Of a DNA stretch of 64,000 nucleotides, positions 1 to 64,000 are shown piece by piece. The translations under genes and the position numbers were made by a program. The stretch is from Dyella silvae (GTDB taxonomy: Bacteria; Pseudomonadota; Gammaproteobacteria; Xanthomonadales; Rhodanobacteraceae). The notes below the pieces were generated by a model, which saw only the letters and a list, made by a program, of their open reading frames with translations, was not told the DNA's origin and did not search any database. The DNA lies in contig NZ_JAPJBQ010000001.1 in assembly GCF_026421305.1 (NCBI RefSeq), positions 620,001-684,000 of the forward strand, written 5' to 3'. How positions within the stretch are numbered: the first letter of the stretch is position 1; the number at the start of each line of letters is the position of its first letter.

Positions 1-196
1 TGCGCGAAAAATTTCGCCCGCTGCCGATGTCGCCCATCGGCACGCAGCCGCCAAATTGTGTCTTGCGCGACAGGGTCAGCTCGGACGGGTTGATCAGTAG
101 CGAGATCGAGTTGCCTTTGGGCGTCGGTGTATTGCCCTTGTTGTCGCACTCGGTGATTTTCAGCTGGGATTTCCCAGTGGAGAGGCTGACTGGCAT
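1..196 (-). CDS. CIS tube-adaptor protein, Afp7-like (partial)
   Basis: This is the N-terminal 65 residues of a gene that continues past the left edge. The visible protein starts MPVSLSTGKSQLKI and contains the phrase LLINPSELTLSRKT, which is how tube-initiator/adaptor proteins of contractile injection systems begin. The plus-strand protein at 14797 has the same layout (QYNPDSITRT at the same place). In Afp/PVC particles this protein joins the inner tube to the hub, often through a LysM domain; whether this copy has LysM is outside the window. Its ATG is directly adjacent to the stop codon of the DUF5908 gene, so the two are surely co-transcribed. Confidence 0.75.
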   Translation of the reverse strand, partial: MPVSLSTGKSQLKITECDNKGNTPTPKGNSISLLINPSELTLSRKTQFGGCVPMGDIGSGRNFSR

Positions 197-400
197 TTAT
201 CGCTCCCGCATCCGGTCACGCTCGGATGTCATCAGCACGCGAAGGCGCCGGCGCTCTTCACTGCCACCGGGGCCATCCTTGCCGCAGCACTCATCGTCGT
301 CGTCGTGATTTTCGTCGACCTGCTGCGATTTGCCGCCGCTCGCGGCCCCCTCGCGGCCAATGCTCGACTTGATCACCATCTGGCGAATTTCGATCGTCAC
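197..400 (-). CDS. DUF5908 small CIS protein
   Basis: This 67-aa protein begins MTIEIRQMVIKSS, which is the signature of the DUF5908 family (Afp6/Pvc6 position). The rest is acidic and Asp/Glu-rich with a CCGKDGPGG stretch, and the C-terminus is basic. The start is GTG, preceded by GAGG seven bases upstream. The gene sits between the second tube gene and the tube-adaptor gene, exactly where Afp6 homologues lie in eCIS clusters. Its role in the particle is not well known; it is probably a small structural or assembly factor. Confidence 0.75.
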   Translation of the reverse strand: MTIEIRQMVIKSSIGREGAASGGKSQQVDENHDDDDECCGKDGPGGSEERRRLRVLMTSERDRMRER

Positions 401-409
401 GATTTGACC

Positions 410-907
410 TCAGCCACTGCGTCGCATTTCCTGATAAGCGAACTCGATCGTCTCCAACGCCACTTCGTTCTTGGTGGATTGGAAATTGTCGATCTCCCAG
501 CGCACCGGATAAGCCTGGGTGAATGACCAGGTGCGCAATGGATTGCCCTTGGCATCAAGCAGCTTCACCGTCACCGGCGCGAGCTTGATCTTCACCGACA
601 GTCCCGCCTCCAGGGTGCGCTTGCACCAACCCACCAGTGGCGAATCCATCGATGCGATACCTCGCTTCAGCGTCAGCCGCTTCTGCTTCACCCCGGTGGG
701 CAGCTGGTGCATGAAGCGGTTCTCACCACCTTCGCGCAGCTCGTCCACTTCCATGCTCAGCTCCAGCCCTGACACCTCCTGAAACGAGGAGTCCACGCTC
801 GACGACTCGCTGCCGATGCTGACGGTGAACTGGAACGCCGCAGGGAGCAGCTCGCCAAGCTTGTCCTCCACCACCTTCTTGGCGGGCCATGCGGCGGGAT
901 CATCCAT
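410..907 (-). CDS. CIS inner tube protein (gp19 family), second copy
   Basis: The 165-aa protein has the gp19/T4-like tube fold pattern: a FQEVSGLELSMEV segment near residue 45, LTLKRGIA near residue 80, and a C-terminal EVALETIEFAYQEM. Compared with its neighbour it has a longer N-terminus. eCIS particles usually carry one major tube protein and one variant that starts the tube on the baseplate (Afp1 and Afp5); this copy, next to DUF5908 and the tube adaptor, is the likely initiator variant. It overlaps the preceding tube gene by 8 nt. Confidence 0.88.
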   Translation of the reverse strand: MDDPAAWPAKKVVEDKLGELLPAAFQFTVSIGSESSSVDSSFQEVSGLELSMEVDELREGGENRFMHQLPTGVKQKRLTLKRGIASMDSPLVGWCKRTLEAGLSVKIKLAPVTVKLLDAKGNPLRTWSFTQAYPVRWEIDNFQSTKNEVALETIEFAYQEMRRSG

Positions 908-1358
908 TGGCGATGGTCAGGCCTTCGTGCGCGATCTCGATGGTTTCGATCGCCACCTCGTTGCCCTGGGCCTTCAGGTCGGTACCCGTGATCTTGGTTG
1001 GCCAGGCGTTGGCCAGCGTCCACACCATGGTCGGTTTACCGGATTCGTCGAGCAGGCTGATAGTGACCGGCACGCGCTGGATCGTGTTCATCTTTATCTT
1101 GTTGAACCAATCCCAGAACTTGTTATCGCCCTTGAACACGCCCTTCTTCATGGTCACGTTGCTGAACTTCTTCAGCCCCGGCATCTTGATCGTCGCATGC
1201 ACCGGGCTGTCGCCATGGCGATACTCGATAGGCTGCGCTTCGACATCGAGCCCGGAAACTTCTTCAAACGACATCACGGCCGAATCCCACTTCACCTGAA
1301 AGTAGAACTTGGGCATCGGCCATACGTTGGTTGACTGCTGCGAACCGTCGTCTGCCAT
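900..1358 (-). CDS. CIS inner tube protein (gp19 family), major copy
   Basis: The 152-aa protein matches the phage tail tube/Hcp-like gp19 family: YFQVKWDSAVMSFEEVSGLD at residues 19-38, KKGVFKGDNKFWDWF in the middle, and EVAIETIEIAHEGL at the C-terminus. These polymerise as hexameric rings to form the rigid tube that is driven out when the sheath contracts. A GGAGAG ribosome site lies 5 nt upstream of the ATG. It follows the sheath gene and is followed by the second tube gene, the usual order in Afp-like operons. Confidence 0.9.
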   Translation of the reverse strand: MADDGSQQSTNVWPMPKFYFQVKWDSAVMSFEEVSGLDVEAQPIEYRHGDSPVHATIKMPGLKKFSNVTMKKGVFKGDNKFWDWFNKIKMNTIQRVPVTISLLDESGKPTMVWTLANAWPTKITGTDLKAQGNEVAIETIEIAHEGLTIANG

Positions 1359-1423
1359 ACGATCTCTCCGTCAGTACAAGGTGAGGCGATACGCGGCGGG
1401 CGTCGAACGACGCCCGCGCCACG

Positions 1424-2995
1424 TCACGATTTCTGCATCTGCTGCTGGAAGGTGATCTCGATGAACTCGGCCGGCCGTACCATAGCTACCAGCACGGTGA
1501 CGCGCAGGATGCCCTCGAGAATGTCGTCCGGCGTCATGGTTTCGGCCAGGCCGCAATACACGCCGAAGGCGTCTTCCGGCACCGCGCCGGCCAGACCGCC
1601 GCGCTTCCAGATGCTGGTGAGGAAGTTCTGGATCATGCTCTTGATGGTGACCCAGGTATTCGCCACGTTCGGCTCGAACACCAGCGCCTTGGCGGCCAGC
1701 TTGCAGGATTCTTCCAGCATGATCATGGTGCGCCGCACGTTGATATAGCGCCAATCCAGGCTGTTGCCATCCAGCGTGCGCGCGCCCCACACCAGCACAC
1801 CTTCGCCGATGAAGGAGCGAATCGCGTTGATCGATTTACCCTGGGTGGTGACGTTGAGGTCTTCCTGATCCACCGCCGAAATGGTGACGGCGGGCGACAC
1901 GACGCCCGACAGGCTGACATTGGCGGGTGCCTTCCATACGCCGCGACTATTGTCGACCATGGTGTAGATGCCGGCCATGGCTGCGCTCGGCGGCATCAGG
2001 TTCAGCTTGCCCTTGACCAGATCCATCACGGTGTTGAACAGCGGACTGATGGTGCTCAGCGTCTTGTTGAGCAATGCCTTGTTGGCCAGGATCGCGTCGG
2101 GCGTCGGCGCGGGGTCGACCTTGCTCCAATCCTTGGTGATATCGGCAATGGCCTGAATCTGTTCCTTGTCCTTGAGCGACGCCCCGTCCGGGGCGGTCTC
2201 CGGCAGGCCAAGCTCGTTACGCAGCAGCAGTTGCAGCACGTCCGCGGAGGCGATGTTTTCGAAGTTCAACTCCTTCTCGCCGACCACCGTGGTGTTCAAC
2301 CACGGGTAGTACGCTGAGGCGAAATTGAGGAAGTTGATACCCAGGCTGTTGCGGAACAAATCGACCGGGTCGCCATTGGGGTCGCTACGCGGCTTGTCGC
2401 CTCCCCAGACATCGAGGATCGCCACGCGGTTCTTCATCTTGTCGCCGCAATGCTGCAGCATGGCTTGTTGCAGGCCGATGCATTCGGGCTGCTTCAGCAT
2501 CACCGCTTCCGGTATCAGCACCATGGTCGGCTCCTGCTCCTTGAGCAGTTCGTCGATACCACGGTTGAACTTGTCCGGATCCAGGTCCGACTCGTAATCG
2601 CCAACCGACACGATGTAGCAAGGGCCGCCGCCATTCTGGAAGAAGTGGCGCATGGCGTTGTAGAGGCCGTAACGGCCACCATCCTTGCCTGCCGGCTGCT
2701 CGAACACGTACTCGGTGAGCTTGTTGTCCTTGCCTACCGCCTTGAAGTCCGCAAGCGCGGTCGGGTCGGTCTTTTCCACGATGTTGAAGCGCGGATTGGG
2801 CGCGAAACCGAAGTACTGGTGATACTCGGCCATCGAGCTGATGCGCCAGGGTTTGAAGGAGAGTGGCTTGCTGCGGTTGTCGGCGATTTCGGTGTGTCCG
2901 ATGAATGCGGGCACGGCGGTAGCCACTTCCACCACCGAGTTCGGAAACGCATTCTTCTCGACGATATAGACACCCGGTGTCTTCATAGCACCCAT
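1424..2995 (-). CDS. CIS contractile sheath protein
   Basis: The 523-aa product is a phage-tail-sheath family protein. The N-terminus MKTPGVYIVEKNAF followed by VPAFIGHTE is the classic sheath opening, and the C-terminal third carries GVLVWGARTL, WRYINVRR, ALVFEPN and a final PAEFIEITFQQ, all typical sheath core motifs. Sheath subunits wrap the tube and contract to drive it into a target membrane. The first ATG is preferred because AGGAG sits seven bases before it. The size is close to Afp2-type sheaths, without the large insertion seen in the plus-strand sheath at 7233. Confidence 0.93.
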   Translation of the reverse strand: MGAMKTPGVYIVEKNAFPNSVVEVATAVPAFIGHTEIADNRSKPLSFKPWRISSMAEYHQYFGFAPNPRFNIVEKTDPTALADFKAVGKDNKLTEYVFEQPAGKDGGRYGLYNAMRHFFQNGGGPCYIVSVGDYESDLDPDKFNRGIDELLKEQEPTMVLIPEAVMLKQPECIGLQQAMLQHCGDKMKNRVAILDVWGGDKPRSDPNGDPVDLFRNSLGINFLNFASAYYPWLNTTVVGEKELNFENIASADVLQLLLRNELGLPETAPDGASLKDKEQIQAIADITKDWSKVDPAPTPDAILANKALLNKTLSTISPLFNTVMDLVKGKLNLMPPSAAMAGIYTMVDNSRGVWKAPANVSLSGVVSPAVTISAVDQEDLNVTTQGKSINAIRSFIGEGVLVWGARTLDGNSLDWRYINVRRTMIMLEESCKLAAKALVFEPNVANTWVTIKSMIQNFLTSIWKRGGLAGAVPEDAFGVYCGLAETMTPDDILEGILRVTVLVAMVRPAEFIEITFQQQMQKS

Positions 2996-3016
2996 CGGTG
3001 GGCTCCTGTCAGTGGT

Positions 3017-3796
3017 TTAGCTGTGAACAAAAATTTCCGACACGGCCGTTGTCTCGCCGTGTACGGTCTCGCGCCACAGGCGCTGCGGCGAGGCGCCCGG
3101 TAGTCGGGGAATAAGCACGCGCTCGCGCGCATCTGTCACGTCACAAAGCTGAAAGCGTTGGGTCGGTCGCTCCCGCAGAGCAATCGGCGAGGTGGAGTGC
3201 ACCGTCCATGCGGACCGCCCGTCCGGCAGGCGCTCATCGGAAGGCGTCGTGAAGGCCACCTCCCCGCGTTGGTCGACAATCGACAACGTGCGGCCGCGCC
3301 AGTCGCCCACCAGCAGGTACTTCCAGATGGTATTGCGGCTTTGCAGGCATAGCCGGTACGTCGTGCCGGGTGCCGCCACCCACTTGGCGAAATCGCCACT
3401 CTCCGTGGGATCAAGCGGCAAGTTCAAGGTCGCCAGTGGCGCCGTCGGCGATGGCGATACCGGCAGCAGCGGCGCCGGGCGCGCGCCATCGTCGGCCGCT
3501 TTCGGCTGCGTGCCGGTGGCGCCGGTGTAGTACACACAGGCGGCATCGGATGAATACACGTCGAAGCGCAGCGCGCGAGGCCTGTCCTCGACCGCCCGCT
3601 CGCTCCACATGCCCTGCAACTGGGACTCGGCAACGTGGATGCTCAGGCTGCGCCCATCGGCACGCCACACCATGGCAAATCGTTCAAGAAAAGCCGAGGT
3701 ATCCGCATCCGGCCGAAACACCAGATGGCGTGCATGGCCGTCGGCAAAATAGTCATGCCGCACGTCAACCGTGGCGAATGGGCGATACCGTTGCAT
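3017..3796 (-). CDS. CIS-cluster protein of unknown function
   Basis: The 259-aa protein begins MQRYRPFATVDVRHDYFADG. I place the start there rather than at the upstream in-frame codons because the 37 residues before it are Arg-rich and look untranslated. It has no signal peptide or membrane segment. A Pro/Ser-rich linker near residues 125-150 splits it into two beta-rich-looking halves, the second containing YRLCLQSRNTIWKYLLVGDW. It lies between the DUF4255 cap and the sheath and is co-directional with both, so a role in sheath or cap assembly is likely, but I do not recognise a functional family. Confidence 0.65.
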   Translation of the reverse strand: MQRYRPFATVDVRHDYFADGHARHLVFRPDADTSAFLERFAMVWRADGRSLSIHVAESQLQGMWSERAVEDRPRALRFDVYSSDAACVYYTGATGTQPKAADDGARPAPLLPVSPSPTAPLATLNLPLDPTESGDFAKWVAAPGTTYRLCLQSRNTIWKYLLVGDWRGRTLSIVDQRGEVAFTTPSDERLPDGRSAWTVHSTSPIALRERPTQRFQLCDVTDARERVLIPRLPGASPQRLWRETVHGETTAVSEIFVHS

Positions 3797-3839
3797 GGTC
3801 ACCCTGCCCGCCTGACGCCGTTGCGCGAACCGATCACAT

Positions 3840-4439
3840 TCACGGCGTCGCCTCGGTTTCGACCTGGGTAATCGCCGGATCACGGCCGCGCGCCGCGCCC
3901 GAATCAAGCGTGATCATCCGCACGCGGAACAGCGCCGATGGCATATAGCGGCCACCGTGGATGCTCCACAGGCTGTGCATTTCGTGACTGCTGAGGTTCT
4001 CCATGTTCAGCGCCAATCGCTCCAGGCGTGCATCCATGCCGGGCGTATTCTGGTGATCGAGCACCGGGTTGCCCTGAAAGAACGCGATGCATCCGGATAG
4101 AAACTTCAACGCCTCGGGGTAATGGCTTCCGCTGAAATTCGCGGCGCACATGACCAGCAGGTTGAGATACACCGGCACCGCGTTCTGAAGGATGCCATTG
4201 CTATACGTCATGGGCATGGCGGTGGACCGGTGCGCCACGGTATCGCGCTCCACGCCGCTCAGGAACAGCACAAGCTTGTTCGCCGCCAGAACCACGGGGG
4301 CGCCGCCGAGCTCCAGCAGATTGGAGACGACCACGACATCTTCAGCCACGTCGAACTGCCGACGAAAGTGGCCGTTGAGATGCGACGCAAGCTGTTCGAG
4401 CACACGATCAATCACTGGCCCGCCCCCTTCGGTCTCCAT
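3840..4439 (-). CDS. DUF4255 (Pvc16/Afp16 N-terminal) tail cap protein
   Basis: The 199-aa protein starts METEGGGPVIDRVLEQLASHLN and contains VAHRSTAMPMTYSNG and PVYLNLLVMCAANF, the pattern of the DUF4255 family. Afp16 and Pvc16 are tail-terminator proteins that cap the distal end of the tube and sheath and set particle length. The gene is first in the minus-strand CIS operon; a GGAG motif lies about 10 nt before the ATG. It is a single-domain version, shorter than the 427-aa plus-strand paralogue at 11293, which adds Ig-like domains. Confidence 0.85.
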   Translation of the reverse strand: METEGGGPVIDRVLEQLASHLNGHFRRQFDVAEDVVVVSNLLELGGAPVVLAANKLVLFLSGVERDTVAHRSTAMPMTYSNGILQNAVPVYLNLLVMCAANFSGSHYPEALKFLSGCIAFFQGNPVLDHQNTPGMDARLERLALNMENLSSHEMHSLWSIHGGRYMPSALFRVRMITLDSGAARGRDPAITQVETEATP

Positions 4440-4753
4440 GACACGGCCTCTCCTTTTCGGGTTCCTGCCCGATTAAGGAGGGTCTGGCTACGTTACGCCG
4501 CCGTGTCAGCGTGGCCTATCAGCAGATTGCTGATATTGATCTCCGTTTTGCTGAGGAGAATGACCGGCGCGGAACCGCTGTATCTCTTTCGACCCATGGA
4601 ATGGCATCCGCCCGGCGCGGCAGGCAGGTGGTGGGGATGCTACGCGAGCCTCATTCTTCCGGGCGCGGCGGCCCGATGCGTGCTGGCCACGCCTACATCC
4701 AGTGTTGTCTTGAAGCCGCACTCATCCCGGGATGAAGCGTGAGCGCGCGCCAG
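4440..4753. other. Intergenic region, probable promoter of the minus-strand CIS operon
   Basis: These 314 bases lie between the stop of the response-regulator gene and the first gene of the minus-strand CIS operon. I see no convincing gene; the short frames here lack family resemblance and ribosome sites. The notable content is a perfect inverted repeat at 4517-4535, listed separately. I could not identify an unambiguous -35/-10 pair or a sigma-54 element. Confidence 0.5.
4517..4535. promoter_or_regulatory. Perfect inverted repeat, candidate operator
   Basis: The sequence reads TATCAGCA, three bases (GAT), then TGCTGATA: perfect 8-bp arms. It lies 78 bp upstream of the DUF4255 start codon, in the only substantial gap before the minus-strand CIS operon. 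NarL/LuxR-type regulators bind inverted heptamer-like sites, and such a regulator is encoded immediately upstream, so this is a reasonable candidate for its binding site. That link is inference. Confidence 0.5.
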
Positions 4754-5404
4754 TCACCCGAGCGCGGCCATGCCTTGCTTGACGGCATAGCGGGTTAGTT
4801 CGGCTACGCTTCTTATATTGAGCTTGCGGAACACGTGCGCGCGATGCGTGGCCACCGTCTTGGCGCTGATATGAAGACGATCCGCCACCTGCTGGGTGGA
4901 ATTGCCTTCCGCAAAAAGCCGCGTCACTTCGCGCTCACGCCATGTCAGGGGCGGTGGCGCCCAGCCATTCTGGCCATCACCGACGTCACGGCAGGCGCTG
5001 AACACCGGGCCCATCAGCTCCGCGCTAAGGAAAATCTGGCCGTTGAAGGCATGGCGAATGGCTCGCACCAGTTCGTCGCAACAGTTTTCTTTCAGCACGT
5101 AACCTGAGGCACCTGCCTCCATCGCCATCAGCACTTGTCCGGGCTGCGCGCTGGCCGAAAGACACAGCACCTTGCTCGCCAACCGTTCGCTGCGCACGCG
5201 CCGGGCCACCTCGATGCCGTTCATGACGGGCATGGTGACATCCGCAACCACGACATCCGGATTCAGGCTGCGAGCGAGCCGCAGCAGGTCCACGCCGTGT
5301 CCGGTATGCCCCAGCAGCTCCAGATCCGGCTCGCGCTGCAGCAGCGCCACCAGGCCTTCGCGCAACATCAGATGATCGTCACCGAGAATCACCCGCACTT
5401 TCAT
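4754..5404 (-). CDS. NarL/LuxR-family response regulator
   Basis: The 216-aa protein has a receiver domain (MKVRVILGDDH, phospho-acceptor Asp55 in VVADVTMP, conserved Lys in GYVLKEN) and a C-terminal LuxR helix-turn-helix (LTWREREVTRLFAEGNSTQQ, then ISAKTVATHRAHVFRKL). Phosphorylation would switch DNA binding. I choose the ATG at 5404 because it overlaps the kinase stop by 4 nt (ATGA) and gives a normal receiver N-terminus; an upstream in-frame start would add 16 residues. Lying between two divergent CIS operons, it is the obvious candidate for their transcriptional control. Confidence 0.93.
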   Translation of the reverse strand: MKVRVILGDDHLMLREGLVALLQREPDLELLGHTGHGVDLLRLARSLNPDVVVADVTMPVMNGIEVARRVRSERLASKVLCLSASAQPGQVLMAMEAGASGYVLKENCCDELVRAIRHAFNGQIFLSAELMGPVFSACRDVGDGQNGWAPPPLTWREREVTRLFAEGNSTQQVADRLHISAKTVATHRAHVFRKLNIRSVAELTRYAVKQGMAALG

Positions 5405-6165
5405 CGTGCGACCTTCCGTCCGGGAATGCGGACCATGCGCCTGCCCTTCCAATACTGCTCAGCGAAATCGCCCGGCCAACGGATGCACGCCTGCACCCCG
5501 GCGCCGGGAGCCGCCTGCAGGTCGAAAGCGGCATCCGCATGGGCCAGCCGCTCGGGCATCGCGCCCAGCCCCCAGCCGCCTCGCTGGCTATGGCGTTGAT
5601 AGATGGTCACAGGATCAAAACCCGGACCGTCGTCGCCCACCGTCAACTCAAAGCCATGGGCTGTCGCCCTCAACACCAATTGCGCGTTCGCGCCGGGTGC
5701 ATGTTTGCAGGTGTTGAGCAGCAGCTCCTGTGCCGCTTGCAACACGATCGTGGCCACTGGCTTCGGCGGGTCAGGCACCGAATCGTCACAATCGATGTAA
5801 AGCGCAAGGCCGGTAAAGGACGAAAGCCGACGCCCGAGATGGATCAGCGATGCAGCCAGCGGCATCGACCTCGCCACCACGGTGCCGCAGTCCCACTCCT
5901 GCAGCACTTGCCGGGTGCCGCGCAGCGCCTCGCTCACCAGCTCGCGAAGGCCGTCAAGCGTTTGCGCACCGACGTGGAACGGTGCCTGCCTGGCTTGATC
6001 AAGCTCGAGCAGCGCCAACGTCATCCATTGCGCAGGACCGTCATGCAGGCGTTGCATCAGGCGCGTGGCCACCTGCGTCGCCGTGGCATGCGATGTCGCA
6101 CGGCGCAACGTCACGGCATTGTCGCGATCAGTCGCCTCGTATTCCCGCCGTGTCTCCGCTTTCAT
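5401..6165 (-). CDS. Soluble sensor histidine kinase (HisKA_3 type)
   Basis: The 254-aa protein has a HisKA_3-like phosphorylation box (LMQRLHDGPAQWM, His near residue 41) and a HATPase_c domain with N-box ELLLNTCKHAPG, G1 motif GDDGPGFD and G2 motif GGWGLGAM. There is no transmembrane segment or recognisable sensor domain before the His box, only about 35 residues, so it must sense a cytoplasmic cue or receive input from a partner. It is translationally coupled to the response regulator (ATGA overlap). AGGTGG lies 7 nt upstream of the ATG. Confidence 0.9.
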   Translation of the reverse strand: MKAETRREYEATDRDNAVTLRRATSHATATQVATRLMQRLHDGPAQWMTLALLELDQARQAPFHVGAQTLDGLRELVSEALRGTRQVLQEWDCGTVVARSMPLAASLIHLGRRLSSFTGLALYIDCDDSVPDPPKPVATIVLQAAQELLLNTCKHAPGANAQLVLRATAHGFELTVGDDGPGFDPVTIYQRHSQRGGWGLGAMPERLAHADAAFDLQAAPGAGVQACIRWPGDFAEQYWKGRRMVRIPGRKVAR

Positions 6166-6634
6166 TCGCGCGCCACCTGTTGCACCGACTCAATCAAAGT
6201 CCTTCGACCGACGCTTTGCGCCGGCGCCCATGCGACAAGGAGGAAACGATACGACACGCCACGGCAAATATGGTCGGCGCAGAATCCGACAGCGCTTACC
6301 CACTACGCTCTTCCGAAGCTTGATGACGATGGCCACCTTGCGCGCGCCATCGTGCAGGCGAGCAAGCCGTCGCACTGACCAAAGCGTGCTGACGGGCATC
6401 ACTATGGTGCTACGGATAAAGCGCTTGGCAATTCCCCCCGGAGATACCGGCGCACATGTTCGCACCGATACTTATAGGGTAGCAATGAAGTCGGTGACGA
6501 AAGGCCATCACCCCTGCCCTTCTTGCGTAAATTCTTGAGTCGATGGCGTCGGCTTTCACAGTGGCGTCACACAAGACCGACCTGCGAGAAGGGTTGCAGC
6601 GGGAACGACACGAAGAGGATCTGTCGTATTCCTG

Positions 6635-6646
6635 GTGACATGTCAC
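6635..6646. promoter_or_regulatory. 12-bp palindrome, candidate operator
   Basis: GTGACATGTCAC is a perfect palindrome with no spacer. A further half-like GTGTCAC occurs about 100 bp to the right (near 6743). It lies centrally in the gap between divergent transcription units, so a regulator could act on both. The half-site resembles a GTGA/TCAC element but the spacing is not that of a CRP/Clp site. No binding protein can be named. Confidence 0.35.
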
Positions 6647-7156
6647 GCGTCCCGGATGACAACGTATTTGCAGCACCGCACTGGCTTCACTTGAAGCCAG
6701 CCGAGAACCTCACGGACGCTGTGGATGCGCTCCGCGCAAGCAGTGTCACCTACCAGGAAGAAAGCGCTGAACGTCGTCGACCATTGCATGGCAGTGACGG
6801 TGGTTAATGATCGATCCATGGGCGCAACCAGGCACCCGTCGCACCATGGCCTCTTCTGCGCACGGCAGATTTCTTCCGCGCCACATCCGACACAAGGCTC
6901 ACTTCTCCGCGAGCCATGCTGGATCGATCGAAGCGCTGCGCGAGCAGCAACACATCCTCAAGAATTCACGCTGCCATGACCCGCTCGCTGAAAGTATTAG
7001 CGCCTCGGCCGTAAGGGGTTGCCGAGCATCACCGCATCACAGATCCGTATCGCCAACTTCATCTGCAAGCCCAGCAGAAAGGGGCGGGCCTATGCGTCGC
7101 GACAGCCTGGACGCACCTGATCCAGCCGTGCCATTGCCATCCGGCACCGTCGCCGT

Positions 7157-7173
7157 GTGCGCGCTGCGCGCAC
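7157..7173. promoter_or_regulatory. GC-rich inverted repeat upstream of sheath gene
   Basis: Arms GTGCGCG and CGCGCAC flank CTG, 60 nt upstream of the sheath ATG. It could fold as a hairpin in the mRNA leader or be an operator. In GC-rich DNA a 7-bp repeat like this can arise by chance, so confidence is low. Confidence 0.25.
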
Positions 7174-7232
7174 CCCATCAAGCACTTCTGCTTGCCCTCT
7201 CATCGTTCATCCGAACATAGGGGTTGTCAGTC

Positions 7233-9233
7233 ATGCAGCTTACCTACCCTGGCGTTTATGTCGAAGAAATTTCGAGCGGCGTGCACGCCATTGTCGGCGT
7301 CGCCACGTCGATTGCGGCATTTGTCGGCTATACCCAAAGCGGCCCCGATCACAAGGCTGTCGAGCTTTTCAGCTTTGCGGACTTTCAGCGCAACTTCGGC
7401 GGCCTCGCGGCAGACAGTGAGTTGTCGTATGCCGTGCAGCAGTTCTTTGCCAATGGCGGTACAACAGCGATTGTGGTGCGCGTGCCGAAAGATGGCGCAA
7501 CGGCTGCACAGATCATCATTCCGGATGGGGGTGACTCCCCTCTTCTGACATTCACGGCGGCAAGCACTGGAGCCTGGGCCGGAAGCATTGCGCTATCGGT
7601 CGATTACATTGGCTTGTCAGGTGCGGATCCCGACGCCTTCAACCTCACCATCACCAACATCAGCACCGGCGTCGCCGAGAGTTTTCCCAACGTCAGCATG
7701 AACAATGCTGCGGCCAACTACGTGCTGGCGGTCGTCAACGATCCGGATACCGGTTCGCAACTGGTGCAGGCGATAGCTATTCCGGCGAACCCCACACTTC
7801 CGGCCCAGCCTGCCCGGACCGGTTTGATCTCCGGCTCCATGACGTCCATCCAGCAGGCGAGTGCACTGGCGGCTCTTCAGGTAACCGGTCAGGCAGCGGG
7901 ATTGACCATCTCCATCGACGGTGGTTCGGCCATCAATGTCACGCTCTATGGCGCCAACGATCCTCGGCCTGCTTCACTGGCTGAGGTCTATCGCATGCTA
8001 TCGGTCAAGACGGCACGAGCCCTGCAAGCGAGCTATCCCGGGGCACAGGTAAGCGTCACGCCAGTTAAAAGCGCGCTTACGGCGACCGCGCTGGATTCGC
8101 TCAGCATTGTTGTCTCCATTCCCAGCAAGCCAGACTGCGTCGCGACCTTCGGCAGTCTGGCAGGCGGCATCGATGTCTGCTCAGAATTCCTTCTCGCCGC
8201 TCCATTCAGCAACAACGTCGCGGCCTATTGGCTGGGCGGCACCACAAAGGCCGCGCCCTTTATCATCACAGTCACTGGCGCCAACGATGGCACGGCACCG
8301 CCAACAAGCGTCGAGCTCATCGGCGACGAGCTACTTGGCACTGGCATCTACGCACTCGACAAGGTCGATCTGTTCAACCTCCTTTGCATGCCGGACGCAA
8401 CGCAAGCAACGGTTGGCGCCCCCACAACACCCTACTTCCATGACAACGACATCAACGCCATTTATGCCGCCGCCATGGATTACTGCAAAAAGCGGCGCGC
8501 CTTCCTTCTGCTTGATTCGCCGCCGGATGTCGTCGACGTGGCTTCAGCGATCAATTGGCGCACCAACCGCCTGACGGTGCATGACCTCAATGGCGCCGTG
8601 TATTTTCCGCGTCTCCGCCTGGCCGACCCGCTCAACCAGAATCAGCTGCGCAGCTTCGCGCCATCCGGCGTGGTGGCAGGCGTCTACGCCACCGAAGACG
8701 GTAATCGGGGCGTATGGAAGGCGCCTGCTGGCATTGAAACCGTGATGTCCGGGGTGCAGAAGCTCACCTACAACCTCAGCAACGACGAGCAGGGCGTATT
8801 GAATCCCATCGCGCTCAATTGCTTCCGAACGTTCCCCATCTACGGGGCGGTGTTGTGGGGAGCGCGCACCTTGGTGGGAGCGGATGCGGAAGCCTCCGAA
8901 TGGAAGTACGTGCCGGTGCGCCGCTTTGCGCTTTTCCTTGAGGAAAGCCTGTATCGCGGCTTGCAGTGGGCGGTGTTTGAGCCGAACGCCGAACCACTGT
9001 GGGCCCAGCTACGCATGAACGTCACCTCGTTCATGCAGACGCTGTTCCTGAAGGGGGCCTTCCAGGGAAAGACGCCGGCGCAGGCGTACTACGTCATGTG
9101 CGATAGCTCCACCACCACGCAAGCCGACATCGATGCCGGCGTCGTGAATATCCAGGTTGGTTTTGCACCCCTCGAACCCGCTGAATTTGTCGTTATTCAG
9201 TTGCGGCAGATGGCGGGACAAGTAGCGGTATAG
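7233..9233 (+). CDS. CIS contractile sheath protein, long form
   Basis: The 666-aa protein starts MQLTYPGVYVEEISSGVHAI and continues VGVATSIAAFVGYT, the standard sheath N-terminus. The C-terminus carries YGAVLWGARTL, WKYVPVRRFALFLEESL and WAVFEPNAEPLW. It is about 140 residues longer than the minus-strand sheath; the extra length lies between roughly residues 100 and 370, where surface-exposed insertion domains sit in other sheaths. I choose ATG 7233 (AGGGG 9 nt upstream) over the in-frame TTG nine bases earlier. It is the first gene of the plus-strand CIS operon. Confidence 0.93.
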   Translation: MQLTYPGVYVEEISSGVHAIVGVATSIAAFVGYTQSGPDHKAVELFSFADFQRNFGGLAADSELSYAVQQFFANGGTTAIVVRVPKDGATAAQIIIPDGGDSPLLTFTAASTGAWAGSIALSVDYIGLSGADPDAFNLTITNISTGVAESFPNVSMNNAAANYVLAVVNDPDTGSQLVQAIAIPANPTLPAQPARTGLISGSMTSIQQASALAALQVTGQAAGLTISIDGGSAINVTLYGANDPRPASLAEVYRMLSVKTARALQASYPGAQVSVTPVKSALTATALDSLSIVVSIPSKPDCVATFGSLAGGIDVCSEFLLAAPFSNNVAAYWLGGTTKAAPFIITVTGANDGTAPPTSVELIGDELLGTGIYALDKVDLFNLLCMPDATQATVGAPTTPYFHDNDINAIYAAAMDYCKKRRAFLLLDSPPDVVDVASAINWRTNRLTVHDLNGAVYFPRLRLADPLNQNQLRSFAPSGVVAGVYATEDGNRGVWKAPAGIETVMSGVQKLTYNLSNDEQGVLNPIALNCFRTFPIYGAVLWGARTLVGADAEASEWKYVPVRRFALFLEESLYRGLQWAVFEPNAEPLWAQLRMNVTSFMQTLFLKGAFQGKTPAQAYYVMCDSSTTTQADIDAGVVNIQVGFAPLEPAEFVVIQLRQMAGQVAV

Positions 9234-9280
9234 GTTTGAAGATCGTGCTGAAGCCAACGGCATGAACGGAGGCTATGGTC

Positions 9281-9796
9281 ATGGCGCAGTTCACCCAGAA
9301 TTCCCAACGCTTCGATCCTTACAAGAACTTTAAATTTCGCGTGAAGTGGGATGGCCAGTATGTCGCCGGCATGAGCAAGGTCGGCGGGCTCAAGCGCACC
9401 ACGGAAGTGGTGAAACACCGCGAGGGCGGCGACCCCAGCACCAGTCGAAAATCACCTGGCCGCACGGAGTTCGATGCCATCACCATGGATCGCGGCGTCA
9501 CGCATGACACCGCATTCGAGGCATGGGCGCGCAAGGTATGGAATTTCGGCGCAGGGCTGGGCGCCGAGTCGTCGCTCAAGGATTTCCGCAAGGACCTGAT
9601 TCTTGAGTTCTACAACGAAGCCGGTCAACTGGCTCTGGCCTACAAGATCTACCGCTGCTGGGTTTCCGAATACCAGGCACTGCCCGATCTTGATGCCAAT
9701 GCCAACGCCGTGGCGATCCAGCATTTGAAGCTGGAGAACGAAGGCTGGGAACGGGACACGTCCGTACCTGAGCCGAGTGAGCCGAGCCTCACCTGA
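9281..9796 (+). CDS. CIS inner tube protein (gp19 family)
   Basis: The 171-aa protein reads FTQNSQRFDPYKNFKFRVKW at the N-terminus, then VAGMSKVGGLKRTTEVVKHR and a C-terminal NAVAIQHLKLENEGWERD: a gp19-family tube subunit of the type in which a single HREGG segment follows the first strand. GGAGG sits 8 nt before ATG 9281, better spaced than the ATG six bases earlier. It is the only tube gene of the plus-strand operon, whereas the minus-strand operon has two. Confidence 0.9.
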   Translation: MAQFTQNSQRFDPYKNFKFRVKWDGQYVAGMSKVGGLKRTTEVVKHREGGDPSTSRKSPGRTEFDAITMDRGVTHDTAFEAWARKVWNFGAGLGAESSLKDFRKDLILEFYNEAGQLALAYKIYRCWVSEYQALPDLDANANAVAIQHLKLENEGWERDTSVPEPSEPSLT

Positions 9797-9908
9797 GGCG
9801 ACTCGCAGTCGGCGCGTCCTATCGGCCATGGCCGTAACGATGCGCCATCAAACGTTGGATGGTTGGCATAGATGGTCCAGAAGCGCACTCGCGTGGGGGA
9901 GTGTTACG

Positions 9909-10607
9909 GTGAATGCAGCCGATCTACTTGCGATCTGGGAGGACGGGCGGCAAATGCCTCCCTTGCGGCGTGCACGCCTGCTTTCCACACTCATCCCTGA
10001 CGACGCCTCGCAAGCTGGGCCATCCATCGGCCAAACGAATGCGCGCCTGTTGAGCCTGCGGCGTTTGCTTTTTGGTTCGGCTATCGCTGGCATGGCCACC
10101 TGCCCTTCATGTGATTCAAAGTTGGATGTCACGATGCGTGTCGAGGATTTTCTCGCCGCATGCCAAGGCCATGAGGGCTCGAATGGCACCCGCACCATGG
10201 AGGTCGACGGGCGGGCTCTGCACTTTCGATTACCAACCATCGAAGATCTGGAGGCCGTTGACGAAAGCCTCTCTTATGCAGATGCGCAAACGCAGCTCCT
10301 GCGCGCGTGCGTGCATGACATCGACCTCGCGCAAGTCACACAGCTCAACGAGCCGCTACTCGCCGAAATGGCACGACTGGACCCTTTGGCGGAGCCAAGG
10401 CTTGCACTGACCTGCGAGGCGTGCGGGCACGCGTTCACCCTGGCCTTTGATGTTGCGGCGTTTCTCTGGCGCGAAATCGAGGGATGGGTTGCTCGCCTGA
10501 TGGGTGATGTGCACATCATCGCCAGCGCCTATGGGTGGTCGGAACGGGAGATTCTGTCGCTGTCACCGACACGGAGGCAGGTCTATCTCGACCTGATCTG
10601 TGCGTGA
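9909..10607 (+). CDS. T4 gp26-like baseplate hub assembly chaperone
   Basis: From the GTG at 9909 the protein is 232 aa and begins VNAADLLAIWEDGRQMPPLRRARLL, the opening typical of this eCIS-associated family, which is related to the T4 baseplate hub chaperone family. Two Cys pairs, CPSC near residue 70 and CEAC near residue 180, could bind one zinc. I prefer GTG 9909 because GGGGGAG lies 7 nt before it; an in-frame ATG at 9777 would add 44 residues overlapping the tube gene and resembling no family. The family is thought to act in hub or baseplate assembly; the exact role is inferred. Confidence 0.75.
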   Translation: MNAADLLAIWEDGRQMPPLRRARLLSTLIPDDASQAGPSIGQTNARLLSLRRLLFGSAIAGMATCPSCDSKLDVTMRVEDFLAACQGHEGSNGTRTMEVDGRALHFRLPTIEDLEAVDESLSYADAQTQLLRACVHDIDLAQVTQLNEPLLAEMARLDPLAEPRLALTCEACGHAFTLAFDVAAFLWREIEGWVARLMGDVHIIASAYGWSEREILSLSPTRRQVYLDLICA

Positions 10608-11296
10608 GCCATTATCTCGAGCGTCTGGTCGCGCAGAGCCGTGGCGAGCTGCCAACGGTGCAGCCACGCCTGCCCGGCCGCTTTGAGCCGGTGGCGGGCC
10701 AGAACATGGCGAATCCGGATGCCGCCTCGCATAACGCAGAGGTCATTACGGCAAACGATACCGGAATGCCACGTCACTCCCCTGTTCAGTCAGGCGAGCC
10801 CGTCGCCACGGGTTTGGCGCACACCACTTTGTTCTCTGACGCACTTTTCGAACAGCGTCGCGCCAACCTCTCCGGTAGCGATACGCCACGGGACGTTCTG
10901 TCTCCAGCGGCTTCACCGACCCGGCGGTCATCTCCGCATGGCGAGAACGTGGAAGCCAGCGCAGGAGCAACGGACCGAGGCAACGCTTATCCAGCGCAAG
11001 CGAGCCCGGCACATCATGCGATGCCGGGTGCCCCAGGCGAGATGGCACAGCTCGTCGCGCCACCATCGCCTATGGCATCCCTCGCGCCTGATATGCCACT
11101 GCCTCCGCGCCCACAGCCGGCCAGAGCCACTTCCGAGCCCGCGCACCGTACCGAGCAGAACGAAACGGTGGTGCACGTAACGATCGGTCGCGTGGACGTT
11201 CGCGCGATCACGCCGACCGCACCCAAGCCAACGCCGCACCGCGAGCCGCCGCGCCGAAGCCTTGACGACTACTTGCGAGGCACCACCAGGCGATGA
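10604..11296 (+). CDS. Proline-rich eCIS-cluster protein of unknown function
   Basis: The 230-aa protein begins with GTG overlapping the previous stop (GTGA) and reads VSHYLERLVAQSRGELPTVQ, then RLPGRFEP. The middle is Pro/Ala/Ser-rich and surely disordered. The C-terminus ends VVHVTIGRVDVRAI and RRSLDDYLRG. This N- and C-terminal signature recurs in eCIS clusters next to the cap and ATPase genes, where its function is unassigned. A linker or length-control role is possible but there is no direct evidence. Confidence 0.65.
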   Translation: MSHYLERLVAQSRGELPTVQPRLPGRFEPVAGQNMANPDAASHNAEVITANDTGMPRHSPVQSGEPVATGLAHTTLFSDALFEQRRANLSGSDTPRDVLSPAASPTRRSSPHGENVEASAGATDRGNAYPAQASPAHHAMPGAPGEMAQLVAPPSPMASLAPDMPLPPRPQPARATSEPAHRTEQNETVVHVTIGRVDVRAITPTAPKPTPHREPPRRSLDDYLRGTTRR

Positions 11297-12576
11297 GCAC
11301 GGATCTCGCCATTGCCGGCGTCACCGCGACCCTGCGCTATCTGTTGCAGCAGGGTTTTGTGGATCACGTGAAACTCGGCGCTCAGGGTCCGGTCTCCGTG
11401 ACGGCAAAAGCCCCGGACCTGATCGACACGGATCAGAAGAACCTGCCCGATCAGCTCAACCTGTTCATGTATCACGTCACGCCGAATGCGGGCTGGCGTA
11501 ATGCCAACCTGCCCAGTCGCGACAACGTCGGCAATCGCATCAACAACCCCGTGCTGGCTGTTGACCTTTACTACCTGATCACTGCCTACAGCCAGCAGGA
11601 GCTGTATGCGGACGTATTGCTTGGGTATGCGGCGCAATATCTCCACGAGGTGCCCGTACTGACCCAGCAATCGATCCAGAACGCGTTATCCCCACCGCCG
11701 CCGGAAGTGAGCTTCATCACGCCGGACGACCTGCTGCAGCAGATCGAGCAGGTCAAGATCGTGCCGCATGTGATGGACACCGAAGAGATGTCCAAGCTCT
11801 GGATGGCCTTGCAGACTACGTATCGGCCCTCGGTGGCTTACCACGTTTCCGTAGTGCTCATTGAGAACCCGCAGCCAGCCACGTCCGCCCTGCCTGTACT
11901 GACGATCGGCGAAGTGCCTGCGGGGTGGAAGCAATCCGTAGGCGCCATCGTCCATGCCGACATGCTGCCGCCCTTACCCACACTGACGGCAGCAACACCG
12001 CCCGCCAGGCAGTCGTCAGTGCGCCTTAACGAGGTGCTGACGCTGTCGGGTTTCCATCTCGCCGATGGCCCCGCCACGGTGGTGCTTACCAACACCACGA
12101 CCTCCGGGCAGACCTCGCTGGCTGCCGTCGCCACCAACGCCGCCACGCTCACCGTGCAGCTACCCACGCCCGCAGCAGCCCCTGACTCACTGCGCGCCGG
12201 GCTGTACAACGTTCAGGCCATGGTCGGCACCGGCGTGGACCAGCACGCGACCAATGTGCTGCCACTCGCGTTGGCACCGCTGATTGAAACGATGGTCACG
12301 AGCGGCCCCGTCAATGCCAAGGTGCTGACGCTGACCTGTGCACCCAAGGTCTGGCAAGGGCAACAGGTCAGCGCATTGATCGGCAGCCAGGAAGTGTTTC
12401 CGGCCACATGGTCCGGCGCATCGACCGACACACTGACCTTCACCTTTGACGCCACGCCCTTCAGCGCGGGCGCCAAACCGTGGATACGCCTGCGTGTCGA
12501 CGGCATAGACAGCATTTTGGTCAACAACGCCGTCACGCCACCGCAGTTCGATCCCACGCAGATGGTGCCGCCATGA
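11293..12576 (+). CDS. DUF4255 (Pvc16/Afp16-like) tail cap protein with Ig-like C-terminus
   Basis: The 427-aa protein has a DUF4255 domain at residues 1-190 (IAGVTATLRYLLQQGF, LPDQLNLFMYHVTPNAGWRN, LAVDLYYLITAYSQQELYAD). After a linker come two or so beta-sandwich repeats of IPT/Ig type (VRLNEVLTLSGFHLADGPAT and following). Afp16-like proteins terminate the tube and sheath at the end far from the baseplate; the added domains could be displayed outside. It overlaps both neighbours by 4 nt (ATGA). Confidence 0.87.
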   Translation: MSTDLAIAGVTATLRYLLQQGFVDHVKLGAQGPVSVTAKAPDLIDTDQKNLPDQLNLFMYHVTPNAGWRNANLPSRDNVGNRINNPVLAVDLYYLITAYSQQELYADVLLGYAAQYLHEVPVLTQQSIQNALSPPPPEVSFITPDDLLQQIEQVKIVPHVMDTEEMSKLWMALQTTYRPSVAYHVSVVLIENPQPATSALPVLTIGEVPAGWKQSVGAIVHADMLPPLPTLTAATPPARQSSVRLNEVLTLSGFHLADGPATVVLTNTTTSGQTSLAAVATNAATLTVQLPTPAAAPDSLRAGLYNVQAMVGTGVDQHATNVLPLALAPLIETMVTSGPVNAKVLTLTCAPKVWQGQQVSALIGSQEVFPATWSGASTDTLTFTFDATPFSAGAKPWIRLRVDGIDSILVNNAVTPPQFDPTQMVPP

Positions 12577-14522
12577 CGGTACTCGCGCGCTCCGAACCCT
12601 GGCTGACGGAGAACCAGCAAGCCTTGTCATCGGCGCTTGCGGTGCTCCGCGCCACCCTGCGCGGCGAGCCCGACACGCCGCCGGTGGATCCGCTGTCGGT
12701 GCCGAGCCTCGCAAACCTCGCCAGGGTCTTCCGGCTGTCGCATTTTGAAGCGAGCGTGCTGTTGCTCTGTGCGGCGCAGGAGTTGGACGGCTCGATCGGG
12801 CCAGCATGCGCTGCGCGCCAGGGCAACGATGCGCGACCATGGCCAAGCTTCGGCCTTGCGCTGTCGCTGCTTCCGGATGGCCACTGGTCTGCACTTGGCG
12901 CTAGTGCCGCCTTACGTCACGAATGCCTGATCGAACTGGAAAGCACCGACAGTGTCGTCACCAGCCGTCTACGTATCGCCGAATCGGTGCTGCACCACCT
13001 GCTTGGACTGATCGAGATCGATGAAACCCTTGCACCACTCCTGCGGTCACCACCGCCGCTGGACACGCTTGCGCCAAACCACGCCGAGGCATGGCAGCGT
13101 CTCGCTTATCGCTGGCCCGGCGATCATGAGGATGGCGACGCACTGCCCGCGCTGGAGCTTATCGGCGCTGACATGACAGAACTGCGGGCCACCGCCGCAC
13201 ACTTGTGCGCCAACGCAGGCCTGGAACTGCTTTGCATGACGGCCAGTGACCTGTCACCCGTGCCGGAGCTGCTGGATGTGCAGCTGCGCAGACTGCAGCG
13301 CGACCTCAAAATGATGAATGGCTGTTTGTTACTGGATGTGGGCGATAGCCACGACAAACTGCCTCATATATTCGAGCGGATCGAACGTGGCCCGATCCTT
13401 ATCGTCCGGCAACCTGTGCGCGAATGGTTGCCGCGTCGGCCGCACCCGGTTTCGCTCAAGCCGCCCACGGGTGAAGACCGCCGGCGCATGTGGCTTGATG
13501 CGATGCGTGAGATTCCACTACCCGGCGGCGCATTAGAGCGCGCCATGGGTCAGTTCCACTTGTCGCCCACGGCGCTACGCCGCGTCGCGCAGCAGTTGCG
13601 CGAGGACATCATGGAGTTCGACGCCGGCGCCGGGCCAGCAGCGCCGGACGCTACGACAAAGGATCTCGCGGAACGCCTATGGCTTCATTGCCGCGAGGAA
13701 AGCGCGGTTACCCTTGCTGGCCTGGCGGAATCCGTACCCGTGCGAGCCCGCTGGGACGATCTTGTATTGCCGGACGCGCAGATCGCGTTGCTGCAGCGCC
13801 TGGTCTCGCACCTGCAAAACCGGACGCAGGTCTTCGACGACTGGGGTTTCGCCGAACACAGTGCGCGCGGACTTGGCGCCACCGCTTTGTTCTGTGGCGC
13901 CAGTGGTACAGGAAAAACCATGGCGGCAGAAATTGTCGCGGGTGCCTTGCAGCTGGATCTATGGCGCATCGATCTATCGCAGATCGTGAGCAAATGGATT
14001 GGCGAAACGGAAAAGAACCTCTCGCAGATCTTCGATGCTGCCGACGCCGGCGGTGCCGTGCTGCTGTTTGACGAGGCGGATGCACTGTTCGGCAAGCGCA
14101 GCGAGGTCAAGGACAGTCACGACCGTTACGCCAACCTGGAAATCAGCTATCTGCTGCAGAGAATGGAGAGCTATCGCGGCCTGGCCATTCTTACGACCAA
14201 CAATGAAGGCGCGCTGGATCAAGCGTTTCTGCGCCGGCTGCGCGTTATCGTGCAGTTTCCCTTCCCTGACGCGCAGATGCGTGAACGCATCTGGCAGCGC
14301 ATCTTTCCCGCGCAAACGCCACTGGAAGGCGTGCGCGCAGACAAGCTGGCACGCCTGCAGTTTTCCGGCGGAACCATTCGCAACGTTGCGCTCACCGCTG
14401 CTTTTCTCGCCGCAGGCGAAGGCAGGTCGATTGCCATGCCTCACTTGCGCGCGGCAGCCGAAATCGAATCGGCCAAGATCAAAAGGCCATTCAGCCGTAA
14501 TGAAACCGGAGACTGGCTATGA
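12573..14522 (+). CDS. AAA+ ATPase of CIS (Afp15/Pvc15-like)
   Basis: The 649-aa protein has an N-terminal helical region of about 400 residues and a C-terminal AAA+ module: Walker A CGASGTGKT at about residues 441-449, Walker B AVLLFDEADALFGKR at about 495-509, sensor-like ILTTNNEGALDQAFLRRLR, and a helical lid. CIS clusters of this type always carry one such ATPase; it is needed for particle assembly or cargo loading rather than as a structural part. The start is the ATG that overlaps the DUF4255 stop (ATGA); in-frame upstream codons would extend it deep into that gene. Confidence 0.92.
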   Translation: MTVLARSEPWLTENQQALSSALAVLRATLRGEPDTPPVDPLSVPSLANLARVFRLSHFEASVLLLCAAQELDGSIGPACAARQGNDARPWPSFGLALSLLPDGHWSALGASAALRHECLIELESTDSVVTSRLRIAESVLHHLLGLIEIDETLAPLLRSPPPLDTLAPNHAEAWQRLAYRWPGDHEDGDALPALELIGADMTELRATAAHLCANAGLELLCMTASDLSPVPELLDVQLRRLQRDLKMMNGCLLLDVGDSHDKLPHIFERIERGPILIVRQPVREWLPRRPHPVSLKPPTGEDRRRMWLDAMREIPLPGGALERAMGQFHLSPTALRRVAQQLREDIMEFDAGAGPAAPDATTKDLAERLWLHCREESAVTLAGLAESVPVRARWDDLVLPDAQIALLQRLVSHLQNRTQVFDDWGFAEHSARGLGATALFCGASGTGKTMAAEIVAGALQLDLWRIDLSQIVSKWIGETEKNLSQIFDAADAGGAVLLFDEADALFGKRSEVKDSHDRYANLEISYLLQRMESYRGLAILTTNNEGALDQAFLRRLRVIVQFPFPDAQMRERIWQRIFPAQTPLEGVRADKLARLQFSGGTIRNVALTAAFLAAGEGRSIAMPHLRAAAEIESAKIKRPFSRNETGDWL

Positions 14523-14800
14523 GCGTGACCCTTGTTCGCGTCCATATCGATGAGCTGGTGCTTCACGGCTTCGATGCGGGTAGCCGGCATGCCATCGCCG
14601 ATGCTGTGCAGGCGGAGCTGCAGCAGCGGTTTGCAGCCTCCTGGTCGTCGACGGCCACGGCAAGCATGGCGCAAGGTGGTGCGATCGAGCGCCTCGCCGC
14701 ACCAACGGTCACACTGTCCTCTCATGCCAGGCGCGATGGCAAGGCAATCGGGGCCGCCATCCATCGCAGCGTCACTTCCGTGCACGGGGGCCGCTCATGA
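14519..14800 (+). CDS. Small conserved eCIS-cluster protein
   Basis: The 93-aa protein begins MSVTLVRVHIDELVLHGFDA, continues with a helical segment (AIADAVQAELQQRF) and ends GKAIGAAIHRSV. Short proteins with this HIDxLVLxG start and GxxIxxAV end occur in eCIS operons between the ATPase and the tube adaptor. Their role is unknown. Here it overlaps the ATPase stop and the next start by 4 nt each, so it is translated as part of the operon. Confidence 0.7.
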   Translation: MSVTLVRVHIDELVLHGFDAGSRHAIADAVQAELQQRFAASWSSTATASMAQGGAIERLAAPTVTLSSHARRDGKAIGAAIHRSVTSVHGGRS

Positions 14801-15453
14801 GTTTTTCGGGGTCACCACGGCTTATCAAGGGCGGCATCGTGCTTCTCGACGCCGATAGTGGCGCGATGCTTCGCGTCATTTCGCTGCAGTACAACCCCGA
14901 CAGCATCACGCGCACGCTGCAGGCCCAGTCCGTATCCACGCAAGAGCACAACCGCTCCGAACCGCTGCGCCTCAAAGGGCCACCCATTGAAACGTTCAAG
15001 CTCGACGCCGAGCTGGACGCCACCGACCAGCTTGAGTTTCCCGATCAGAACCAGGCCGCCGTGCAGGTGGGCCTGCTGCCGCAACTGTCCGTGCTGGAAA
15101 CCATCATCTATCCGTCGAGCCAGACCATCCTCAGCAATCATGCACTCGCGCAGTCCGGCGTGCTGGAGATCGCGCCCATGGAGGCGCCGCTGACGCTGTT
15201 CGTATGGAACAGCAGTCGTATCGTGCCCGTGCGGCTGACCGATTTCAGCGTCACCGAGGAAGCGTTCGACCCTTCCCTGCACCCAATCCGCGCCAAGGTG
15301 TCGCTTGGCATGCGTGTGCTGTCCGTGGATGACTTTCCCTTCGATCATCGCGGCACCGGTCTTTATATGGTGTATCAGCAGCAGAAGGAAAACCTGGCGC
15401 GCAAAGGCCCGGCGGCAACGCTGTCCGCACTCGGTCTTGGGAGTCTTTCATGA
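14797..15453 (+). CDS. CIS tube-adaptor protein (Afp7 N-terminal type)
   Basis: The 218-aa protein carries the phrase VISLQYNPDSITRTLQAQSV at residues 27-46 followed by LRLKGPPIETFKLDAELDAT, a pattern diagnostic of the CIS tube-initiator/adaptor family often named peptidoglycan-binding or LysM protein. It would couple the gp19 tube to the hub. In Afp7 the LysM domain is in the same chain; here it is encoded separately by the next gene, with a 4-nt overlap. The partial gene at the left edge is its paralogue in the minus-strand operon. Confidence 0.85.
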   Translation: MSFSGSPRLIKGGIVLLDADSGAMLRVISLQYNPDSITRTLQAQSVSTQEHNRSEPLRLKGPPIETFKLDAELDATDQLEFPDQNQAAVQVGLLPQLSVLETIIYPSSQTILSNHALAQSGVLEIAPMEAPLTLFVWNSSRIVPVRLTDFSVTEEAFDPSLHPIRAKVSLGMRVLSVDDFPFDHRGTGLYMVYQQQKENLARKGPAATLSALGLGSLS

Positions 15454-15830
15454 GCAGCGTGCCAAACACTTCGAACAGCCTGATGAACCTGCTGGCCCCG
15501 CTCGGGCTTCCGGCACAGGCCTACCCGCAGAACAGTCGGTACTACGGCGTGGCCGCCAAACAGGTAACGACGGAAGACGGTCGCACCGTGACGTGCCTGA
15601 CGCGCCGCGTTGTGCCGCAACCCACGGCCTTCGCCACGCTGCAACTTGTCACCGTGCGCGAGGGCGACCGGCTGGACCGGCTCGCAGCGCAGTACCTTGG
15701 CGATCCGTTGCTGTTCTGGCGCCTGTGCGACGCCAATGGCGTCCTGCGGCCGGACGAACTCACTGATACCGCGGGCGAAACCTTGCGCGTCACCTTACCC
15801 GCTGGCATCCCGGGAGCGACCAGTGCTTAA
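15450..15830 (+). CDS. LysM-domain baseplate protein
   Basis: The 126-aa protein has an N-terminal region (LAPLGLPAQAYPQNSRYYGV) and a C-terminal LysM-like domain at about residues 65-120 (LVTVREGDRLDRLAAQYLGD then FWRLCDANGVLRPDEL). In T4 gp53 and Afp7 the LysM module glues the baseplate wedges around the hub. It is coupled by 4-nt overlap to the tube adaptor before it and by 8-nt overlap to the hub gene after it. Confidence 0.87.
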   Translation: MSSVPNTSNSLMNLLAPLGLPAQAYPQNSRYYGVAAKQVTTEDGRTVTCLTRRVVPQPTAFATLQLVTVREGDRLDRLAAQYLGDPLLFWRLCDANGVLRPDELTDTAGETLRVTLPAGIPGATSA

Positions 15831-16953
15831 GGGTGTGCATCTCACCTTGATGATCGGACCCGGCATACCGATGCCGGTGCCCGAAAGCGTGCTCGATGCC
15901 CTCGTAAGCGTGGAAGTCGTTGCCAACTCCGGCAACGAGCCCAGCGGCTTCGAGCTGGTGTTTACGTTGAGCAATGACTCGCCCCTGCAGACGCTGTTTC
16001 TGCTGGTGGGCGGGGGCGCCATTCCGTTTACGCGCGTGGTGATTGTGGTGACGGTGGCAGGCAACTCCGAGGTCATCATGGATGGCGTGATGACGGATCA
16101 CCAGTTCAGCCCCGGCACGGCAGACGGCCATAGCACGCTTACCGTCAAGGGCACGGATCTGGCAAACATCATGAGCATCATCGATTTCTCCGGCATCCCT
16201 TACCCTGCCATGCCGCGTGAAGCCCGGGTGGCCCTGGTGGTAGCGAAATATGCGGTGCTTGGCCTGGTGCCGATGGTGATTCCCAGCATTCTCATGGACG
16301 TCCCATTGCCCATCCAGACTATTCCGCGGCAGCAAGGCAAGGACCTGGCCTACGTGCGGCAACTAGCGGACGAAGTGGGTTACATCTTCTGCATCGAGCC
16401 AAGTTCGACGCCGGGGATGAGCTACGCCTATTGGGGTCCGGAGATTCGCGTTGGTCAGCCGCAGCCGGCACTCAATCTCAATATGGATGCGGAAACCAAC
16501 ATCGAGCAAATCAATTTCCGCTTCGACAAGAACGCCAAGGTCATGCCGATCGTCATGGTGCAGGAGCCGTTTACCAAGGTTCCCATTCCCATCCCGATTC
16601 CTGACATCACGCCGTTGAATCCGCCATTGGGGCTTGTCCCGCCCATTCCGCCACAAATCGATCTGCTCAAGGGCAATGCCAAGTACTCGGTCTTGCAGGG
16701 CATCGTGATTGCGCTCACCAAGGCGGCGAAATCGTCCGACTGCGTGTTTGGTGATGGCACGCTGGATGTCCTTCGCTATGGACAACCCCTCAAGGCGCGC
16801 CGCCTGGTGGGTGTGCGCGGCGTAGGGCCCGCTTTCGACGGACTGCATTACGTGAAAAAGGTGACGCACAAGATCAAGCGTGGCGAGTACAAGCAGAGTT
16901 TCTCATTGGTGCGCAACGGATTGCTTTCCACGTTTTCCCACATACCGGTGTGA
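15823..16953 (+). CDS. CIS hub protein, VgrG/gp27-like (phage late control D type)
   Basis: The 376-aa protein from GTG 15823 begins VLKGVHLTLMIGPGIPMPVP and has the gp27-like hub layout, with VKGTDLANIMSIIDFSGIPYP and AYVRQLADEVGYIFCIEPSS. It would form the trimeric hub at the tip end of the tube. GGAG lies 6 nt before the GTG; the longer frame upstream overlaps the LysM gene in another frame and is not translated sensibly. The gp5/OB-fold spike part, fused in VgrG and Afp8, is here a separate gene immediately downstream. Confidence 0.85.
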   Translation: MLKGVHLTLMIGPGIPMPVPESVLDALVSVEVVANSGNEPSGFELVFTLSNDSPLQTLFLLVGGGAIPFTRVVIVVTVAGNSEVIMDGVMTDHQFSPGTADGHSTLTVKGTDLANIMSIIDFSGIPYPAMPREARVALVVAKYAVLGLVPMVIPSILMDVPLPIQTIPRQQGKDLAYVRQLADEVGYIFCIEPSSTPGMSYAYWGPEIRVGQPQPALNLNMDAETNIEQINFRFDKNAKVMPIVMVQEPFTKVPIPIPIPDITPLNPPLGLVPPIPPQIDLLKGNAKYSVLQGIVIALTKAAKSSDCVFGDGTLDVLRYGQPLKARRLVGVRGVGPAFDGLHYVKKVTHKIKRGEYKQSFSLVRNGLLSTFSHIPV

Positions 16954-17507
16954 GCGAAATGACCGATACAGAGACATCTGGCGGCATGCCCGCGCTTGGC
17001 TCGGGGCGTTACTACGGCAAATACCGCGGCACCGTTATCAACAACGTGGACCCGATGCAGATCGGCCGCATCATGGCCATGGTGCCGGATGTATCCGGCT
17101 TCCTGCCTACGTCGTGGGCCATGCCGTGCTTGCCCTGGGGCGGCATTCAGACGGGTGTGTTCTGCGTACCCATCATCGGCGCTGGCGTGTGGATCGAGTT
17201 TGAACAAGGTGATCCGGACTATCCCATCTGGACGGGTTGTTACTGGGGCAGCGCGGCCGAAGTGCCTGCAGCTGCCCTGCTCTCACCACCGCCCGTGCCT
17301 GCGATCACCATGCAGACCCCGCTGCAGAACAGCCTCTCCATCTCCGATCTGCCGGGGCCCACCGGCGGCATCATGATCAAGAGCATGACGGGGGCGACGA
17401 TCACGGTGAACGAGACCGGCATCATCATCCAGAACGGGCAAGGCGCGTCGATTGCGATGGTGGGGCCGTCGGTGACGATCAATGAAGGGGCGTTGGTGGT
17501 GATTTAG
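16950..17507 (+). CDS. CIS spike protein, gp5 OB-fold and beta-helix
   Basis: The 185-aa protein has a gp5-type OB fold (YYGKYRGTVINNVDPMQIGR, then WAMPCLPWGGIQTGVFCVP and VWIEFEQGDPDYPIWTGCYW) and a C-terminal repeat region (IMIKSMTGATITVNETGIII, then GASIAMVGPSVTIN) fitting a short triple-stranded beta-helix. It is the membrane-puncturing spike under the hub. The GTG start overlaps the hub stop (GTGA); an ATG nine bases later is an alternative. Next downstream is its PAAR-like tip. Confidence 0.88.
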   Translation: MSEMTDTETSGGMPALGSGRYYGKYRGTVINNVDPMQIGRIMAMVPDVSGFLPTSWAMPCLPWGGIQTGVFCVPIIGAGVWIEFEQGDPDYPIWTGCYWGSAAEVPAAALLSPPPVPAITMQTPLQNSLSISDLPGPTGGIMIKSMTGATITVNETGIIIQNGQGASIAMVGPSVTINEGALVVI

Positions 17508-17548
17508 ATGCGGCGATAGCCAGTAGCTGTAGGGACAGGAGAGTACGC

Positions 17549-17872
17549 ATGCCCGGATTCCTGTTGCATCAAGGCGCAGTCGTCATGTGTGCACATGGCG
17601 GCATGGCACAGCCAACCGTGCCGAATCCGCGTGTGCTGGTCAGTGGCATGCCAACCACGACCATCGCGTGCCCCTACGTCGTCGCCGGCTGCGCGCTGCC
17701 GCCACCACCGGCAGCCAACGGGCCATGTGTCACCGCGCAGTTCGTCACCAGTGCACTGCGCATCACCAGCAACGGGCAGCCACTGCTATTGCTCGACAGC
17801 CAGGCGCTTTGCGTGCCGACTGCAACGCCACTGGTGGTTGCGAGCACGCAAGTCAGGGCCACCGGGATGTGA
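17549..17872 (+). CDS. PAAR-like spike tip protein
   Basis: The 107-aa protein begins MPGFLLHQGAVVMCAHGGMA and contains PRVLVSGMPTTTIACPYVVA and a Cys-rich middle (GCALPPPPAANGPCVTAQF), ending LCVPTATPLVVASTQVRATG. This fits the eCIS version of PAAR proteins (Afp10 position), which sharpen the spike tip and bind a metal; the conserved Cys and His residues support that. AGGAG lies 7 nt before the ATG. It follows the spike gene by 41 nt. Confidence 0.8.
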   Translation: MPGFLLHQGAVVMCAHGGMAQPTVPNPRVLVSGMPTTTIACPYVVAGCALPPPPAANGPCVTAQFVTSALRITSNGQPLLLLDSQALCVPTATPLVVASTQVRATGM

Positions 17873-17876
17873 TGCC

Positions 17877-18248
17877 ATGAGCGGAAACATTGCCTTCCCC
17901 TATCACTTCGATGCGCGCGGCCGTACCGCCACGACGGATGACGACACCCATCTGCGCGATCTGATCGAGCAGGTGCTGATGACCTGTGCCAGCGAGCGCG
18001 TCAACATCCCCAGCTTTGGGTGTGGCGTGCCGCAACTGCTGTTTGGCGCCGCCTCCGACACGGTGGCGGCCACGGCGCAATTCCTGATCCAGGGTGCGCT
18101 GCAGCGCTGGATGGCGCCGAAACTCCTGCTGCAGGATCTCACCGTAACCGCGCAGGACGATGCGCTGGTGATCGACATCACCTATCTCAACCGGCTGACG
18201 CAGGAACAACGCACGGCCAGCTTCTCATCCCCGGTGCCATCGCCATGA
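17877..18248 (+). CDS. Baseplate wedge protein, gp25/GPW family (Afp9-like)
   Basis: The 123-aa protein starts MSGNIAFPYHFDARGRTATT and has the gp25 pattern DDTHLRDLIEQVLMTCASER and VNIPSFGCGVPQLLFG, then IQGALQRWMAPKL. gp25 proteins contact the first sheath ring and nucleate the sheath on the baseplate. The start chosen is the ATG four bases after the PAAR stop; the frame is open upstream but lies inside the PAAR gene. It overlaps the next gene by 4 nt (ATGA). Confidence 0.9.
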   Translation: MSGNIAFPYHFDARGRTATTDDDTHLRDLIEQVLMTCASERVNIPSFGCGVPQLLFGAASDTVAATAQFLIQGALQRWMAPKLLLQDLTVTAQDDALVIDITYLNRLTQEQRTASFSSPVPSP

Positions 18249-20800
18249 CCATGTACCTGTGCTGCGACCAGAATCGCCGCACACTGGTGCGCGGTAGCAG
18301 CCTCAATGGCATCGACTGGCTGGACGTGGTGGACCTGGAAGCCCCCACGCCACCGCTGCGGCAACGCCAGCTTCGCGTGGGTTTCGTCAACACCCCGCCA
18401 CCGAGCGCGCTGACGCCAGCCAATTTCACCATCACGGGAGGCGAGCGCATTGTCGGCATCGTGGTCGATCAAGTGACCTACGATGGCCCGGTCGTGGTGC
18501 TGGATCTCAGTGCGTACGGCGATTTCTCTCCCTATGCGCTGCATATCGTCGATTCCAGTGGCAACCCTTTGGCCGGCCTCGACCCTTTGCTGGCGAGCAT
18601 CACCTTCAACTTCAAGGTGGAGTGCCCAACCGACATCGACTGTCAGCAGGCGGTGTGCTGCCGACCACCCGCCGAGCCCTTGCCGCCGATCGATTACATG
18701 GCCAAGGACTATGCAACGTTTCGCCAGCAAATGCTCGATCGCATGAGCGTCACGGCGCCAAGCTGGACTGAGCGCGACGAGGCAGATCCCGGCGTTGCGC
18801 TGGTCGAAGTGCTGGCCTATGTCGCCGATCATTTGAGCTACCAGCAGGACGCCATTGCCACCGAAGCCTATCTGGGCACCGCGCGACGCCGCGTTTCCGT
18901 GCGCCGGCACGCCAAGCTGGTGGACTACGTCATGCACGATGGTTGCAACGCGCGCGCATGGGTCGTCCTTACCGTCGCCTCGGCGGCGGATGGCAAAACG
19001 CTGCCCGGGCCTCAGCCGAGTGGTTTTCCGCCGCAACCCGGCACCCTGCTGGTGACGAAAGTAGCGGACGGCGCCGCGATCGACCTGCTTCATCGCAACG
19101 CGGCGCTTTCAGCGACGCCAACGTGCTTTGAAACCATGCACGACTTGGTGCTGTACAGCGAACTCAACCGCCTCGACTTCTACACCTGGGGCGACGCCCG
19201 CTGTTGTCTGCCGAAGGGCAGCACCTCTGCCACCCTGCTTGCGCCCTCCACCGATATCGACCTGCGCGGCCGCGTGCTGCTGGTGCAGGAGATGCGCAGC
19301 CCGACCACCGGCCTTGCCGCCGATGCCGACACCTCACACCGCCAGGCATTGCGCGTGGTGACGCAAGATCCGTTGCCGGGGCAGCCGGCCAAGACCGATC
19401 CGGTCACTGGCACATCGATTGTCGATATCACCTGGGGGAGTGCCGATGCACTGACTTTTCCCTTATGCATTTCGTCGGTTACCGACGCCGCGCACGGCGG
19501 CGTGCCGCTGAACAACGTGAGCATCGCGTGGGGCAATGTCGTGCTGGCCGACCACGGACTCAGCCAAAGCGTGGAAAGCCTTGGCGCGATGCCGGAGCCG
19601 TCGCTGTATGCCGTCAGCGCCTGCGCGGGCGACCCTTGCCAACCGTCACCAGCCAACGCCATCCCTGCGCGCTTCAACCCTGCCCTCGCGCAATGGCCGC
19701 TGACGCAACAAGGACAGGTGATCGTCGACAGTGTGTTTGAGGGCGAGCCGGAGGCGGCGCTGCTGCCCTTTGATCCCGCTGCGGCCGCCAGTGCCGCGAT
19801 GCAATGGGATATCGCCAATACGGTTCCGGCCATCGCACTGGCCAGCATGGGAGCGGGCGGCACCGAGCTTTGGATGGCGCGGCACGACTTGCTGGAAAGT
19901 CATCCCACGTCACCGGATTTCGTGATCGAGATCGACAGCGACATGCAGGCTCGCTTGCGCTTTGGCGACGATGAGTACGGCCTGCGCCCTGTTGCTGGCG
20001 ACGATTTTTCGGCGGTGTATCGGGTGGGCAACGGTACGGCCGGACTGGTGGGCGCCGGGAGTATCGCCAACGTCGTCGCTCCGTTGACGGGCACGTTGCC
20101 GCCGGGCATTCAAACCGTCACCAATCCACTGCCTTCGCTGGGTGGCATCGATCCAGAAAGCATCGAGAGCGTCCGTCAGTCGGCGCCCGCAGCCTTTCTG
20201 GTGCAGGAGCGCGCAGTGACGCCTGCGGATTACGCCGCGGTCTCGTTGCGCAACCCTTTGGTGTCGGCGGCATCGGCAGACTTCCGCTGGACTGGCAGCT
20301 GGTACACCGTCTTCGACACGGTGGATCGCCCGAATGGCATCGCCGTGGATTTGCCGTTCACCACATCCATAAGAGCCTGGTTGGAACGCTATCGCGTGAT
20401 CGGCCACGACTTGCAGGTCAATGCACCCAGCATGGTGCCGCTGCGGATCGACATGCAGGTGTGTGTGCAATCACCGTGGTTCCGCGCCGATATCGAGCGC
20501 GAGCTGCGACTGCTCTTCGGCACGGGCACGCTGACGGACGGCTCGGATGCATTCTTCAACTCCAACCAGCACACCTTTGGCGAAACGCTCTATCTGAGCG
20601 CGCTTTACGCACTCGCCCAGTCCGTTCCCGGTGTGGATGCCGTCGACATCACGCGATTCGAGCGGCTCTATCAACCGAGCAGCGACGGGTTGACCAAGTG
20701 GAAGCTGACGTTCGCGCAAACGGAAATACCGCATTGTGACAATGACCCGAACTATCCAGGTCATGGCGTGCTGAACCTGACGGTGCGAGGTGGCCAATGA
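18245..20800 (+). CDS. Baseplate assembly protein, J-type (Afp11-like)
   Basis: The 851-aa protein is a putative baseplate assembly protein of the eCIS type. It has PLPPIDYMAKDYATFRQQML near residue 155, then ADPGVALVEVLAYVADHLSY and EAYLGTARRRVSVRRHAKLV, the standard motifs of the first J-like wedge protein, and a gpJ-like core with TNPLPSLGGIDPESIESVRQ and RAVTPADYAAVSL. The N-terminal 140 residues add a beta-rich domain. The ATG overlaps the gp25 stop; ATGA also links it to the next gene. Confidence 0.9.
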   Translation: MTMYLCCDQNRRTLVRGSSLNGIDWLDVVDLEAPTPPLRQRQLRVGFVNTPPPSALTPANFTITGGERIVGIVVDQVTYDGPVVVLDLSAYGDFSPYALHIVDSSGNPLAGLDPLLASITFNFKVECPTDIDCQQAVCCRPPAEPLPPIDYMAKDYATFRQQMLDRMSVTAPSWTERDEADPGVALVEVLAYVADHLSYQQDAIATEAYLGTARRRVSVRRHAKLVDYVMHDGCNARAWVVLTVASAADGKTLPGPQPSGFPPQPGTLLVTKVADGAAIDLLHRNAALSATPTCFETMHDLVLYSELNRLDFYTWGDARCCLPKGSTSATLLAPSTDIDLRGRVLLVQEMRSPTTGLAADADTSHRQALRVVTQDPLPGQPAKTDPVTGTSIVDITWGSADALTFPLCISSVTDAAHGGVPLNNVSIAWGNVVLADHGLSQSVESLGAMPEPSLYAVSACAGDPCQPSPANAIPARFNPALAQWPLTQQGQVIVDSVFEGEPEAALLPFDPAAAASAAMQWDIANTVPAIALASMGAGGTELWMARHDLLESHPTSPDFVIEIDSDMQARLRFGDDEYGLRPVAGDDFSAVYRVGNGTAGLVGAGSIANVVAPLTGTLPPGIQTVTNPLPSLGGIDPESIESVRQSAPAAFLVQERAVTPADYAAVSLRNPLVSAASADFRWTGSWYTVFDTVDRPNGIAVDLPFTTSIRAWLERYRVIGHDLQVNAPSMVPLRIDMQVCVQSPWFRADIERELRLLFGTGTLTDGSDAFFNSNQHTFGETLYLSALYALAQSVPGVDAVDITRFERLYQPSSDGLTKWKLTFAQTEIPHCDNDPNYPGHGVLNLTVRGGQ

Positions 20801-23526
20801 GCGAGCCATCGACCACGCCGTGCGGCGCCTGCGCGGGAGTGACCGCATCGACACCCGCCGGCATCAGCAATCGGCCCGGCCTGCCTTCGGTTTCCGTTCG
20901 GGTGGGCACCTACACGACGTTTTTGCGCAGCATGCTGGCGGGGCTGTCCGATACCGATCGCCCGGCTCTGGTGCCGCTTACCGCGCGCACCAGTGATGAT
21001 TTCTCCATCGCGGTGCTCGATGCCTTCGCCATCGTGGCCGACATCCATACCTTTTATCAGCAGCAGTTTGTTCAAGAGTCCTATTTGCGCACGGCCACCG
21101 AGCGGCGCTCCGTTCTCGAACTCGCACGCCTGATTGGCTACGAACTGAGCCCCGGCGTTGCGGCGCATACCTCGCTTGCTTTTGGCATGGAAACCACGGC
21201 GGGCTCGCCAACCCTCTTGAGCCTGCCGAGCGGCACGCTGGTGCAAAGCACGCCGGGGCCAGGGCAGCAAGCGCAAGCCTACGAATCCATCGAAGCCCTT
21301 ACTGCACAATCGGCATTCAGCGCATTGACCGTACGCCTGACCGAGACCGTCATCCCGCACCAGGGCGATGCCGACATCTGGCTGCAAGGCGCTTCACTGA
21401 GCCTCAAGCCCGGGGACCCACTGGCGCTGGTGGGCAGCGAGAAGGTGCTCGATCCCAACAGTGACCACTGGGATTTCCGGCGCATCGCGTCGGTGGATAG
21501 CGACGCCAAGCGCGGCATCACGCACCTCACCCTCGAAATACCGGTGGCCCCTACCCCGCCCGAAGTGCCAGCCGCACTTCCAGGCGCCTATGCACTGCGG
21601 CGGCAGGCATCGCTGTTTGGATACAACGCGCCTTTATGGGGAGGCCTGCCGGTAGCCCAGCGCATTGGCGAGTACGACCCCCAGCACGGAAACTTCATCG
21701 ATGGCGCCTATGCCGGCCGCAGTTCGAGCTGGGCTGAAGCGGCACTGCCTTCGGGAACCACCCATATCTATCTCGATGCGGTGTACTCGCAGATCACCAA
21801 TGCGTCATGGATCGTGCTTACCGAAGCGGGCTCCCACATCAAGCCGCCTGCCCAGCTCTATCAGGTGACCGACACCGTCGATACGAATCAGGCGGACTTT
21901 GGCATGAGTGGCCGCGTCAGCCGCGTAGGCATAACGGGCAAGCACATCGACTGGTTCTCGCCACGCAATGCCGCCGTCTATGTGCAGAGTGAACGGATTC
22001 CGCTTGCCGAGCGCCCTCTGCTCGACCCCATGGACACCGGCAGCATTCAGTTGAGTGCGCGGGTCGCCGGGCTCGTGGCCGGACAATCCATCATCGTCAC
22101 GGGAAAGCGTGCAAGGGTGTCGGTGCCACCGGCGGTGTCGCTGAGTCTGGAGGCGCAGGATGCGTCGAGTGCGCGAACGCTGGTCTCCGGTGAACAACTA
22201 TTCGTAGTGAGTCTCGGTGCCAAGGCCAGCAACGGCTCGCGTATCTACACCCTGGAGACCATGGATGGCTTTACCGGAACCGTGACGACGGACGACACAC
22301 AGTTGCTGTGGACGCCGCCCGCCGATGCCGATCCCGTGCTGGCCGACCTCACCACCATTGCCGATACCTACGATGCCGACGATTTGCTGCACACCTATAT
22401 CGATGTTGCTACGGCACTGACGCATGCCTTCGACCGGGCATCGGTCATCGTCTATGCCAACGTCGCGGCGGCCACCGCCGGGCAGACCGTGCAGGAACTG
22501 TTGGGCAATGGCGACGCATCGACGCCGTTCCAGAGTTTTACACTGAAGCAACCACCCTTGACGTATGTCGCCGCGGCGACGCCAAGCGGCGTCAAGTCGA
22601 CGCTCAGGGTGTTTTGCAACGATGTCGAATGGTCGCTGGTCGACACGCTGTATGCCCAAGGCCCGCGTGCGAAGGTCTTCACGACACGACGCGACGATGC
22701 GGGCAATACCCGTGTGTTGTTTGGCGATGGCGCGACTTACGGCGCACGACTGGCCACCGGCGCCATGAATGTGCGGGCGATCTACCGGACCGGTATCGGC
22801 AGTGGCGGCAACGTCGATGCCGGACAGGTCAACGTGCTGCTAAGCCGGCCGCTCGGACTGAAGTCCGTCACCAACCCGTTGCCCTCCATCGATGGCGCCG
22901 ATGCAGAACCCCAGGAACAGGCGCGCACCAATGCGCCGCTGAGCGTCTCGACCCTGGGCCGCGCGGTATCCATCAAAGACTACGAAAACTTTGCGCGCGG
23001 CTTCGCCGGTGTTGCCAAGGCGCTGGCGACATGGACATGGGATGGCGCGGTACGCGGCGTGGTGCTGACGCTGGCTGGCATCGATGGCGCTGCCGTACCG
23101 GCGGATGGACAGCTCGCCGGCAACCTCGCAGCGGCCCTGGCGAATTTTGGCGATGCGACCATACCGGTCAATCTTCAGAGTTACGCGCCCATCACCTTCC
23201 AGCTCGGCATCAACATCCTGCCCGCGGACCCCACCGCGCTTGCTGAAACACAGCAGGCGGTGACAAATGCGCTGCGGTTGGCCTTCAGCTTCCATGCGCG
23301 TGACTTCGGTCAATGGGTCAGCTTGTCGGAAGTGCTGGAGGTGGCGCAGAACGTCGCTGGCGTCCAGGCCGTGCAGATTACCCAGCTCTATCGCAGCGGA
23401 GACACACCCGGACTTAATCCATTGCTGGCAGCGGCAACAACGCCATCAGGCGGACAAGGCGCCGCGCCGGCTGTGCTGCTCACGCTCGATCCAGGCCCCC
23501 TCGTCAACATGGGAGCGATGAACTGA
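20797..23526 (+). CDS. Baseplate assembly protein, second J-type (Afp12-like)
   Basis: The 909-aa protein has GISNRPGLPSVSVRVGTYTT near the N-terminus, DDFSIAVLDAFAIVADIHTF and QESYLRTATERRSVLELARL, then a gpJ-like domain with TNPLPSIDGADAEPQEQART and RAVSIKDYENFARGFAGVAK. It pairs with the preceding J-type protein to form the baseplate wedges. The C-terminal region resembles the variable half of Afp12. It is coupled on both sides: ATGA upstream and a TGATG overlap with the next gene. Confidence 0.9.
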   Translation: MSEPSTTPCGACAGVTASTPAGISNRPGLPSVSVRVGTYTTFLRSMLAGLSDTDRPALVPLTARTSDDFSIAVLDAFAIVADIHTFYQQQFVQESYLRTATERRSVLELARLIGYELSPGVAAHTSLAFGMETTAGSPTLLSLPSGTLVQSTPGPGQQAQAYESIEALTAQSAFSALTVRLTETVIPHQGDADIWLQGASLSLKPGDPLALVGSEKVLDPNSDHWDFRRIASVDSDAKRGITHLTLEIPVAPTPPEVPAALPGAYALRRQASLFGYNAPLWGGLPVAQRIGEYDPQHGNFIDGAYAGRSSSWAEAALPSGTTHIYLDAVYSQITNASWIVLTEAGSHIKPPAQLYQVTDTVDTNQADFGMSGRVSRVGITGKHIDWFSPRNAAVYVQSERIPLAERPLLDPMDTGSIQLSARVAGLVAGQSIIVTGKRARVSVPPAVSLSLEAQDASSARTLVSGEQLFVVSLGAKASNGSRIYTLETMDGFTGTVTTDDTQLLWTPPADADPVLADLTTIADTYDADDLLHTYIDVATALTHAFDRASVIVYANVAAATAGQTVQELLGNGDASTPFQSFTLKQPPLTYVAAATPSGVKSTLRVFCNDVEWSLVDTLYAQGPRAKVFTTRRDDAGNTRVLFGDGATYGARLATGAMNVRAIYRTGIGSGGNVDAGQVNVLLSRPLGLKSVTNPLPSIDGADAEPQEQARTNAPLSVSTLGRAVSIKDYENFARGFAGVAKALATWTWDGAVRGVVLTLAGIDGAAVPADGQLAGNLAAALANFGDATIPVNLQSYAPITFQLGINILPADPTALAETQQAVTNALRLAFSFHARDFGQWVSLSEVLEVAQNVAGVQAVQITQLYRSGDTPGLNPLLAAATTPSGGQGAAPAVLLTLDPGPLVNMGAMN

Positions 23527-25739
23527 TGTTCGATATCGAAACCGTTTATGCCCTGCTGCCGGCGTGGACGCGTTCGCGTGACGCACTGCAAGGCGGCGCG
23601 CTCAAGGACTTCCTGTCGGTGATCGTCGACCAGGTGGCAACGCTGGAAGAGGATCTCGCGCAGAACTACGACAACCTGTTTATCGAAACCTGCGCGCCCT
23701 GGGTCGTGCCCTATATCGGAGATCTGGTACAGGCCACGCCGCTGACAGACGAAACACGGGTCGTTCCGTCCACCACCATCGCCGCGTTGACCACCGACCT
23801 GGTCGGCCCGATCTTTCTCCCTGGCATTGGCTTGCGCTCACGCGCGGACGTGGCCAAGACCATTTACTACCGGCGTCGCAAAACCACCCTGCCGATGCTG
23901 GAACAGCTTTCGTCCGACGTCACGGGCTGGGCCGCGCACGTGCGCGAGTTTTTCGTGACGCTGGCCTGGACACAGGCGGTTCGCAATCACGTACGGCTCG
24001 ACAGCTTTTACGCACCGGACCTGCGCAGCATCCCCGACATCGATCGCATCAACGGCCCCTTCGATACCGCGCCGCGCGTGGTGGATGTACGCACGCCACG
24101 TCAACTGGAGGGTTGGCACAACATCCCGAACGTCGGCATTTTCCTGTGGCGCCTGATCAGTTCGCCGCTGTATCAGGCCGCCGCGCGCATCGATGCCAGC
24201 AGCGGCGGCAGTGGCTTTCATGTCAGTGCGCTGGGCCAGGATGCGCCGATGTTCACGCGCTGGCAGTCCAGCCTGGACGCCACCTTGCCCAGCGCCGAAC
24301 CGTTACTGCCGGGCCCTGTTCGCCCCGCCGCGTTCTACGACGATCTCACGCAATACGCAGCCGCCGGAAGCACTGCTCCTTACACGCAGTATTACGGGCG
24401 TTTTGGCCTGGACCTGCCCACGCCAGGCGTGCCTGCAGGCAGTTTCTTCATCGTGGCCGATGGTACGGCCGTGCCTCCTGCCCAGATTCAGAGCATGAAT
24501 CTTTCGCAATGGCGGCAACCGCCGGCAACGATGGTCGGGGTGGATGTTGCATTGGGGCGCCTGAGTTTCGGCACCGCATGGGCGGCTGCCGGCCTGTCGG
24601 GACCCAAACAAGTGCGCGTCAGCAGCTTCCTTGGGTTTCCGGCGAACCTCGGCGGCGGTGGTTATGACCGGCAGAACTGGCTGGTCAATCGCACCATGCC
24701 GGGCCTGCAAGTGTTCACCGTCGGCACGGGCGGCACCTATACAACCCTTTCAGCCGCGCTCACCGCCGCTGCCGGCATCCAGAACGTACTGATCTCGATT
24801 CAGGACAGCAACACCTATGCAGAGCCGCTCAATATCGAGCCAGTGGATGGCGGCTCGCTCACCATCGAGGCCGCCGATCAGCACTGGCCGCACGTACAGG
24901 GCGCGGTGACGATTAACGGCGCTCACCCGACCGCGACGGTTACGTTATCGGGCCTGCTGATGGAAGGCGCAGTGCAAATTGCCGACAGCCTGTCCCGCTT
25001 TCGCCTGATCCACACGACGCTCGTGCCCGGCCTGGCCATCGACACTCCACCGCCGTCACCGGTGTTGCCAAGCCTGGTTGCACAAAACGCCGACACGCCC
25101 ATCGATATCGAACTCATCTTCAGCGTCAGTGGCCCCGTGCAAATGGCGCCACTGGAAAGCAGCCGCCTGTGGGTGCTCGACAGCATCATCGACGGCGTGA
25201 ATGGGCCGGCCGTGACCGGACTGAGTGGCACGCCCAACTGGGGGCCGCCCGCTTGGATCGAGCGCAGCACGCTGGTAGGTGCAACCTGGTTCCGCCAACT
25301 GATCACGGCGACCGAGGCGCTGTTTACCGACGTCGTGTCGACACTGCATCGGCAGCAAGGGTGCGTGCGTTTCAGCTTTGTGCCGGATGGATCGAGCACC
25401 CCGCGCCGCTACCGTTGCCAACCCGACCTGGAGATAAGCAGCGAAGTCGACAAGGCCACGGGAGGTGGCCCGCCGCTGACGGATGCCCAGATCAAAGTCA
25501 TTCACGATCACGTCGTGTCATGGCTGTTACCCGCTTTCACCCAACGCAACTACGGACAACCCGCCTATTTGCAGCTGCACTTGCATGCGCCACGACAGAT
25601 TCGCGAAGGCGCGCAAGACGGCTCGGAAATGGGCGTCTATTGCCACCTCAAACAACCGCAAGCGCTGAAGAACCTGCAAATAAGGTTGCAGGAATATCTG
25701 CCTTTCGGTCGCGAGGCCGCCACCCTGTTCGTTACCTGA
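23526..25739 (+). CDS. Tail protein I-like baseplate protein with C-terminal beta-helix
   Basis: The 737-aa protein begins MFDIETVYALLPAWTRSRDA and has the gpI/Afp13-adjacent pattern YDNLFIETCAPWVVPYIGDL and TIYYRRRKTTLPMLEQLSSD in residues 45-140. From about residue 390 (QVFTVGTGGTYTTLSAALTA, DGGSLTIEAADQHWPHVQGA) it turns into a right-handed beta-helix-like region. Tail protein I links baseplate and fibres; the fused helix may be a fibre attachment or receptor module. It precedes the 1113-aa beta-helix protein, and the two probably touch. Confidence 0.82.
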   Translation: MFDIETVYALLPAWTRSRDALQGGALKDFLSVIVDQVATLEEDLAQNYDNLFIETCAPWVVPYIGDLVQATPLTDETRVVPSTTIAALTTDLVGPIFLPGIGLRSRADVAKTIYYRRRKTTLPMLEQLSSDVTGWAAHVREFFVTLAWTQAVRNHVRLDSFYAPDLRSIPDIDRINGPFDTAPRVVDVRTPRQLEGWHNIPNVGIFLWRLISSPLYQAAARIDASSGGSGFHVSALGQDAPMFTRWQSSLDATLPSAEPLLPGPVRPAAFYDDLTQYAAAGSTAPYTQYYGRFGLDLPTPGVPAGSFFIVADGTAVPPAQIQSMNLSQWRQPPATMVGVDVALGRLSFGTAWAAAGLSGPKQVRVSSFLGFPANLGGGGYDRQNWLVNRTMPGLQVFTVGTGGTYTTLSAALTAAAGIQNVLISIQDSNTYAEPLNIEPVDGGSLTIEAADQHWPHVQGAVTINGAHPTATVTLSGLLMEGAVQIADSLSRFRLIHTTLVPGLAIDTPPPSPVLPSLVAQNADTPIDIELIFSVSGPVQMAPLESSRLWVLDSIIDGVNGPAVTGLSGTPNWGPPAWIERSTLVGATWFRQLITATEALFTDVVSTLHRQQGCVRFSFVPDGSSTPRRYRCQPDLEISSEVDKATGGGPPLTDAQIKVIHDHVVSWLLPAFTQRNYGQPAYLQLHLHAPRQIREGAQDGSEMGVYCHLKQPQALKNLQIRLQEYLPFGREAATLFVT

Positions 25740-25752
25740 GCGGAGAACCATT

Positions 25753-28700
25753 ATGGCCGGGGACTACTCCCGCATCGCGAATGGGCTCTACAAGCACTAC
25801 GCCGAGGTGCTGATGCAGCAAGGCCGGGCCCATCTGGACGCCGACTGGAACAGCATGGCGCACTTCGCTGCGCGACGCTGGGATACGCAGGCTGCCGACA
25901 CCTTCGGCCCGGCGGCCGTGCCGACGCTGACCACGCCCAACGGCTTCAAGATCACTGCCACCAGCAGTGGCACCGACCTGGCCATCGGCGTCGGCCGCTG
26001 CTATGTCGACGGCATTCAGGCTGAGCTGTTCAACGGTGAGACCGTCAACGGTCAGCCGGTGACGTATCTCAATCAACCCTTCTATCCCAACCCACCGGCC
26101 ATCAGCGGCAGCGGCCTGGTGTATCTGGACGTGTGGAAGCGCGAAGTCACTTACATCGAGGATCCCGATCTGCTCGATGTTGCACTGGGCGGCGTGGACA
26201 CCACCACGCGCATCCAGACGGTGTGGCAAGTCAAACTGCTCTCGAGCGCTTCGGCAGGAAACACCCAGCTTTCGTGCAGCACCGACCTGAGCGGACTGCT
26301 GCCGCCGTCGGCCGGGCAGATTTCCACCCAGGCGGTTGCGCCCGTGGCGCCCACCGATCCGTGCATCCTGCCGGACCAGGGTGGCTATCGTGGCATCGAG
26401 AACCGCCTGTACCGGGTAGAGATTCATACGGCCGGCGACATCAGCAGCGCACGCTGGAAATGGTCACGCGAGAACGCGTCGATCGTCAGCCGCATCACGG
26501 GCATAACCAACGCCGCCACAAGCTGCAAGCTCACCGTCGATCGCATCGGGCGCGATGCCGTGCTGCGCTTCAAGGCGAATGACTGGGTGGAGATCATCGA
26601 CGACGCCACCGAGCTGGCGGGACTGCCTGGGACCATGGCGCAAATTGTCGGTCCACCCGATGAAACCACCCGAAGCATCACACTGGATCGGCCGTTACCG
26701 GCCAGCTTCAACGCCGCCGACCCTGCGCGTCACACGCGACTGATCCGCTGGGACCAGTCGCAAGGCGTCGACAGCAATGGCCTGCTGCCCATCACCGCAG
26801 GCTGGATGGATCTCGAAGATGGTGTGCAAGTTGCGTTGACACTGGATGGCACTGTCACCAACGGGCAATTCCACACGGCAGACCATTGGTGTTTCGCGGC
26901 GCGCACCATCGACGCTTCGGTGCAGACGCTGACCAAGGCGCCGCCGCTTGCCATCCATCACCACTTCGCTGTGCTGGCCAGCTATACGACCTCGGGCAGC
27001 ACCGTGACAGTGGGCAGCGATTGCCGGGTGCCGTGGCCACCGAACGTGCCGACGGAAACGGGTTGTGGCTGTACCGTGTGCGTGGACGCGACGGACCACA
27101 ACGCCGGCACCGCCACCATCGAGATGGCTATCGAGAAAGTCCGCAGCACGGGTGGGCGCATCTGCCTCGGGCCGGGCGTGTTCCACCTCGGCGCAACACT
27201 GATGATGGAGAACCTGAGTGCCGTGACTCTCTACGGACAAGGGCCGTCCACGGTGTTGTTGTTTGCGGGCGACGGACCTGCCGTGCAAATCGCCACGGGC
27301 CTCGGGCTAAGCATCGAGGAACTCACTGTGCTGGCCGTTGCCATTGCACCCGGCGCAACGCTCGCGAGTGGCGCCCCCGCACCCGCGAGCATTCCGGTAG
27401 CCATCGGCATCCTGCTGCGCAACTCGGCGGAGATTGCGATCGAACGTTGCGGCATTCTGGCCGTGTCGTCCACATCCAATAAAACCGCGGCCGCAGCGCC
27501 CGCGCCAGCGCCTGCGAGTGGGCTGGAAAATGCGGTCATTGCCTATCAAGCCCCACTCGCCAGCTCATTCAACCCCGGCGGCATGGCCATTGCGCTGGAT
27601 GGATTTCTGCTGGAAGTGCTGATTCGCGACAACGTGCTGGTGGCTGATCTTGGCGTCGGCAAGCTTGGCCTGCTCCTCAACAACACCGCAGCTGGCGCTA
27701 CCGTGGCCAAGGGAACGACGCTTGCGGCCGTTCGCGACATCCTGATGGCGGGTGACCTGGAGATCATCGACAACTGGATGCCGTGCGCCCTGGCGGGCAT
27801 TGGCATTGCCGATCTCAACAGCGATACCGCACTGAGCGCGTTTCTGTTGGAGATCTCCTTGTCGGCCAACCGCTTCCTGGGTTGCCGTACGGCCGGCATC
27901 GGCATTGAAGGCGTCGCTCTACCCGATGCGGTGGTGCGGATCGAGCGAAACCACGTTGATGTGCAAGGCATCGGTATCGTTTGCGGCACCGATGGACTGG
28001 TCGTCTCCGACAACTTCATCACTCAGGCGATGAGTGGCGCGAACGCTTCGACGCTTGGGAAAACCAACGTGCAGTTGCTCCCCGCCGCGATTCAGATCGG
28101 CTCGGTGCCTGGCGGCAAGCTCCCGGTGACCGAGGCGCACGTCAGCCGCAATCACATCACGCTCTTCGGCGGCCCAGGCATTCAGGTGACGGGTGCCGTA
28201 CTGGTCAGCTCCATCATCGAGAACTCGATCACCGAAGTCACCGGGCACGGCATTCTGGCCTCGGGCACAGGCACGCCCTCGGAAATCATCATCCGCAACA
28301 ATGAAGTACTTGCCGTACTCGAACCTCCCGCCCCGCCGTCGAACCTGGCCAGCAACAACCTGACCGGCACCTTCGCCAGGGAATACCTGAAGGCCGATAT
28401 CAGCCGCCAGGCATCGGCCACGGCGGCCATCGTCGGCATCGAAGTCGTCGGCATTCCCACCACGGTGATCCAGAACAACACCGTGGGCCTGGTCGGCAAT
28501 GCCGCCAATCAGCCCATCGCAGCCGCAGGCATTCTGCTGCAGAAGGTGCAGGCAGCCACGGTGTCGGGCAACGACATCAGCGACATCGGGGTGCCCGGGT
28601 CGCTGGATCAGCCAAGCTACGGCATCGCAGTGGCATCCGCCTTCACCCAGCTGGTCGCCTCAGACAACCTGGTGCGCCAGAACAGTACCGACACCTCGCA

Positions 28701-29094
28701 AACCGGGCGATTCACCGCGCTCTTCATCAATGACGCCAACGGCACCGGGGAGATGTTCACGGCCGAAGGCAACATGATGTCCGGCAACAGTGCCGTCCCG
28801 CTGGTCAATATCGGCCATAGCGGCCATTGCCTGTTTACGGGCAATGCGTGCAACCAGTTCAACACGCAGCAAACTGGCGAACCGGCTGCTCAGTTGACGT
28901 GCGACACCGCCATCGCCGGCAATAACCGCATAGTGTGCGCCAACACCCAGACGGGGCTCGCCATCACCGTCAGCACCAGCGACCCCAAGGCGCCGCCGCC
29001 CGCCACGGTGCTAGGCAACATCGTCAGCCATGCCATCACTCTCAATGGCGCGGCGCTGGGCACGCCATGGGCGCCACTGAACATTCTGACCTGA
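25753..29094 (+). CDS. DUF6519 and beta-helix protein, probable tail fibre/surface protein
   Basis: The 1113-aa protein opens MAGDYSRIANGLYKHYAEVL and MQQGRAHLDADWNSMAHFAA, the DUF6519 pattern seen in CIS and phage-like loci. A Cys-rich joint (GCGCTVCVDATDHNAGTATI, near residue 436) leads to about 650 residues of right-handed parallel beta-helix repeats, with recurring segments such as AIQIGSVPGGKLPVTEAHVS and IENSITEVTGHGIL. There is no signal peptide. Position after the baseplate genes and the elongated fold suggest a fibre or host-recognition part; an enzyme acting on polysaccharide is an alternative. GGAGA lies 6 nt upstream of the ATG. Confidence 0.8.
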   Translation: MAGDYSRIANGLYKHYAEVLMQQGRAHLDADWNSMAHFAARRWDTQAADTFGPAAVPTLTTPNGFKITATSSGTDLAIGVGRCYVDGIQAELFNGETVNGQPVTYLNQPFYPNPPAISGSGLVYLDVWKREVTYIEDPDLLDVALGGVDTTTRIQTVWQVKLLSSASAGNTQLSCSTDLSGLLPPSAGQISTQAVAPVAPTDPCILPDQGGYRGIENRLYRVEIHTAGDISSARWKWSRENASIVSRITGITNAATSCKLTVDRIGRDAVLRFKANDWVEIIDDATELAGLPGTMAQIVGPPDETTRSITLDRPLPASFNAADPARHTRLIRWDQSQGVDSNGLLPITAGWMDLEDGVQVALTLDGTVTNGQFHTADHWCFAARTIDASVQTLTKAPPLAIHHHFAVLASYTTSGSTVTVGSDCRVPWPPNVPTETGCGCTVCVDATDHNAGTATIEMAIEKVRSTGGRICLGPGVFHLGATLMMENLSAVTLYGQGPSTVLLFAGDGPAVQIATGLGLSIEELTVLAVAIAPGATLASGAPAPASIPVAIGILLRNSAEIAIERCGILAVSSTSNKTAAAAPAPAPASGLENAVIAYQAPLASSFNPGGMAIALDGFLLEVLIRDNVLVADLGVGKLGLLLNNTAAGATVAKGTTLAAVRDILMAGDLEIIDNWMPCALAGIGIADLNSDTALSAFLLEISLSANRFLGCRTAGIGIEGVALPDAVVRIERNHVDVQGIGIVCGTDGLVVSDNFITQAMSGANASTLGKTNVQLLPAAIQIGSVPGGKLPVTEAHVSRNHITLFGGPGIQVTGAVLVSSIIENSITEVTGHGILASGTGTPSEIIIRNNEVLAVLEPPAPPSNLASNNLTGTFAREYLKADISRQASATAAIVGIEVVGIPTTVIQNNTVGLVGNAANQPIAAAGILLQKVQAATVSGNDISDIGVPGSLDQPSYGIAVASAFTQLVASDNLVRQNSTDTSQTGRFTALFINDANGTGEMFTAEGNMMSGNSAVPLVNIGHSGHCLFTGNACNQFNTQQTGEPAAQLTCDTAIAGNNRIVCANTQTGLAITVSTSDPKAPPPATVLGNIVSHAITLNGAALGTPWAPLNILT

Positions 29095-29129
29095 GCGAGA
29101 TCACCTGACTGGGTTCCGGAGTAAATCGC

Positions 29130-29528
29130 ATGCAGATCGTGTCCTTATCCAACGAAACCACCGTGGCCGACCTGGCCTCACGCGTTTACGGCCTGAAGGC
29201 AAAAGACCCGCGCCTTGCCGGAGCGAGCGCCGCATTGACTGCCTCCAACCCAGCGCTCAGGGGCGACATCAGCAAGCTTCCCGCCGGCACTCCCGTCGTC
29301 GTGCCACCGATATCGGATCTGAGCGTCAGCACAGCGAACAGCATCAACCCTCAACGCGAGGCGCTGTTGACCACACTCAATCAACTGGGGAGGTCGGTGA
29401 AACAGGCGTCCGCCGCGCAATTGGCGGGTGTCACCGAGGGGTTGAGCCACAGCCAGGCACCGGCGCGCGCCGCGGCCATCCAGACGCTGAATGACGACGT
29501 GGCGGCGTTCGTCAAATTCCACGGCTGA
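29130..29528 (+). CDS. Small LysM-like protein of the CIS operon
   Basis: The 132-aa protein begins MQIVSLSNETTVADLASRVY and shows a LysM-like layout in its first 60 residues (DLASRVYG, then LTASNPALRGDISKLPAGTP and VVVPP). The second half is helical (ALLTTLNQLGRSVKQASAAQ). There is no signal peptide, so it is likely a cytoplasmic or particle component rather than a cell-wall protein. It sits between the fibre-like gene and the toxin genes and could help cargo loading or attach to the particle; that is inference. GGAG lies 8 nt upstream. Confidence 0.65.
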   Translation: MQIVSLSNETTVADLASRVYGLKAKDPRLAGASAALTASNPALRGDISKLPAGTPVVVPPISDLSVSTANSINPQREALLTTLNQLGRSVKQASAAQLAGVTEGLSHSQAPARAAAIQTLNDDVAAFVKFHG

Positions 29529-29583
29529 GCCGCATGGAGCAGCCGGGCAGCGCTTGATGGGCAAGTCCCGCGGGAGCGCGTCA

Positions 29584-31203
29584 ATGAAACGCACATGGCC
29601 CTCTCTCACAAAAAAACCTTCTACTGAAGCGATCGCTCCGCCGGCCAGACTTCCGGAAGTGCCCAGATGCACGCAGGAAGCACCGGGGAAGACCGGCCCC
29701 GCTGGCCAATTCGATCTCAGCGCGATCAGTGTCGGACCGCCACCAGCAACATCTCCCCTTGAGGCCACGCCCTCCACCGGCAACGCCATGGATACAGCCA
29801 CCCGCTCGCCATTGGAGCAACGCCTGGGCCAGGATTTCAGCAACGTCCGCATTCACACCGAAGCCGGCACCCACGTGGACAGCCAGGGTGCACGGGCAGT
29901 CACCGTTGGCGAGCACGTTTTCTTTGGCACCGATCGCTATTCGCCTGAAACCGTCACTGGGCGCCACCTGCTTGCGCATGAACTGGCTCACGTCGCACAG
30001 CAACGCTCAACCGCAGGCACAACGGACGACTCAGCCACCGAGATGCGGTTCGACTCAGCCGAGCGCGAAGCATCGAACGCTGCATCCACCGTGCTGACGG
30101 GTGCCCCTGTACAAGTCCGCACCAGCATGGCCGCTGGCACGATACAGGCCAGCGCAATCAGCGACGAGGTCGACGACTGGCTGGCCAAGGGGAGCAAGGC
30201 CAAGGTCTTCGACGTACTGCGCGCGCACGGCGCATTCAAAACGCCCGACGCCGACTTGAACAAGGTGCTCGACAAAACCTTTGGCCCAAATACCGACCCG
30301 GCAACGACGACCGACAACCGCTGGCTGGCCGACCGGTTGATCGAGTTCGGCCCCGAGCCCATGTGGCCGTTGGCCGCGATCACAGAGCGCGAGCGGCGGG
30401 CGCACGGTCATCACTGGGGAAAGGAAGCGGGCAATATTGAGGGCACATTCGATGCCGGCCCCGGCAAACAGTTGATCCATGCGTTCTACTTTCCGGGCAC
30501 CAGCGACAAGCGGGCCATGATCATTGGCGGCGTGCATGGCGATGAAACGGCGGGCGTGGATGTGGTGAATCGCCTGCTCGCGCAAATGACCGCCCCCGGC
30601 GCGGCCACGCCGTTCTATTCCGTCATCATCGTACCCAAGCTTTTTGGTACCAATGTCGACGCTAAACGCCGCAAGACACCGGGGGAAGCCGACCCCAACC
30701 GGCAGATGCCCAAACTTGGCGCCGGCGTCGACCCCGCCAAGAACCAGGATTCGGAAGGGCGCACGATCGAACCGGAGAATCTCGTGCTGCTCGACCTGAT
30801 CGAACGCTTTCAACCCGAACGCATCGCCAGCGTCCACGGCCACGGCAAAAAAGGGCCGGGTGCCGCAAGCATCACCTCGGATCCGCGCCCCGGCAAAGAC
30901 GCAGACGACAACGCACTGGCACTGAAGATGGCACACGAGGCCAAAAGCCTTGGTGCGCGAGTACCGGGCAACAAACTCGGCACCAAAGGCGAAACCGCCA
31001 CCTACCCTACCGATAAGTCACCGCATGAAAAGGGCGTCAGTTTCGGTAGCTACGCATCGCACGCGACAACCACAAGACCCGCCATGAACGCCATTCTGAT
31101 CGAGACGCCGGGAAAGCCCGTAGGCAAGTTGACTGCCGCTCGCACCGTCGAGCTTGAAGCGCTTGCCACGGTGTTGCGGGATATTTTTCTCGGCGCGCCT
31201 TAG
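29584..31203 (+). CDS. eCIS cargo protein: eCIS_core (DUF4157) and M14 zinc carboxypeptidase
   Basis: The 539-aa protein has a disordered N-terminus (1-70), an eCIS_core domain at about 73-140 (FSNVRIHTEAGTHVDSQGAR, HELAH at 132-136) and a C-terminal M14 peptidase domain at about 290-530. The M14 set looks complete: HGDE (H318, E321) and a third His (H418 or H420) as zinc ligands, substrate-binding N372-R373 in DPNRQMP, catalytic E507 in LIETPG. M14 enzymes remove C-terminal residues or cleave peptidoglycan peptides. The eCIS_core domain marks proteins loaded into CIS particles. The ATG at 29584 has GGAG 7 nt upstream. Confidence 0.87.
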   Translation: MKRTWPSLTKKPSTEAIAPPARLPEVPRCTQEAPGKTGPAGQFDLSAISVGPPPATSPLEATPSTGNAMDTATRSPLEQRLGQDFSNVRIHTEAGTHVDSQGARAVTVGEHVFFGTDRYSPETVTGRHLLAHELAHVAQQRSTAGTTDDSATEMRFDSAEREASNAASTVLTGAPVQVRTSMAAGTIQASAISDEVDDWLAKGSKAKVFDVLRAHGAFKTPDADLNKVLDKTFGPNTDPATTTDNRWLADRLIEFGPEPMWPLAAITERERRAHGHHWGKEAGNIEGTFDAGPGKQLIHAFYFPGTSDKRAMIIGGVHGDETAGVDVVNRLLAQMTAPGAATPFYSVIIVPKLFGTNVDAKRRKTPGEADPNRQMPKLGAGVDPAKNQDSEGRTIEPENLVLLDLIERFQPERIASVHGHGKKGPGAASITSDPRPGKDADDNALALKMAHEAKSLGARVPGNKLGTKGETATYPTDKSPHEKGVSFGSYASHATTTRPAMNAILIETPGKPVGKLTAARTVELEALATVLRDIFLGAP

Positions 31204-31320
31204 GACTCTTTTCACGCACCTTGAGGCGAAGACGACATTTGCCTGAAGGTCCGGCCCGAGCCATGCAGAACTTGCCGGCTATCGCGATCCGCAGGTCGCT
31301 CGCCGACAAAAGAGGTTGCC

Positions 31321-33372
31321 ATGGGAACGCAATTCACACCGCCCTCGCGACGACAGAACAAAACCGAGAGTGCGCAGAGTCCGAAGCGCGATCACGTGCA
31401 GACCTCACGGTCGAGCACGACGCCTCGACCGAATACATCCGTCACGGAAAGGAGTGATGAGCTCCCTTCCCACACCCATTCCCTCGAGGGAATTTCCGTC
31501 CTCCCACCGCAGCGAAGCGCAGAGACAACGCCACCCTCCGAGATGCCACTACTGATCGGATCCACCATCGATCCACTCGAAGCAGCCGCGGAACACGCAG
31601 CCGCCACGTCCGACAAAGCGTCGATAAGCAACGCCACGGCCCCGCGCTCGGGACAGGAAGCACCACCCATCGTCCGGGAGGCTCTGGCCGCGCCGGGCCA
31701 CCCGCTTGCAACGCCCGTCAGAACCCGGTTCGAGGCACGGTATCAGCACAACTTTTCGGGCGTGCGGCTGCACTCGGATGGCGTTGCCGCCCGCTCTGCC
31801 GCAGCCATCGGAGCTCAGGCCTATACGGTGGGCGAGCACATCGTATTGGGATCAAGCGCATCGCCGCCGGCTGTCCTTGCCCATGAGCTCGCTCATGTCG
31901 TTCAACAAAGCAGTGCATCCATGCCGTGGGTGCAGCGGCAACCTCTGACCAACACGCCACCTGCGCCACGAAAGGATTTCGTGTTCCTGATGGGAGAAGA
32001 CAAGAGGGGCACCAAAAACCCCTTCTTTGAAGCGGCATCCATTTACTTTCATGCACACGTCCCCGCTGCAACCTTTGTCACGGACCAGCGCACGATGGAG
32101 GGTTTGCTCAACTGGATCTCGGCCAACGTGAAAGATCCCATTGGCAACCTGTATATCGTTTCCCACGGCAACGAGGATGGCACGCTGTCATTTGGCATTG
32201 GCTCCTCCGCCAAAATGATGGTCCTCGATCTGCGCAATGCGCTACACCCCTCCGGCGGAGGGCCAAGCAGCCTTCCCAGCCTCCCCTCAAACATTATCGA
32301 CGAACAGACAACCATCCATATCAAGGGCTGCGACATAGGCCGAACACGGGAGATGGTCGTACTTATCGACGAAGCGTTTGGTGGCAAAGCCACGGTGACT
32401 GCACCCACGCACGAACAGAAATATCAAGACGATCCAGCGCTTGGCGCAGCGGCTCGCAAGACAGCACACGACCAGCAAATGTCGACCTTTACTGCAGGGT
32501 TGCCCGCCCTACCCCCAAAGCCGGCAGCCGTGGATCCCAAACTGAAAGGCGATGCACGCAAAAAGGCGCAGGCGGACTTCAAGCAAGCCGAGCAAGCGTT
32601 GAAAAAGGCGCAGGACGATCGCACCAAGGCAATCGCTGATGAAGAAAAACGCATCAAACCCGGCCTCGATACCATCGAGAAAGAGGCGGGCGTCGTGGAT
32701 TCGCTTTCTGGACCGATGTTCCAGCGACCCGGCACCAAGCTGTTCACCGAAGGTGAACTCAAGCCAGACATAGACCGACTGTATGGACACCTGTCAGAAG
32801 ATCAACGCAAGTCGCTTGCGAAGAACCTGGTCGCCCGCGATCGCGGCGTAAAGGGTGATCAGCAGGGCCAGAAGATCGACCGTTTGGAATTTCCATCGGC
32901 ACCCGTTGAGGAGCCAGCCTCATTGCAGGAAGTACTTGCCATCCACGGAAAGGAGTTGAAGGACGACCATTTCCAGGCAAAGTCCATCCAATCCACAAGG
33001 AAAACGGGCCCCTCTGGCACCGAGCTAACCATCACCATCAGCGGTGTCTCGCACCCACCGGACAAGGACCCGTTTGATGACACGCGCCCCCTTTCATTAA
33101 CGATACCGGACGACAAGAGCATTATTGACGGCGGCAAGGCGAAAACTAATAACCCAGACCGTTACGCGTGGCACGTCGAGCGCAGGCACGCGAGCTCTGG
33201 CTTCACGACCCTGGTAGCCGTGGGCGAGCGCGTCGTGGCGTACCTGCATCATGGCTCGCTGGACGCAGCGCCGCACGACCATTTCAGCAAACCAGAGAGC
33301 GACGCGAACTTCTACACCACCGTCACGCCTCCGCCACCACCGCCGGCAGGATCGGGCACAACGAAGCCCTGA
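31321..33372 (+). CDS. eCIS cargo protein: eCIS_core (DUF4157) and caspase-like domain
   Basis: The 683-aa protein has a long disordered N-terminus, an eCIS_core domain at about 125-195 (FSGVRLHSDGVAARSAAAIG, HELAH at 188-192), and then a domain with FVFLMGEDKRG (220-230), NLYIVSHGNEDG (276-287, His282) and TTIHIKGCDIGR (330-341, Cys337). A His-Gly after one beta strand and a Cys after the next is the catalytic layout of clan CD cysteine peptidases such as caspases and gingipains. A Lys/Ala-rich coiled coil (about 405-455) and a C-terminal domain of unknown fold follow. No immunity gene is evident. AGAGG lies 5 nt before the ATG. Confidence 0.82.
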   Translation: MGTQFTPPSRRQNKTESAQSPKRDHVQTSRSSTTPRPNTSVTERSDELPSHTHSLEGISVLPPQRSAETTPPSEMPLLIGSTIDPLEAAAEHAAATSDKASISNATAPRSGQEAPPIVREALAAPGHPLATPVRTRFEARYQHNFSGVRLHSDGVAARSAAAIGAQAYTVGEHIVLGSSASPPAVLAHELAHVVQQSSASMPWVQRQPLTNTPPAPRKDFVFLMGEDKRGTKNPFFEAASIYFHAHVPAATFVTDQRTMEGLLNWISANVKDPIGNLYIVSHGNEDGTLSFGIGSSAKMMVLDLRNALHPSGGGPSSLPSLPSNIIDEQTTIHIKGCDIGRTREMVVLIDEAFGGKATVTAPTHEQKYQDDPALGAAARKTAHDQQMSTFTAGLPALPPKPAAVDPKLKGDARKKAQADFKQAEQALKKAQDDRTKAIADEEKRIKPGLDTIEKEAGVVDSLSGPMFQRPGTKLFTEGELKPDIDRLYGHLSEDQRKSLAKNLVARDRGVKGDQQGQKIDRLEFPSAPVEEPASLQEVLAIHGKELKDDHFQAKSIQSTRKTGPSGTELTITISGVSHPPDKDPFDDTRPLSLTIPDDKSIIDGGKAKTNNPDRYAWHVERRHASSGFTTLVAVGERVVAYLHHGSLDAAPHDHFSKPESDANFYTTVTPPPPPPAGSGTTKP

Positions 33373-33412
33373 GTGCGCCGCCCAACACGGGCAGCAGCCT
33401 CAACGAAAGCCA

Positions 33413-35590
33413 TCAATCGACGAAGCTGGTCGGGGTTCTCGGTTTCAGGATATCGGCCCAGTCATCGGCCGGGGCATTGAACTGCTTGACGACGCGAAGG
33501 TCGCGCTCCGTACTGCCTGTGATTGGCGCAACCTTGGGATCCCGTACGGCCAGTTCCAGCAGGAAACTTCGCTCCACATTGGCGTTGTCATGCGTACCAC
33601 CAGGGAATTTGGCCGTCATCTCGGCCGACGTGGCGTTGGCTGTTTCGAAGGCAATGACTTGCGTCTCGGTCTTCAACGGATCGAGGAGATTCATAGCGGC
33701 AGAGAACTTGCGGGTGAACCCCTCCGACAAGGCAACGTCGATTTGCGAGACAGGATGCTTGGCCTCATCGGGCGACGCCGGGTCGACGTCGGTTTTCAAA
33801 TGGACGGTCAACTTCTGGACCTTCGACCAAAAGGGCATCGATTTGTCGAAGCGCATGTTCGAGAAACTGGGCTGCGGCACCTTCCAGTCGTTCGGATTGC
33901 GGAACAACTGGACATAGATCAAATGCAGATTTAGCCCCAGCGCCCAGGTGCTATTTAGCTTTTCGTATGCGGCCTTGGCGCCTTCCTCGGCAGGTTTGCG
34001 GGACGGCGCCGTGACTCCGCCGACGGTAGTGCCCGCAGGAATAAAGGGCTGAAAAGTCGGCGGTGTAGTCGCTGGCGTGACCGGGAATGCGTTGTCGCTA
34101 GTCGGATCCAGGATGCGCCAAGGGACGACCTCAAAGTGCGCCGAATTGGCGAGTTTCTTGATATTCGGTTGCGACTGGAAGCCAGTCGCCGTGATGTAAA
34201 GATCGTCTTTGACGTCAGCGTTTCCCGCATGCAGGCTCTCATGAACGAGCGTCACTACGGAATCATTGTCATCAGGGCTGTCGATGACGTCGGGGCTGAG
34301 ACGAATGATCTCGTGAAAACCAGTCAACCCACCCTGAGAGACCTCGCCTGAATAACCGGATCGATCGGTAACGATTTTGTTGGTGGTATTGAGTTTGTTC
34401 ATCCATTTGCGGCCTTCGGCGTACTTTGCTTTGGCAGTGGCAAGGTTTGCGTCACCGAAGACCTGCTTGATGTTGGGGTCCTGAGCGCCCGAGGCAATCG
34501 TGTTGAAAATGGCGTCGGCGTTGGCGACCACCTTGGTGATGTTGGCCGCGTCTGGTGTCGCCGGTCGAGGCCCGGTATCGATCAGAGCCGGATCACCCAA
34601 CTTGGCATCAGGGAAAAGCGCGACGATGGCCTTGGCCTGTCTGCTCAGTTGTTCCGCGCGCGGCAGCGCTTTGAAATCGGCCTCCGACAAGGGACCCAGA
34701 CGATTGGTCAGCACCGTTGCCTGGTCAGCGGGCGAAAGCTCATCCATCGCGAGGGCGAGCACCCGCTCAGCGCCCGCTAAATCGGCGGCAATGTTTGCCG
34801 TCGATGCGAGAAGAGCGCCAAGGTTGGGTGGAATCCGCCGCAGCTGGATCACCGGTGAAGAAATGGTCATCGACGCGTCATTGGGATCGACATGTTGCAT
34901 GTGTCGTCCTTTCCCTGGCGATGCGTCGAGCAGAGCTTCACTCGATTGTCCGCGCACCACGCGATCTGCCACTTCGTCAGCATGTCTTTCGTAGGCATCC
35001 CCCGCCTGCCCCACGCCACCGGCCATCTCCATGCGTGTGCGCTGCTGAATGACGTGAGCGGCTTCGTGTGCCGCAGTATGCAGGCTTGGTGCACGCGCAA
35101 ATGTCACCGTCGATCCACGAGTGTATGCCTCCGCCCCGAGTGCAAGCGCTGCGGCCGCTGCTTCCCGACCCTTGTGCACGCGTACATGTGAGAGATCGTG
35201 GTGACCGAATGACTTTTGAATGGTCTCAAGGAAAGGAAGCGGCTCACCAAAGGGAGAGGCGTTGAACTGCGTTTGTCGCTCCCTGCGGGTTCGCTGCACT
35301 CCCACCGGATCACGATGCGCGCTCGTGGCATTTACCGAACGACTCGGCACAGGTGTGATGGGAATGCTCGCGACATCGAATGCATGGCCGGTCGCAACGG
35401 AGCCCCCGGTTTCCCCTTGCATCCCATCCAACACGAGCGCCTGGGATCGGGATGGATCGCCACCTACAGTCGAAGCATGCTCACGAGCTTGCTCATGCGC
35501 GGATCGGCCCTTGAGCAGATGAGCCGCCTGAGGTGGCCGCTGCGCCACCCCCTTCACGGTTCCAGACTGGATCCATTGGCGCGCACTCAT
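33413..35590 (-). CDS. eCIS cargo protein: eCIS_core (DUF4157) and second HExxH zincin
   Basis: The 725-aa protein has an eCIS_core domain at about 108-185 ([25 protein letters not shown] at 175-179) followed by [14 protein letters not shown], a helical region, and a second metallopeptidase motif [11 protein letters not shown] with HESLH at 450-454. A later AHFEVVPWR (about 484-492) may give a third zinc ligand, the pattern of eCIS-linked zincins. The gene is convergent with the preceding toxin and has its own upstream gap, so it is probably transcribed separately. GAGAGG lies 8 nt before the ATG. Confidence 0.83.
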
Positions 35591-35906
35591 GGCTGCGGCC
35601 TCTCAGAACATTCCGGTGCGATCCCCTTAAGCAAGTATACGTCGGATCCAGGCGGGCCATGCCGCACCACTAAGGAGTCCACGCTCAACTTTGGATAAGC
35701 AGGCGCTTGCCATGCTGTGATTCCGCCCATCGCGATGCGGCCCCGATGAAGAATGGGTGAAGGGCGCATCAACCCCCTCTGTCAGCAAAAGGGGACGGGT
35801 TTGTGGACTTCAGTATGCCGGCCCCAGTCAAAGGCAACTCGCCACGGCACCTATCCTGATGAGGTGACGCGGCCATCGTTTGGTCGGCCAAGGCGCGATG
35901 GCTGGC
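35591..35906. other. Intergenic region upstream of the minus-strand toxin gene
   Basis: These 316 bases hold the start side of the toxin gene and the stop side of a LysR gene, both on the minus strand. I see no gene. A minus-strand TATACT near 35638 could be a -10 element, but no matching -35 hexamer stands 16-18 bp away, so I do not call a promoter. Confidence 0.4.
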
Positions 35907-36788
35907 TCATGCGTTGGCCAGTCGTTCTTTCAGAAATTCAATGAAGCGCTGCGTCTTCGCTGGCAGCAAACGCGTTTCGGTCAATGCATAGACGGGAATC
36001 GGCTTGCCATGCCATTGCGGCAGCACGCGGACCAGCCGCCCTGCAGCCAGATCGTCGACGACCAGTTCTTCCGTCAACAGGACGACCCCCATCCCCATCC
36101 CCAGGGTCGCCAGACGACAAATCAGGCCGACGTTGTTGACCGTGAAACGACTATGGGTCGCGATCTCGATGGCATCCTTTCCGCGATGTAATACCCATGG
36201 CCGGTCTTTCAGAATGTTCAGGCATTCGTGGTGTTCAAGATCGGCGGGCCTCTCGGGCTGCCCTGCGCGCGCCAGGTAATCCGGCGACGCGTAAAGGTGC
36301 GGAACAAAGGAAGCCAGCGGGCGAGCGATGAGATGCGAATTTTCTGGCTCGCCGATACGGATCGCCACATCGAAAGGTTCGCTGACGAGATCGACTTGCC
36401 GTGGGGTCAGGTCGAAATCGAAGCTGATGCCCGGATAGCGCGCCGCAAACTCAGCCATCAGCGGCGCCACATAGATCGTGGCGAAATCCACGGGCAGTGA
36501 GGCACGCAGCAGGCCGCTCGGCTGGGCGAGCATGTCACCGAGTTCCTGATGGGCGAGCTTGGCTTCATCGACGATGCGCTTACACCGCTCGAAGTAAATC
36601 TGGCCCGCCTCGGTCAACTCGACTTTGCGCGTCGTGCGGTGGAGCAAGCGCAGTCCAATCGCCTTCTCCAGCGCGCTGATGCGGCGCGAGAGTGTGGAAT
36701 TCGGAACCCCGGTCGCTTCGGACGCCCCGCGAAAACCTCGGGCTTTGACGACTTCCACGAACAACGCCATGTCGTTGAGGATTTCCAC
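35907..36788 (-). CDS. LysR-family transcriptional regulator
   Basis: The protein from GTG 36788 is 293 aa: VEILNDMALFVEVVKARGFR, HTH with NSTLSRRISALEKAIGLRLL, and a substrate-binding domain (LRASLPVDFATIYVAPLMAE, FDVAIRIGEPENSHLIARPL). GGAG stands 7 nt before the GTG, giving the usual MEILNDMALF-type start; an in-frame TTG 24 nt upstream and an ATG 18 nt downstream are alternatives. It is divergent from the old-yellow-enzyme gene at 37035 and most likely controls it in response to an electrophile or its product. Confidence 0.88.
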   Translation of the reverse strand: MEILNDMALFVEVVKARGFRGASEATGVPNSTLSRRISALEKAIGLRLLHRTTRKVELTEAGQIYFERCKRIVDEAKLAHQELGDMLAQPSGLLRASLPVDFATIYVAPLMAEFAARYPGISFDFDLTPRQVDLVSEPFDVAIRIGEPENSHLIARPLASFVPHLYASPDYLARAGQPERPADLEHHECLNILKDRPWVLHRGKDAIEIATHSRFTVNNVGLICRLATLGMGMGVVLLTEELVVDDLAAGRLVRVLPQWHGKPIPVYALTETRLLPAKTQRFIEFLKERLANA

Positions 36789-37034
36789 GAAATTGCTCCA
36801 TGAATGGATCAATGTAATCCAATATACCTCCTTTATCCCGCCAGTGAGTTGGCTGCATGATCTCCCTGCCCCGAAATCCAGGAGATCGTCGCAAGGCCAG
36901 ACAACGATGCGAGCAAGCCGCTACCGGCTCCGGCCAACGCATTGCCCTGCCTTTGCCCCCCCCTTTCGGCGCGCTGCCTGCTCGCACAACGCGCCACGCG
37001 CGGTCGTTCCAAACACGTCACTGTTGAGGACTTC

Positions 37035-38111
37035 ATGATGACTCGTCTGTTCCAACCCGTTCGCCTCGGCGACTACACCTTGCAAAACCGCCTGGCCATG
37101 GCGCCCATGACGCGCAGCCGCGCCGAGTTCGATGGCACACCGGGCGCATTGGCGGCGGAGTACTACGCGCAGCGCGCCGATCTCGGCTTGATCGTTACCG
37201 AGGGCACGCAGCCATCGGACGATGGCCAGGGCTATCTCACGACACCAGGCATATACACCGCCGCTCACGTCGAGGGTTGGCGAAAGATCACCTCCGCCGT
37301 GCATGCCAAGGGTTCGCATATCTTTATCCAGCTCATGCATGCCGGGCGCATGTCGCATCCCGACAACACGCCGCATCACCGCCAGGCCGTCGCGCCGTCT
37401 GCGATTGCTCCCGGTGCACCGATGTTCACGGTGAAAGGCATGCAGGACATTCCCGTGCCGCGCGCGCTCACCTTGAACGACATTCGCCAGACCATCGCTG
37501 ACTTCCGGCACGCTGCGCGGCGTGCGATCGAAGCCGGTGCTGACGGCATCGAAATCCATGGCGCCAATGCCTATCTCGTGCACCAGTTTCTCGCCCCGAG
37601 CGCCAATGTGCGGACGGACGAATACGGCGGCTCCATCGAAAATCGTGCACGCTTCGCCATCGAAGTGGCTGCTGCCATCGCCGATGAAATCGGCGCCGAC
37701 CGGACGGCCATCCGCCTGTCGCCCGGCACGACCATGTGGGGCATCGACGAAGGCGCCGATGGCCCGGATCTCTATCGCTACCTGGTGGCCGAACTCGATC
37801 GGCTGGGACTTGCCTACCTGCACATCATGCATTTGGGTAACGAGGGCTTGCTCGCCGATCTGCGCAATCTGTGGACGCGCGCGTTGATCCTCAGTCGCCC
37901 CGGACGCCCACGCGAGCAGATCGGGTCGGACATCGTCTCGGGCCTGGCCGATCTGGAAGCCTACGGTCAGCTGGTGCTCGCCAATCCGGATTTCCTCTCC
38001 CGCTTGCGGACCGATGCGCCCATGAACGATGCCGACCCCAGAACGTTCTTTGGCGGCGGCGCGGAAGGCTATGTCGACTACCCCTTGCTGAGCGAAGCCA
38101 CCGCAGCCTGA
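37035..38111 (+). CDS. Old yellow enzyme family alkene reductase (NemA-like)
   Basis: The 358-aa protein begins MMTRLFQPVRLGDYTLQNRL with AMAPMTRSRA, and has GADGIEIHGANAYLVHQFLA and NVRTDEYGGSIENRARF, the core motifs of FMN-dependent old yellow enzymes. The HGAN pair binds the substrate. These use NAD(P)H to reduce alkenes next to carbonyl or nitro groups, including N-ethylmaleimide and nitrate esters, in the cytoplasm. GAGGA precedes the two tandem ATGs (37035 and 37038). The divergent LysR gene is the likely regulator. Confidence 0.92.
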   Translation: MMTRLFQPVRLGDYTLQNRLAMAPMTRSRAEFDGTPGALAAEYYAQRADLGLIVTEGTQPSDDGQGYLTTPGIYTAAHVEGWRKITSAVHAKGSHIFIQLMHAGRMSHPDNTPHHRQAVAPSAIAPGAPMFTVKGMQDIPVPRALTLNDIRQTIADFRHAARRAIEAGADGIEIHGANAYLVHQFLAPSANVRTDEYGGSIENRARFAIEVAAAIADEIGADRTAIRLSPGTTMWGIDEGADGPDLYRYLVAELDRLGLAYLHIMHLGNEGLLADLRNLWTRALILSRPGRPREQIGSDIVSGLADLEAYGQLVLANPDFLSRLRTDAPMNDADPRTFFGGGAEGYVDYPLLSEATAA

Positions 38112-38125
38112 GCACGATCAATGCA

Positions 38126-38160
38126 CCCGGGAAATCCGCAAGGACGCGGTGAATCCCGGG
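38126..38160 (+). terminator. Inverted repeat between convergent genes, possible terminator
   Basis: CCCGGGA at 38126-38132 pairs with TCCCGGG at 38154-38160, followed by CGTTCGTTT. It lies 14 nt after the alkene-reductase stop. The inner stem is imperfect and the T tract is poor, so it is only a possible terminator. Confidence 0.35.
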
Positions 38161-38218
38161 CGTTCGTTTCAACTAGTACGTGCGTGCATCTGTGGCGTCT
38201 GACCACGCCGGCCCGTCT

Positions 38219-39412
38219 TCAACCCACCAATGCATCCGGCGGGCGGTGGAAGAGAAGATAGTTGCCCGTCTCCGTACCTTGCCGGCGCAGTGCCTTGCCC
38301 AGCGCCACCTGAGCCGGCTCCCAGCGTGCCAGTGCCCCCTGAATGTCATCGGGCGACGCTTTCAGCGCGTCTGCAAGTTGCAGCGCGTTGGCGGCCGCCT
38401 TGGCCGTACTGGCCGCAGTGTGCGGACGAGGAATGGCCGCAGCGTCACCGAGCAGCACGACGCGACCCGAAACCAGGTGATCGGCCGCCAGGTCACGAAT
38501 GGCCTGGGCAAACGGCTCGGCCGTCGCCTCGACCATGGCACGAAACGGTGGCGGCAGCAGGGCTTCGGCCTCACGGTGCAAGTGCGCTTTCCACTGCGGC
38601 GCGAGCATGCCTTCGGGAATCGAGAAGTCACGCTGGCGTCCGGTGCGGTCAACCATGATGTCCCTCAGCAGCTTGTCATCCGCCACGCGATACCACACCC
38701 AGTTGTAGAGGCGATGACCGGGACGCACATCGTTGTTCTCGCCAGGCACCAGGTAGCCCAGAATGTGCGAGCCCACGTTGTTCGCGAAACCAAAATCGCC
38801 GTGCAGATCGTGTCGCGCGACAGATGGCATGGTGTTCTCGGGCGACAGTCCGCGCCAGGCCAGATAGCCGGCGTAAACAGGCTTCACGTCGGGCCACAAC
38901 AGCAATCGCACGGTTGAATTGCCGCCATCGGCGCCGATGAGAAGGTCGCCTGTTTCGCTGGTGCCGTCCGCAAAGTGTGCCGTTACGGCTCCTTGCGCCG
39001 GATCCTGCTCAATCCGCACCAGTGTTTTCGCCTGATGGTAGTGCGCGTCGCCGAATGCCTTTCTCAGGGTCGTATAGATCAACGACCACGACGTCTGCGT
39101 TTGCGGCGCAAAGTGCTTGGAGCGAATCGTTCCATCGGGCTGGAACGTCGTTCGGAAGGTCGATTGAACACCCAGGTCCATCGCAGCAAGGTCAACGCCG
39201 ATCCGCCGGAATACCTCCACGACATCAGGTTGCAGCACGATGCCACCGCCTCGACTATCGAGGTCGTGCGCGGAGCGTTCGTAGATGTCCACGTCCCAGC
39301 CGATCCGGCGCAACAGATTGCCGGCGAACAATCCGCCAAGCGACCCGCCAATAACGATGGCGCGACGTGAGGCGCGGGAGGAATCGGGATTGGTCGTCAG
39401 CTGCGCGGGCAT
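38219..39412 (-). CDS. FAD-dependent monooxygenase (aromatic hydroxylase type)
   Basis: The 397-aa protein has the flavoprotein hydroxylase motifs in order: IVIGGSLGGLFAGNLLRRIG for FAD binding, GDLLIGADGGNSTVR (DG motif) near residue 170, and VVLLGDAAAIPRPHTAAST (GD motif) near residue 325. The sequence style, with YAGYLAWRGL and YNWVWYRV, resembles 2,6-dihydroxypyridine 3-hydroxylase-like enzymes, which hydroxylate heteroaromatic rings with NADH and oxygen; the substrate cannot be told. AGGAG lies 7 nt upstream of the ATG. It is followed upstream by a co-directional LysR gene. Confidence 0.88.
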   Translation of the reverse strand: MPAQLTTNPDSSRASRRAIVIGGSLGGLFAGNLLRRIGWDVDIYERSAHDLDSRGGGIVLQPDVVEVFRRIGVDLAAMDLGVQSTFRTTFQPDGTIRSKHFAPQTQTSWSLIYTTLRKAFGDAHYHQAKTLVRIEQDPAQGAVTAHFADGTSETGDLLIGADGGNSTVRLLLWPDVKPVYAGYLAWRGLSPENTMPSVARHDLHGDFGFANNVGSHILGYLVPGENNDVRPGHRLYNWVWYRVADDKLLRDIMVDRTGRQRDFSIPEGMLAPQWKAHLHREAEALLPPPFRAMVEATAEPFAQAIRDLAADHLVSGRVVLLGDAAAIPRPHTAASTAKAAANALQLADALKASPDDIQGALARWEPAQVALGKALRRQGTETGNYLLFHRPPDALVG

Positions 39413-39516
39413 GGGTGTCTCCTGAGGGGTGGCTTACTGTGCCCTCCCTCGAGGTGGCGATCATCCACCCTCCCCGCTCAGGTGCTTTGCGTTCGGCGCA
39501 AAGGCGCGCGACGTGC

Positions 39517-40437
39517 TCAGGCGTGCTTGTCCCAATACGGAGGCGAGCCGAAGTGCTGGACGAGGAAGTCGAGGAACGCGGCAATCTTCTTCGAGCCGCG
39601 ACGGTTGGGTAGATAGACGGCCCACACCGCGCCCTCGCTTGCGCCCGGCGTGGGCGCCCAGGACTCCAACACGGGAAGGAGTCTTCCCGCCGCCAGGTCA
39701 TGGCCAACCAACCAGGTAGGCATCAGCAGCAACCCCGCGCCGCCAATTGCTGCCTCGCGCAGAAGCTCGGAGCCGTTGGCGCGCAGGTTGCCGGTGACGG
39801 GTACTTTCACAGTCTTGCCATCGCGCGCCAGTGTCCATGTGCTTTCGCCGCTGAGGTAATCGAACAGCAGGCAGTTATGGCGACTCAGGTCCTCTGGCTC
39901 CATCGGTGTGCCGCGCTCGCCAAGATAGTCGGGGCTCGCGCAAATCACGCGCCGATGTGGCGCAAGCTTGCGTGCGATCAGGTTGGGGGTAGCTAGCGAA
40001 CCCAGGCGGATGGCGATGTCGATCCTGTCTTCGACCAGGTTCATCATCGTGTCCGTCAGCCGGATCTCGAGCCTGATGCCTGGATACTCGCGGAAGAATG
40101 CAGGCAACGCGGGAGCTACGTGCAAAGTGCCGAAGGCCACCGGCATGGTCACCCTGAGCAGTCCGCTCGGTGGGCCTGCCAACTCGCTGGCCGTGCGATC
40201 TGCACTCTCCAGTTCCTCAAGGATTCTCCGGGCGTCCTCGTAATACTGCGTGCCGGCTTCCGTCAGGGAGACGGTGCGCGTGGAGCGGTTCATGAGCAGC
40301 GTGCCCAGGCTTTCCTCCAGCGAATTCACCTGGCGGGTAAGCGACGAAGGTGCCACACCCAGGCGCCGCGCCGCCGGCGCGAAGCCGCCGTGCTCGACCA
40401 CTGCGACGAATGCGCTCAATGCTCCGAATCGATCCAT
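39517..40437 (-). CDS. LysR-family transcriptional regulator
   Basis: The 306-aa protein starts MDRFGALSAFVAVVEHGGFA, with HTH PSSLTRQVNSLEESLGTLLM and effector domain LLRVTMPVAFGTLHVAPALP and IDIAIRLGSLATPNLIARKL. I use the ATG at 40437, nine residues after the first possible start, because it gives the standard LysR N-terminus. It is divergent from the DsbA-family gene at 40542 and upstream of the monooxygenase; either could be its target. An inverted repeat lies 8 nt before its start codon. Confidence 0.9.
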   Translation of the reverse strand: MDRFGALSAFVAVVEHGGFAPAARRLGVAPSSLTRQVNSLEESLGTLLMNRSTRTVSLTEAGTQYYEDARRILEELESADRTASELAGPPSGLLRVTMPVAFGTLHVAPALPAFFREYPGIRLEIRLTDTMMNLVEDRIDIAIRLGSLATPNLIARKLAPHRRVICASPDYLGERGTPMEPEDLSRHNCLLFDYLSGESTWTLARDGKTVKVPVTGNLRANGSELLREAAIGGAGLLLMPTWLVGHDLAAGRLLPVLESWAPTPGASEGAVWAVYLPNRRGSKKIAAFLDFLVQHFGSPPYWDKHA

Positions 40438-40444
40438 GCACCAC

Positions 40445-40463
40445 CTTTGCGCCTCATGCAAAG
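40445..40463. promoter_or_regulatory. Inverted repeat, candidate LysR operator
   Basis: CTTTGC and GCAAAG flank seven bases (GCCTCAT). The site sits between divergent LysR and DsbA-family genes, next to the LysR start codon, where autoregulatory LysR sites usually lie. Confidence 0.35.
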
Positions 40464-40541
40464 AACCTCTCTCACTTTACTGGATTATCACTGCGAAACC
40501 TCAGGCGCAGACTTCCTCCATCACTGGACTGGAGTTTTGCC

Positions 40542-41207
40542 ATGACCCTCACGATCACGATCACTTCCGACTTCATCTGCCCCTGGTGCCTGGTCGGGGA
40601 GCGCCGCCTGGAGCGGGCGTTGGCGACCCTGCCCGACCACGTCACGGTGGAGCGGCACTGGCGTCCGTTTGAACTCAACCCGGATATGCCTGCCGCTGGC
40701 ATGGATCGCAAAGCGTATCGAACGATCAAGTTCGGCAGCTGGGAGCGAAGCCAGGCACTGGATTCGCAAACCGTCAACGCCGCGAAAGGCGATGGCGTCG
40801 CTTTCAACTATGCCGCCATCGCCAAGACACCGAACACGCTGCTCGCTCATCGCCTGATGTGGCTTGCCGGGAAGGAAGGCCGCGCCAACGCATTGGCAAC
40901 TGCAATCTTCTCCGCGTATTTCGAACAAGGCCGCGATATCGGCGACATCGGCACGCTTGCCGACGTGGCGACCGAAACGGGCATGGATCGCGCCAAAATC
41001 GTTGCGTTTCTGGCTGGCGACGAAGGTACCGCCGAAGTGTCTGAAGCTGAGCAGGCTGCACACGCACAGCGCACCCGTGGCGTTCCCCTGTTCGATATCG
41101 AAGGCGAGTTGATCAGCGGCGCCCAGCCGCCTGAAGTATTCGCGGCGGCACTGCAACGTGCCGTGGCTCGCAATGAAAGTTGCGCTACAGGCTTCTGCAC
41201 CGCCTGA
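40542..41207 (+). CDS. DsbA-family oxidoreductase (FrnE-like)
   Basis: The 221-aa protein starts MTLTITITSDFICPWCLVGE with a CPWC active site in a thioredoxin fold, a helical insertion, and a C-terminal half with RTRGVPLFDIEGELISGAQP (cis-Pro loop GVP). It has no signal peptide, so unlike DsbA it is cytoplasmic; FrnE-like members act in disulphide handling or isomerase reactions under oxidative stress. GGAG lies 7 nt before the ATG. An extra Cys pair at the C-terminus (ESCATGFCTA) is notable. Confidence 0.9.
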   Translation: MTLTITITSDFICPWCLVGERRLERALATLPDHVTVERHWRPFELNPDMPAAGMDRKAYRTIKFGSWERSQALDSQTVNAAKGDGVAFNYAAIAKTPNTLLAHRLMWLAGKEGRANALATAIFSAYFEQGRDIGDIGTLADVATETGMDRAKIVAFLAGDEGTAEVSEAEQAAHAQRTRGVPLFDIEGELISGAQPPEVFAAALQRAVARNESCATGFCTA

Positions 41208-41412
41208 CCGAACTACCCAGGGTGACGCGCGAGGAATGCGCGTCACCGTCACCTGACTGGGTCTCTTACTGCACTCGATCGGGTAGTGCCAGCCACATGG
41301 ACGAATGCTACACATCGCGCATGGCGCATTGACGTACTCGTCGCTTCTGGTGAACCCCGCAAGGGGCAACAACCCGTCTCTCCACTTTTCTTCTGCACCG
41401 GACTTTTTTGCC

Positions 41413-42609
41413 ATGACTGCACATCAAGGCTCAACACCGTCGCTGTCCAAGGGAACGCTGTTCGCCATGGCCCTGGCCGCCGGTCTGGCCGTCGCCAACA
41501 TCTATTACAACCAGCCCATGCTCGACCTCATGAGGCGCAGTCTTGGTGACGTCCGGGTCAGTGGCTGGATCCCTACGCTCACCCAACTTGGCTACGCCGC
41601 CGGGCTGCTGTTCCTGTTGCCTCTGGGCGACATGTTCGAACGCCGCCGGCTGATCGTCGTGCAATTCCTCGTGCTGGCCGCCGCCCTGCTGCTTACCGCG
41701 GTGGCGCCGGGACTGGCCATGCTGGCGTTGGCCTCCGTACTGGTGGGCGCCACGGCTACGGTTGCGCAGCAGATCGTGCCATTTGCCACCATCCTTGCTG
41801 CACCGGAAAAACGTGGCGCGGCGATCGGCAGCGTGATGAGCGGCCTGCTGACAGGCATCCTGCTCAGCCGCACCCTGGCGGGCCTGATTTCCAGTGCGAT
41901 GGGCTGGCGTGCGATGTTCTGGCTGGCCGCTCCGGTCGCGATCCTTGGCGCCGTGCTCATGGCACGTACGCTGCCTGCGCATCATCCTCGCCACGCCTTG
42001 CGCTATGGCGAAGTGCTGGCTTCGCTCGGCAAGCTTTGGACAGGCGAACCTCTGCTCAGGCGCGCATCCGTAACGCAGGCGCTGTTGTTCGGCTCTTTCT
42101 CGGCGTTCTGGACCGTGCTTGCACTTCGTCTTGCCCAGCCTCCGCTGAACTTTGGCCCGGCCGTGGCCGGACTATTTGGCGTCGTGGGTGCTGTTGGCGT
42201 GGCTATGGCGCCTGTCGCTGGACGCGTTGCCGATCGCAAGGGACCTGCCCCCGTCATCGCCCTCGGCGCCGCTGCCACCATCATTGCCTGGGCGATCTTT
42301 GCGTTTGCGCCAGGTTTGTGGGGCCTGATCGCTGGCGTGATCGTGCTCGACTTTGGCGTGCAGATCGCGCTGGTGTCGAACCAGCATCTGATCTATGGGA
42401 TCCACCCCGAATACAAGAGCCGCCTCAACACCCTCTTCATGACCACCATGTTCATCGGCGGCGCGGTTGGCTCGTTCGTATCGTCGTGGGCTTGGGAGAG
42501 GTTCGGCTGGATGGGTGTAGCCGTGCTGGGCGGCTTGCTGCCCGTCGGCGCCCTGCTCATGAGCCTGATGCATTGGCGGCCTGAGCGCACCGTTGGTGTA
42601 ACGGAGTAG
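41413..42609 (+). CDS. MFS exporter
   Basis: The 398-aa protein has 12 predicted membrane segments, starting GTLFAMALAAGLAVANIYYN and continuing WIPTLTQLGYAAGLLFLLPL with the loop GDMFERRR (MFS motif A). A later motif-A-like loop is GRVADRKG. It belongs to the drug/sugar-efflux type of the major facilitator family; the substrate is unknown. The ATG at 41413 gives a normal short N-terminus. It follows the DsbA-family gene by 205 nt and ends in a clear terminator. Confidence 0.9.
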   Translation: MTAHQGSTPSLSKGTLFAMALAAGLAVANIYYNQPMLDLMRRSLGDVRVSGWIPTLTQLGYAAGLLFLLPLGDMFERRRLIVVQFLVLAAALLLTAVAPGLAMLALASVLVGATATVAQQIVPFATILAAPEKRGAAIGSVMSGLLTGILLSRTLAGLISSAMGWRAMFWLAAPVAILGAVLMARTLPAHHPRHALRYGEVLASLGKLWTGEPLLRRASVTQALLFGSFSAFWTVLALRLAQPPLNFGPAVAGLFGVVGAVGVAMAPVAGRVADRKGPAPVIALGAAATIIAWAIFAFAPGLWGLIAGVIVLDFGVQIALVSNQHLIYGIHPEYKSRLNTLFMTTMFIGGAVGSFVSSWAWERFGWMGVAVLGGLLPVGALLMSLMHWRPERTVGVTE

Positions 42610-42641
42610 ATGCGCTGCGGACGTTGCTGGCGTGAAGATCC

Positions 42642-42680
42642 AAAGCGGCGGTTCGCTGAGCGAACCACCGCTTTTGTTTT
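42642..42680 (+). terminator. Rho-independent terminator of MFS gene
   Basis: Arms 42642-42656 and 42660-42674 form a 15-bp stem with one mismatch and a 3-nt loop, followed by TTTTGTTTT. It begins 32 nt after the MFS stop and ends just before the stop of the convergent small gene. Confidence 0.85.
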
Positions 42681-42682
42681 GA

Positions 42683-42982
42683 TTAGTCGCGTTGCCCCAG
42701 GATGATGTCCCGCAGGAAACGGTCCAACGGATCATTCTTGCCCGCGCACACCATGTCATAGGCGGTGAGGCCACCGAACTCGGCAATGGCTTCATTGGCA
42801 AACCACGCCATGGCGACAGTCGGATCGGGCTCGACGGCAAGTACGAGTTCCACGGTCCGCGCCCAATCGGCAATGGACGCAGGCGTGCGCATGTGATGCA
42901 ACCACAGGGGCACGACGTTGGACGGCCGGAGATGTTCCTCGATGGCGGAGGCCTGCGTCTCGTTTCGAGACTGGATGGTCAT
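42683..42982 (-). CDS. Small protein resembling the MbcA/ParS (DUF2384) domain
   Basis: The 99-aa protein starts MTIQSRNETQASAIEEHLRP and ends with AMAWFANEAIAEFGGLTAYD and MVCAGKNDPLDRFLRDIILG. The WF...I..FGGLTA..MV..G pattern resembles the toxin-binding C-terminal domain of MbcA/ParS/Xre antitoxins. However there is no DNA-binding N-terminus and no RES-type toxin next to it, so this may be an orphan or an unrelated protein. An ATG nine bases upstream is also possible. It faces the MFS gene across a terminator. Confidence 0.55.
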   Translation of the reverse strand: MTIQSRNETQASAIEEHLRPSNVVPLWLHHMRTPASIADWARTVELVLAVEPDPTVAMAWFANEAIAEFGGLTAYDMVCAGKNDPLDRFLRDIILGQRD

Positions 42983-43237
42983 GTCTAACATCTGGCCGGA
43001 ACCTTTGGGATGAGCCCACTCGCTTGAGCAGCACTGGGTCTATGGAAAGCGATGAAACTTCGGCGCAACTTCGCTGTGACCCGGCTCGCTTTGACAGCGT
43101 AGCCAGTCAGCAATAGATGAGACTCTCAGGCAAAGCCGATCACCGGCCCGCATGCCTTCGCCGCAGGCACGGACACTTCGATGGCCGCCAAGGCAGGTGT
43201 CGCTACGGCGGCCGGCGCTGCAACTCGGGGCGATGGC

Positions 43238-43867
43238 TTAAACGGGGTGGATCATGTCCCGCGCGTAGCTAAGCCCAATGCCGTAGCCACCTCCGTGCGC
43301 CTCGACGATCGCTCGCGCACCGTCGTAGGTATCGTGGCGCGTCCAGTCGCGCTGCAGCTCAAGCAAGACCTGAATCCAGGATGTCAGCGTCACGCCGGCA
43401 GCCTCCATGCGGCGCAACGCCAGCTCATGGCTGCTTTCGGTGAGGCCGCCGCAAGCGTCCGCGATAACGAAGACCTCGAACCCTTCGGCCTGCGCCGAAA
43501 GCGCGCAGAACGAGATGCAGGCTTCGGTCAGCATTCCCGCGATGAGCAGGCGCTTGCGCCCGGTCGCGATGACGGCCGATCGTGCCGTATCGTCTTCCCA
43601 TACGTTCATGCTGCGCCGTTCGATGGCTTTGACATCGGGTATCACGGCCTGGACCTGCGGCATCAACGGGCCGCTGTACACCTTGCTGGCCGATGTGCTC
43701 GCCACGACCGGCAGCTTGAACACGCCGGCCGTGCTTGCAACCGCAATCAAATTGTCCCGAAGTACCTGCCGATCCATGGAGCCTACGCCAAACGCTAGTC
43801 CTGCCTGCACGTCGGCGAGCAACAGGGCGCAATCGGCCGGTGTGATGAGTGGCAACGGGCTGGTCAT
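43238..43867 (-). CDS. YcaC-like isochorismatase-family hydrolase
   Basis: The 209-aa protein has the isochorismatase fold with LITPADCALLLADVQAGLAF (catalytic Asp) and LLIAGMLTEACISFCALSAQ (catalytic Cys), and the YcaC-type C-terminus GVTLTSWIQVLLELQRDWTR. YcaC enzymes are hydrolases of unsettled substrate. I take the second ATG (43867), which has GAGG 8 nt before it. It has a second relative on the other strand at 45390, and a LysR gene between them. Confidence 0.88.
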   Translation of the reverse strand: MTSPLPLITPADCALLLADVQAGLAFGVGSMDRQVLRDNLIAVASTAGVFKLPVVASTSASKVYSGPLMPQVQAVIPDVKAIERRSMNVWEDDTARSAVIATGRKRLLIAGMLTEACISFCALSAQAEGFEVFVIADACGGLTESSHELALRRMEAAGVTLTSWIQVLLELQRDWTRHDTYDGARAIVEAHGGGYGIGLSYARDMIHPV

Positions 43868-44212
43868 CTGCATGTCCTCGCTAAGCGGCTGGAATTCGTT
43901 ACTGGCTGCGCAGCTCGGCGCGTCGCGCCCTACACCGCGATAATGTCCGTGATGACGTCATTCGCAGCTAGACCGATCCGGGCTTGCTCGTGTACCCAAT
44001 CAGGTACGAACGATGCCACGCGGTGTGCGGCAGTGACGTGAATGCTCGTCCGAAGGAATATTCGTGACGATCATTCCCTCCGCTCGATCGCCGGTAAATC
44101 TTCCGCTTACCTGGCGCACCGATGCCGCCGCTGGTCGCCGCGTCACGGGTATCTCGTGGCCATGAAAGACTGTCACTCCATCCAGCATGCCTTTGTTGGC
44201 ATTGGCCAAAGC
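43868..44212. other. Intergenic region
   Basis: These 345 bases lie between two minus-strand genes. Two overlapping minus-strand frames of about 70-80 codons exist, but one would need a TTG start and neither has a ribosome site or family resemblance. I see no gene or repeat here. Confidence 0.4.
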
Positions 44213-45127
44213 TCAAAGGGAAACGGCTTTGGGAAACTCAGCCACCAGATGATCCACAAAGGCACGGACAGCTGGCAGCAGACCATGGCGAGCCGGTATC
44301 AAGGTAGTGATTGTCGAGTCGCCTGCCTGCCAGTCCGGAAGTACACGAGCCATCTTCCCCGACCGAATCTCTTCGCGGCAGGTATATCCGGGTAGCGCAA
44401 CAATACCCAGGCCGTCGAGCGCCGCCTGTTTCAAGGAAATAATGTCGTCACTGAGTAGTCGCGGGGTGAGCGGCATGATCAGTTCCTTCCGCGCACCCCG
44501 CACAGGTCGGCTCAGGTGCCAGGCAGGAGCGACACCGCTTCGCATCATGAACAGCGAGGCATGCTGGGCAAGGTCTTGAGGTGTCGCCGGCGTACCGACA
44601 CGATTTAGATAGTCCACGCCCGCAAACAGAAACCAGGGCGCCGGCGCCAGAGTGCGTTGAACCAGGCTGGAATCTGGCAATGGATTGGAATGGGCGCGAA
44701 TGGCGACATCGAAGTTCTCGCCGATCAGATCAACGCTTCGATCGGTGGCGTGCTGGACGACATTGACCTTGGGGTACTTCGCGATGAAGTCGCCCACCAT
44801 CTTCCGCATTGCGAACTGCGCCGTGATCACCCCCGTGGTAAAGCGGACCGTACCCGAGGGCTCCAGCAATCGTTGGCGGATGACGCTTTCCGCTTGCTCG
44901 GCCTGCTGAAGCATCCCCACGGCATGCTGGTAGAACTCTTTGCCGGCCTCCGTCATGCCAAAGCGGCGAGAGGTTCGATTCAACAGACGAACTTCCAGAT
45001 CACGCTCGAGCCGCTGTATTCGGCCACTGAGGGTTGATTTGGGTATGCGCAGCGTTCGCTCGGCTGCGGTGAACCCACCCCGGTCCACGACCTGGACGAA
45101 ATAGTAGAAGTCATTCAAGTCCAGCAT
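44213..45127 (-). CDS. LysR-family transcriptional regulator
   Basis: The 304-aa protein starts MLDLNDFYYFVQVVDRGGFT with HTH IPKSTLSGRIQRLERDLEVR and an effector domain (SGTVRFTTGVITAQFAMRKM, FDVAIRAHSNPLPDSSLVQR). It is divergent from the YcaC-like gene at 45390 and co-directional with the one at 43238, either of which it may control. A perfect inverted repeat stands 23 nt upstream of its start. Confidence 0.9.
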   Translation of the reverse strand: MLDLNDFYYFVQVVDRGGFTAAERTLRIPKSTLSGRIQRLERDLEVRLLNRTSRRFGMTEAGKEFYQHAVGMLQQAEQAESVIRQRLLEPSGTVRFTTGVITAQFAMRKMVGDFIAKYPKVNVVQHATDRSVDLIGENFDVAIRAHSNPLPDSSLVQRTLAPAPWFLFAGVDYLNRVGTPATPQDLAQHASLFMMRSGVAPAWHLSRPVRGARKELIMPLTPRLLSDDIISLKQAALDGLGIVALPGYTCREEIRSGKMARVLPDWQAGDSTITTLIPARHGLLPAVRAFVDHLVAEFPKAVSL

Positions 45128-45149
45128 GACGCCCCCATCGTTCGGTTTT

Positions 45150-45166
45150 TCGGATGATACATCCGA
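45150..45166. promoter_or_regulatory. LysR-type operator candidate
   Basis: TCGGAT and ATCCGA are perfect 6-bp arms around GATAC. This fits the T-N11-A dyad form of LysR boxes and lies 23 nt upstream of a LysR start codon in a divergent gap. Confidence 0.5.
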
Positions 45167-45256
45167 GTTAGGGCGACTTCTCAGACGATGGTGCGGGCCT
45201 TAGCTTTGGCTGCATGGTGAAGCCATCTGTCGCCGCGAGACCACTGTGGCAACTCG

Positions 45257-45343
45257 ATGGAGCTCGCAAAGGATCGACGTTCGTTTCTTCAGCAGACCGG
45301 CCTCGGGGCTGCCGCGGCGGCTGTCTTCGCCGCACCCCATGGC
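45257..45343 (+). pseudogene. Out-of-frame Tat signal peptide remnant
   Basis: This frame encodes MELAKDRRSFLQQTGLGAAA followed by AAVFAAP, a textbook twin-arginine signal (DRRSFLQ, then a hydrophobic Ala-rich stretch). The frame then runs on into the YcaC-like gene at 45390 but in the wrong phase (offset 133 nt), so it does not make a Tat-exported hydrolase. It looks like the surviving leader of a gene joined to, or once in frame with, the hydrolase. A sequencing error between 45343 and 45390 would explain it equally well. Confidence 0.5.
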
Positions 45344-45389
45344 GGTCCTCACGGTTCAATCACCCCACAAAAGCAGAGCGGAGACTTCC

Positions 45390-46013
45390 ATGTCCAACTC
45401 ATTCGTAGCGTATACCCCCGTCACGCAGGACAACTCGGCCCTGGTTCTGGTCGACCACCAGGTGGGTCTCATGACCGGCGTCCGCGACTATTCCACGGGC
45501 GAGCTCAAGCACAACGTCGTGGCGCTTGCGAAAGCGGCCCGCATTCTGAATCTCCCCATCGTCGTCACCACGACAGCACGGGACAGCATGTGGGGCCCCA
45601 CGTTTCCCGAACTCGTCGAGGCCTTGCCCGGCATCCAGATCATCGATCGTTCCTCGGTCAACGCGTGGGATGACCATCGTGTCGCCGCCGCTATAGAAGC
45701 AACCGGCCGCAAGAAGCTGATCTTTGCCGGCATCTCGCTGGAAGTTTGCGCGGCGCTTCCCGCCATGACTGCCATCAGCAAGGGGTACGAGTCATATGTC
45801 GCGGTGGATGCCTCTGGGACCTTTAGCGAGACCAAGCGCCAGGCGGGGTTGCTCCGCATGCAACAGGCCGGTGTCATCCTTTCCGACTACGGCACGCTTA
45901 TGGTCGAGATACTCAAGGACAACGCGCGCCCGGAAGCCGGTCCGGTGTACAGCGCCATGGATATGCCGTGGGCCGTACTCGTGGGCCAGATCGCCAAGGC
46001 ATACGGCAAATAA
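45390..46013 (+). CDS. YcaC-like isochorismatase-family hydrolase
   Basis: The 207-aa protein starts MSNSFVAYTPVTQDNSALVL with VDHQVGLMTGVRDY (catalytic Asp) and KLIFAGISLEVCAALPAMTA (catalytic Cys), the YcaC pattern. The C-terminus (ILKDNARPEAGPVYSAMDMP) differs from the paralogue at 43238. As annotated from ATG 45390 it is cytoplasmic. A Tat-type leader lies just upstream in another frame. It is divergent from a LysR gene and convergent with the SDR gene. Confidence 0.88.
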   Translation: MSNSFVAYTPVTQDNSALVLVDHQVGLMTGVRDYSTGELKHNVVALAKAARILNLPIVVTTTARDSMWGPTFPELVEALPGIQIIDRSSVNAWDDHRVAAAIEATGRKKLIFAGISLEVCAALPAMTAISKGYESYVAVDASGTFSETKRQAGLLRMQQAGVILSDYGTLMVEILKDNARPEAGPVYSAMDMPWAVLVGQIAKAYGK

Positions 46014-46084
46014 CGAGCTGCCCCCTGCCCCGGTGTTATCGCCCGGAGCGTGAACTCCAGGCGATCATCGCCAGAACCTGGCGA

Positions 46085-46828
46085 TTAGCCCACACGATAC
46101 TGACCACCATCCACGACAATGGCCTGCCCGGTGATAAAGGCCGCATCGTCGCCCGTCAGAAACAACACCGCACCCGTGATGTCTTCGGGTTCACCCAATC
46201 GCTTGATCGCCTGCTGTTCCCATGTCGAGCGCTTTTGCTCATCTGATTGCGCTGCGGTTGCCAGAGTGTTGGTCAGGCCGGGAAGCAGCGCGTTGGCGGT
46301 AATGCCATCGCTTGCGACATCGTTGGCCAACCCGCGCATGAATCCAATAATCGCCATCTTTGATGCGATGTAGTGACTCATGCCGGGTATGGCCAGACCA
46401 ACCATGTTCGACGAGATACCGACGAAGCGACCCCACTTCTTCTTCCTCATGGCTGGCAGGAAGTACTTCGCGCTCAAGAAGTGGGAGTCCAGGTTCGTTG
46501 CCATGGTCTTTCGCCACGTCGGCAGGTCCAGCTCGTCAATGGACCGATTCGGAAAGTAGCCGGCGTTGTTCACGACGATATCGACATCACCGATCTCGCG
46601 GCTCTGAAGGAGCACCGAGTGCCAATCTTCTTCACGTGTCACATCGAGTGGCAGTGCGATGGCGCTCGCCCCGATGTTGCGGACGGTTGCCTCCGGGGCC
46701 GCGAGATCGGTCGCGATCACTCGCGCGCCTCGTTTTGCCAGCGCCATGGCTATCGCTTGCCCGATGCCCTGGCCTGCACCGGTCACCAGCGCTGTCTTTC
46801 CTTCATGGGTTCTCGAGGCGTTGTTCAT
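46085..46828 (-). CDS. Short-chain dehydrogenase/reductase
   Basis: The 247-aa protein has the classical SDR motifs: TGAGQGIGQAIAMAL for NAD(P) binding, NNAGYF, catalytic Ser and YIASK (Tyr-X3-Lys), and a C-terminal ITGQAIVVDGGQ. The acidic residue after strand 2 (ATDLAAP) suggests NAD preference. Substrate unknown. It is the last gene of a four-gene minus-strand operon and begins 4 nt after the stop of the preceding gene. Confidence 0.92.
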   Translation of the reverse strand: MNNASRTHEGKTALVTGAGQGIGQAIAMALAKRGARVIATDLAAPEATVRNIGASAIALPLDVTREEDWHSVLLQSREIGDVDIVVNNAGYFPNRSIDELDLPTWRKTMATNLDSHFLSAKYFLPAMRKKKWGRFVGISSNMVGLAIPGMSHYIASKMAIIGFMRGLANDVASDGITANALLPGLTNTLATAAQSDEQKRSTWEQQAIKRLGEPEDITGAVLFLTGDDAAFITGQAIVVDGGQYRVG

Positions 46829-46831
46829 GGC

Positions 46832-47440
46832 TTACTCCCGCGGGCGGGATTCTTGGATCAAGCTGTGCATCGTCAGCGGGCCGCCGAACTGCTGTAGCAA
46901 ACCACCTTGGTCAAGACGGCCCAAAGTGATGGGGCTGAAGCCCAGCGTCGTGACGAGCGACGCGACCTTCTCATTGGCGTCGGTGTGGTCGCCTGAAACG
47001 AAGATCGTGCGATGGCCACCATTTCGGCGCGGCTCATCCGCGAGCACCGCCGCCGGCAGCGTATTGAACGCTTTCACTACCTTGGCGCCTTTGAATTGCG
47101 CCGACAGCACCTGACTGGAGGGGCGCCCGCCAAGGTCCATGGGCTTGAACGCGGGAAACTCGATCGCATTGGTGGCATCCACCACGATCTTGCCGGACCA
47201 ATCGTTGCGCAGTTGGGCGACATCACCCGCTGCTCCGAAGGGGACGGCAAGGATAATCACGTCGGCATTCAGCGCATTTGAAATTTCGGCGGCGCTTACG
47301 GTGGGATTGAAAGCTTTCAGTTCGCCTGCCAGTGAGGCAGGTCCGCGGCGATTGGCAATGACGGCCTTGATGTTGCTGCGTGCAAATTGTTTGGCAAGGG
47401 CGCCGCCAATGGCGCCCGATCCGATGATGGCGTAGCTCAT
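46832..47440 (-). CDS. NADP oxidoreductase, coenzyme F420-dependent type (NPD family)
   Basis: The 202-aa protein starts MSYAIIGSGAIGGALAKQFA with a Rossmann motif followed by ANRRGPAS (Arg-Arg suiting NADP), then ADVIILAVPFGAAGDVAQLR and KVVKAFNTLPAAVLADEP. It resembles the N-terminal dinucleotide-binding domain of F420H2:NADP oxidoreductases; in proteobacteria without F420 these are simple NADPH-linked reductases of unknown substrate. GGAG lies 7 nt upstream of the ATG. Confidence 0.88.
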   Translation of the reverse strand: MSYAIIGSGAIGGALAKQFARSNIKAVIANRRGPASLAGELKAFNPTVSAAEISNALNADVIILAVPFGAAGDVAQLRNDWSGKIVVDATNAIEFPAFKPMDLGGRPSSQVLSAQFKGAKVVKAFNTLPAAVLADEPRRNGGHRTIFVSGDHTDANEKVASLVTTLGFSPITLGRLDQGGLLQQFGGPLTMHSLIQESRPRE

Positions 47441-47480
47441 GAGAGTTCTCCTGAAGAACGAATGGATGGGACGGGATGGA

Positions 47481-47927
47481 TCAGCGCGACTTGTTGTCGA
47501 GGCTGAGCGGGCCTGCGCCGTTGACGGTGAGCAGAAGGAAGGCGCCGGCGATCGACACGTTCTTCATAAACATGATCATCTGCATCTGATCGGCGAAGTT
47601 GGTGTGAAACAGGAAGCCGGTCAGCAAGGTAAAGCCGGCCAACAGGAACGAAACGATGCGGGTTTTCCAGCCGAGAATGATGGCGAGGGAACCCAGCACT
47701 TCAGTGGCAATCACCAGCGGAAGCACGCCGCCGGGTACGCCAACAGACGCCATGTAGCCAGCAGTAGCCGTGTAGGCCGTGATCTTGCCCATGCCCGAAA
47801 GAAGGAACAGTCCAGCAATCAGGAATCGCCCCACCAGCTCAGTGGTGCTCTTGAGGGTGAGGCTCGACGGGGCGCGTTCGTTGTCGATGGATGACGCGTA
47901 AGTGGCGGTTTCGATCTTAGTGCTCAT
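47481..47927 (-). CDS. DoxX-family membrane protein
   Basis: The 148-aa protein has four predicted membrane segments (VGRFLIAGLFLLSGMGKITA, VLPLVIATEVLGSLAIILGW, LLAGFTLLTGFLFHTNF, NVSIAGAFLLLTVNGAG), typical DoxX/DUF layout. DoxX proteins occur with redox and thiol-stress genes, likely at the inner membrane. GGAG lies upstream of the ATG. It stands between the pirin and NADP oxidoreductase genes in the same operon. Confidence 0.9.
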   Translation of the reverse strand: MSTKIETATYASSIDNERAPSSLTLKSTTELVGRFLIAGLFLLSGMGKITAYTATAGYMASVGVPGGVLPLVIATEVLGSLAIILGWKTRIVSFLLAGFTLLTGFLFHTNFADQMQMIMFMKNVSIAGAFLLLTVNGAGPLSLDNKSR

Positions 47928-47978
47928 GATGGATTCTCCGATTGGAATGGGTAGGCGATAGAGACGAACAGCTAGGAC

Positions 47979-48848
47979 TTACTTCAGACGGCCGGCGGCA
48001 CGCAGCCGCTGGCCGATGCGTACGATTTCCGCCTCGCCGTCGGCGAGTGCGCGAACGTTGGTGTGGACGGAGTACTTGCCCATCACCAGGGGATACGGAT
48101 GCTTTACGGCGGCGCCGAGTACGAAGGACACGTCGTCTTGCGCCACCACATCGATGGCATGGCCGGATTCTTCAAAGATGACGAGGTCGCCAGCAGTGAG
48201 GCCCTCGGGCATGGTGGTCGTGCCCTTGTGCAAGGCCATCCACGCCACGGTCTCGTTCGGGTTCGGCTGAAAGCGCCAGTGCTCGCCCGCCTTCAGGCGC
48301 ACATGCAGATAGGTGATGCCTGCGGGAGCACGAATCGGGCTGGCCGCGCCCTGGTAATGCCCGAGCAGCACCCGCGCCGGACCCACGGCAGGCACCTCTT
48401 CCGGAGCAATGTTCTGGCTTTCCGGAACACCGTTTTCCTGATCCGGCGGCAGCGTCACCCAGAGCTGGAAGAACTCCACGGGCGTGTCACCAACGACACT
48501 GCCGTCGTGCCACACGCCGCCCGCTGCCTTCATCCACTCCAGTCCGCCCGTCAGCACTTCGCCCTGCTTGCCGGTGGTGTCCTCGTAGGTCACACGCCCC
48601 GTCAGCACGGCCGTCAAAGTGGCGATACCCGAATGCGGGTGGATGCCGAACAACGGGACGTCTGAAGGTGGCAGCACGCCGCTATCCAGAAACACGAACG
48701 GCTTGATCCACTGACCCAGATCGGACGGGCTGACAAGCCGGGTGATGGGGCCATGGTGGTAACCCGTGGTCACCGTGCGGATCTTGCGCGGTTGGGTGGC
48801 TCGCTCGTCGACCAGATCGGATTTGGGAAAGGAAGCAACGGCGTTCAT
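47979..48848 (-). CDS. Pirin-family protein
   Basis: The 289-aa protein is a bicupin of the pirin family: HHGPITRLVSPSDLGQWIKP, PLFGIHPHSGIATLTAVLTG (metal-binding HxH), EWMKAAGGVWHDG and a C-terminal cupin (AGEHWRFQPNPNETVAWMAL). Some pirins have quercetinase activity, others act in redox sensing. The ATG at 48848 has GAGGA 7 nt upstream. It is the first gene of the operon and divergent from a LysR gene. Confidence 0.9.
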   Translation of the reverse strand: MNAVASFPKSDLVDERATQPRKIRTVTTGYHHGPITRLVSPSDLGQWIKPFVFLDSGVLPPSDVPLFGIHPHSGIATLTAVLTGRVTYEDTTGKQGEVLTGGLEWMKAAGGVWHDGSVVGDTPVEFFQLWVTLPPDQENGVPESQNIAPEEVPAVGPARVLLGHYQGAASPIRAPAGITYLHVRLKAGEHWRFQPNPNETVAWMALHKGTTTMPEGLTAGDLVIFEESGHAIDVVAQDDVSFVLGAAVKHPYPLVMGKYSVHTNVRALADGEAEIVRIGQRLRAAGRLK

Positions 48849-48926
48849 AGGGGCGTCCTCGTCTGCGATGGACAAAGGCTAGGCCTTGTCCGTACATCCG
48901 AATAGCCTATATATTTCGATTAAATC

Positions 48927-48943
48927 TATCGTTTTGGACGATA
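48927..48943. promoter_or_regulatory. LysR-type operator between pirin operon and LysR gene
   Basis: TATCGT and ACGATA are perfect 6-bp arms around TTTGG, in an AT-rich stretch unlike its surroundings. It ends one base before the LysR start codon and 79 bp from the pirin start, a typical arrangement for a LysR protein that represses itself and controls the divergent operon. Confidence 0.55.
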
Positions 48944-48944
48944 T

Positions 48945-49829
48945 ATGCTTGACGCCGTCACGCTGGACCAGCTCCGCACCTTCATTGCCGCGGCCGAGGA
49001 AGGCAGCTTTTCTGCCGCGGGCCGCAAGCTGCGACGTGCGCAATCGGTGGTGAGCCAGACGCTGCTCAATCTCGAAGCGCAACTAGGCGTCACGCTGTTC
49101 GATCGCAGCGAACGCTATCCCAAGCTCACCGAAGCAGGCGTGGCGCTGCTGACCGAAGCGCGTGGCGTGGCGGATCAGATGGACGGCTTCAAGGCGCGCG
49201 CCCGCTCGATGAAGGAAGGCCTTGAGCCCGAACTCTCCGTAGCGGTCGACGTGATGTATCCCATGGAAGGACTCACGCGTGCTGCTGGCCATTGCCGCGA
49301 GTTCTTCCCCAACACACCATTGCGCGTCTATGTCGAAGCACTGGGCGGCGTCATACGGCCGGTAATCGACGGCGTGTGCCGCATTGGCATCGTGGGTTCG
49401 CTGCCGGTGATACCCGACGAGCTCTCATCGGAGCCGCTGATCGATCTTCCCATGGTCACCGTGGTCGCGCCGTCACACCCGCTGGCGAAGCACAAAGGTG
49501 TCATCAGCAAGAAGCTCATCGAAAAGCAGGTGCAACTGATACTGACGGATCGCACCCCACTGTCAGAAGGGCGAACCTTTGGTGTGCTTTCACCGTTGAC
49601 ATGGCGCCTTGCCGACCTCGGCGCGAAGCATGCGTTCTTGATGGCGGGACTGGGCTGGGGACACATGCCCTTGCACATGGTCAAGAAGGATATCGACGCG
49701 GGAACCCTGCTGAGAATCAACGTCGAGGGCGTCGCTCGCGACGCGTTCCTGCCCATGCACATCGTCTATCGCAAGGACGCACTGCCAGGGCCGACTGGCC
49801 GCGCCTTTATCTCTCAATTGCGGTTCTGA
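48945..49829 (+). CDS. LysR-family transcriptional regulator
   Basis: The 294-aa protein starts MLDAVTLDQLRTFIAAAEEG with HTH AQSVVSQTLLNLEAQLGVTL. The effector domain (LSVAVDVMYPMEGLTRAAGH, RIGIVGSLPVIPDELSSEPL) differs from the other three LysR proteins here in style. It is divergent from the pirin-DoxX-NADP oxidoreductase-SDR operon, which it most likely regulates. There is no strong ribosome site; the upstream bases are occupied by the inverted repeat. Confidence 0.9.
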   Translation: MLDAVTLDQLRTFIAAAEEGSFSAAGRKLRRAQSVVSQTLLNLEAQLGVTLFDRSERYPKLTEAGVALLTEARGVADQMDGFKARARSMKEGLEPELSVAVDVMYPMEGLTRAAGHCREFFPNTPLRVYVEALGGVIRPVIDGVCRIGIVGSLPVIPDELSSEPLIDLPMVTVVAPSHPLAKHKGVISKKLIEKQVQLILTDRTPLSEGRTFGVLSPLTWRLADLGAKHAFLMAGLGWGHMPLHMVKKDIDAGTLLRINVEGVARDAFLPMHIVYRKDALPGPTGRAFISQLRF

Positions 49830-49898
49830 CGACGTCTCGAACTGCATAAGCCACGCCGTTCGGCGTCGATCGAAAGCGGACGACCCGAGGCGGTCGCG

Positions 49899-51155
49899 TC
49901 ATCGGTTTATGTTTCCCTGCCCGGTTTCTTTGAGAGCAAGGGAAACAAGTAGAGCCAAGGTGATGATTGCGATCCAAAATACCCCCGCATGGCGAAAATG
50001 TTCTGCGGGATCAGCGTTGATGGCACCCAGTGTCTTGCCAAAATGGCTCGCGAATATCGGACCAATCAAGGCCGTTACGCTGAAGGTGAGAAAATTGATT
50101 CCGCCTGTGGCACTGCCCTTCACTCGATCCGGATTGACTTCCTTGATGATGGTGTAAGGGATCATGGCGGCACCAGAAGCCACGCCAAAGATGAGCAGGG
50201 TCAGCCATGCGGGCAGAAGTGCGGGCAGATAGGTCAGCTGGGCCACGCATAGCAACATCACCACAATGCCTCCGGCCAGCGCTGGCTTCCGTCGATGCAA
50301 CATATCGGCGAGCCAACCGAGTAATGGGCAACCGATGAACCAACCCAGCGGCACCATGGACGCTGCAAAGACGGCACTCTGGTAGGTGAATAACTTGTCT
50401 TCCTGAAAAAAGCGCACGCCCCAGACCATGTCGCCAATGGTGGTCGGCACGAACAGCAGGCCCGCGACCAGGCCACACAAATACGACTGCGGGTTTGAGA
50501 ACACGATCTTGTAGGTGTCGAGCAGCCCCAACACACCACTTTCCGCAGCGGCGGTGCGAGGCTCCCTCGGCGTAAGCACAAGCAAGATCGCGCCGGTAAC
50601 GAGCACAAGCACGCCCAGCAACACCCAGAAGCTCGCCACCGACATGACCCCGTGAATCAGCGGTCCGACGGCGATCTGTCCCGCGGATCCGCCAAGCATG
50701 CCCAGGCACTGCGTGAGACCGATGGCGGTGGCCAATCGCTGTGCGGAAAAGCCGTGACTCGCAAGATATACCGCACCAGTGAAGGCGAATGCGGAACCGG
50801 CGCCCTGAAGAAGGCGACCGACATTGCCAGCCGCCACCTGAGGTACTGCAAAAAGAAGACACCCCAGACCAAGAATGGCCATACCCGCCGGTACCACGTA
50901 CTTGGCGCCCAGCCGATCGAGAAGTACGCCAGCGATCAGGCTGGTGGTGGCGTATGTGTAGTAGTAGGTGCCAAGGATCGAGCTGACACCAAGCGCGTTA
51001 ACTCCAAACGCCTGCGAAAGCTCCGGGATCATGACCGCAGGCGCCGAGCGGCCGGCATACTCCAGGAAATAGAAGATCAGCGCACACCCCCAGGCGATGG
51101 CGAACGCCCGTGTCTGTGGCTGCGGAATCGCAGAGGACGAGGATACGCTGCTCAC
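49899..51155 (-). CDS. MFS transporter
   Basis: The 418-aa protein has 12 membrane segments: WGCALIFYFLEYAGRSAPAV and LGTYYYTYATTSLIAGVLLD, then GAKYVVPAGMAILGLGCLLF. The loop VLLDRLGAKYV is MFS motif A. It resembles the anion/metabolite symporter branch (GlpT/ExuT-like style, N-terminus rich in Ser). Substrate unknown. The start is GTG with AGGAG 7 nt upstream. It follows the poxB gene by 58 nt on the same strand, so the two may be co-transcribed. Confidence 0.88.
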   Translation of the reverse strand: MSSVSSSSAIPQPQTRAFAIAWGCALIFYFLEYAGRSAPAVMIPELSQAFGVNALGVSSILGTYYYTYATTSLIAGVLLDRLGAKYVVPAGMAILGLGCLLFAVPQVAAGNVGRLLQGAGSAFAFTGAVYLASHGFSAQRLATAIGLTQCLGMLGGSAGQIAVGPLIHGVMSVASFWVLLGVLVLVTGAILLVLTPREPRTAAAESGVLGLLDTYKIVFSNPQSYLCGLVAGLLFVPTTIGDMVWGVRFFQEDKLFTYQSAVFAASMVPLGWFIGCPLLGWLADMLHRRKPALAGGIVVMLLCVAQLTYLPALLPAWLTLLIFGVASGAAMIPYTIIKEVNPDRVKGSATGGINFLTFSVTALIGPIFASHFGKTLGAINADPAEHFRHAGVFWIAIITLALLVSLALKETGQGNINR

Positions 51156-51213
51156 GGGAATGCTCCTGTGGTGACAAGGCAGGGTCGCGCTTACCCCTGC
51201 CCTTGCCGGTGGC

Positions 51214-52935
51214 TCAACGTCCGAAAGCGGTGCGCGCCAATTCGACTATTTCGTTGGCCTCACCGTTAAGCACCGCCTTCATCATCCAGACGCTGAAACC
51301 CTTTGCCTGCTCCAGCGTAATCTTCGGAGGCATGACCAGTTCCAGCGGATCGGTGACCACCTCAACGACTGCAGGACCATCATGGGCGAAAGCCTGCTTG
51401 ACGGCATCGGCGAGCTCCGAGGGGTTCTCCACCCGAACGCCATAGATACCCGCCCCTTCAGCGATCTTGGCGAAGCTCGGATTGTCCAGATGCGTACCCA
51501 CGGGTAGAAATCCGCCCGCCTTCATTTCGATATCGACGAACCCAAGAAGGCTGTTGTTGAAGATCACGATCTTCACCGGCAATTTCGACTGCCGCAGGGT
51601 GAGCAGGTCGCCCATCAGCATGCTGAAGCCGCCATCGCCCGACATGGAAATGACTTGTCGACCTGGAAAGGCAACTTGCGCACCAATGGCCTGAGGCATG
51701 GCATTGGCCATAGAGCCGTGCAGAAAAGACCCGAGCAGCCTGCGCTTGCCATTGACGCGCAGATAGCGCGCAGCCCATACCGTCGGCTCGCCGACGTCGC
51801 AGGTAACGATGGCATCCTCGCTGGCCAGGTCGCTGACCACTTTCGCTACCAGCTGCGGATGTATGCCGCGCTTGGAGGCGTGACCGACGGCCAGGGCATC
51901 CAGGTCAGCACGGGCCTTTTTGTAGTGATCGACCGCTATGCTGAGATGTGACTCATCTGCTTTTTCCGACACGCGATCCAGCAGACGCTTCAGCGCCTCG
52001 GGCACGTCACCGATCACTCCCAGATCAAGGCGGCACCGCTTGCCGAGATTCTCGCCGCGAATGTCGATCTGCGCGATCTTCGCTTTCTCAGGATAGAACT
52101 GGCGATAGGGAAAATCCGTGCCAAGCATCAGCAGCGTGTCGCACGCCAACATGGCGTAGTAGCCCGATGAAAATCCGATCAACCCGGTCATGCCGACGTC
52201 GAACGGGTTGTCCCACTCGACATGTTCCTTGCCGCGCATGGCGTGCACGACCGGCGCCTTGAGCTTGGATGCCAGCGCAACCACTTCGTCGTGCGCACCC
52301 GCGCATCCTGCGCCACACAACAGAGTTACCCGTTTGCCTGCATTAAGTAGCGTCGCCAGCGCGTCGATGTCCTCATCCTGCGCCAGTACCTTAGGTAGCC
52401 GGGGAATCAGCTGCGATGCCGGCTTGCGGCTGCCCGCTTCGCGCAGTGCCACATCGCCAGGGATAACGATGACCGCCACGCCCTGCTTGCTGATGGCCTC
52501 GCGAATGGCCGTTTCGACGATGCGGGGAACGTGATCCGCGTCGCTGATCAGCTCGGCGTAGTGACTGCACTCCTTGAAGAGGGTTTGCGGGTGGGTTTCT
52601 TGAAAATAGCCAGAACCGATCTCCGTACTGGGAATGTGTGCGGCGATGGCAACTACCGGCACACGATTGCGATGGCAGTCGAACAGACCGTTGATGAGAT
52701 GAAGATTTCCAGGGCCACAACTGCCGGCGCATACGGCCAGTTTCCCGGTCAGTTGCGCATCAGCACCCGCAGCAAACGCCGCAACCTCTTCATGCCGGAC
52801 CGGGATCCATTGCGTGCGCTTGTGCGCCCGCAGAGCGTCGGTGATGCCATTCAACGAGTCGCCAACCAGTCCATAGATGCGCTCCACACCAGCCGCTTCC
52901 AACGTTTCAACCAGTCTCTCGGCAACAGTAGTCAT
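51214..52935 (-). CDS. poxB: Pyruvate dehydrogenase (quinone), thiamine diphosphate-dependent
   Basis: The 573-aa protein matches PoxB across its length: GLVGDSLNGITDALRAHKRT, RHEEVAAFAAGADAQLTGKL, CAGSCGPGNLHLINGLFDCH, HIPSTEIGSGYFQETHPQ, and the ThDP-binding GDG motif MSGDGGFSMLMGDLLTLRQ with NNSLLGFV. The enzyme decarboxylates pyruvate to acetate and CO2 and passes electrons to ubiquinone at the membrane, usually in stationary phase. ATG 52935 has GGAGG 5 nt upstream. The C-terminal tail (LNGEANEIVELARTAF) is the lipid-binding activator region. Confidence 0.94.
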   Translation of the reverse strand: MTTVAERLVETLEAAGVERIYGLVGDSLNGITDALRAHKRTQWIPVRHEEVAAFAAGADAQLTGKLAVCAGSCGPGNLHLINGLFDCHRNRVPVVAIAAHIPSTEIGSGYFQETHPQTLFKECSHYAELISDADHVPRIVETAIREAISKQGVAVIVIPGDVALREAGSRKPASQLIPRLPKVLAQDEDIDALATLLNAGKRVTLLCGAGCAGAHDEVVALASKLKAPVVHAMRGKEHVEWDNPFDVGMTGLIGFSSGYYAMLACDTLLMLGTDFPYRQFYPEKAKIAQIDIRGENLGKRCRLDLGVIGDVPEALKRLLDRVSEKADESHLSIAVDHYKKARADLDALAVGHASKRGIHPQLVAKVVSDLASEDAIVTCDVGEPTVWAARYLRVNGKRRLLGSFLHGSMANAMPQAIGAQVAFPGRQVISMSGDGGFSMLMGDLLTLRQSKLPVKIVIFNNSLLGFVDIEMKAGGFLPVGTHLDNPSFAKIAEGAGIYGVRVENPSELADAVKQAFAHDGPAVVEVVTDPLELVMPPKITLEQAKGFSVWMMKAVLNGEANEIVELARTAFGR

Positions 52936-53499
52936 GATCACCTCCATGGGCGAGGGACCAGATTGGCATCCCCTCAGAGCGTTTATTCACCACGTCATAG
53001 CAAGCCTTGGCCAGCCCTGTTCGCGGATGTTCGCACTCACATCCTGGCGACGGCCCGCAGGCAGTGAGAGTCATAAATCGTCTCACCCCAATAGTGATGG
53101 CTAAGAGAACAGGGCTACTCCTGCCAGAAGCCGGACTTCAGATCTTCGTGAGAAATTGCGCGCCAGGTGAGCGTTCGGAGAGCCGTTGTTCCAAAGTGCA
53201 CGCCCGAGTCGATCAGCCCGTGAGCGCCAGGCAGCAAGAGGCGCCCCAACTCGAGCGGTGAGTTTTGTATCGTAGTGTTTCAGAGCCCTTCCGCTACACG
53301 CTTCGATACCTTTTGACGTTCTTCCGGACACAGCCGACATACGTCGCTGCGGTTTCCTATGTACATCGGCCTGACGCTCACCGCTGATGGGGGTAACGGC
53401 CAATCTCACAGTGATGACTATCGCCTCATCAAGGCGGTCGTCTACGCGCTCTAAGACCACCCTGCTCTTTCAATCACGCACGCATTCAAGGAGATCACC
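52936..53499. other. Intergenic region
   Basis: This 564-bp gap between divergent genes holds only short frames, such as one of 119 codons on the minus strand (53101-53460), with no family resemblance. It must carry the promoters of poxB and the hydrolase gene. I see no repeat or clear operator. Confidence 0.4.
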
Positions 53500-54519
53500 G
53501 TGAAGTACGCACCTTTGGCCATTGCCGCCGCCTTTGCCCTCAGCCTTACCAGCCTTGCTTCGGTCGTACGCGCCGAAGACCAGCCAGCTCATCCGTCCAA
53601 TGCACTCACTGCGTCGCAAGATCCCTGGGGTCCGCTGAAGCATGTCCATGCCGGCGTACTGGACGTTGCTTATGCCGAGATGGGGCCGGCCAACGGTCCG
53701 GTGGTGATTCTTCTGCATGGGTGGCCCTATGACATCCATAGCTTTGAACAGGTTGCGCCCGCGCTGGCGGCGAAAGGCTACCGGGTACTCGTTCCCTATA
53801 CGCGTGGATACGGTGACACGCGGTTCCTGTCCGACAGCACCGAGCGCAATGGTGAGCCCGCTGCCGTAGCCCAGGACGTCATCGACTTCATGGATGCCTT
53901 GCAGATCAAGCGCGCGGTGCTGGGCGGCTTTGACTGGGGTGCACGTTCGGCGGATATCGTCGCAACCCTGTGGCCGAACCGCGTAAAAGCACTGGTGACC
54001 GTGAGTGGCTACCTTATCGGCAGCCAGGAATCCGGCGAGACCCCTCTGCCGCCCAAGGCGGAGCTGCAGTGGTGGTATCAGTATTACTTCGCCACTGAGC
54101 GCGGTCGCCTCGGCTATGACAAAAACCGTCACGACTTCGCGAAGTTGATCTGGCAGCTTGCCTCACCGAAGTGGAACTTTGACGACGCCACCTTCGAACG
54201 CAGTGCGGCTGCGCTGAACAATCCGGATCACGTCGCCATCACCATTCATAACTATCGCTGGCGCTTGAATCTGGCCAAGGGCGAAACGAAGTACGAAGCC
54301 CTGGAAAAGAAACTCGCCCAACTCCCTGCCATCACGGTGCCGACGATCGCCCTGGAAGGTGATGCGAATGGCGCGCCGCACCCGCAGCCCGAAGCCTATG
54401 CCAAGAAGTTCACAGGCAAGTATCAGTTCCGCCTGATTACCGGCGGCATCGGCCATAACCTTCCGGAAGAGGCACCGCAGGCGTTCACGCAGGCTGTCAT
54501 CGATGCTGATCACCTGTAA
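53500..54519 (+). CDS. Secreted alpha/beta hydrolase, epoxide-hydrolase-like
   Basis: The 339-aa protein has a Sec signal peptide (MKYAPLAIAAAFALSLTSLA, cleavage near VVRA-ED) and an alpha/beta-hydrolase fold with oxyanion motif LLHGWPYD, nucleophile motif GGFDWGAR (Asp as nucleophile, as in epoxide hydrolases and haloalkane dehalogenases) and a C-terminal GGIGHNLPEEAP (catalytic His). It is likely periplasmic. The start is GTG with AAGGAG 7 nt upstream. Confidence 0.88.
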   Translation: MKYAPLAIAAAFALSLTSLASVVRAEDQPAHPSNALTASQDPWGPLKHVHAGVLDVAYAEMGPANGPVVILLHGWPYDIHSFEQVAPALAAKGYRVLVPYTRGYGDTRFLSDSTERNGEPAAVAQDVIDFMDALQIKRAVLGGFDWGARSADIVATLWPNRVKALVTVSGYLIGSQESGETPLPPKAELQWWYQYYFATERGRLGYDKNRHDFAKLIWQLASPKWNFDDATFERSAAALNNPDHVAITIHNYRWRLNLAKGETKYEALEKKLAQLPAITVPTIALEGDANGAPHPQPEAYAKKFTGKYQFRLITGGIGHNLPEEAPQAFTQAVIDADHL

Positions 54520-54588
54520 CACGGATCGAATGGCCCTGTAGTTCAGCGTCACGCTAAACCACCGTGCGATCGGATCGGAATAGAAACT

Positions 54589-54608
54589 CGGTGGGCGTCA
54601 GCCCACCG
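54589..54608. terminator. Hairpin after hydrolase gene
   Basis: CGGTGGGC and GCCCACCG form a perfect 8-bp stem with loop GTCA, 70 nt past the hydrolase stop. No T run follows on the plus strand; on the minus strand the flank is GAGTTTCTATT. It could be a weak terminator. Confidence 0.4.
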
Positions 54609-54764
54609 GGACGATCACTGGGCTCGCGGTGACAGCCGATCAGCCATCATTTCGGTATCCGGCGTCTCCCCCTCATACATTTCGGGGTGTTCAGAGGCGC
54701 AAGGCGACACACGCGCAAGGCGTTACCGCGCCCTTCCCGCGCACCTTCAAATAGAGAAACGTCC

Positions 54765-55343
54765 ATGCGTCTATTTCGATACCTTGTTCCGCTTAGCGCT
54801 GTCCTGCTCGGCGCCTGTTCGACGTTCAGCGTCAGCAATCAATGGAAAGATCCATCCTGGAACGGGCCGTCCGCCGATAACGTTCTGGTCGTTGGCATCA
54901 CCAAGAGCGACACCTATCGCCATATCTTCGAAGATACGTTTGTTCAGCAGTTGCAGGCCGCTGGCGTCCAGGCCAGGCAGAGCTACTCACAGTCCCCCGC
55001 AGGCGTTACTTCAGAGAAACTGGGTGACGTGATCAAGAGCACGGGCGCCCAGGTGGTTCTTACGACACGCGTGCAGCGCGTCGAGCAAAAGCTCAGCGTT
55101 ACCCCGGGTGTCCCGGAGTCGGGTGGCTTTTACGGCTGGTATGGCGGGGCATGGGCATCAACCCCCGATGTCACCCAATACGACGCTGTCACGCTTGAAA
55201 CCACTGCGTGGGACATGAAGACTCAGAAAATTGTCTGGGCGGTGACGACCGAGGGCGTAGGCACCAGCAATATCACCCGGGCTACGCAGGATCTGGCGAA
55301 GACCATCATTCCGAAGCTCAAGGCGGACGGCATCATCCGATGA
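54765..55343 (+). CDS. Putative lipoprotein of unknown function
   Basis: The 192-aa protein starts MRLFRYLVPLSAVLLGACST: a lipoprotein signal with lipobox LLGAC (Cys18). The mature part (VSNQWKDPSWNGPSADNVLV, then LTTRVQRVEQK and IVWAVTTEGVGTSNI) resembles small envelope lipoproteins that combine a conserved core with a surface loop rich in Gly/Tyr (GGFYGWYGGAW). Location is probably the outer membrane. Function unknown. The ATG chosen gives the signal peptide; a longer frame upstream does not. Confidence 0.8.
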   Translation: MRLFRYLVPLSAVLLGACSTFSVSNQWKDPSWNGPSADNVLVVGITKSDTYRHIFEDTFVQQLQAAGVQARQSYSQSPAGVTSEKLGDVIKSTGAQVVLTTRVQRVEQKLSVTPGVPESGGFYGWYGGAWASTPDVTQYDAVTLETTAWDMKTQKIVWAVTTEGVGTSNITRATQDLAKTIIPKLKADGIIR

Positions 55344-55405
55344 CCCTGTGGCGGGGGTTGGAGAACATCCAGCCTCCTCCTCGCATATCCGAACGAATCA
55401 CCCTT

Positions 55406-56218
55406 TCAGGGCAGCGTAATGGTTGCCGTCAGGCCGCCGCCGCTGCGATTAGACAGCATCAAATGGCCATCGAGCGAGCTTATCAATTGAGCGGCAATAG
55501 CCAGTCCAAGGCCCGCCCCGCCGACGTCACTGTTGCGCGAGGCTGCAGCCCGATAAAACGGCTGAAGCACTCTTTCAAGTTCGCCTTCAGGAATGCCAGG
55601 GCCTCGGTCAGACACGCTCACACATAAGGCACCACCTGCATCCCGATGCGCGCTGATTTCGGCAGCTCCGCCATACTTGATGGCGTTATCAATCAGATTG
55701 CCTAGTACGCGCCGAAGCGCCTGAGGACAGGCCATGATCGGACCGCTGACGGTGGTGAAAAGCGTGACCGGCCGGCCTGTGTCCTGGTAGTCGGACGCAA
55801 GGCTTTCCAGAAACGCGACCGGGCACATTTTGACCCGTACTGCCGCGCCACTGAGTGTGCCTCGCGCATAAGACAGGCATTGGCGAACCAGCTGTTCCAT
55901 TTCGCGCAGATCGTCGACGATCCTCTGCTGCTCCGTGGATGCTTCCATCTTCTCGACGCGCAGACGCATGCGCGTGATCGGTGTCTGCAAATCGTGCGAT
56001 ATCGATGCAAGTATCTTCGAGTGCTCCTCAAGACGGTCGCTGATGCGATCCTGCATGGTGCCCAAGACCATGGCAGCCTCCGTCTTCTGGTGAGCCATAC
56101 CATGCGACCGATCGGCCAGGCGCTCGGCGCAAGTTATGCATACGCTGAAAGAAGCGCCGTGAGTTACAGCGGCGGACTTACGTGTCATCGATTCATCCTC
56201 TGACGTAGATCTGTACAT
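55406..56218 (-). CDS. Histidine kinase catalytic core lacking sensor domain
   Basis: The 270-aa protein has HisKA (ILASISHDLQTPITRMRLRV), N-box LGNLIDNAIKYGG, G1 DRGPGIPE and G2 GGAGLGLAIA, all intact. The stretch just before HisKA (LGTMQDRISDRLEEH) is the end of a HAMP-type linker, but there is no membrane segment or periplasmic domain in front; the first 45 residues (with SVCITCAERLADRS) look unrelated. No response regulator is adjacent. It is most likely a 5-prime truncated kinase, active or not. Confidence 0.75.
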   Translation of the reverse strand: MYRSTSEDESMTRKSAAVTHGASFSVCITCAERLADRSHGMAHQKTEAAMVLGTMQDRISDRLEEHSKILASISHDLQTPITRMRLRVEKMEASTEQQRIVDDLREMEQLVRQCLSYARGTLSGAAVRVKMCPVAFLESLASDYQDTGRPVTLFTTVSGPIMACPQALRRVLGNLIDNAIKYGGAAEISAHRDAGGALCVSVSDRGPGIPEGELERVLQPFYRAAASRNSDVGGAGLGLAIAAQLISSLDGHLMLSNRSGGGLTATITLP

Positions 56219-56431
56219 GACGACGAGTTGAGTGCCGTACCGGTAGCCGATGACAGGTCGTCATGCAATCGGTCAAGGTCGGCCCACTGTCTGGCAGCCT
56301 CGTTACCGCCCAGCGCCTGATAAGACGCAGCGAGGCATCAACTTATTCCCTTCGCACGGGGATCTTTGAAGGCAGCTCGCAGCCACCCGAAGGCGTGAGT
56401 GCACCGACGAGAATTAGCTCGCCTTGAGATG

Positions 56432-56454
56432 CGTTCGACCGCTCCGGTCGAACG
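56432..56454 (-). terminator. Hairpin directly after anti-sigma gene
   Basis: CGTTCGACCG and CGGTCGAACG form a perfect 10-bp stem with a 3-nt loop, starting at the base after the anti-sigma stop codon (minus strand). There is no T run, so termination may be inefficient or it may protect the mRNA end. Confidence 0.5.
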
Positions 56455-57210
56455 TTAACTGCCGAGTTGGAGAGCAGCCTCGAGCTCTTCTATCCGTGGA
56501 TCACTAGCCTTTGCGACCACGGCATAGCCATAGCCTCGCCTGTACCAGTATTTAGCCAGCAGGCCGCCGTCGTTGCGCGTGCCGCGAGTACCTTCCGAAT
56601 AATGCTTGTTCGGCCGTATGTAGAGACTCACCCGCTCGCCGTCACGATCTTGATAAAAAATCAAAGCAGCGGGGCCTTCCGCAGTGGCGAGCAGTCGTCC
56701 GCCCAGCAAATCAAAGCCCTCTGAACGCAGATCGGGAAATGAAACGGACGTGCCCAATCGATTTGATAACCACTGCTGGAGGTGGTCGACGTTCTCGGCA
56801 CCCATTTCCACAGGGCGATTGCGATCGGTAGCAAACACGCGATAAGCCTCGACCGCGTCAGCCATCGGTGCGGGCGCCAGGTTCATGCTACGAAGTTGCC
56901 AGCCACTCAACCCGCCGGCACCTATCGCGAGAAAGAAGGCCGCAGCCGCTGCCATGCGCACACGCGAACGGGCGCGCAAGCGGCGACGTACTGCCGCCGG
57001 ATCAAGACGCGGCTGAGGTGGCCGCGTCACGGTCCCAGCCAGCTCGGTGCGCAGAAAGTCGACGTCGCGCCGCCAGCGAGCCACCTGCCCCGCCACATCG
57101 GGATGGCTCGCAAGATATGCCTCGACTTCGGCACGACGCGAGGCATCCAGCGCCCCGTCCACGTACGCGTGCAGCTCTTCTTCAGTCGGCGGAACAGGTA
57201 GGTTGTTCAT
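56455..57210 (-). CDS. Membrane anti-sigma factor
   Basis: The 251-aa protein starts MNNLPVPPTEEELHAYVDGA with a short sigma-binding domain (to about residue 50), one membrane segment at about 85-107 (MAAAAAFFLAIGAGGLSGWQ) and a periplasmic C-terminal part. The Cys residues of zinc-type anti-sigma factors are absent. It overlaps the sigma gene by 4 nt (ATGA), the normal cognate-pair layout, and should hold that sigma factor at the membrane until a signal releases it. Confidence 0.87.
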   Translation of the reverse strand: MNNLPVPPTEEELHAYVDGALDASRRAEVEAYLASHPDVAGQVARWRRDVDFLRTELAGTVTRPPQPRLDPAAVRRRLRARSRVRMAAAAAFFLAIGAGGLSGWQLRSMNLAPAPMADAVEAYRVFATDRNRPVEMGAENVDHLQQWLSNRLGTSVSFPDLRSEGFDLLGGRLLATAEGPAALIFYQDRDGERVSLYIRPNKHYSEGTRGTRNDGGLLAKYWYRRGYGYAVVAKASDPRIEELEAALQLGS

Positions 57211-57716
57211 CGGGCTATCCGCAATACGGGCTGGGGGGTATCACCGTCGGTTATCGAGCGAAAGGCTTTGCGTGCGCGCGATAGTCGTGACATGACGGTA
57301 CCTATAGGCACATCAAGTGTGGCTGCAATGTCCTGGTAGCTCATGCCCTCGATCGACACGAGCAAAAGCACGGCACGCTGATCGGGCGGCAATTGTTCGA
57401 GCGCGGCGAGTGACGTGCGCGCCTGCAAGGTGTCCTCTGCCGAAGGCGCCAGTTCGGGCTCATCATGCAGGCAATCGAGCCAGCGGTTAATGCGCGCGGA
57501 ATGCCGCTTGCCGTCGATAAATAGCCGATAGAGGATCGAGCAAAGCCAGCTATAGAGGTTCCCGCCAATACTGCGCGAGTGCCATTTCAATAGCGCCCTT
57601 TCCATGCAGGACTGCACCAGGTCGTCCGCGGCATGGGCGTCCCGGGTCAATCCGAGCGCGAATCGCCGCAATTGGGGCAGCAGAGTTCGCAGCTCATCGT
57701 CATCGATGTCATGCAT
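57207..57716 (-). CDS. ECF RNA polymerase sigma factor
   Basis: The 169-aa protein has sigma region 2 (LRRFALGLTRDAHAADDLVQ, SCMERALLKWHS, SWLCSILYRLFIDGKRH) and region 4 (LPPDQRAVLLLVSIEGMSYQ, then VPIGTVMSRLSRARKAF). I use ATG 57716 with AGGA 8 nt upstream; the ATG 27 nt earlier has no ribosome site. It would direct a small stress regulon, probably including its own promoter. Anti-sigma follows with ATGA overlap. Confidence 0.92.
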   Translation of the reverse strand: MHDIDDDELRTLLPQLRRFALGLTRDAHAADDLVQSCMERALLKWHSRSIGGNLYSWLCSILYRLFIDGKRHSARINRWLDCLHDEPELAPSAEDTLQARTSLAALEQLPPDQRAVLLLVSIEGMSYQDIAATLDVPIGTVMSRLSRARKAFRSITDGDTPQPVLRIAR

Positions 57717-57971
57717 GTGCAAGGTCCTGCTGGCAACCAGCATATCGCGTAAGACGACCAGGCGAGCTGATTTATTCCTTGGGTTTGTTAAATCTCCTTC
57801 CTGAGAGGAATAAAGGCAGGAGCGCGAGCGTCCTTTAGGGAATACGCCATGGGCGTAGCCCGGAATAGAAGGTATGCGGGCAAGGTGTCCTGGGCCAGGT
57901 GATCTGGCGTCGGACCATCGTTGGCGGCTCGCGAGCGTTGCGGGCCGACATCAATCGCAAGAAAACAACTT

Positions 57972-58547
57972 ATGAAAAAGGTCGGCAGCAAGACGATGTT
58001 AAAACGTTCGATTAACACTCAGACGTGGCTACTAGCGGGACTCGTAGCCATCACGATCAATACGGTGCTGCTGTACCTCGCCGCGCAATGCGGATTGGAC
58101 ACCGGCAACGGCGTCTTGCTACGGCTCATCCGTCCCTGGACAGGCCCCGTGCTCGACCGTACCGGATTGGCACATGCATGGATGGCTACCGGCCTTTCAG
58201 GTCCCGAATCCCACGCATTCATGATGGGGTTTCATTTCTTCATCGGCATGTTGATGGCCTGGGCATATGCCTACGGCGAACGTCTTGTGCGTTGGAATGC
58301 CTGGACCAAAGGCCTCGTCTATGCCGCTGCCGTGTATGCGGCGAACGCCTTGGTTGTATTTCCACTCTTGGGCGAAGGTATTGCCGGAAGCCGCGTTTTA
58401 TCGGTAGTCGGCCAAACCTATTTCGCCTTCGCGCATACCTGTTTTTTCGTGATCCTGGCGTTGTGTTATGACCGATGGCAACAATGGGTCGCCGCGTCGG
58501 GCACCTCGCCTGGCAAAACGCTGGTACTGCCTCACAGTCAAAGATGA
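57972..58547 (+). CDS. Integral membrane protein of unknown function
   Basis: The 191-aa protein (MKKVGSKTMLKRSINTQTWL) has four predicted membrane segments: LLAGLVAITINTVLLYLAA, HAFMMGFHFFIGMLMAWAYA, LVYAAAVYAANALVVFPLLG and YFAFAHTCFFVILALCYDRW. I do not recognise a functional family. A second Met eight codons later is an alternative start; no strong ribosome site precedes either. It is divergent from the ECF sigma gene and may belong to that regulon. Confidence 0.7.
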   Translation: MKKVGSKTMLKRSINTQTWLLAGLVAITINTVLLYLAAQCGLDTGNGVLLRLIRPWTGPVLDRTGLAHAWMATGLSGPESHAFMMGFHFFIGMLMAWAYAYGERLVRWNAWTKGLVYAAAVYAANALVVFPLLGEGIAGSRVLSVVGQTYFAFAHTCFFVILALCYDRWQQWVAASGTSPGKTLVLPHSQR

Positions 58548-58571
58548 GCCCGCACCGGCAGCGAGTGGACG

Positions 58572-58715
58572 ATGTCCAACCAGCCTGCCCTTGAGATACG
58601 ACGCCAGCCGGCCAAATCCCGATTCCACTCCGCACTCGCACTCTATGACGAGCTGGCGGCGCTCATCCCCATGTTCGATCCCCTGGATCTCTTTCCAACA
58701 AGCAAGCCATTTTAG
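58572..58715 (+). CDS. Small 47-codon gene upstream of amidase
   Basis: The frame encodes MSNQPALEIRRQPAKSRFHS, a hydrophobic/acidic middle, and ends DPLDLFPTSKPF. Its stop overlaps the AGGAGG ribosome site of the amidase gene, which starts 8 nt later, so coupled translation is plausible. No strong ribosome site precedes its own ATG. It could be a real small protein or a leader. Confidence 0.35.
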   Translation: MSNQPALEIRRQPAKSRFHSALALYDELAALIPMFDPLDLFPTSKPF

Positions 58716-58723
58716 GAGGCACC

Positions 58724-60121
58724 ATGACCGAACTCTGGCGCATGTCGGCAAGCGAACTTGCCGCGCTGGTCCGCTCGCGCGACGTGTCGGCACGCGAGGT
58801 AGCCGAAGACGCCCTGCGGCGACTCGATGCGGTCAATCCGCGCATCAATGCCATCGTCGAGTGCCGCCCTGAAGCAGTGCTGCGGCAGGCGGATCAGGTG
58901 GATACCGCGCTGTTGCGAGGCGACGATCCCGGGCCGCTCGCCGGCGTCCCGGTGACAGTGAAGATCAACACCGACGTGGAAGGCTACGCCACCACCAATG
59001 GCACGCGACTGCAGGAGCAGTTGATCGCCCAGTCCAATAGCCCGGCAGTCGACAACCTCCTCCGCGCCGGTGCGCTGATGCTTGGCCGCACCAACTCCCC
59101 GACGTTCGCACTGCGCTGGTTTACCAGCAATCTCGTACACGGACGAACGCTCAATCCGCGAGACCCAAGCCTCACCCCGGGCGGCTCATCGGGCGGTGGC
59201 GCAGCGGCGGTCGCAGCCGGCATCGGCAGCATCGCGTTGGGCACGGATATCGGTGGCTCACTTCGTCACCCCGCTTATGCCTGCGGCATCCACGGCCTTC
59301 GCCCCAGCTTTGGCCGCGTTCCTGCGTACAACGCATCATCACCGGAGCGCGGCATCGGCCCGCAACTGATGTCCGCCACCGGTCCGATGGCGCGCACGAT
59401 ACAGGACCTCGCACTGGGGCTTACCGTCATGTCTGCCGACGATCCGCGCGATCCGTGGTACGTACCTCTGCCGCTGACTGGCCCTCCGGTACCGCGCCTC
59501 GCTGCCCTGTGCCTGCGGCCCGGCGGCATGCCCATCGCAGCGGAAGTGGAAGCTGCGCTGTGGGACGCACGCGATCGCCTGGTAGATGCGGGATGGCGCG
59601 TCGAGGAAATCCATGACACGCCCTCCGTCCACGAAGCCGCCGAGATCCAGGAGCATTTGTGGCTGGGTGACGGCTTTGCCAGTCTGATCGCGGCAGTCGA
59701 ACGCGATGGTGATCCCGGTGCGCTGGCCGTCGTTGATGGTGTGCGCGATCGCGTAGCGGCACTGACGCCGGACGCCGTAACGAAAGCACTCGTACGCCGC
59801 GCCACCGCTGCCCGGGAATGGCAAGGGTTCTTCGCTCGCTATCCGATTCTGCTGGTGCCTGTATCCGCTGAGCTGCCCTTTCCGGATGGACTGGATATGC
59901 AAGGCCGCGAAGGCTTCCAGCGCGTGTGGGACGCACAACTACTGTTACGAGCTTTTCCAGCACTGGGGCTACCGGGATTGTCGGTCGCCACCGGAAGTGT
60001 CGGCAGCACGCCGGTGGGCGTGCAAATCGTCGCTGCGCGCTTCAGGGAAGATCTTTGCCTTCGCGCAGGCGCCGATATCGAGACGCGCGGCCCATCCGTC
60101 GTCGCGGTCGATCCGACCTGA
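58724..60121 (+). CDS. Amidase signature family hydrolase
   Basis: The 465-aa protein has the amidase signature core: GVPVTVKINTDVEGYATTNG (catalytic Lys), then LTPGGSSGGGAAAVAAGIGS and ALGTDIGGSLRHPAYACGIH (Ser-cisSer-Lys triad), and a normal C-terminal half (ARFREDLCLRAGADIETRG). There is no signal peptide. Members hydrolyse amides such as indoleacetamide or acylated amines; the substrate is unknown. AGGAGG precedes the ATG by 4-5 nt. A short AraC-type regulator follows. Confidence 0.92.
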   Translation: MTELWRMSASELAALVRSRDVSAREVAEDALRRLDAVNPRINAIVECRPEAVLRQADQVDTALLRGDDPGPLAGVPVTVKINTDVEGYATTNGTRLQEQLIAQSNSPAVDNLLRAGALMLGRTNSPTFALRWFTSNLVHGRTLNPRDPSLTPGGSSGGGAAAVAAGIGSIALGTDIGGSLRHPAYACGIHGLRPSFGRVPAYNASSPERGIGPQLMSATGPMARTIQDLALGLTVMSADDPRDPWYVPLPLTGPPVPRLAALCLRPGGMPIAAEVEAALWDARDRLVDAGWRVEEIHDTPSVHEAAEIQEHLWLGDGFASLIAAVERDGDPGALAVVDGVRDRVAALTPDAVTKALVRRATAAREWQGFFARYPILLVPVSAELPFPDGLDMQGREGFQRVWDAQLLLRAFPALGLPGLSVATGSVGSTPVGVQIVAARFREDLCLRAGADIETRGPSVVAVDPT

Positions 60122-60252
60122 AGCTTGCTGGCATATCCCCTTGGGGTTATGCATCCCGTGTGGTGCATGGCCACTCGCTGTAACGCGCGGCCACAGGCTG
60201 CCGAATATCAACGTGACCCGTTCATTCGTAAATCCTGACTTGGGCTGTATTC

Positions 60253-60732
60253 GTGGCTTATTTGGATGAAGAACGCGACGACATCGGAAGCAGTCGCTTT
60301 AATGATGATGACACCTGGACCTCTACTGGCAACCGCCCGCCACCGACGCCATGCATTGACCGGCAGCGCGGCCTTCCGCATTCGGTGCTGTGCAGGGTGC
60401 TCGATGCCATCTATGGGCGATTGGGCGAAAAGATCACACTGCAGGACATCGCCGACGCAGCGTTCATGAGCCGGTTTCATTTCGCGCGACTGTTCCGCCG
60501 AAGCACCGGCTACAGTCCGATGGAATACTTGCTGCGCGTACGGCTAGAACAAGCGAAAGCATTGCTTCGCCAGGGCACCACGCCAATCAGTGATATTGCA
60601 GCCGTGATTGGCTTCGCTGACCAGAGCCATTTGACGCGGCACTTTCGCCGCTCTGTCGGCGTAACGCCGCTCCAGTACGCGCGCCGTTGCGCGGATACTT
60701 CGCCCTTGGCAGCTCGCGTCATTCTTGACTAA
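60253..60732 (+). CDS. AraC-family regulator, short form
   Basis: The 159-aa protein (GTG start) has about 50 N-terminal residues and then the full AraC double HTH (ITLQDIADAAFMSRFHFARL, SPMEYLLRVRLEQAKALLRQ, ISDIAAVIGFADQSHLTRHF, VTPLQYARRC). The usual sensing domain is missing, as in MarA/SoxS-size proteins. It follows the amidase gene by 131 nt on the same strand and may control it. Confidence 0.85.
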   Translation: MAYLDEERDDIGSSRFNDDDTWTSTGNRPPPTPCIDRQRGLPHSVLCRVLDAIYGRLGEKITLQDIADAAFMSRFHFARLFRRSTGYSPMEYLLRVRLEQAKALLRQGTTPISDIAAVIGFADQSHLTRHFRRSVGVTPLQYARRCADTSPLAARVILD

Positions 60733-60899
60733 CGACATGCACTAGCCACGAGCCCGGACGTCTCGCGCAGAGAGGCGTCATCGAGCGCTTCAACAGTGGC
60801 TGCCAACAAGATGGGGCGAGATGCGCTTGCTTCGAACTCTCGGCGAGTTTCGTGAGAACGCCGCGCAATGGCAGGCCGACTACAACCCGTAGATTCCCG

Positions 60900-60935
60900 A
60901 AAAAAAGCCTCGGTGGGTTAGTGCCCACCGAGGCT
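60900..60935 (-). terminator. Rho-independent terminator of the secreted-protein gene
   Basis: A perfect 12-bp stem (60906-60917 with 60924-60935) and 6-nt loop is followed on the minus strand by a run of seven T. It lies 75 nt past the stop of the minus-strand gene at 61011. Confidence 0.9.
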
Positions 60936-61010
60936 CGACCTAAAAACGAACTGAAGGCCTCTGATTTAAGGTGCAACTGACTTGCGAGAACTCGACGATG
61001 ACACTACGGA

Positions 61011-62303
61011 TTACCCTCCGGCTGGAGGATCCAACGTCAGGCTCTGACCGCTCACCACGCTGCTGATGGAGAAGATATTTTTTGTTGTACCGGTGTGCCC
61101 CTTGTTGTCGGTGACACTGGACGTGACGGTGACGTTCTTCTTGCCCTGAGGGAGCACAAGCGACCCGCCCACGACCCAATCCGCGGTCGTGCGAACGGCA
61201 CCACTGGCATCGACTTCACTGCCTGCCACATCAAACAATCCCGCCAGGTTCGTACCGGCCGGAACGACGTTGCCATTTGGCTGGCGCAGCGGAACGTCGA
61301 ACGTCACCGTCAAACCCGGGAAGTTTCGATTCGGTCCACCCGCATGCCCCTGGCTTGGGATCTGGCTCGGATCAAAGATGAGCCCTGCGGGAATCGTCGC
61401 GTTCAATGGCTGCCCCGCCGATGTCAAACCATTCTCGCTAACAGCGATGCCATGGTGATTACGGTCAAGGCTCGATACTTGAATGAAGAACAAGGAACCG
61501 TTGGTCGGATTCAAACTCGAGTCCGTGGGACCGATGGCGATGGAGGTTGGGACGCGCGGAGCGATCATGGACACTTCCGGACCCTGGCCGTCGTCAACCG
61601 TGCTTGCGGACCCCGGGAACGACTCCGGAGCCGGCGTCAGGGCCTGGCCTGACGAGGCCGCCTTATTCACCGGAAGACGCACTTGATCGGTGGCCACTCG
61701 TCCTGCGGAATCGACAAACGCAACGGTCAGCGTGACTTCGTTGGTGCCGGCCGGCAGCGACTCCAGAACATGCCATCCCAGCCACGTTGTACGACCCCGG
61801 CCTGGCGTGTCATCCGATCCGGCGACATTAAATGCAGACGCAAAGTTGGTGAACGCCGGCATGACCGTACCATCCGGCATGATGAGCGGCTGGTCGAAGA
61901 AAACATACAGACCAGGCGCATCCGGGTTGGCTTGACCGGCCAGCAGATCAGGAACGTGCCGGATGCCAAAGACAGGCGGCGCTTCGGTAGCTTCTCGGAC
62001 AACAAGCGGAACACTATCGCGTGTCACCACCTCCAGGTTCACCAGCATATTCGTGCCATTGAAACTTCCGACTTTGTGGGTCGAGGTTCCGCCGGCAACG
62101 GATGAATCCGCGAGCGGCGACACGATGCGCACGATCGGTGGCAAGTCGTTCGTGGCAAACGGCAACTTGCTGTCAAGAAGTAGACGATCGAGCGACGCTT
62201 TGCCCGCCGGATCGACCGGAAGACTTCCCGCCATCGCGGAAGAGCAGGCCAACGTCAGTATGGAGAATCCGAACAACGCTCGGCGAAATTTTCTATTAAA
62301 CAT
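61011..62303 (-). CDS. Secreted protein with tandem repeat, unknown function
   Basis: The 430-aa protein starts MFNRKFRRALFGFSILTLAC with a Sec signal cleaved near SSAMAG. The mature part contains two related halves: PGLYVFFDQPLIMPDGTVMP with NFASAFNVAGSDD, and PGLTVTFDVPLRQPNGNVVP with NLAGLFDVAGSE, each followed by a beta strand pair (TNEVTLTVAFVDSAGRVAT / KKNVTVTSSVTDNKGHTGT). It looks like a duplicated beta-sandwich domain. The ATG at 62303 is chosen to give the signal peptide. No family was recognised. Confidence 0.75.
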   Translation of the reverse strand: MFNRKFRRALFGFSILTLACSSAMAGSLPVDPAGKASLDRLLLDSKLPFATNDLPPIVRIVSPLADSSVAGGTSTHKVGSFNGTNMLVNLEVVTRDSVPLVVREATEAPPVFGIRHVPDLLAGQANPDAPGLYVFFDQPLIMPDGTVMPAFTNFASAFNVAGSDDTPGRGRTTWLGWHVLESLPAGTNEVTLTVAFVDSAGRVATDQVRLPVNKAASSGQALTPAPESFPGSASTVDDGQGPEVSMIAPRVPTSIAIGPTDSSLNPTNGSLFFIQVSSLDRNHHGIAVSENGLTSAGQPLNATIPAGLIFDPSQIPSQGHAGGPNRNFPGLTVTFDVPLRQPNGNVVPAGTNLAGLFDVAGSEVDASGAVRTTADWVVGGSLVLPQGKKNVTVTSSVTDNKGHTGTTKNIFSISSVVSGQSLTLDPPAGG

Positions 62304-62514
62304 AAAGCACTCTGGCAATGAACGATAGGAACGTTCCACCTCGAATGGCAGAAACGTATGCGGCACACTTGAGGAAGGTGATTGCACTTATCTAGACGCC
62401 ATTGGCAGCCAGTTATTCCATCGCTCGAGGAAAACCTTTGCGTCCACCCACAGTGCATGGGTACTCAGTCCATCGTTATTGCTGCCATGTTTGAGCGGTT
62501 GTCACATAACTAAC

Positions 62515-62526
62515 GCAACGCGTTGC
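62515..62526. promoter_or_regulatory. 12-bp palindrome
   Basis: GCAACGCGTTGC is a perfect palindrome about 212 bp upstream of the secreted-protein start and 74 bp past the ridA stop. It may be an operator for the minus-strand gene; no binding protein can be named. Confidence 0.25.
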
Positions 62527-62599
62527 ATGAGGTTTGCGGTGCGTAAGAGAACGCTATACGACCCGATCTTCATGGAGTCGTACGTAGCGTGATACAGGG

Positions 62600-62983
62600 T
62601 CAGTCCAACACCAGGACACCCTCGACCTCAATGCGGAAGCCCTGAGGAAGGCCAGCCACGCGCACGGTAGAGCGGGCGGGATAAGGCGCCGCGAAGTACT
62701 CACCCATGATGGCATTGAGCTTGGGCGAGTCCGCGAAGTCCGTCAGGTATACGTTGAGTTTGGCGACACGTGACAGGTCGCCACCAGCCGCTTCCGTCAC
62801 GGCCTTCAGGTTGCGAAATACCTGGTGGATTTCCGCCTCGGCGGACTCATTCACGGGCAGCTGCGTCGTCGGGCAAATCGGGATCTGGCCGGACAGGTAC
62901 ACCGTGCCGCCGCAACGAACGGCCTGGCTATAGGGGCCGATGGCGGCGGGTGCGTCGGTGGTGTGAATAATCTGGCGATGCAT
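62600..62983 (-). CDS. ridA: RidA-family reactive intermediate deaminase
   Basis: The 127-aa protein has the RidA pattern: IIHTTDAPAAIGPYSQAVRC, YLSGQIPICPTT, VFRNLKAVTEAAGGDLSRVA, and C-terminal PYPARSTVRVAGLPQGFRIE with the conserved Arg and final Glu of the active site. RidA hydrolyses reactive enamines and imines made by PLP enzymes. Length is standard. Confidence 0.93.
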   Translation of the reverse strand: MHRQIIHTTDAPAAIGPYSQAVRCGGTVYLSGQIPICPTTQLPVNESAEAEIHQVFRNLKAVTEAAGGDLSRVAKLNVYLTDFADSPKLNAIMGEYFAAPYPARSTVRVAGLPQGFRIEVEGVLVLD

Positions 62984-63410
62984 GCGGTCACTCCGGTGAT
63001 TCAGTACGCATGCAAAGTAATCGCGGGTAGCGAAGCGTTATAGAACGCCAGTGCGCGACTCATCGCGAATGACCGGCAGCCACGCTGTGATGATTCACGC
63101 TTTATTGACGGCAAACCATGTGCAGCCGCCGGCTGTCCGAAACAGGGGCGAAGTGCTCGATTCCTTTTTTCTGCGCAGACACTCAGATCATGCGCTCACT
63201 CTCTGCCAAGTGATGACGACAAAGTCTGCTTCGACCCTGTTTTGACAACTAGGGTTTTGCAACGAAGAAAGTCGATAGACGGTAGCGAGAACCCGCACGC
63301 TAAGTCATGAACGCCGACGAGCTCTTCTGCTTTTTGTCGGCCTTCATCGCTAACAACGTCACGCCAAAACCTGACAAGCGGGGCTGCGGGGGTTCTGTTA
63401 CGTTCGGCGT

Positions 63411-63448
63411 GTCGCTCGCGCCGTCTTCCAAAGAGCTACGCGAGCGAC
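63411..63448 (+). repeat. Inverted repeat (leader hairpin)
   Basis: GTCGCTCGCG and CGCGAGCGAC are perfect 10-bp arms around 18 bases. It lies 88 nt before the 109-aa gene. Confidence 0.55.
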
Positions 63449-63470
63449 CATGGCAGTGATGTCATGAGTC

Positions 63471-63505
63471 GCGGGCCGCAGGTGTTCTCAGCACCTACGA
63501 CCCGC
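63471..63505 (+). repeat. Inverted repeat with mismatches (leader hairpin)
   Basis: Paired blocks GCGGG/CCCGC, CG/CG and AGGTG/CACCT (with two mismatches) fold around a short loop, 31 nt before the 109-aa gene. Possible leader structure. Confidence 0.4.
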
Positions 63506-63535
63506 TAACCACAACCAACTAGCGAAGAGTTGATC

Positions 63536-63865
63536 ATGGCTAACCGCGATCATACGGCACGCACACGCCCGTTCGTTCCCCCTGACGGCACCCTCACTGG
63601 TCCACCCGGCCTCCCGCTTCCTGCGGGCCATCAAGCCACGCCACGGCGTTTATCGCTCCCACTCGATCCTGTCCTGGCGTCATATGTCTTGACGCGCTTG
63701 CGGATTGATCTGGAAGCACGCCGCGCGGATGAGGCCTCTGGCCACCCGGCAAAGCCATTGCAGTGGCCTCATTCCGGTGAAGTCATTGCCTGCCTCACCA
63801 CGGCCATTCATTGCCTTGACCATTACGCCGGCCTGCTCGGTCACGAGCCCCCAGTGAACGCTTAA
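63536..63865 (+). CDS. Small hypothetical protein
   Basis: The 109-aa protein starts MANRDHTARTRPFVPPDGTL, has a Pro/Gly-rich N-terminus and a helical C-terminal half (LDPVLASYVLTRLRIDLEAR, then VIACLTTAIHCLDHYAGLLG). There is no signal peptide. GAAGAG lies 7 nt upstream of the ATG. No family was recognised. It is preceded by two hairpins and followed by one. Confidence 0.6.
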   Translation: MANRDHTARTRPFVPPDGTLTGPPGLPLPAGHQATPRRLSLPLDPVLASYVLTRLRIDLEARRADEASGHPAKPLQWPHSGEVIACLTTAIHCLDHYAGLLGHEPPVNA

Positions 63866-63887
63866 CCCCGTCCGATGATCGTCCCCC

Positions 63888-63919
63888 GTGGCGCATCGGC
63901 TCTCCGGTCGATGCGCCAC
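63888..63919 (+). terminator. Perfect hairpin after the small gene
   Basis: GTGGCGCATCG and CGATGCGCCAC form a perfect 11-bp stem with a 10-nt loop, 23 nt past the stop. No T run follows, so it is a hairpin of terminator-like position rather than a proven intrinsic terminator. Confidence 0.5.
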
Positions 63920-64000
63920 ACCTGGATGATCACGGACGGGCAAAAAGGTCATTCCCCTACACGAATCAGCGTCGTCCCCACGCCGCCGCTGCCCCGTACC

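What the first reader, a model, noticed from the sequence alone, without database searches (positions are those of the whole stretch)
31321..33372. eCIS cargo with a caspase-like His/Cys dyad
After the eCIS_core domain come two strands ending in SHG and KGCDIG, the catalytic layout of clan CD cysteine peptidases. The protein then continues with a coiled coil and a C-terminal domain that could be a target-binding or autoinhibitory part. An injected caspase-like protease would be a striking effector.
Basis: partly seen in the sequence, partly recalled or inferred. Interest (0 to 1): 0.8.

Follow-up and report, generated by a model that had tools for sequence, protein, structure and literature searches.

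The report
eCIS cargo with His/Cys peptidase-like domain
A bacterial protein that looks like cargo of a phage-tail-like injection machine carries an unnamed domain whose conserved histidine and cysteine are laid out as in caspase-type proteases, so it may be an injected protease, although neither its fold nor its activity has been shown.

Summary
Window 31321-33372 encodes 683 aa: eCIS_core (Pfam E=1.4e-22), an unannotated domain (218-370) with His282 in VSHG and Cys337 in KGCDIG, a charged helical stretch and a C-terminal domain, beside an eCIS operon. I hold 20 complete distinct copies of the domain, this one included. Both residues are kept in 20 of 20, though 9 copies came from a scan whose pattern required the His. 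Cys337 is the only cysteine. A crude prediction gives the clan CD element order. Profile comparison links the domain to DUF4347, His on His and Cys on Cys (0 of 200 shuffles; the dyad columns carry much of the score). One DUF4347 protein passes Pfam's Peptidase_C80 cut-off; one member of this family matches C80 below it (E=0.005). Relation to caspases (C14) or CHAT is not established. Structure prediction never completed, so the distance between the residues is untested. Verdict: eCIS cargo with a probable clan-CD-like cysteine peptidase domain of an unnamed family; "caspase-like" fits the layout, kinship to caspases is not shown. Target cutting or self-cutting is open.

The parts
31321..33372 (+). 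683-aa eCIS cargo-type protein (P0001)
   Evidence: ORF and translation; relative L033 at 58% identity
31702..31917 (+). eCIS_core (DUF4157) domain, residues 128-199, with HELAH at 188-192
   Evidence: Pfam PF13699 E=1.4e-22; both His of HExxH in 13 of 13 eCIS_core rows of A3
31972..32430 (+). putative clan-CD-like cysteine peptidase domain, residues 218-370
   Evidence: 20 complete distinct copies counting this one; profile relation to DUF4347
32164..32166 (+). His282, putative catalytic base at the end of predicted strand 3 (VSHG)
   Evidence: 15 of 15 distinct rows of A4, plus L024, L025, L027, L029 and L098; the scan required this His, 11 of the 20 copies were found without that
32329..32331 (+). 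Cys337, putative nucleophile at the end of predicted strand 4 (KGCDIG); only Cys of the protein
   Evidence: the same 20 of 20 copies
   Evidence: present in 3 of 14 aligned proteins; no coiled-coil predictor was run
32707..33369 (+). C-terminal domain, residues 463-683, no Pfam match
   Evidence: homologous between two eCIS groups (3 against 8 sequences), score 36.6, null maximum 24.1, 0/100; no Pfam match at E up to 1
7224..29528 (+). eCIS operon (sheath, tube, baseplate, Pvc16, AAA ATPase, spike OB domain, baseplate J, DUF6519, Phage_tail_X-like protein, and genes without Pfam match)
   Evidence: Pfam matches; the Phage_tail_X match is sub-threshold (E=0.023); 3 of the operon ORFs scanned had no match
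29491..31203 (+). neighbouring eCIS_core protein with weak AstE/AspA / Peptidase M14-like region
   Evidence: Pfam, NCBIfam; the peptidase-like matches are below cut-off
33413..35590 (-). neighbouring eCIS_core protein, convergent, weak SprT-like match
   Evidence: Pfam; SprT-like E=0.034, below cut-off

Best explanation
P0001 is a cargo protein of the adjacent extracellular contractile injection system. The eCIS_core part marks it as cargo (inferred from published association). The middle domain is a cysteine peptidase of the clan-CD layout: a parallel sheet with His282 at the end of strand 3 activating Cys337 at the end of strand 4. After injection it most likely cleaves proteins of the target cell; the C-terminal domain probably positions substrate or controls activity. 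Shown: gene, eCIS_core, operon, conservation of the two residues, profile kinship to DUF4347. Inferred: fold, catalysis, loading, injection, substrate.
For: eCIS_core in the protein and an eCIS operon beside it. Recognisable eCIS structural genes within 8 kb in 9 of 13 named loci; a tenth (L035) has only relatives of two other operon genes. Cys337 in 20 of 20 and His282 in 20 of 20 complete distinct copies (His unbiased in 11), while identity to the window falls to about 20%. Single cysteine. A propensity average roughly gives beta1-alpha1-beta2-alpha2-beta3-His...alpha3-beta4-Cys-alpha4-beta5, the caspase/haemoglobinase core order of PMC4357240 (passages). The C80 peptidase of MARTX has V-G-C up to its nucleophile and a His-Cys spacing of 49 (PMC4357240 section 14); here I-K-G-C and 55 (54-68 in the 13 named loci). 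hhalign to DUF4347 E=2.8e-4, His on His and Cys on Cys, 0 of 200 shuffles. DUF4347 touches C80: protein L099 matches both models above their cut-offs (DUF4347 1.3e-50; C80 24.1 bits against 23.8), L101 and L104 match C80 below it, as do 6 of 16 sampled DUF4347 members. Member L009 of the present family matches C80 below cut-off over 13-138 of 154 positions (E=0.0051).
Against: The middle domain of P0001 matches no Pfam peptidase model (at E up to 1, at E up to 10). Of 13 distinct family proteins scanned, one (L009) matched C80. hhalign to C14: 25 of 200 shuffles as good, 2 of 60 in a second run; to CHAT 2 of 60, over 17 columns round the His only. Much of the DUF4347 signal rests on the dyad: with those two columns masked the score falls from 42.8 to 20.4, which 1 of 200 shuffles of the unmasked alignment exceeds. 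No structure was obtained. The scan that gave 13 named loci used a pattern holding the His. The Gly after His, usual in clan CD (recalled), is Ala or Ser in many members. No activity of DUF4347 is known to me. No PDB chain matched credibly (best 0.015 over 33 residues). The secondary-structure estimate is crude.
Confidence: 0.6

Rival explanations
1. The domain is a self-processing module, as the cysteine peptidase domain of MARTX toxins is: it cuts the cargo itself after delivery, freeing the C-terminal part from the eCIS_core loading part, and the C-terminal domain is the actual effector.
For: It lies between eCIS_core and a C-terminal region in the window protein and the 12 eCIS_core relatives aligned. 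C-terminal parts vary: L035 continues with about 650 aa without Pfam match. Lead to C80, the self-processing family. No other enzymatic domain is recognised in the C-terminal parts of the window, L023, L034 and L035 proteins.
Against: C80 has a beta-flap in place of helices 4 and 5 (PMC4357240 section 14), whereas a helix is predicted right after Cys337 (crude). Relatives without eCIS_core (L005-L008, L034) have no loader to be released from. I identified no conserved cleavage site and ran no search for one.
Confidence: 0.25
2. The domain is a clan-CD-like or DUF4347-like fold used as a structural or binding module; the His and Cys are kept for folding or for another thiol reaction (acyl or ubiquitin-like transfer), not proteolysis.
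For: DUF4347, its nearest described relative, lies mostly in very large open frames and is named a domain of unknown function; the 4 papers that mention it showed no function in their listing. The Gly after His is not kept in all members.
Against: His282 and Cys337 are the only polar residues invariant in 15 of 15 rows, as expected of a catalytic dyad.
Confidence: 0.2
3. The residues are a chance resemblance and the domain is an unrelated alpha/beta enzyme, such as a metallo-beta-lactamase-like or Cys-phosphatase domain.
For: The sister group has SHAHPD, and profile search gives short NDM hits at E=0.015; Cys337 and Arg343 happen to have CX5R spacing in the window protein.
Against: The NDM hits cover about 33 residues, and the second His and the Asp of HxHxD are not conserved. 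The Arg at +6 is not conserved.
Confidence: 0.08

Closest known systems
DUF4347 (Pfam PF14252)
   Same: VSHG ... YGCD motifs, His and Cys invariant in 16 of 16 members of A5; hhalign E=2.8e-4, probability 41%, 0/200 shuffles
   Different: Pfam DUF4347 matched none of the 13 distinct family proteins scanned at E up to 10; A5 members keep Thr, Asp, Ser and GG-W columns after the Cys that are not seen here
Peptidase C80 (cysteine peptidase domain of MARTX-type toxins, clan CD)
   Same: His then Cys, spacing 49 (PMC4357240 section 14) against 55; member L009 below cut-off, E=0.0051; DUF4347 protein L099 above cut-off
   Different: P0001 has no match; a helix is predicted after the Cys instead of a beta-flap; no InsP6 pocket was looked for
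Caspase family C14 and CHAT
   Same: Same order of His and Cys; hhalign puts them on the C14 dyad
   Different: C14 score not clearly above shuffles (25/200, 2/60); CHAT 2/60, His region only
eCIS_core (DUF4157) cargo toxins (PMC11297309, PMC8213781; passages read)
   Same: eCIS_core in the protein, eCIS operon beside it; [quoted passage not shown] 'peptidase' among functions in PMC8213781)
   Different: No domain of this family is named in the passages I saw; the word caspase occurs in neither main text

Membership tests
eCIS cargo (eCIS_core / DUF4157 protein) | eCIS_core domain above Pfam cut-off | tested here: met
   80.1 bits against cut-off 22
eCIS cargo (eCIS_core / DUF4157 protein) | linked to eCIS structural genes | tested here: met
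   window operon; 9 of 13 named loci with structural genes within 8 kb, L035 with relatives of two other operon genes, L030, L033 and L034 with none found
eCIS cargo (eCIS_core / DUF4157 protein) | loaded and injected | not testable with these tools
   needs particles
clan CD cysteine peptidase | invariant His, then Cys | tested here: met
   20 of 20 complete distinct copies; for His, 11 of 11 copies found without requiring it
clan CD cysteine peptidase | His and Cys at the ends of adjacent strands of the caspase/haemoglobinase core | tested here: inconclusive
   propensity average gives roughly the right order; structure job never completed
clan CD cysteine peptidase | sequence match to a clan CD family | tested here: inconclusive
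   none for P0001; L009 to C80 below cut-off; indirect link through DUF4347; C14 and CHAT not clearly above shuffles; other clan CD families only through Pfam scans
clan CD cysteine peptidase | peptidase activity | not testable with these tools
   needs protein
Peptidase C80 | Pfam PF11713 above cut-off | tested here: not met
   no match for P0001; 17.5 of 23.8 bits for L009
Peptidase C80 | beta-flap and InsP6 pocket | tested here: inconclusive
   helix predicted after Cys337 speaks against the flap; the pocket was not tested
Peptidase C14 (caspase, metacaspase) | match to PF00656 or its profile | tested here: not met
   no Pfam match; profile score 25/200 and 2/60 against shuffles
DUF4347 | Pfam PF14252 above cut-off | tested here: not met
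   no member of A1 matched; related at profile level only

The most novel reading that the evidence does not exclude
This is a new clan-CD peptidase family, related to DUF4347, with eCIS-linked members (Rhodanobacteraceae, Variovorax, Paraburkholderia) and eCIS_core members elsewhere (an Acidobacteriaceae MAG), and members without eCIS_core next to VWA genes. The injected members would be contractile-particle cargo with a caspase-type fold, not reported in the papers I could search, either cutting target-cell proteins or releasing their own C-terminal payload after delivery.
Probability: 0.4. Interest if true: 0.75.

Novelty: new variant of a known kind. Interest (0 to 1): 0.55.

Why it matters
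Many eCIS_core cargo proteins have no recognised enzymatic domain (1130 predicted toxins carry DUF4157, 983 of them without another annotated domain; PMC11297309, passage). A defined pair of residues in a cargo domain turns one such protein into a testable enzyme. If it is a clan-CD peptidase, it also gives an enzymatic lead on DUF4347, a domain named as of unknown function that occurred in 36 of 100 genomes sampled in the phylum.

Tried and rejected
Single-protein scans of genome contigs and viral contigs with the domain gave no relatives; tblastn on plasmids gave none; the alignment scan of viral contigs gave none. PDB searches with the protein and with profiles A1 and A4 gave nothing credible; the NDM hits are a short SHAHPD resemblance. 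PADLOC: no match for the 4 proteins scanned. NCBIfam: no match for P0001 and none for 6 of 7 relatives; L009 matched through its VWA part.

C-terminal regions of 5 relatives without eCIS_core against 11 eCIS types: no detectable relation (31 of 100 shuffles as good). Search for a conserved partner or immunity gene (12 of the 13 loci, L025 left out, ORFs of 60 aa or more, window with 8-kb flanks): clusters holding the window and at least two other loci were eCIS operon or eCIS_core genes, the gene itself and antisense frames; 40 nt separate the gene from its convergent neighbour. DUF4347 against C14 scored high (31.7, 0 of 60) but aligned non-catalytic segments, so I do not count it; DUF4347 against CHAT 1 of 60, His region only. 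Reversed-profile controls: 12.5 for DUF4347, 14.5 for C14. Metallo-beta-lactamase (HxHxD) and Cys-phosphatase (CX5R) readings were rejected because the other residues are not conserved.

Rows dropped before counts: L012, L004, L018, L019 are the same genes as L035, L030, L028, L023; L020 ends at a contig edge before the His; L010 and L011 were weak partial hits not recovered by the profile; L022 is DUF4347. L024 and L025 are nearly identical and not independent. One CHAT row of 20 was skipped by a length/stop filter; L025 was left out of the C-terminal comparison.

Full report
Check of the observation. ORF 31321-33372 (+) encodes 683 aa. Pfam finds eCIS_core at 128-199 (E=1.4e-22); its other two entries are weak (E=0.3 and 0.9) and do not touch the middle domain. 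NCBIfam finds nothing. The gene follows an eCIS operon with sheath, tube, baseplate, Pvc16, AAA ATPase, OB-fold spike, baseplate J and DUF6519 genes and is flanked by two further eCIS_core proteins.

Relatives. A whole-genome search with residues 211-680 found matches in 9 of 148 related genomes, the window's own included and several weak. A profile of 8 domain sequences (A1) found 8 of 233 genomes of the same family, own included, and 3 of 398 of the phylum, own included, one of which is a DUF4347 protein; the larger profile A4 found 3 of 369 of the class, own included. The 19 other genomes of the genus listed had no match, so the gene looks accessory. A scan of genome contigs with a five-sequence alignment gave 13 named loci: Tahibacter soli, Tahibacter aquaticus, six Variovorax (one a MAG), Dyella lipolytica, Paraburkholderia silviterrae, and MAGs labelled Proteobacteria, Acidobacteriaceae and Anaerolineae. 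Plasmid and viral collections gave none.

Conservation. Complete distinct copies number 20: the window, L023-L035 (13), L005-L009 (5) and L098 (1). His282 and Cys337 are present in 20 of 20. The pattern of the scan contained the His, so for the nine copies known only from that scan (L024, L025, L026, L027, L029, L031, L032, L033, L034) its presence is partly by selection; the other 11 came from the window or from whole-genome searches that did not require it. The pattern did not contain the Cys. In the 15 distinct rows of A4 only His282, Cys337, Val359 and Ala361 are invariant. Family members lacking a residue would have counted against the reading; none was found. The Gly after His is not invariant: it is Ala in most of the sister group and Ser in L034 and L009.

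Architecture, in groups (the tree gives weak support, 3 of 18 inner branches starred). (1) Window, L033 (58% identity) and L032 (42%; with a longer linker): eCIS_core, domain, charged helical stretch, C-terminal domain. (2) L023-L031: eCIS_core, about 116 extra residues (measured in L023), domain, C-terminal domain, no helical stretch. The C-terminal domains of (1) and (2) are homologous over 158 columns (3 against 8 sequences, score 36.6, null maximum 24.1, 0 of 100). (3) Proteins without a recognised eCIS_core: L005-L008 lie next to a VWA gene and L009 is fused to a VWA domain; L009 scores below the cut-off of the NCBIfam model for marine proteobacterial sortase target proteins. Their C-terminal parts show no detectable relation to the eCIS ones (31 of 100). 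L034 (Anaerolineae) also has none. L035 and L098 carry eCIS_core; L035 continues with about 650 aa without Pfam matches. Recognisable eCIS structural genes lie within 8 kb in 9 of 13 loci, and L035 has relatives of two other operon genes; none were found at L030, L033 (whose contig ends soon after the gene) or L034.

What the domain is. A propensity average over the 15 rows gives roughly strand, helix, strand, helix, strand-His, helix, strand-Cys, helix, strand, the order of the caspase/haemoglobinase core, where the dyad sits at the ends of strands 3 and 4 (PMC4357240, passages). This is a crude predictor. Profile-profile comparison with DUF4347 gives E=2.8e-4, probability 41%, with His on His and Cys on Cys (a second DUF4347 set gave 1.4e-4, 53%). 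In a gap-trimmed version the score is 42.8 against a maximum of 21.6 in 200 column shuffles; masking the dyad columns lowers it to 20.4, which 1 of 200 shuffles of the unmasked alignment exceeds, so much of the signal is the motif itself. Pfam Peptidase_C80 is matched below its cut-off by L009 (E=0.0051, 13-138 of 154) and by 6 of 16 DUF4347 members (best 0.018). Protein L099, from a genome of the window's own bacterial family, matches DUF4347 (1.3e-50) and passes the C80 cut-off (24.1 against 23.8 bits); L101 and L104 match both, C80 below cut-off. So the chain this family - DUF4347 - C80 (clan CD) is supported step by step, the last step marginally. C14 (25 of 200; 2 of 60) and CHAT (2 of 60) are not clearly distinguishable from shuffles, though the C14 alignment does put the dyad on the dyad. 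The domain is best described as a probable clan-CD-like cysteine peptidase family near DUF4347, not as a caspase.

Missing test.

Mechanism. Most likely: cargo carried by the particle, peptidase active after injection, acting on target-cell proteins. The self-processing alternative (as in MARTX cysteine peptidase domains, PMC4357240 section 14) remains serious because the domain sits between loader and variable C-terminal parts; against it, a helix rather than a beta-flap is predicted after the Cys, and relatives without a loader exist. No immunity-like partner gene was found conserved nearby in the 12 loci compared, which would fit a target other than close kin, but this is weak evidence.

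Prior literature. Searches of the paper library for eCIS with caspase (20 of 144 listed), eCIS with DUF4157 (15 of 15), DUF4347 (4 of 4), clan CD or cysteine protease with contractile injection (10 of 135), eCIS with caspase-like (2 of 2), eCIS with autoproteolysis (10 of 719) and DUF4157 with cysteine protease (3 of 3) showed, in titles and abstract openings, no paper on such a cargo; most of the longer lists were not seen. In PMC11297309 and PMC8213781 (passages) the word caspase does not occur, but both report peptidase-type eCIS cargo in general (46 predicted proteins annotated as proteases or peptidases in the first). The novelty claimed is therefore the domain family, not the idea of a protease cargo. 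The library lacks most subscription journals and holds no bioRxiv preprints, so this is not proof of absence.

Added: the selection of the His by the pattern, the second C14 run, the DUF4347/C80 double match.

Noticed in passing
window 29491-31203 (+): Second eCIS_core protein with a weak succinylglutamate desuccinylase / zinc carboxypeptidase-like stretch (E=3e-5, just under cut-off), possibly a wall- or peptide-cutting cargo.
   Followed up: no
window 33413-35590 (-): Third eCIS_core protein, convergent with P0001, with a weak SprT-like match (E=0.034).
   Followed up: no
L005-L009, L020: Relatives of the domain without eCIS_core lie directly beside (L005-L008) or fused to (L009) a VWA domain (L020 by eye only); a possible separate peptidase system in the window's order.
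   Followed up: partly
   Followed up: no
L099, L101, L104: DUF4347 proteins that also match Peptidase_C80, one above the curated cut-off: DUF4347 may be an unrecognised clan-CD peptidase family.
   Followed up: partly
L033: The closest relative of the window protein (58% identity) is in an Acidobacteriaceae MAG, suggesting horizontal transfer or mis-binning.
   Followed up: no
L023-L031, between eCIS_core and the domain: An extra segment of about 116 residues is conserved in the sister group and absent from the window protein.
   Followed up: no
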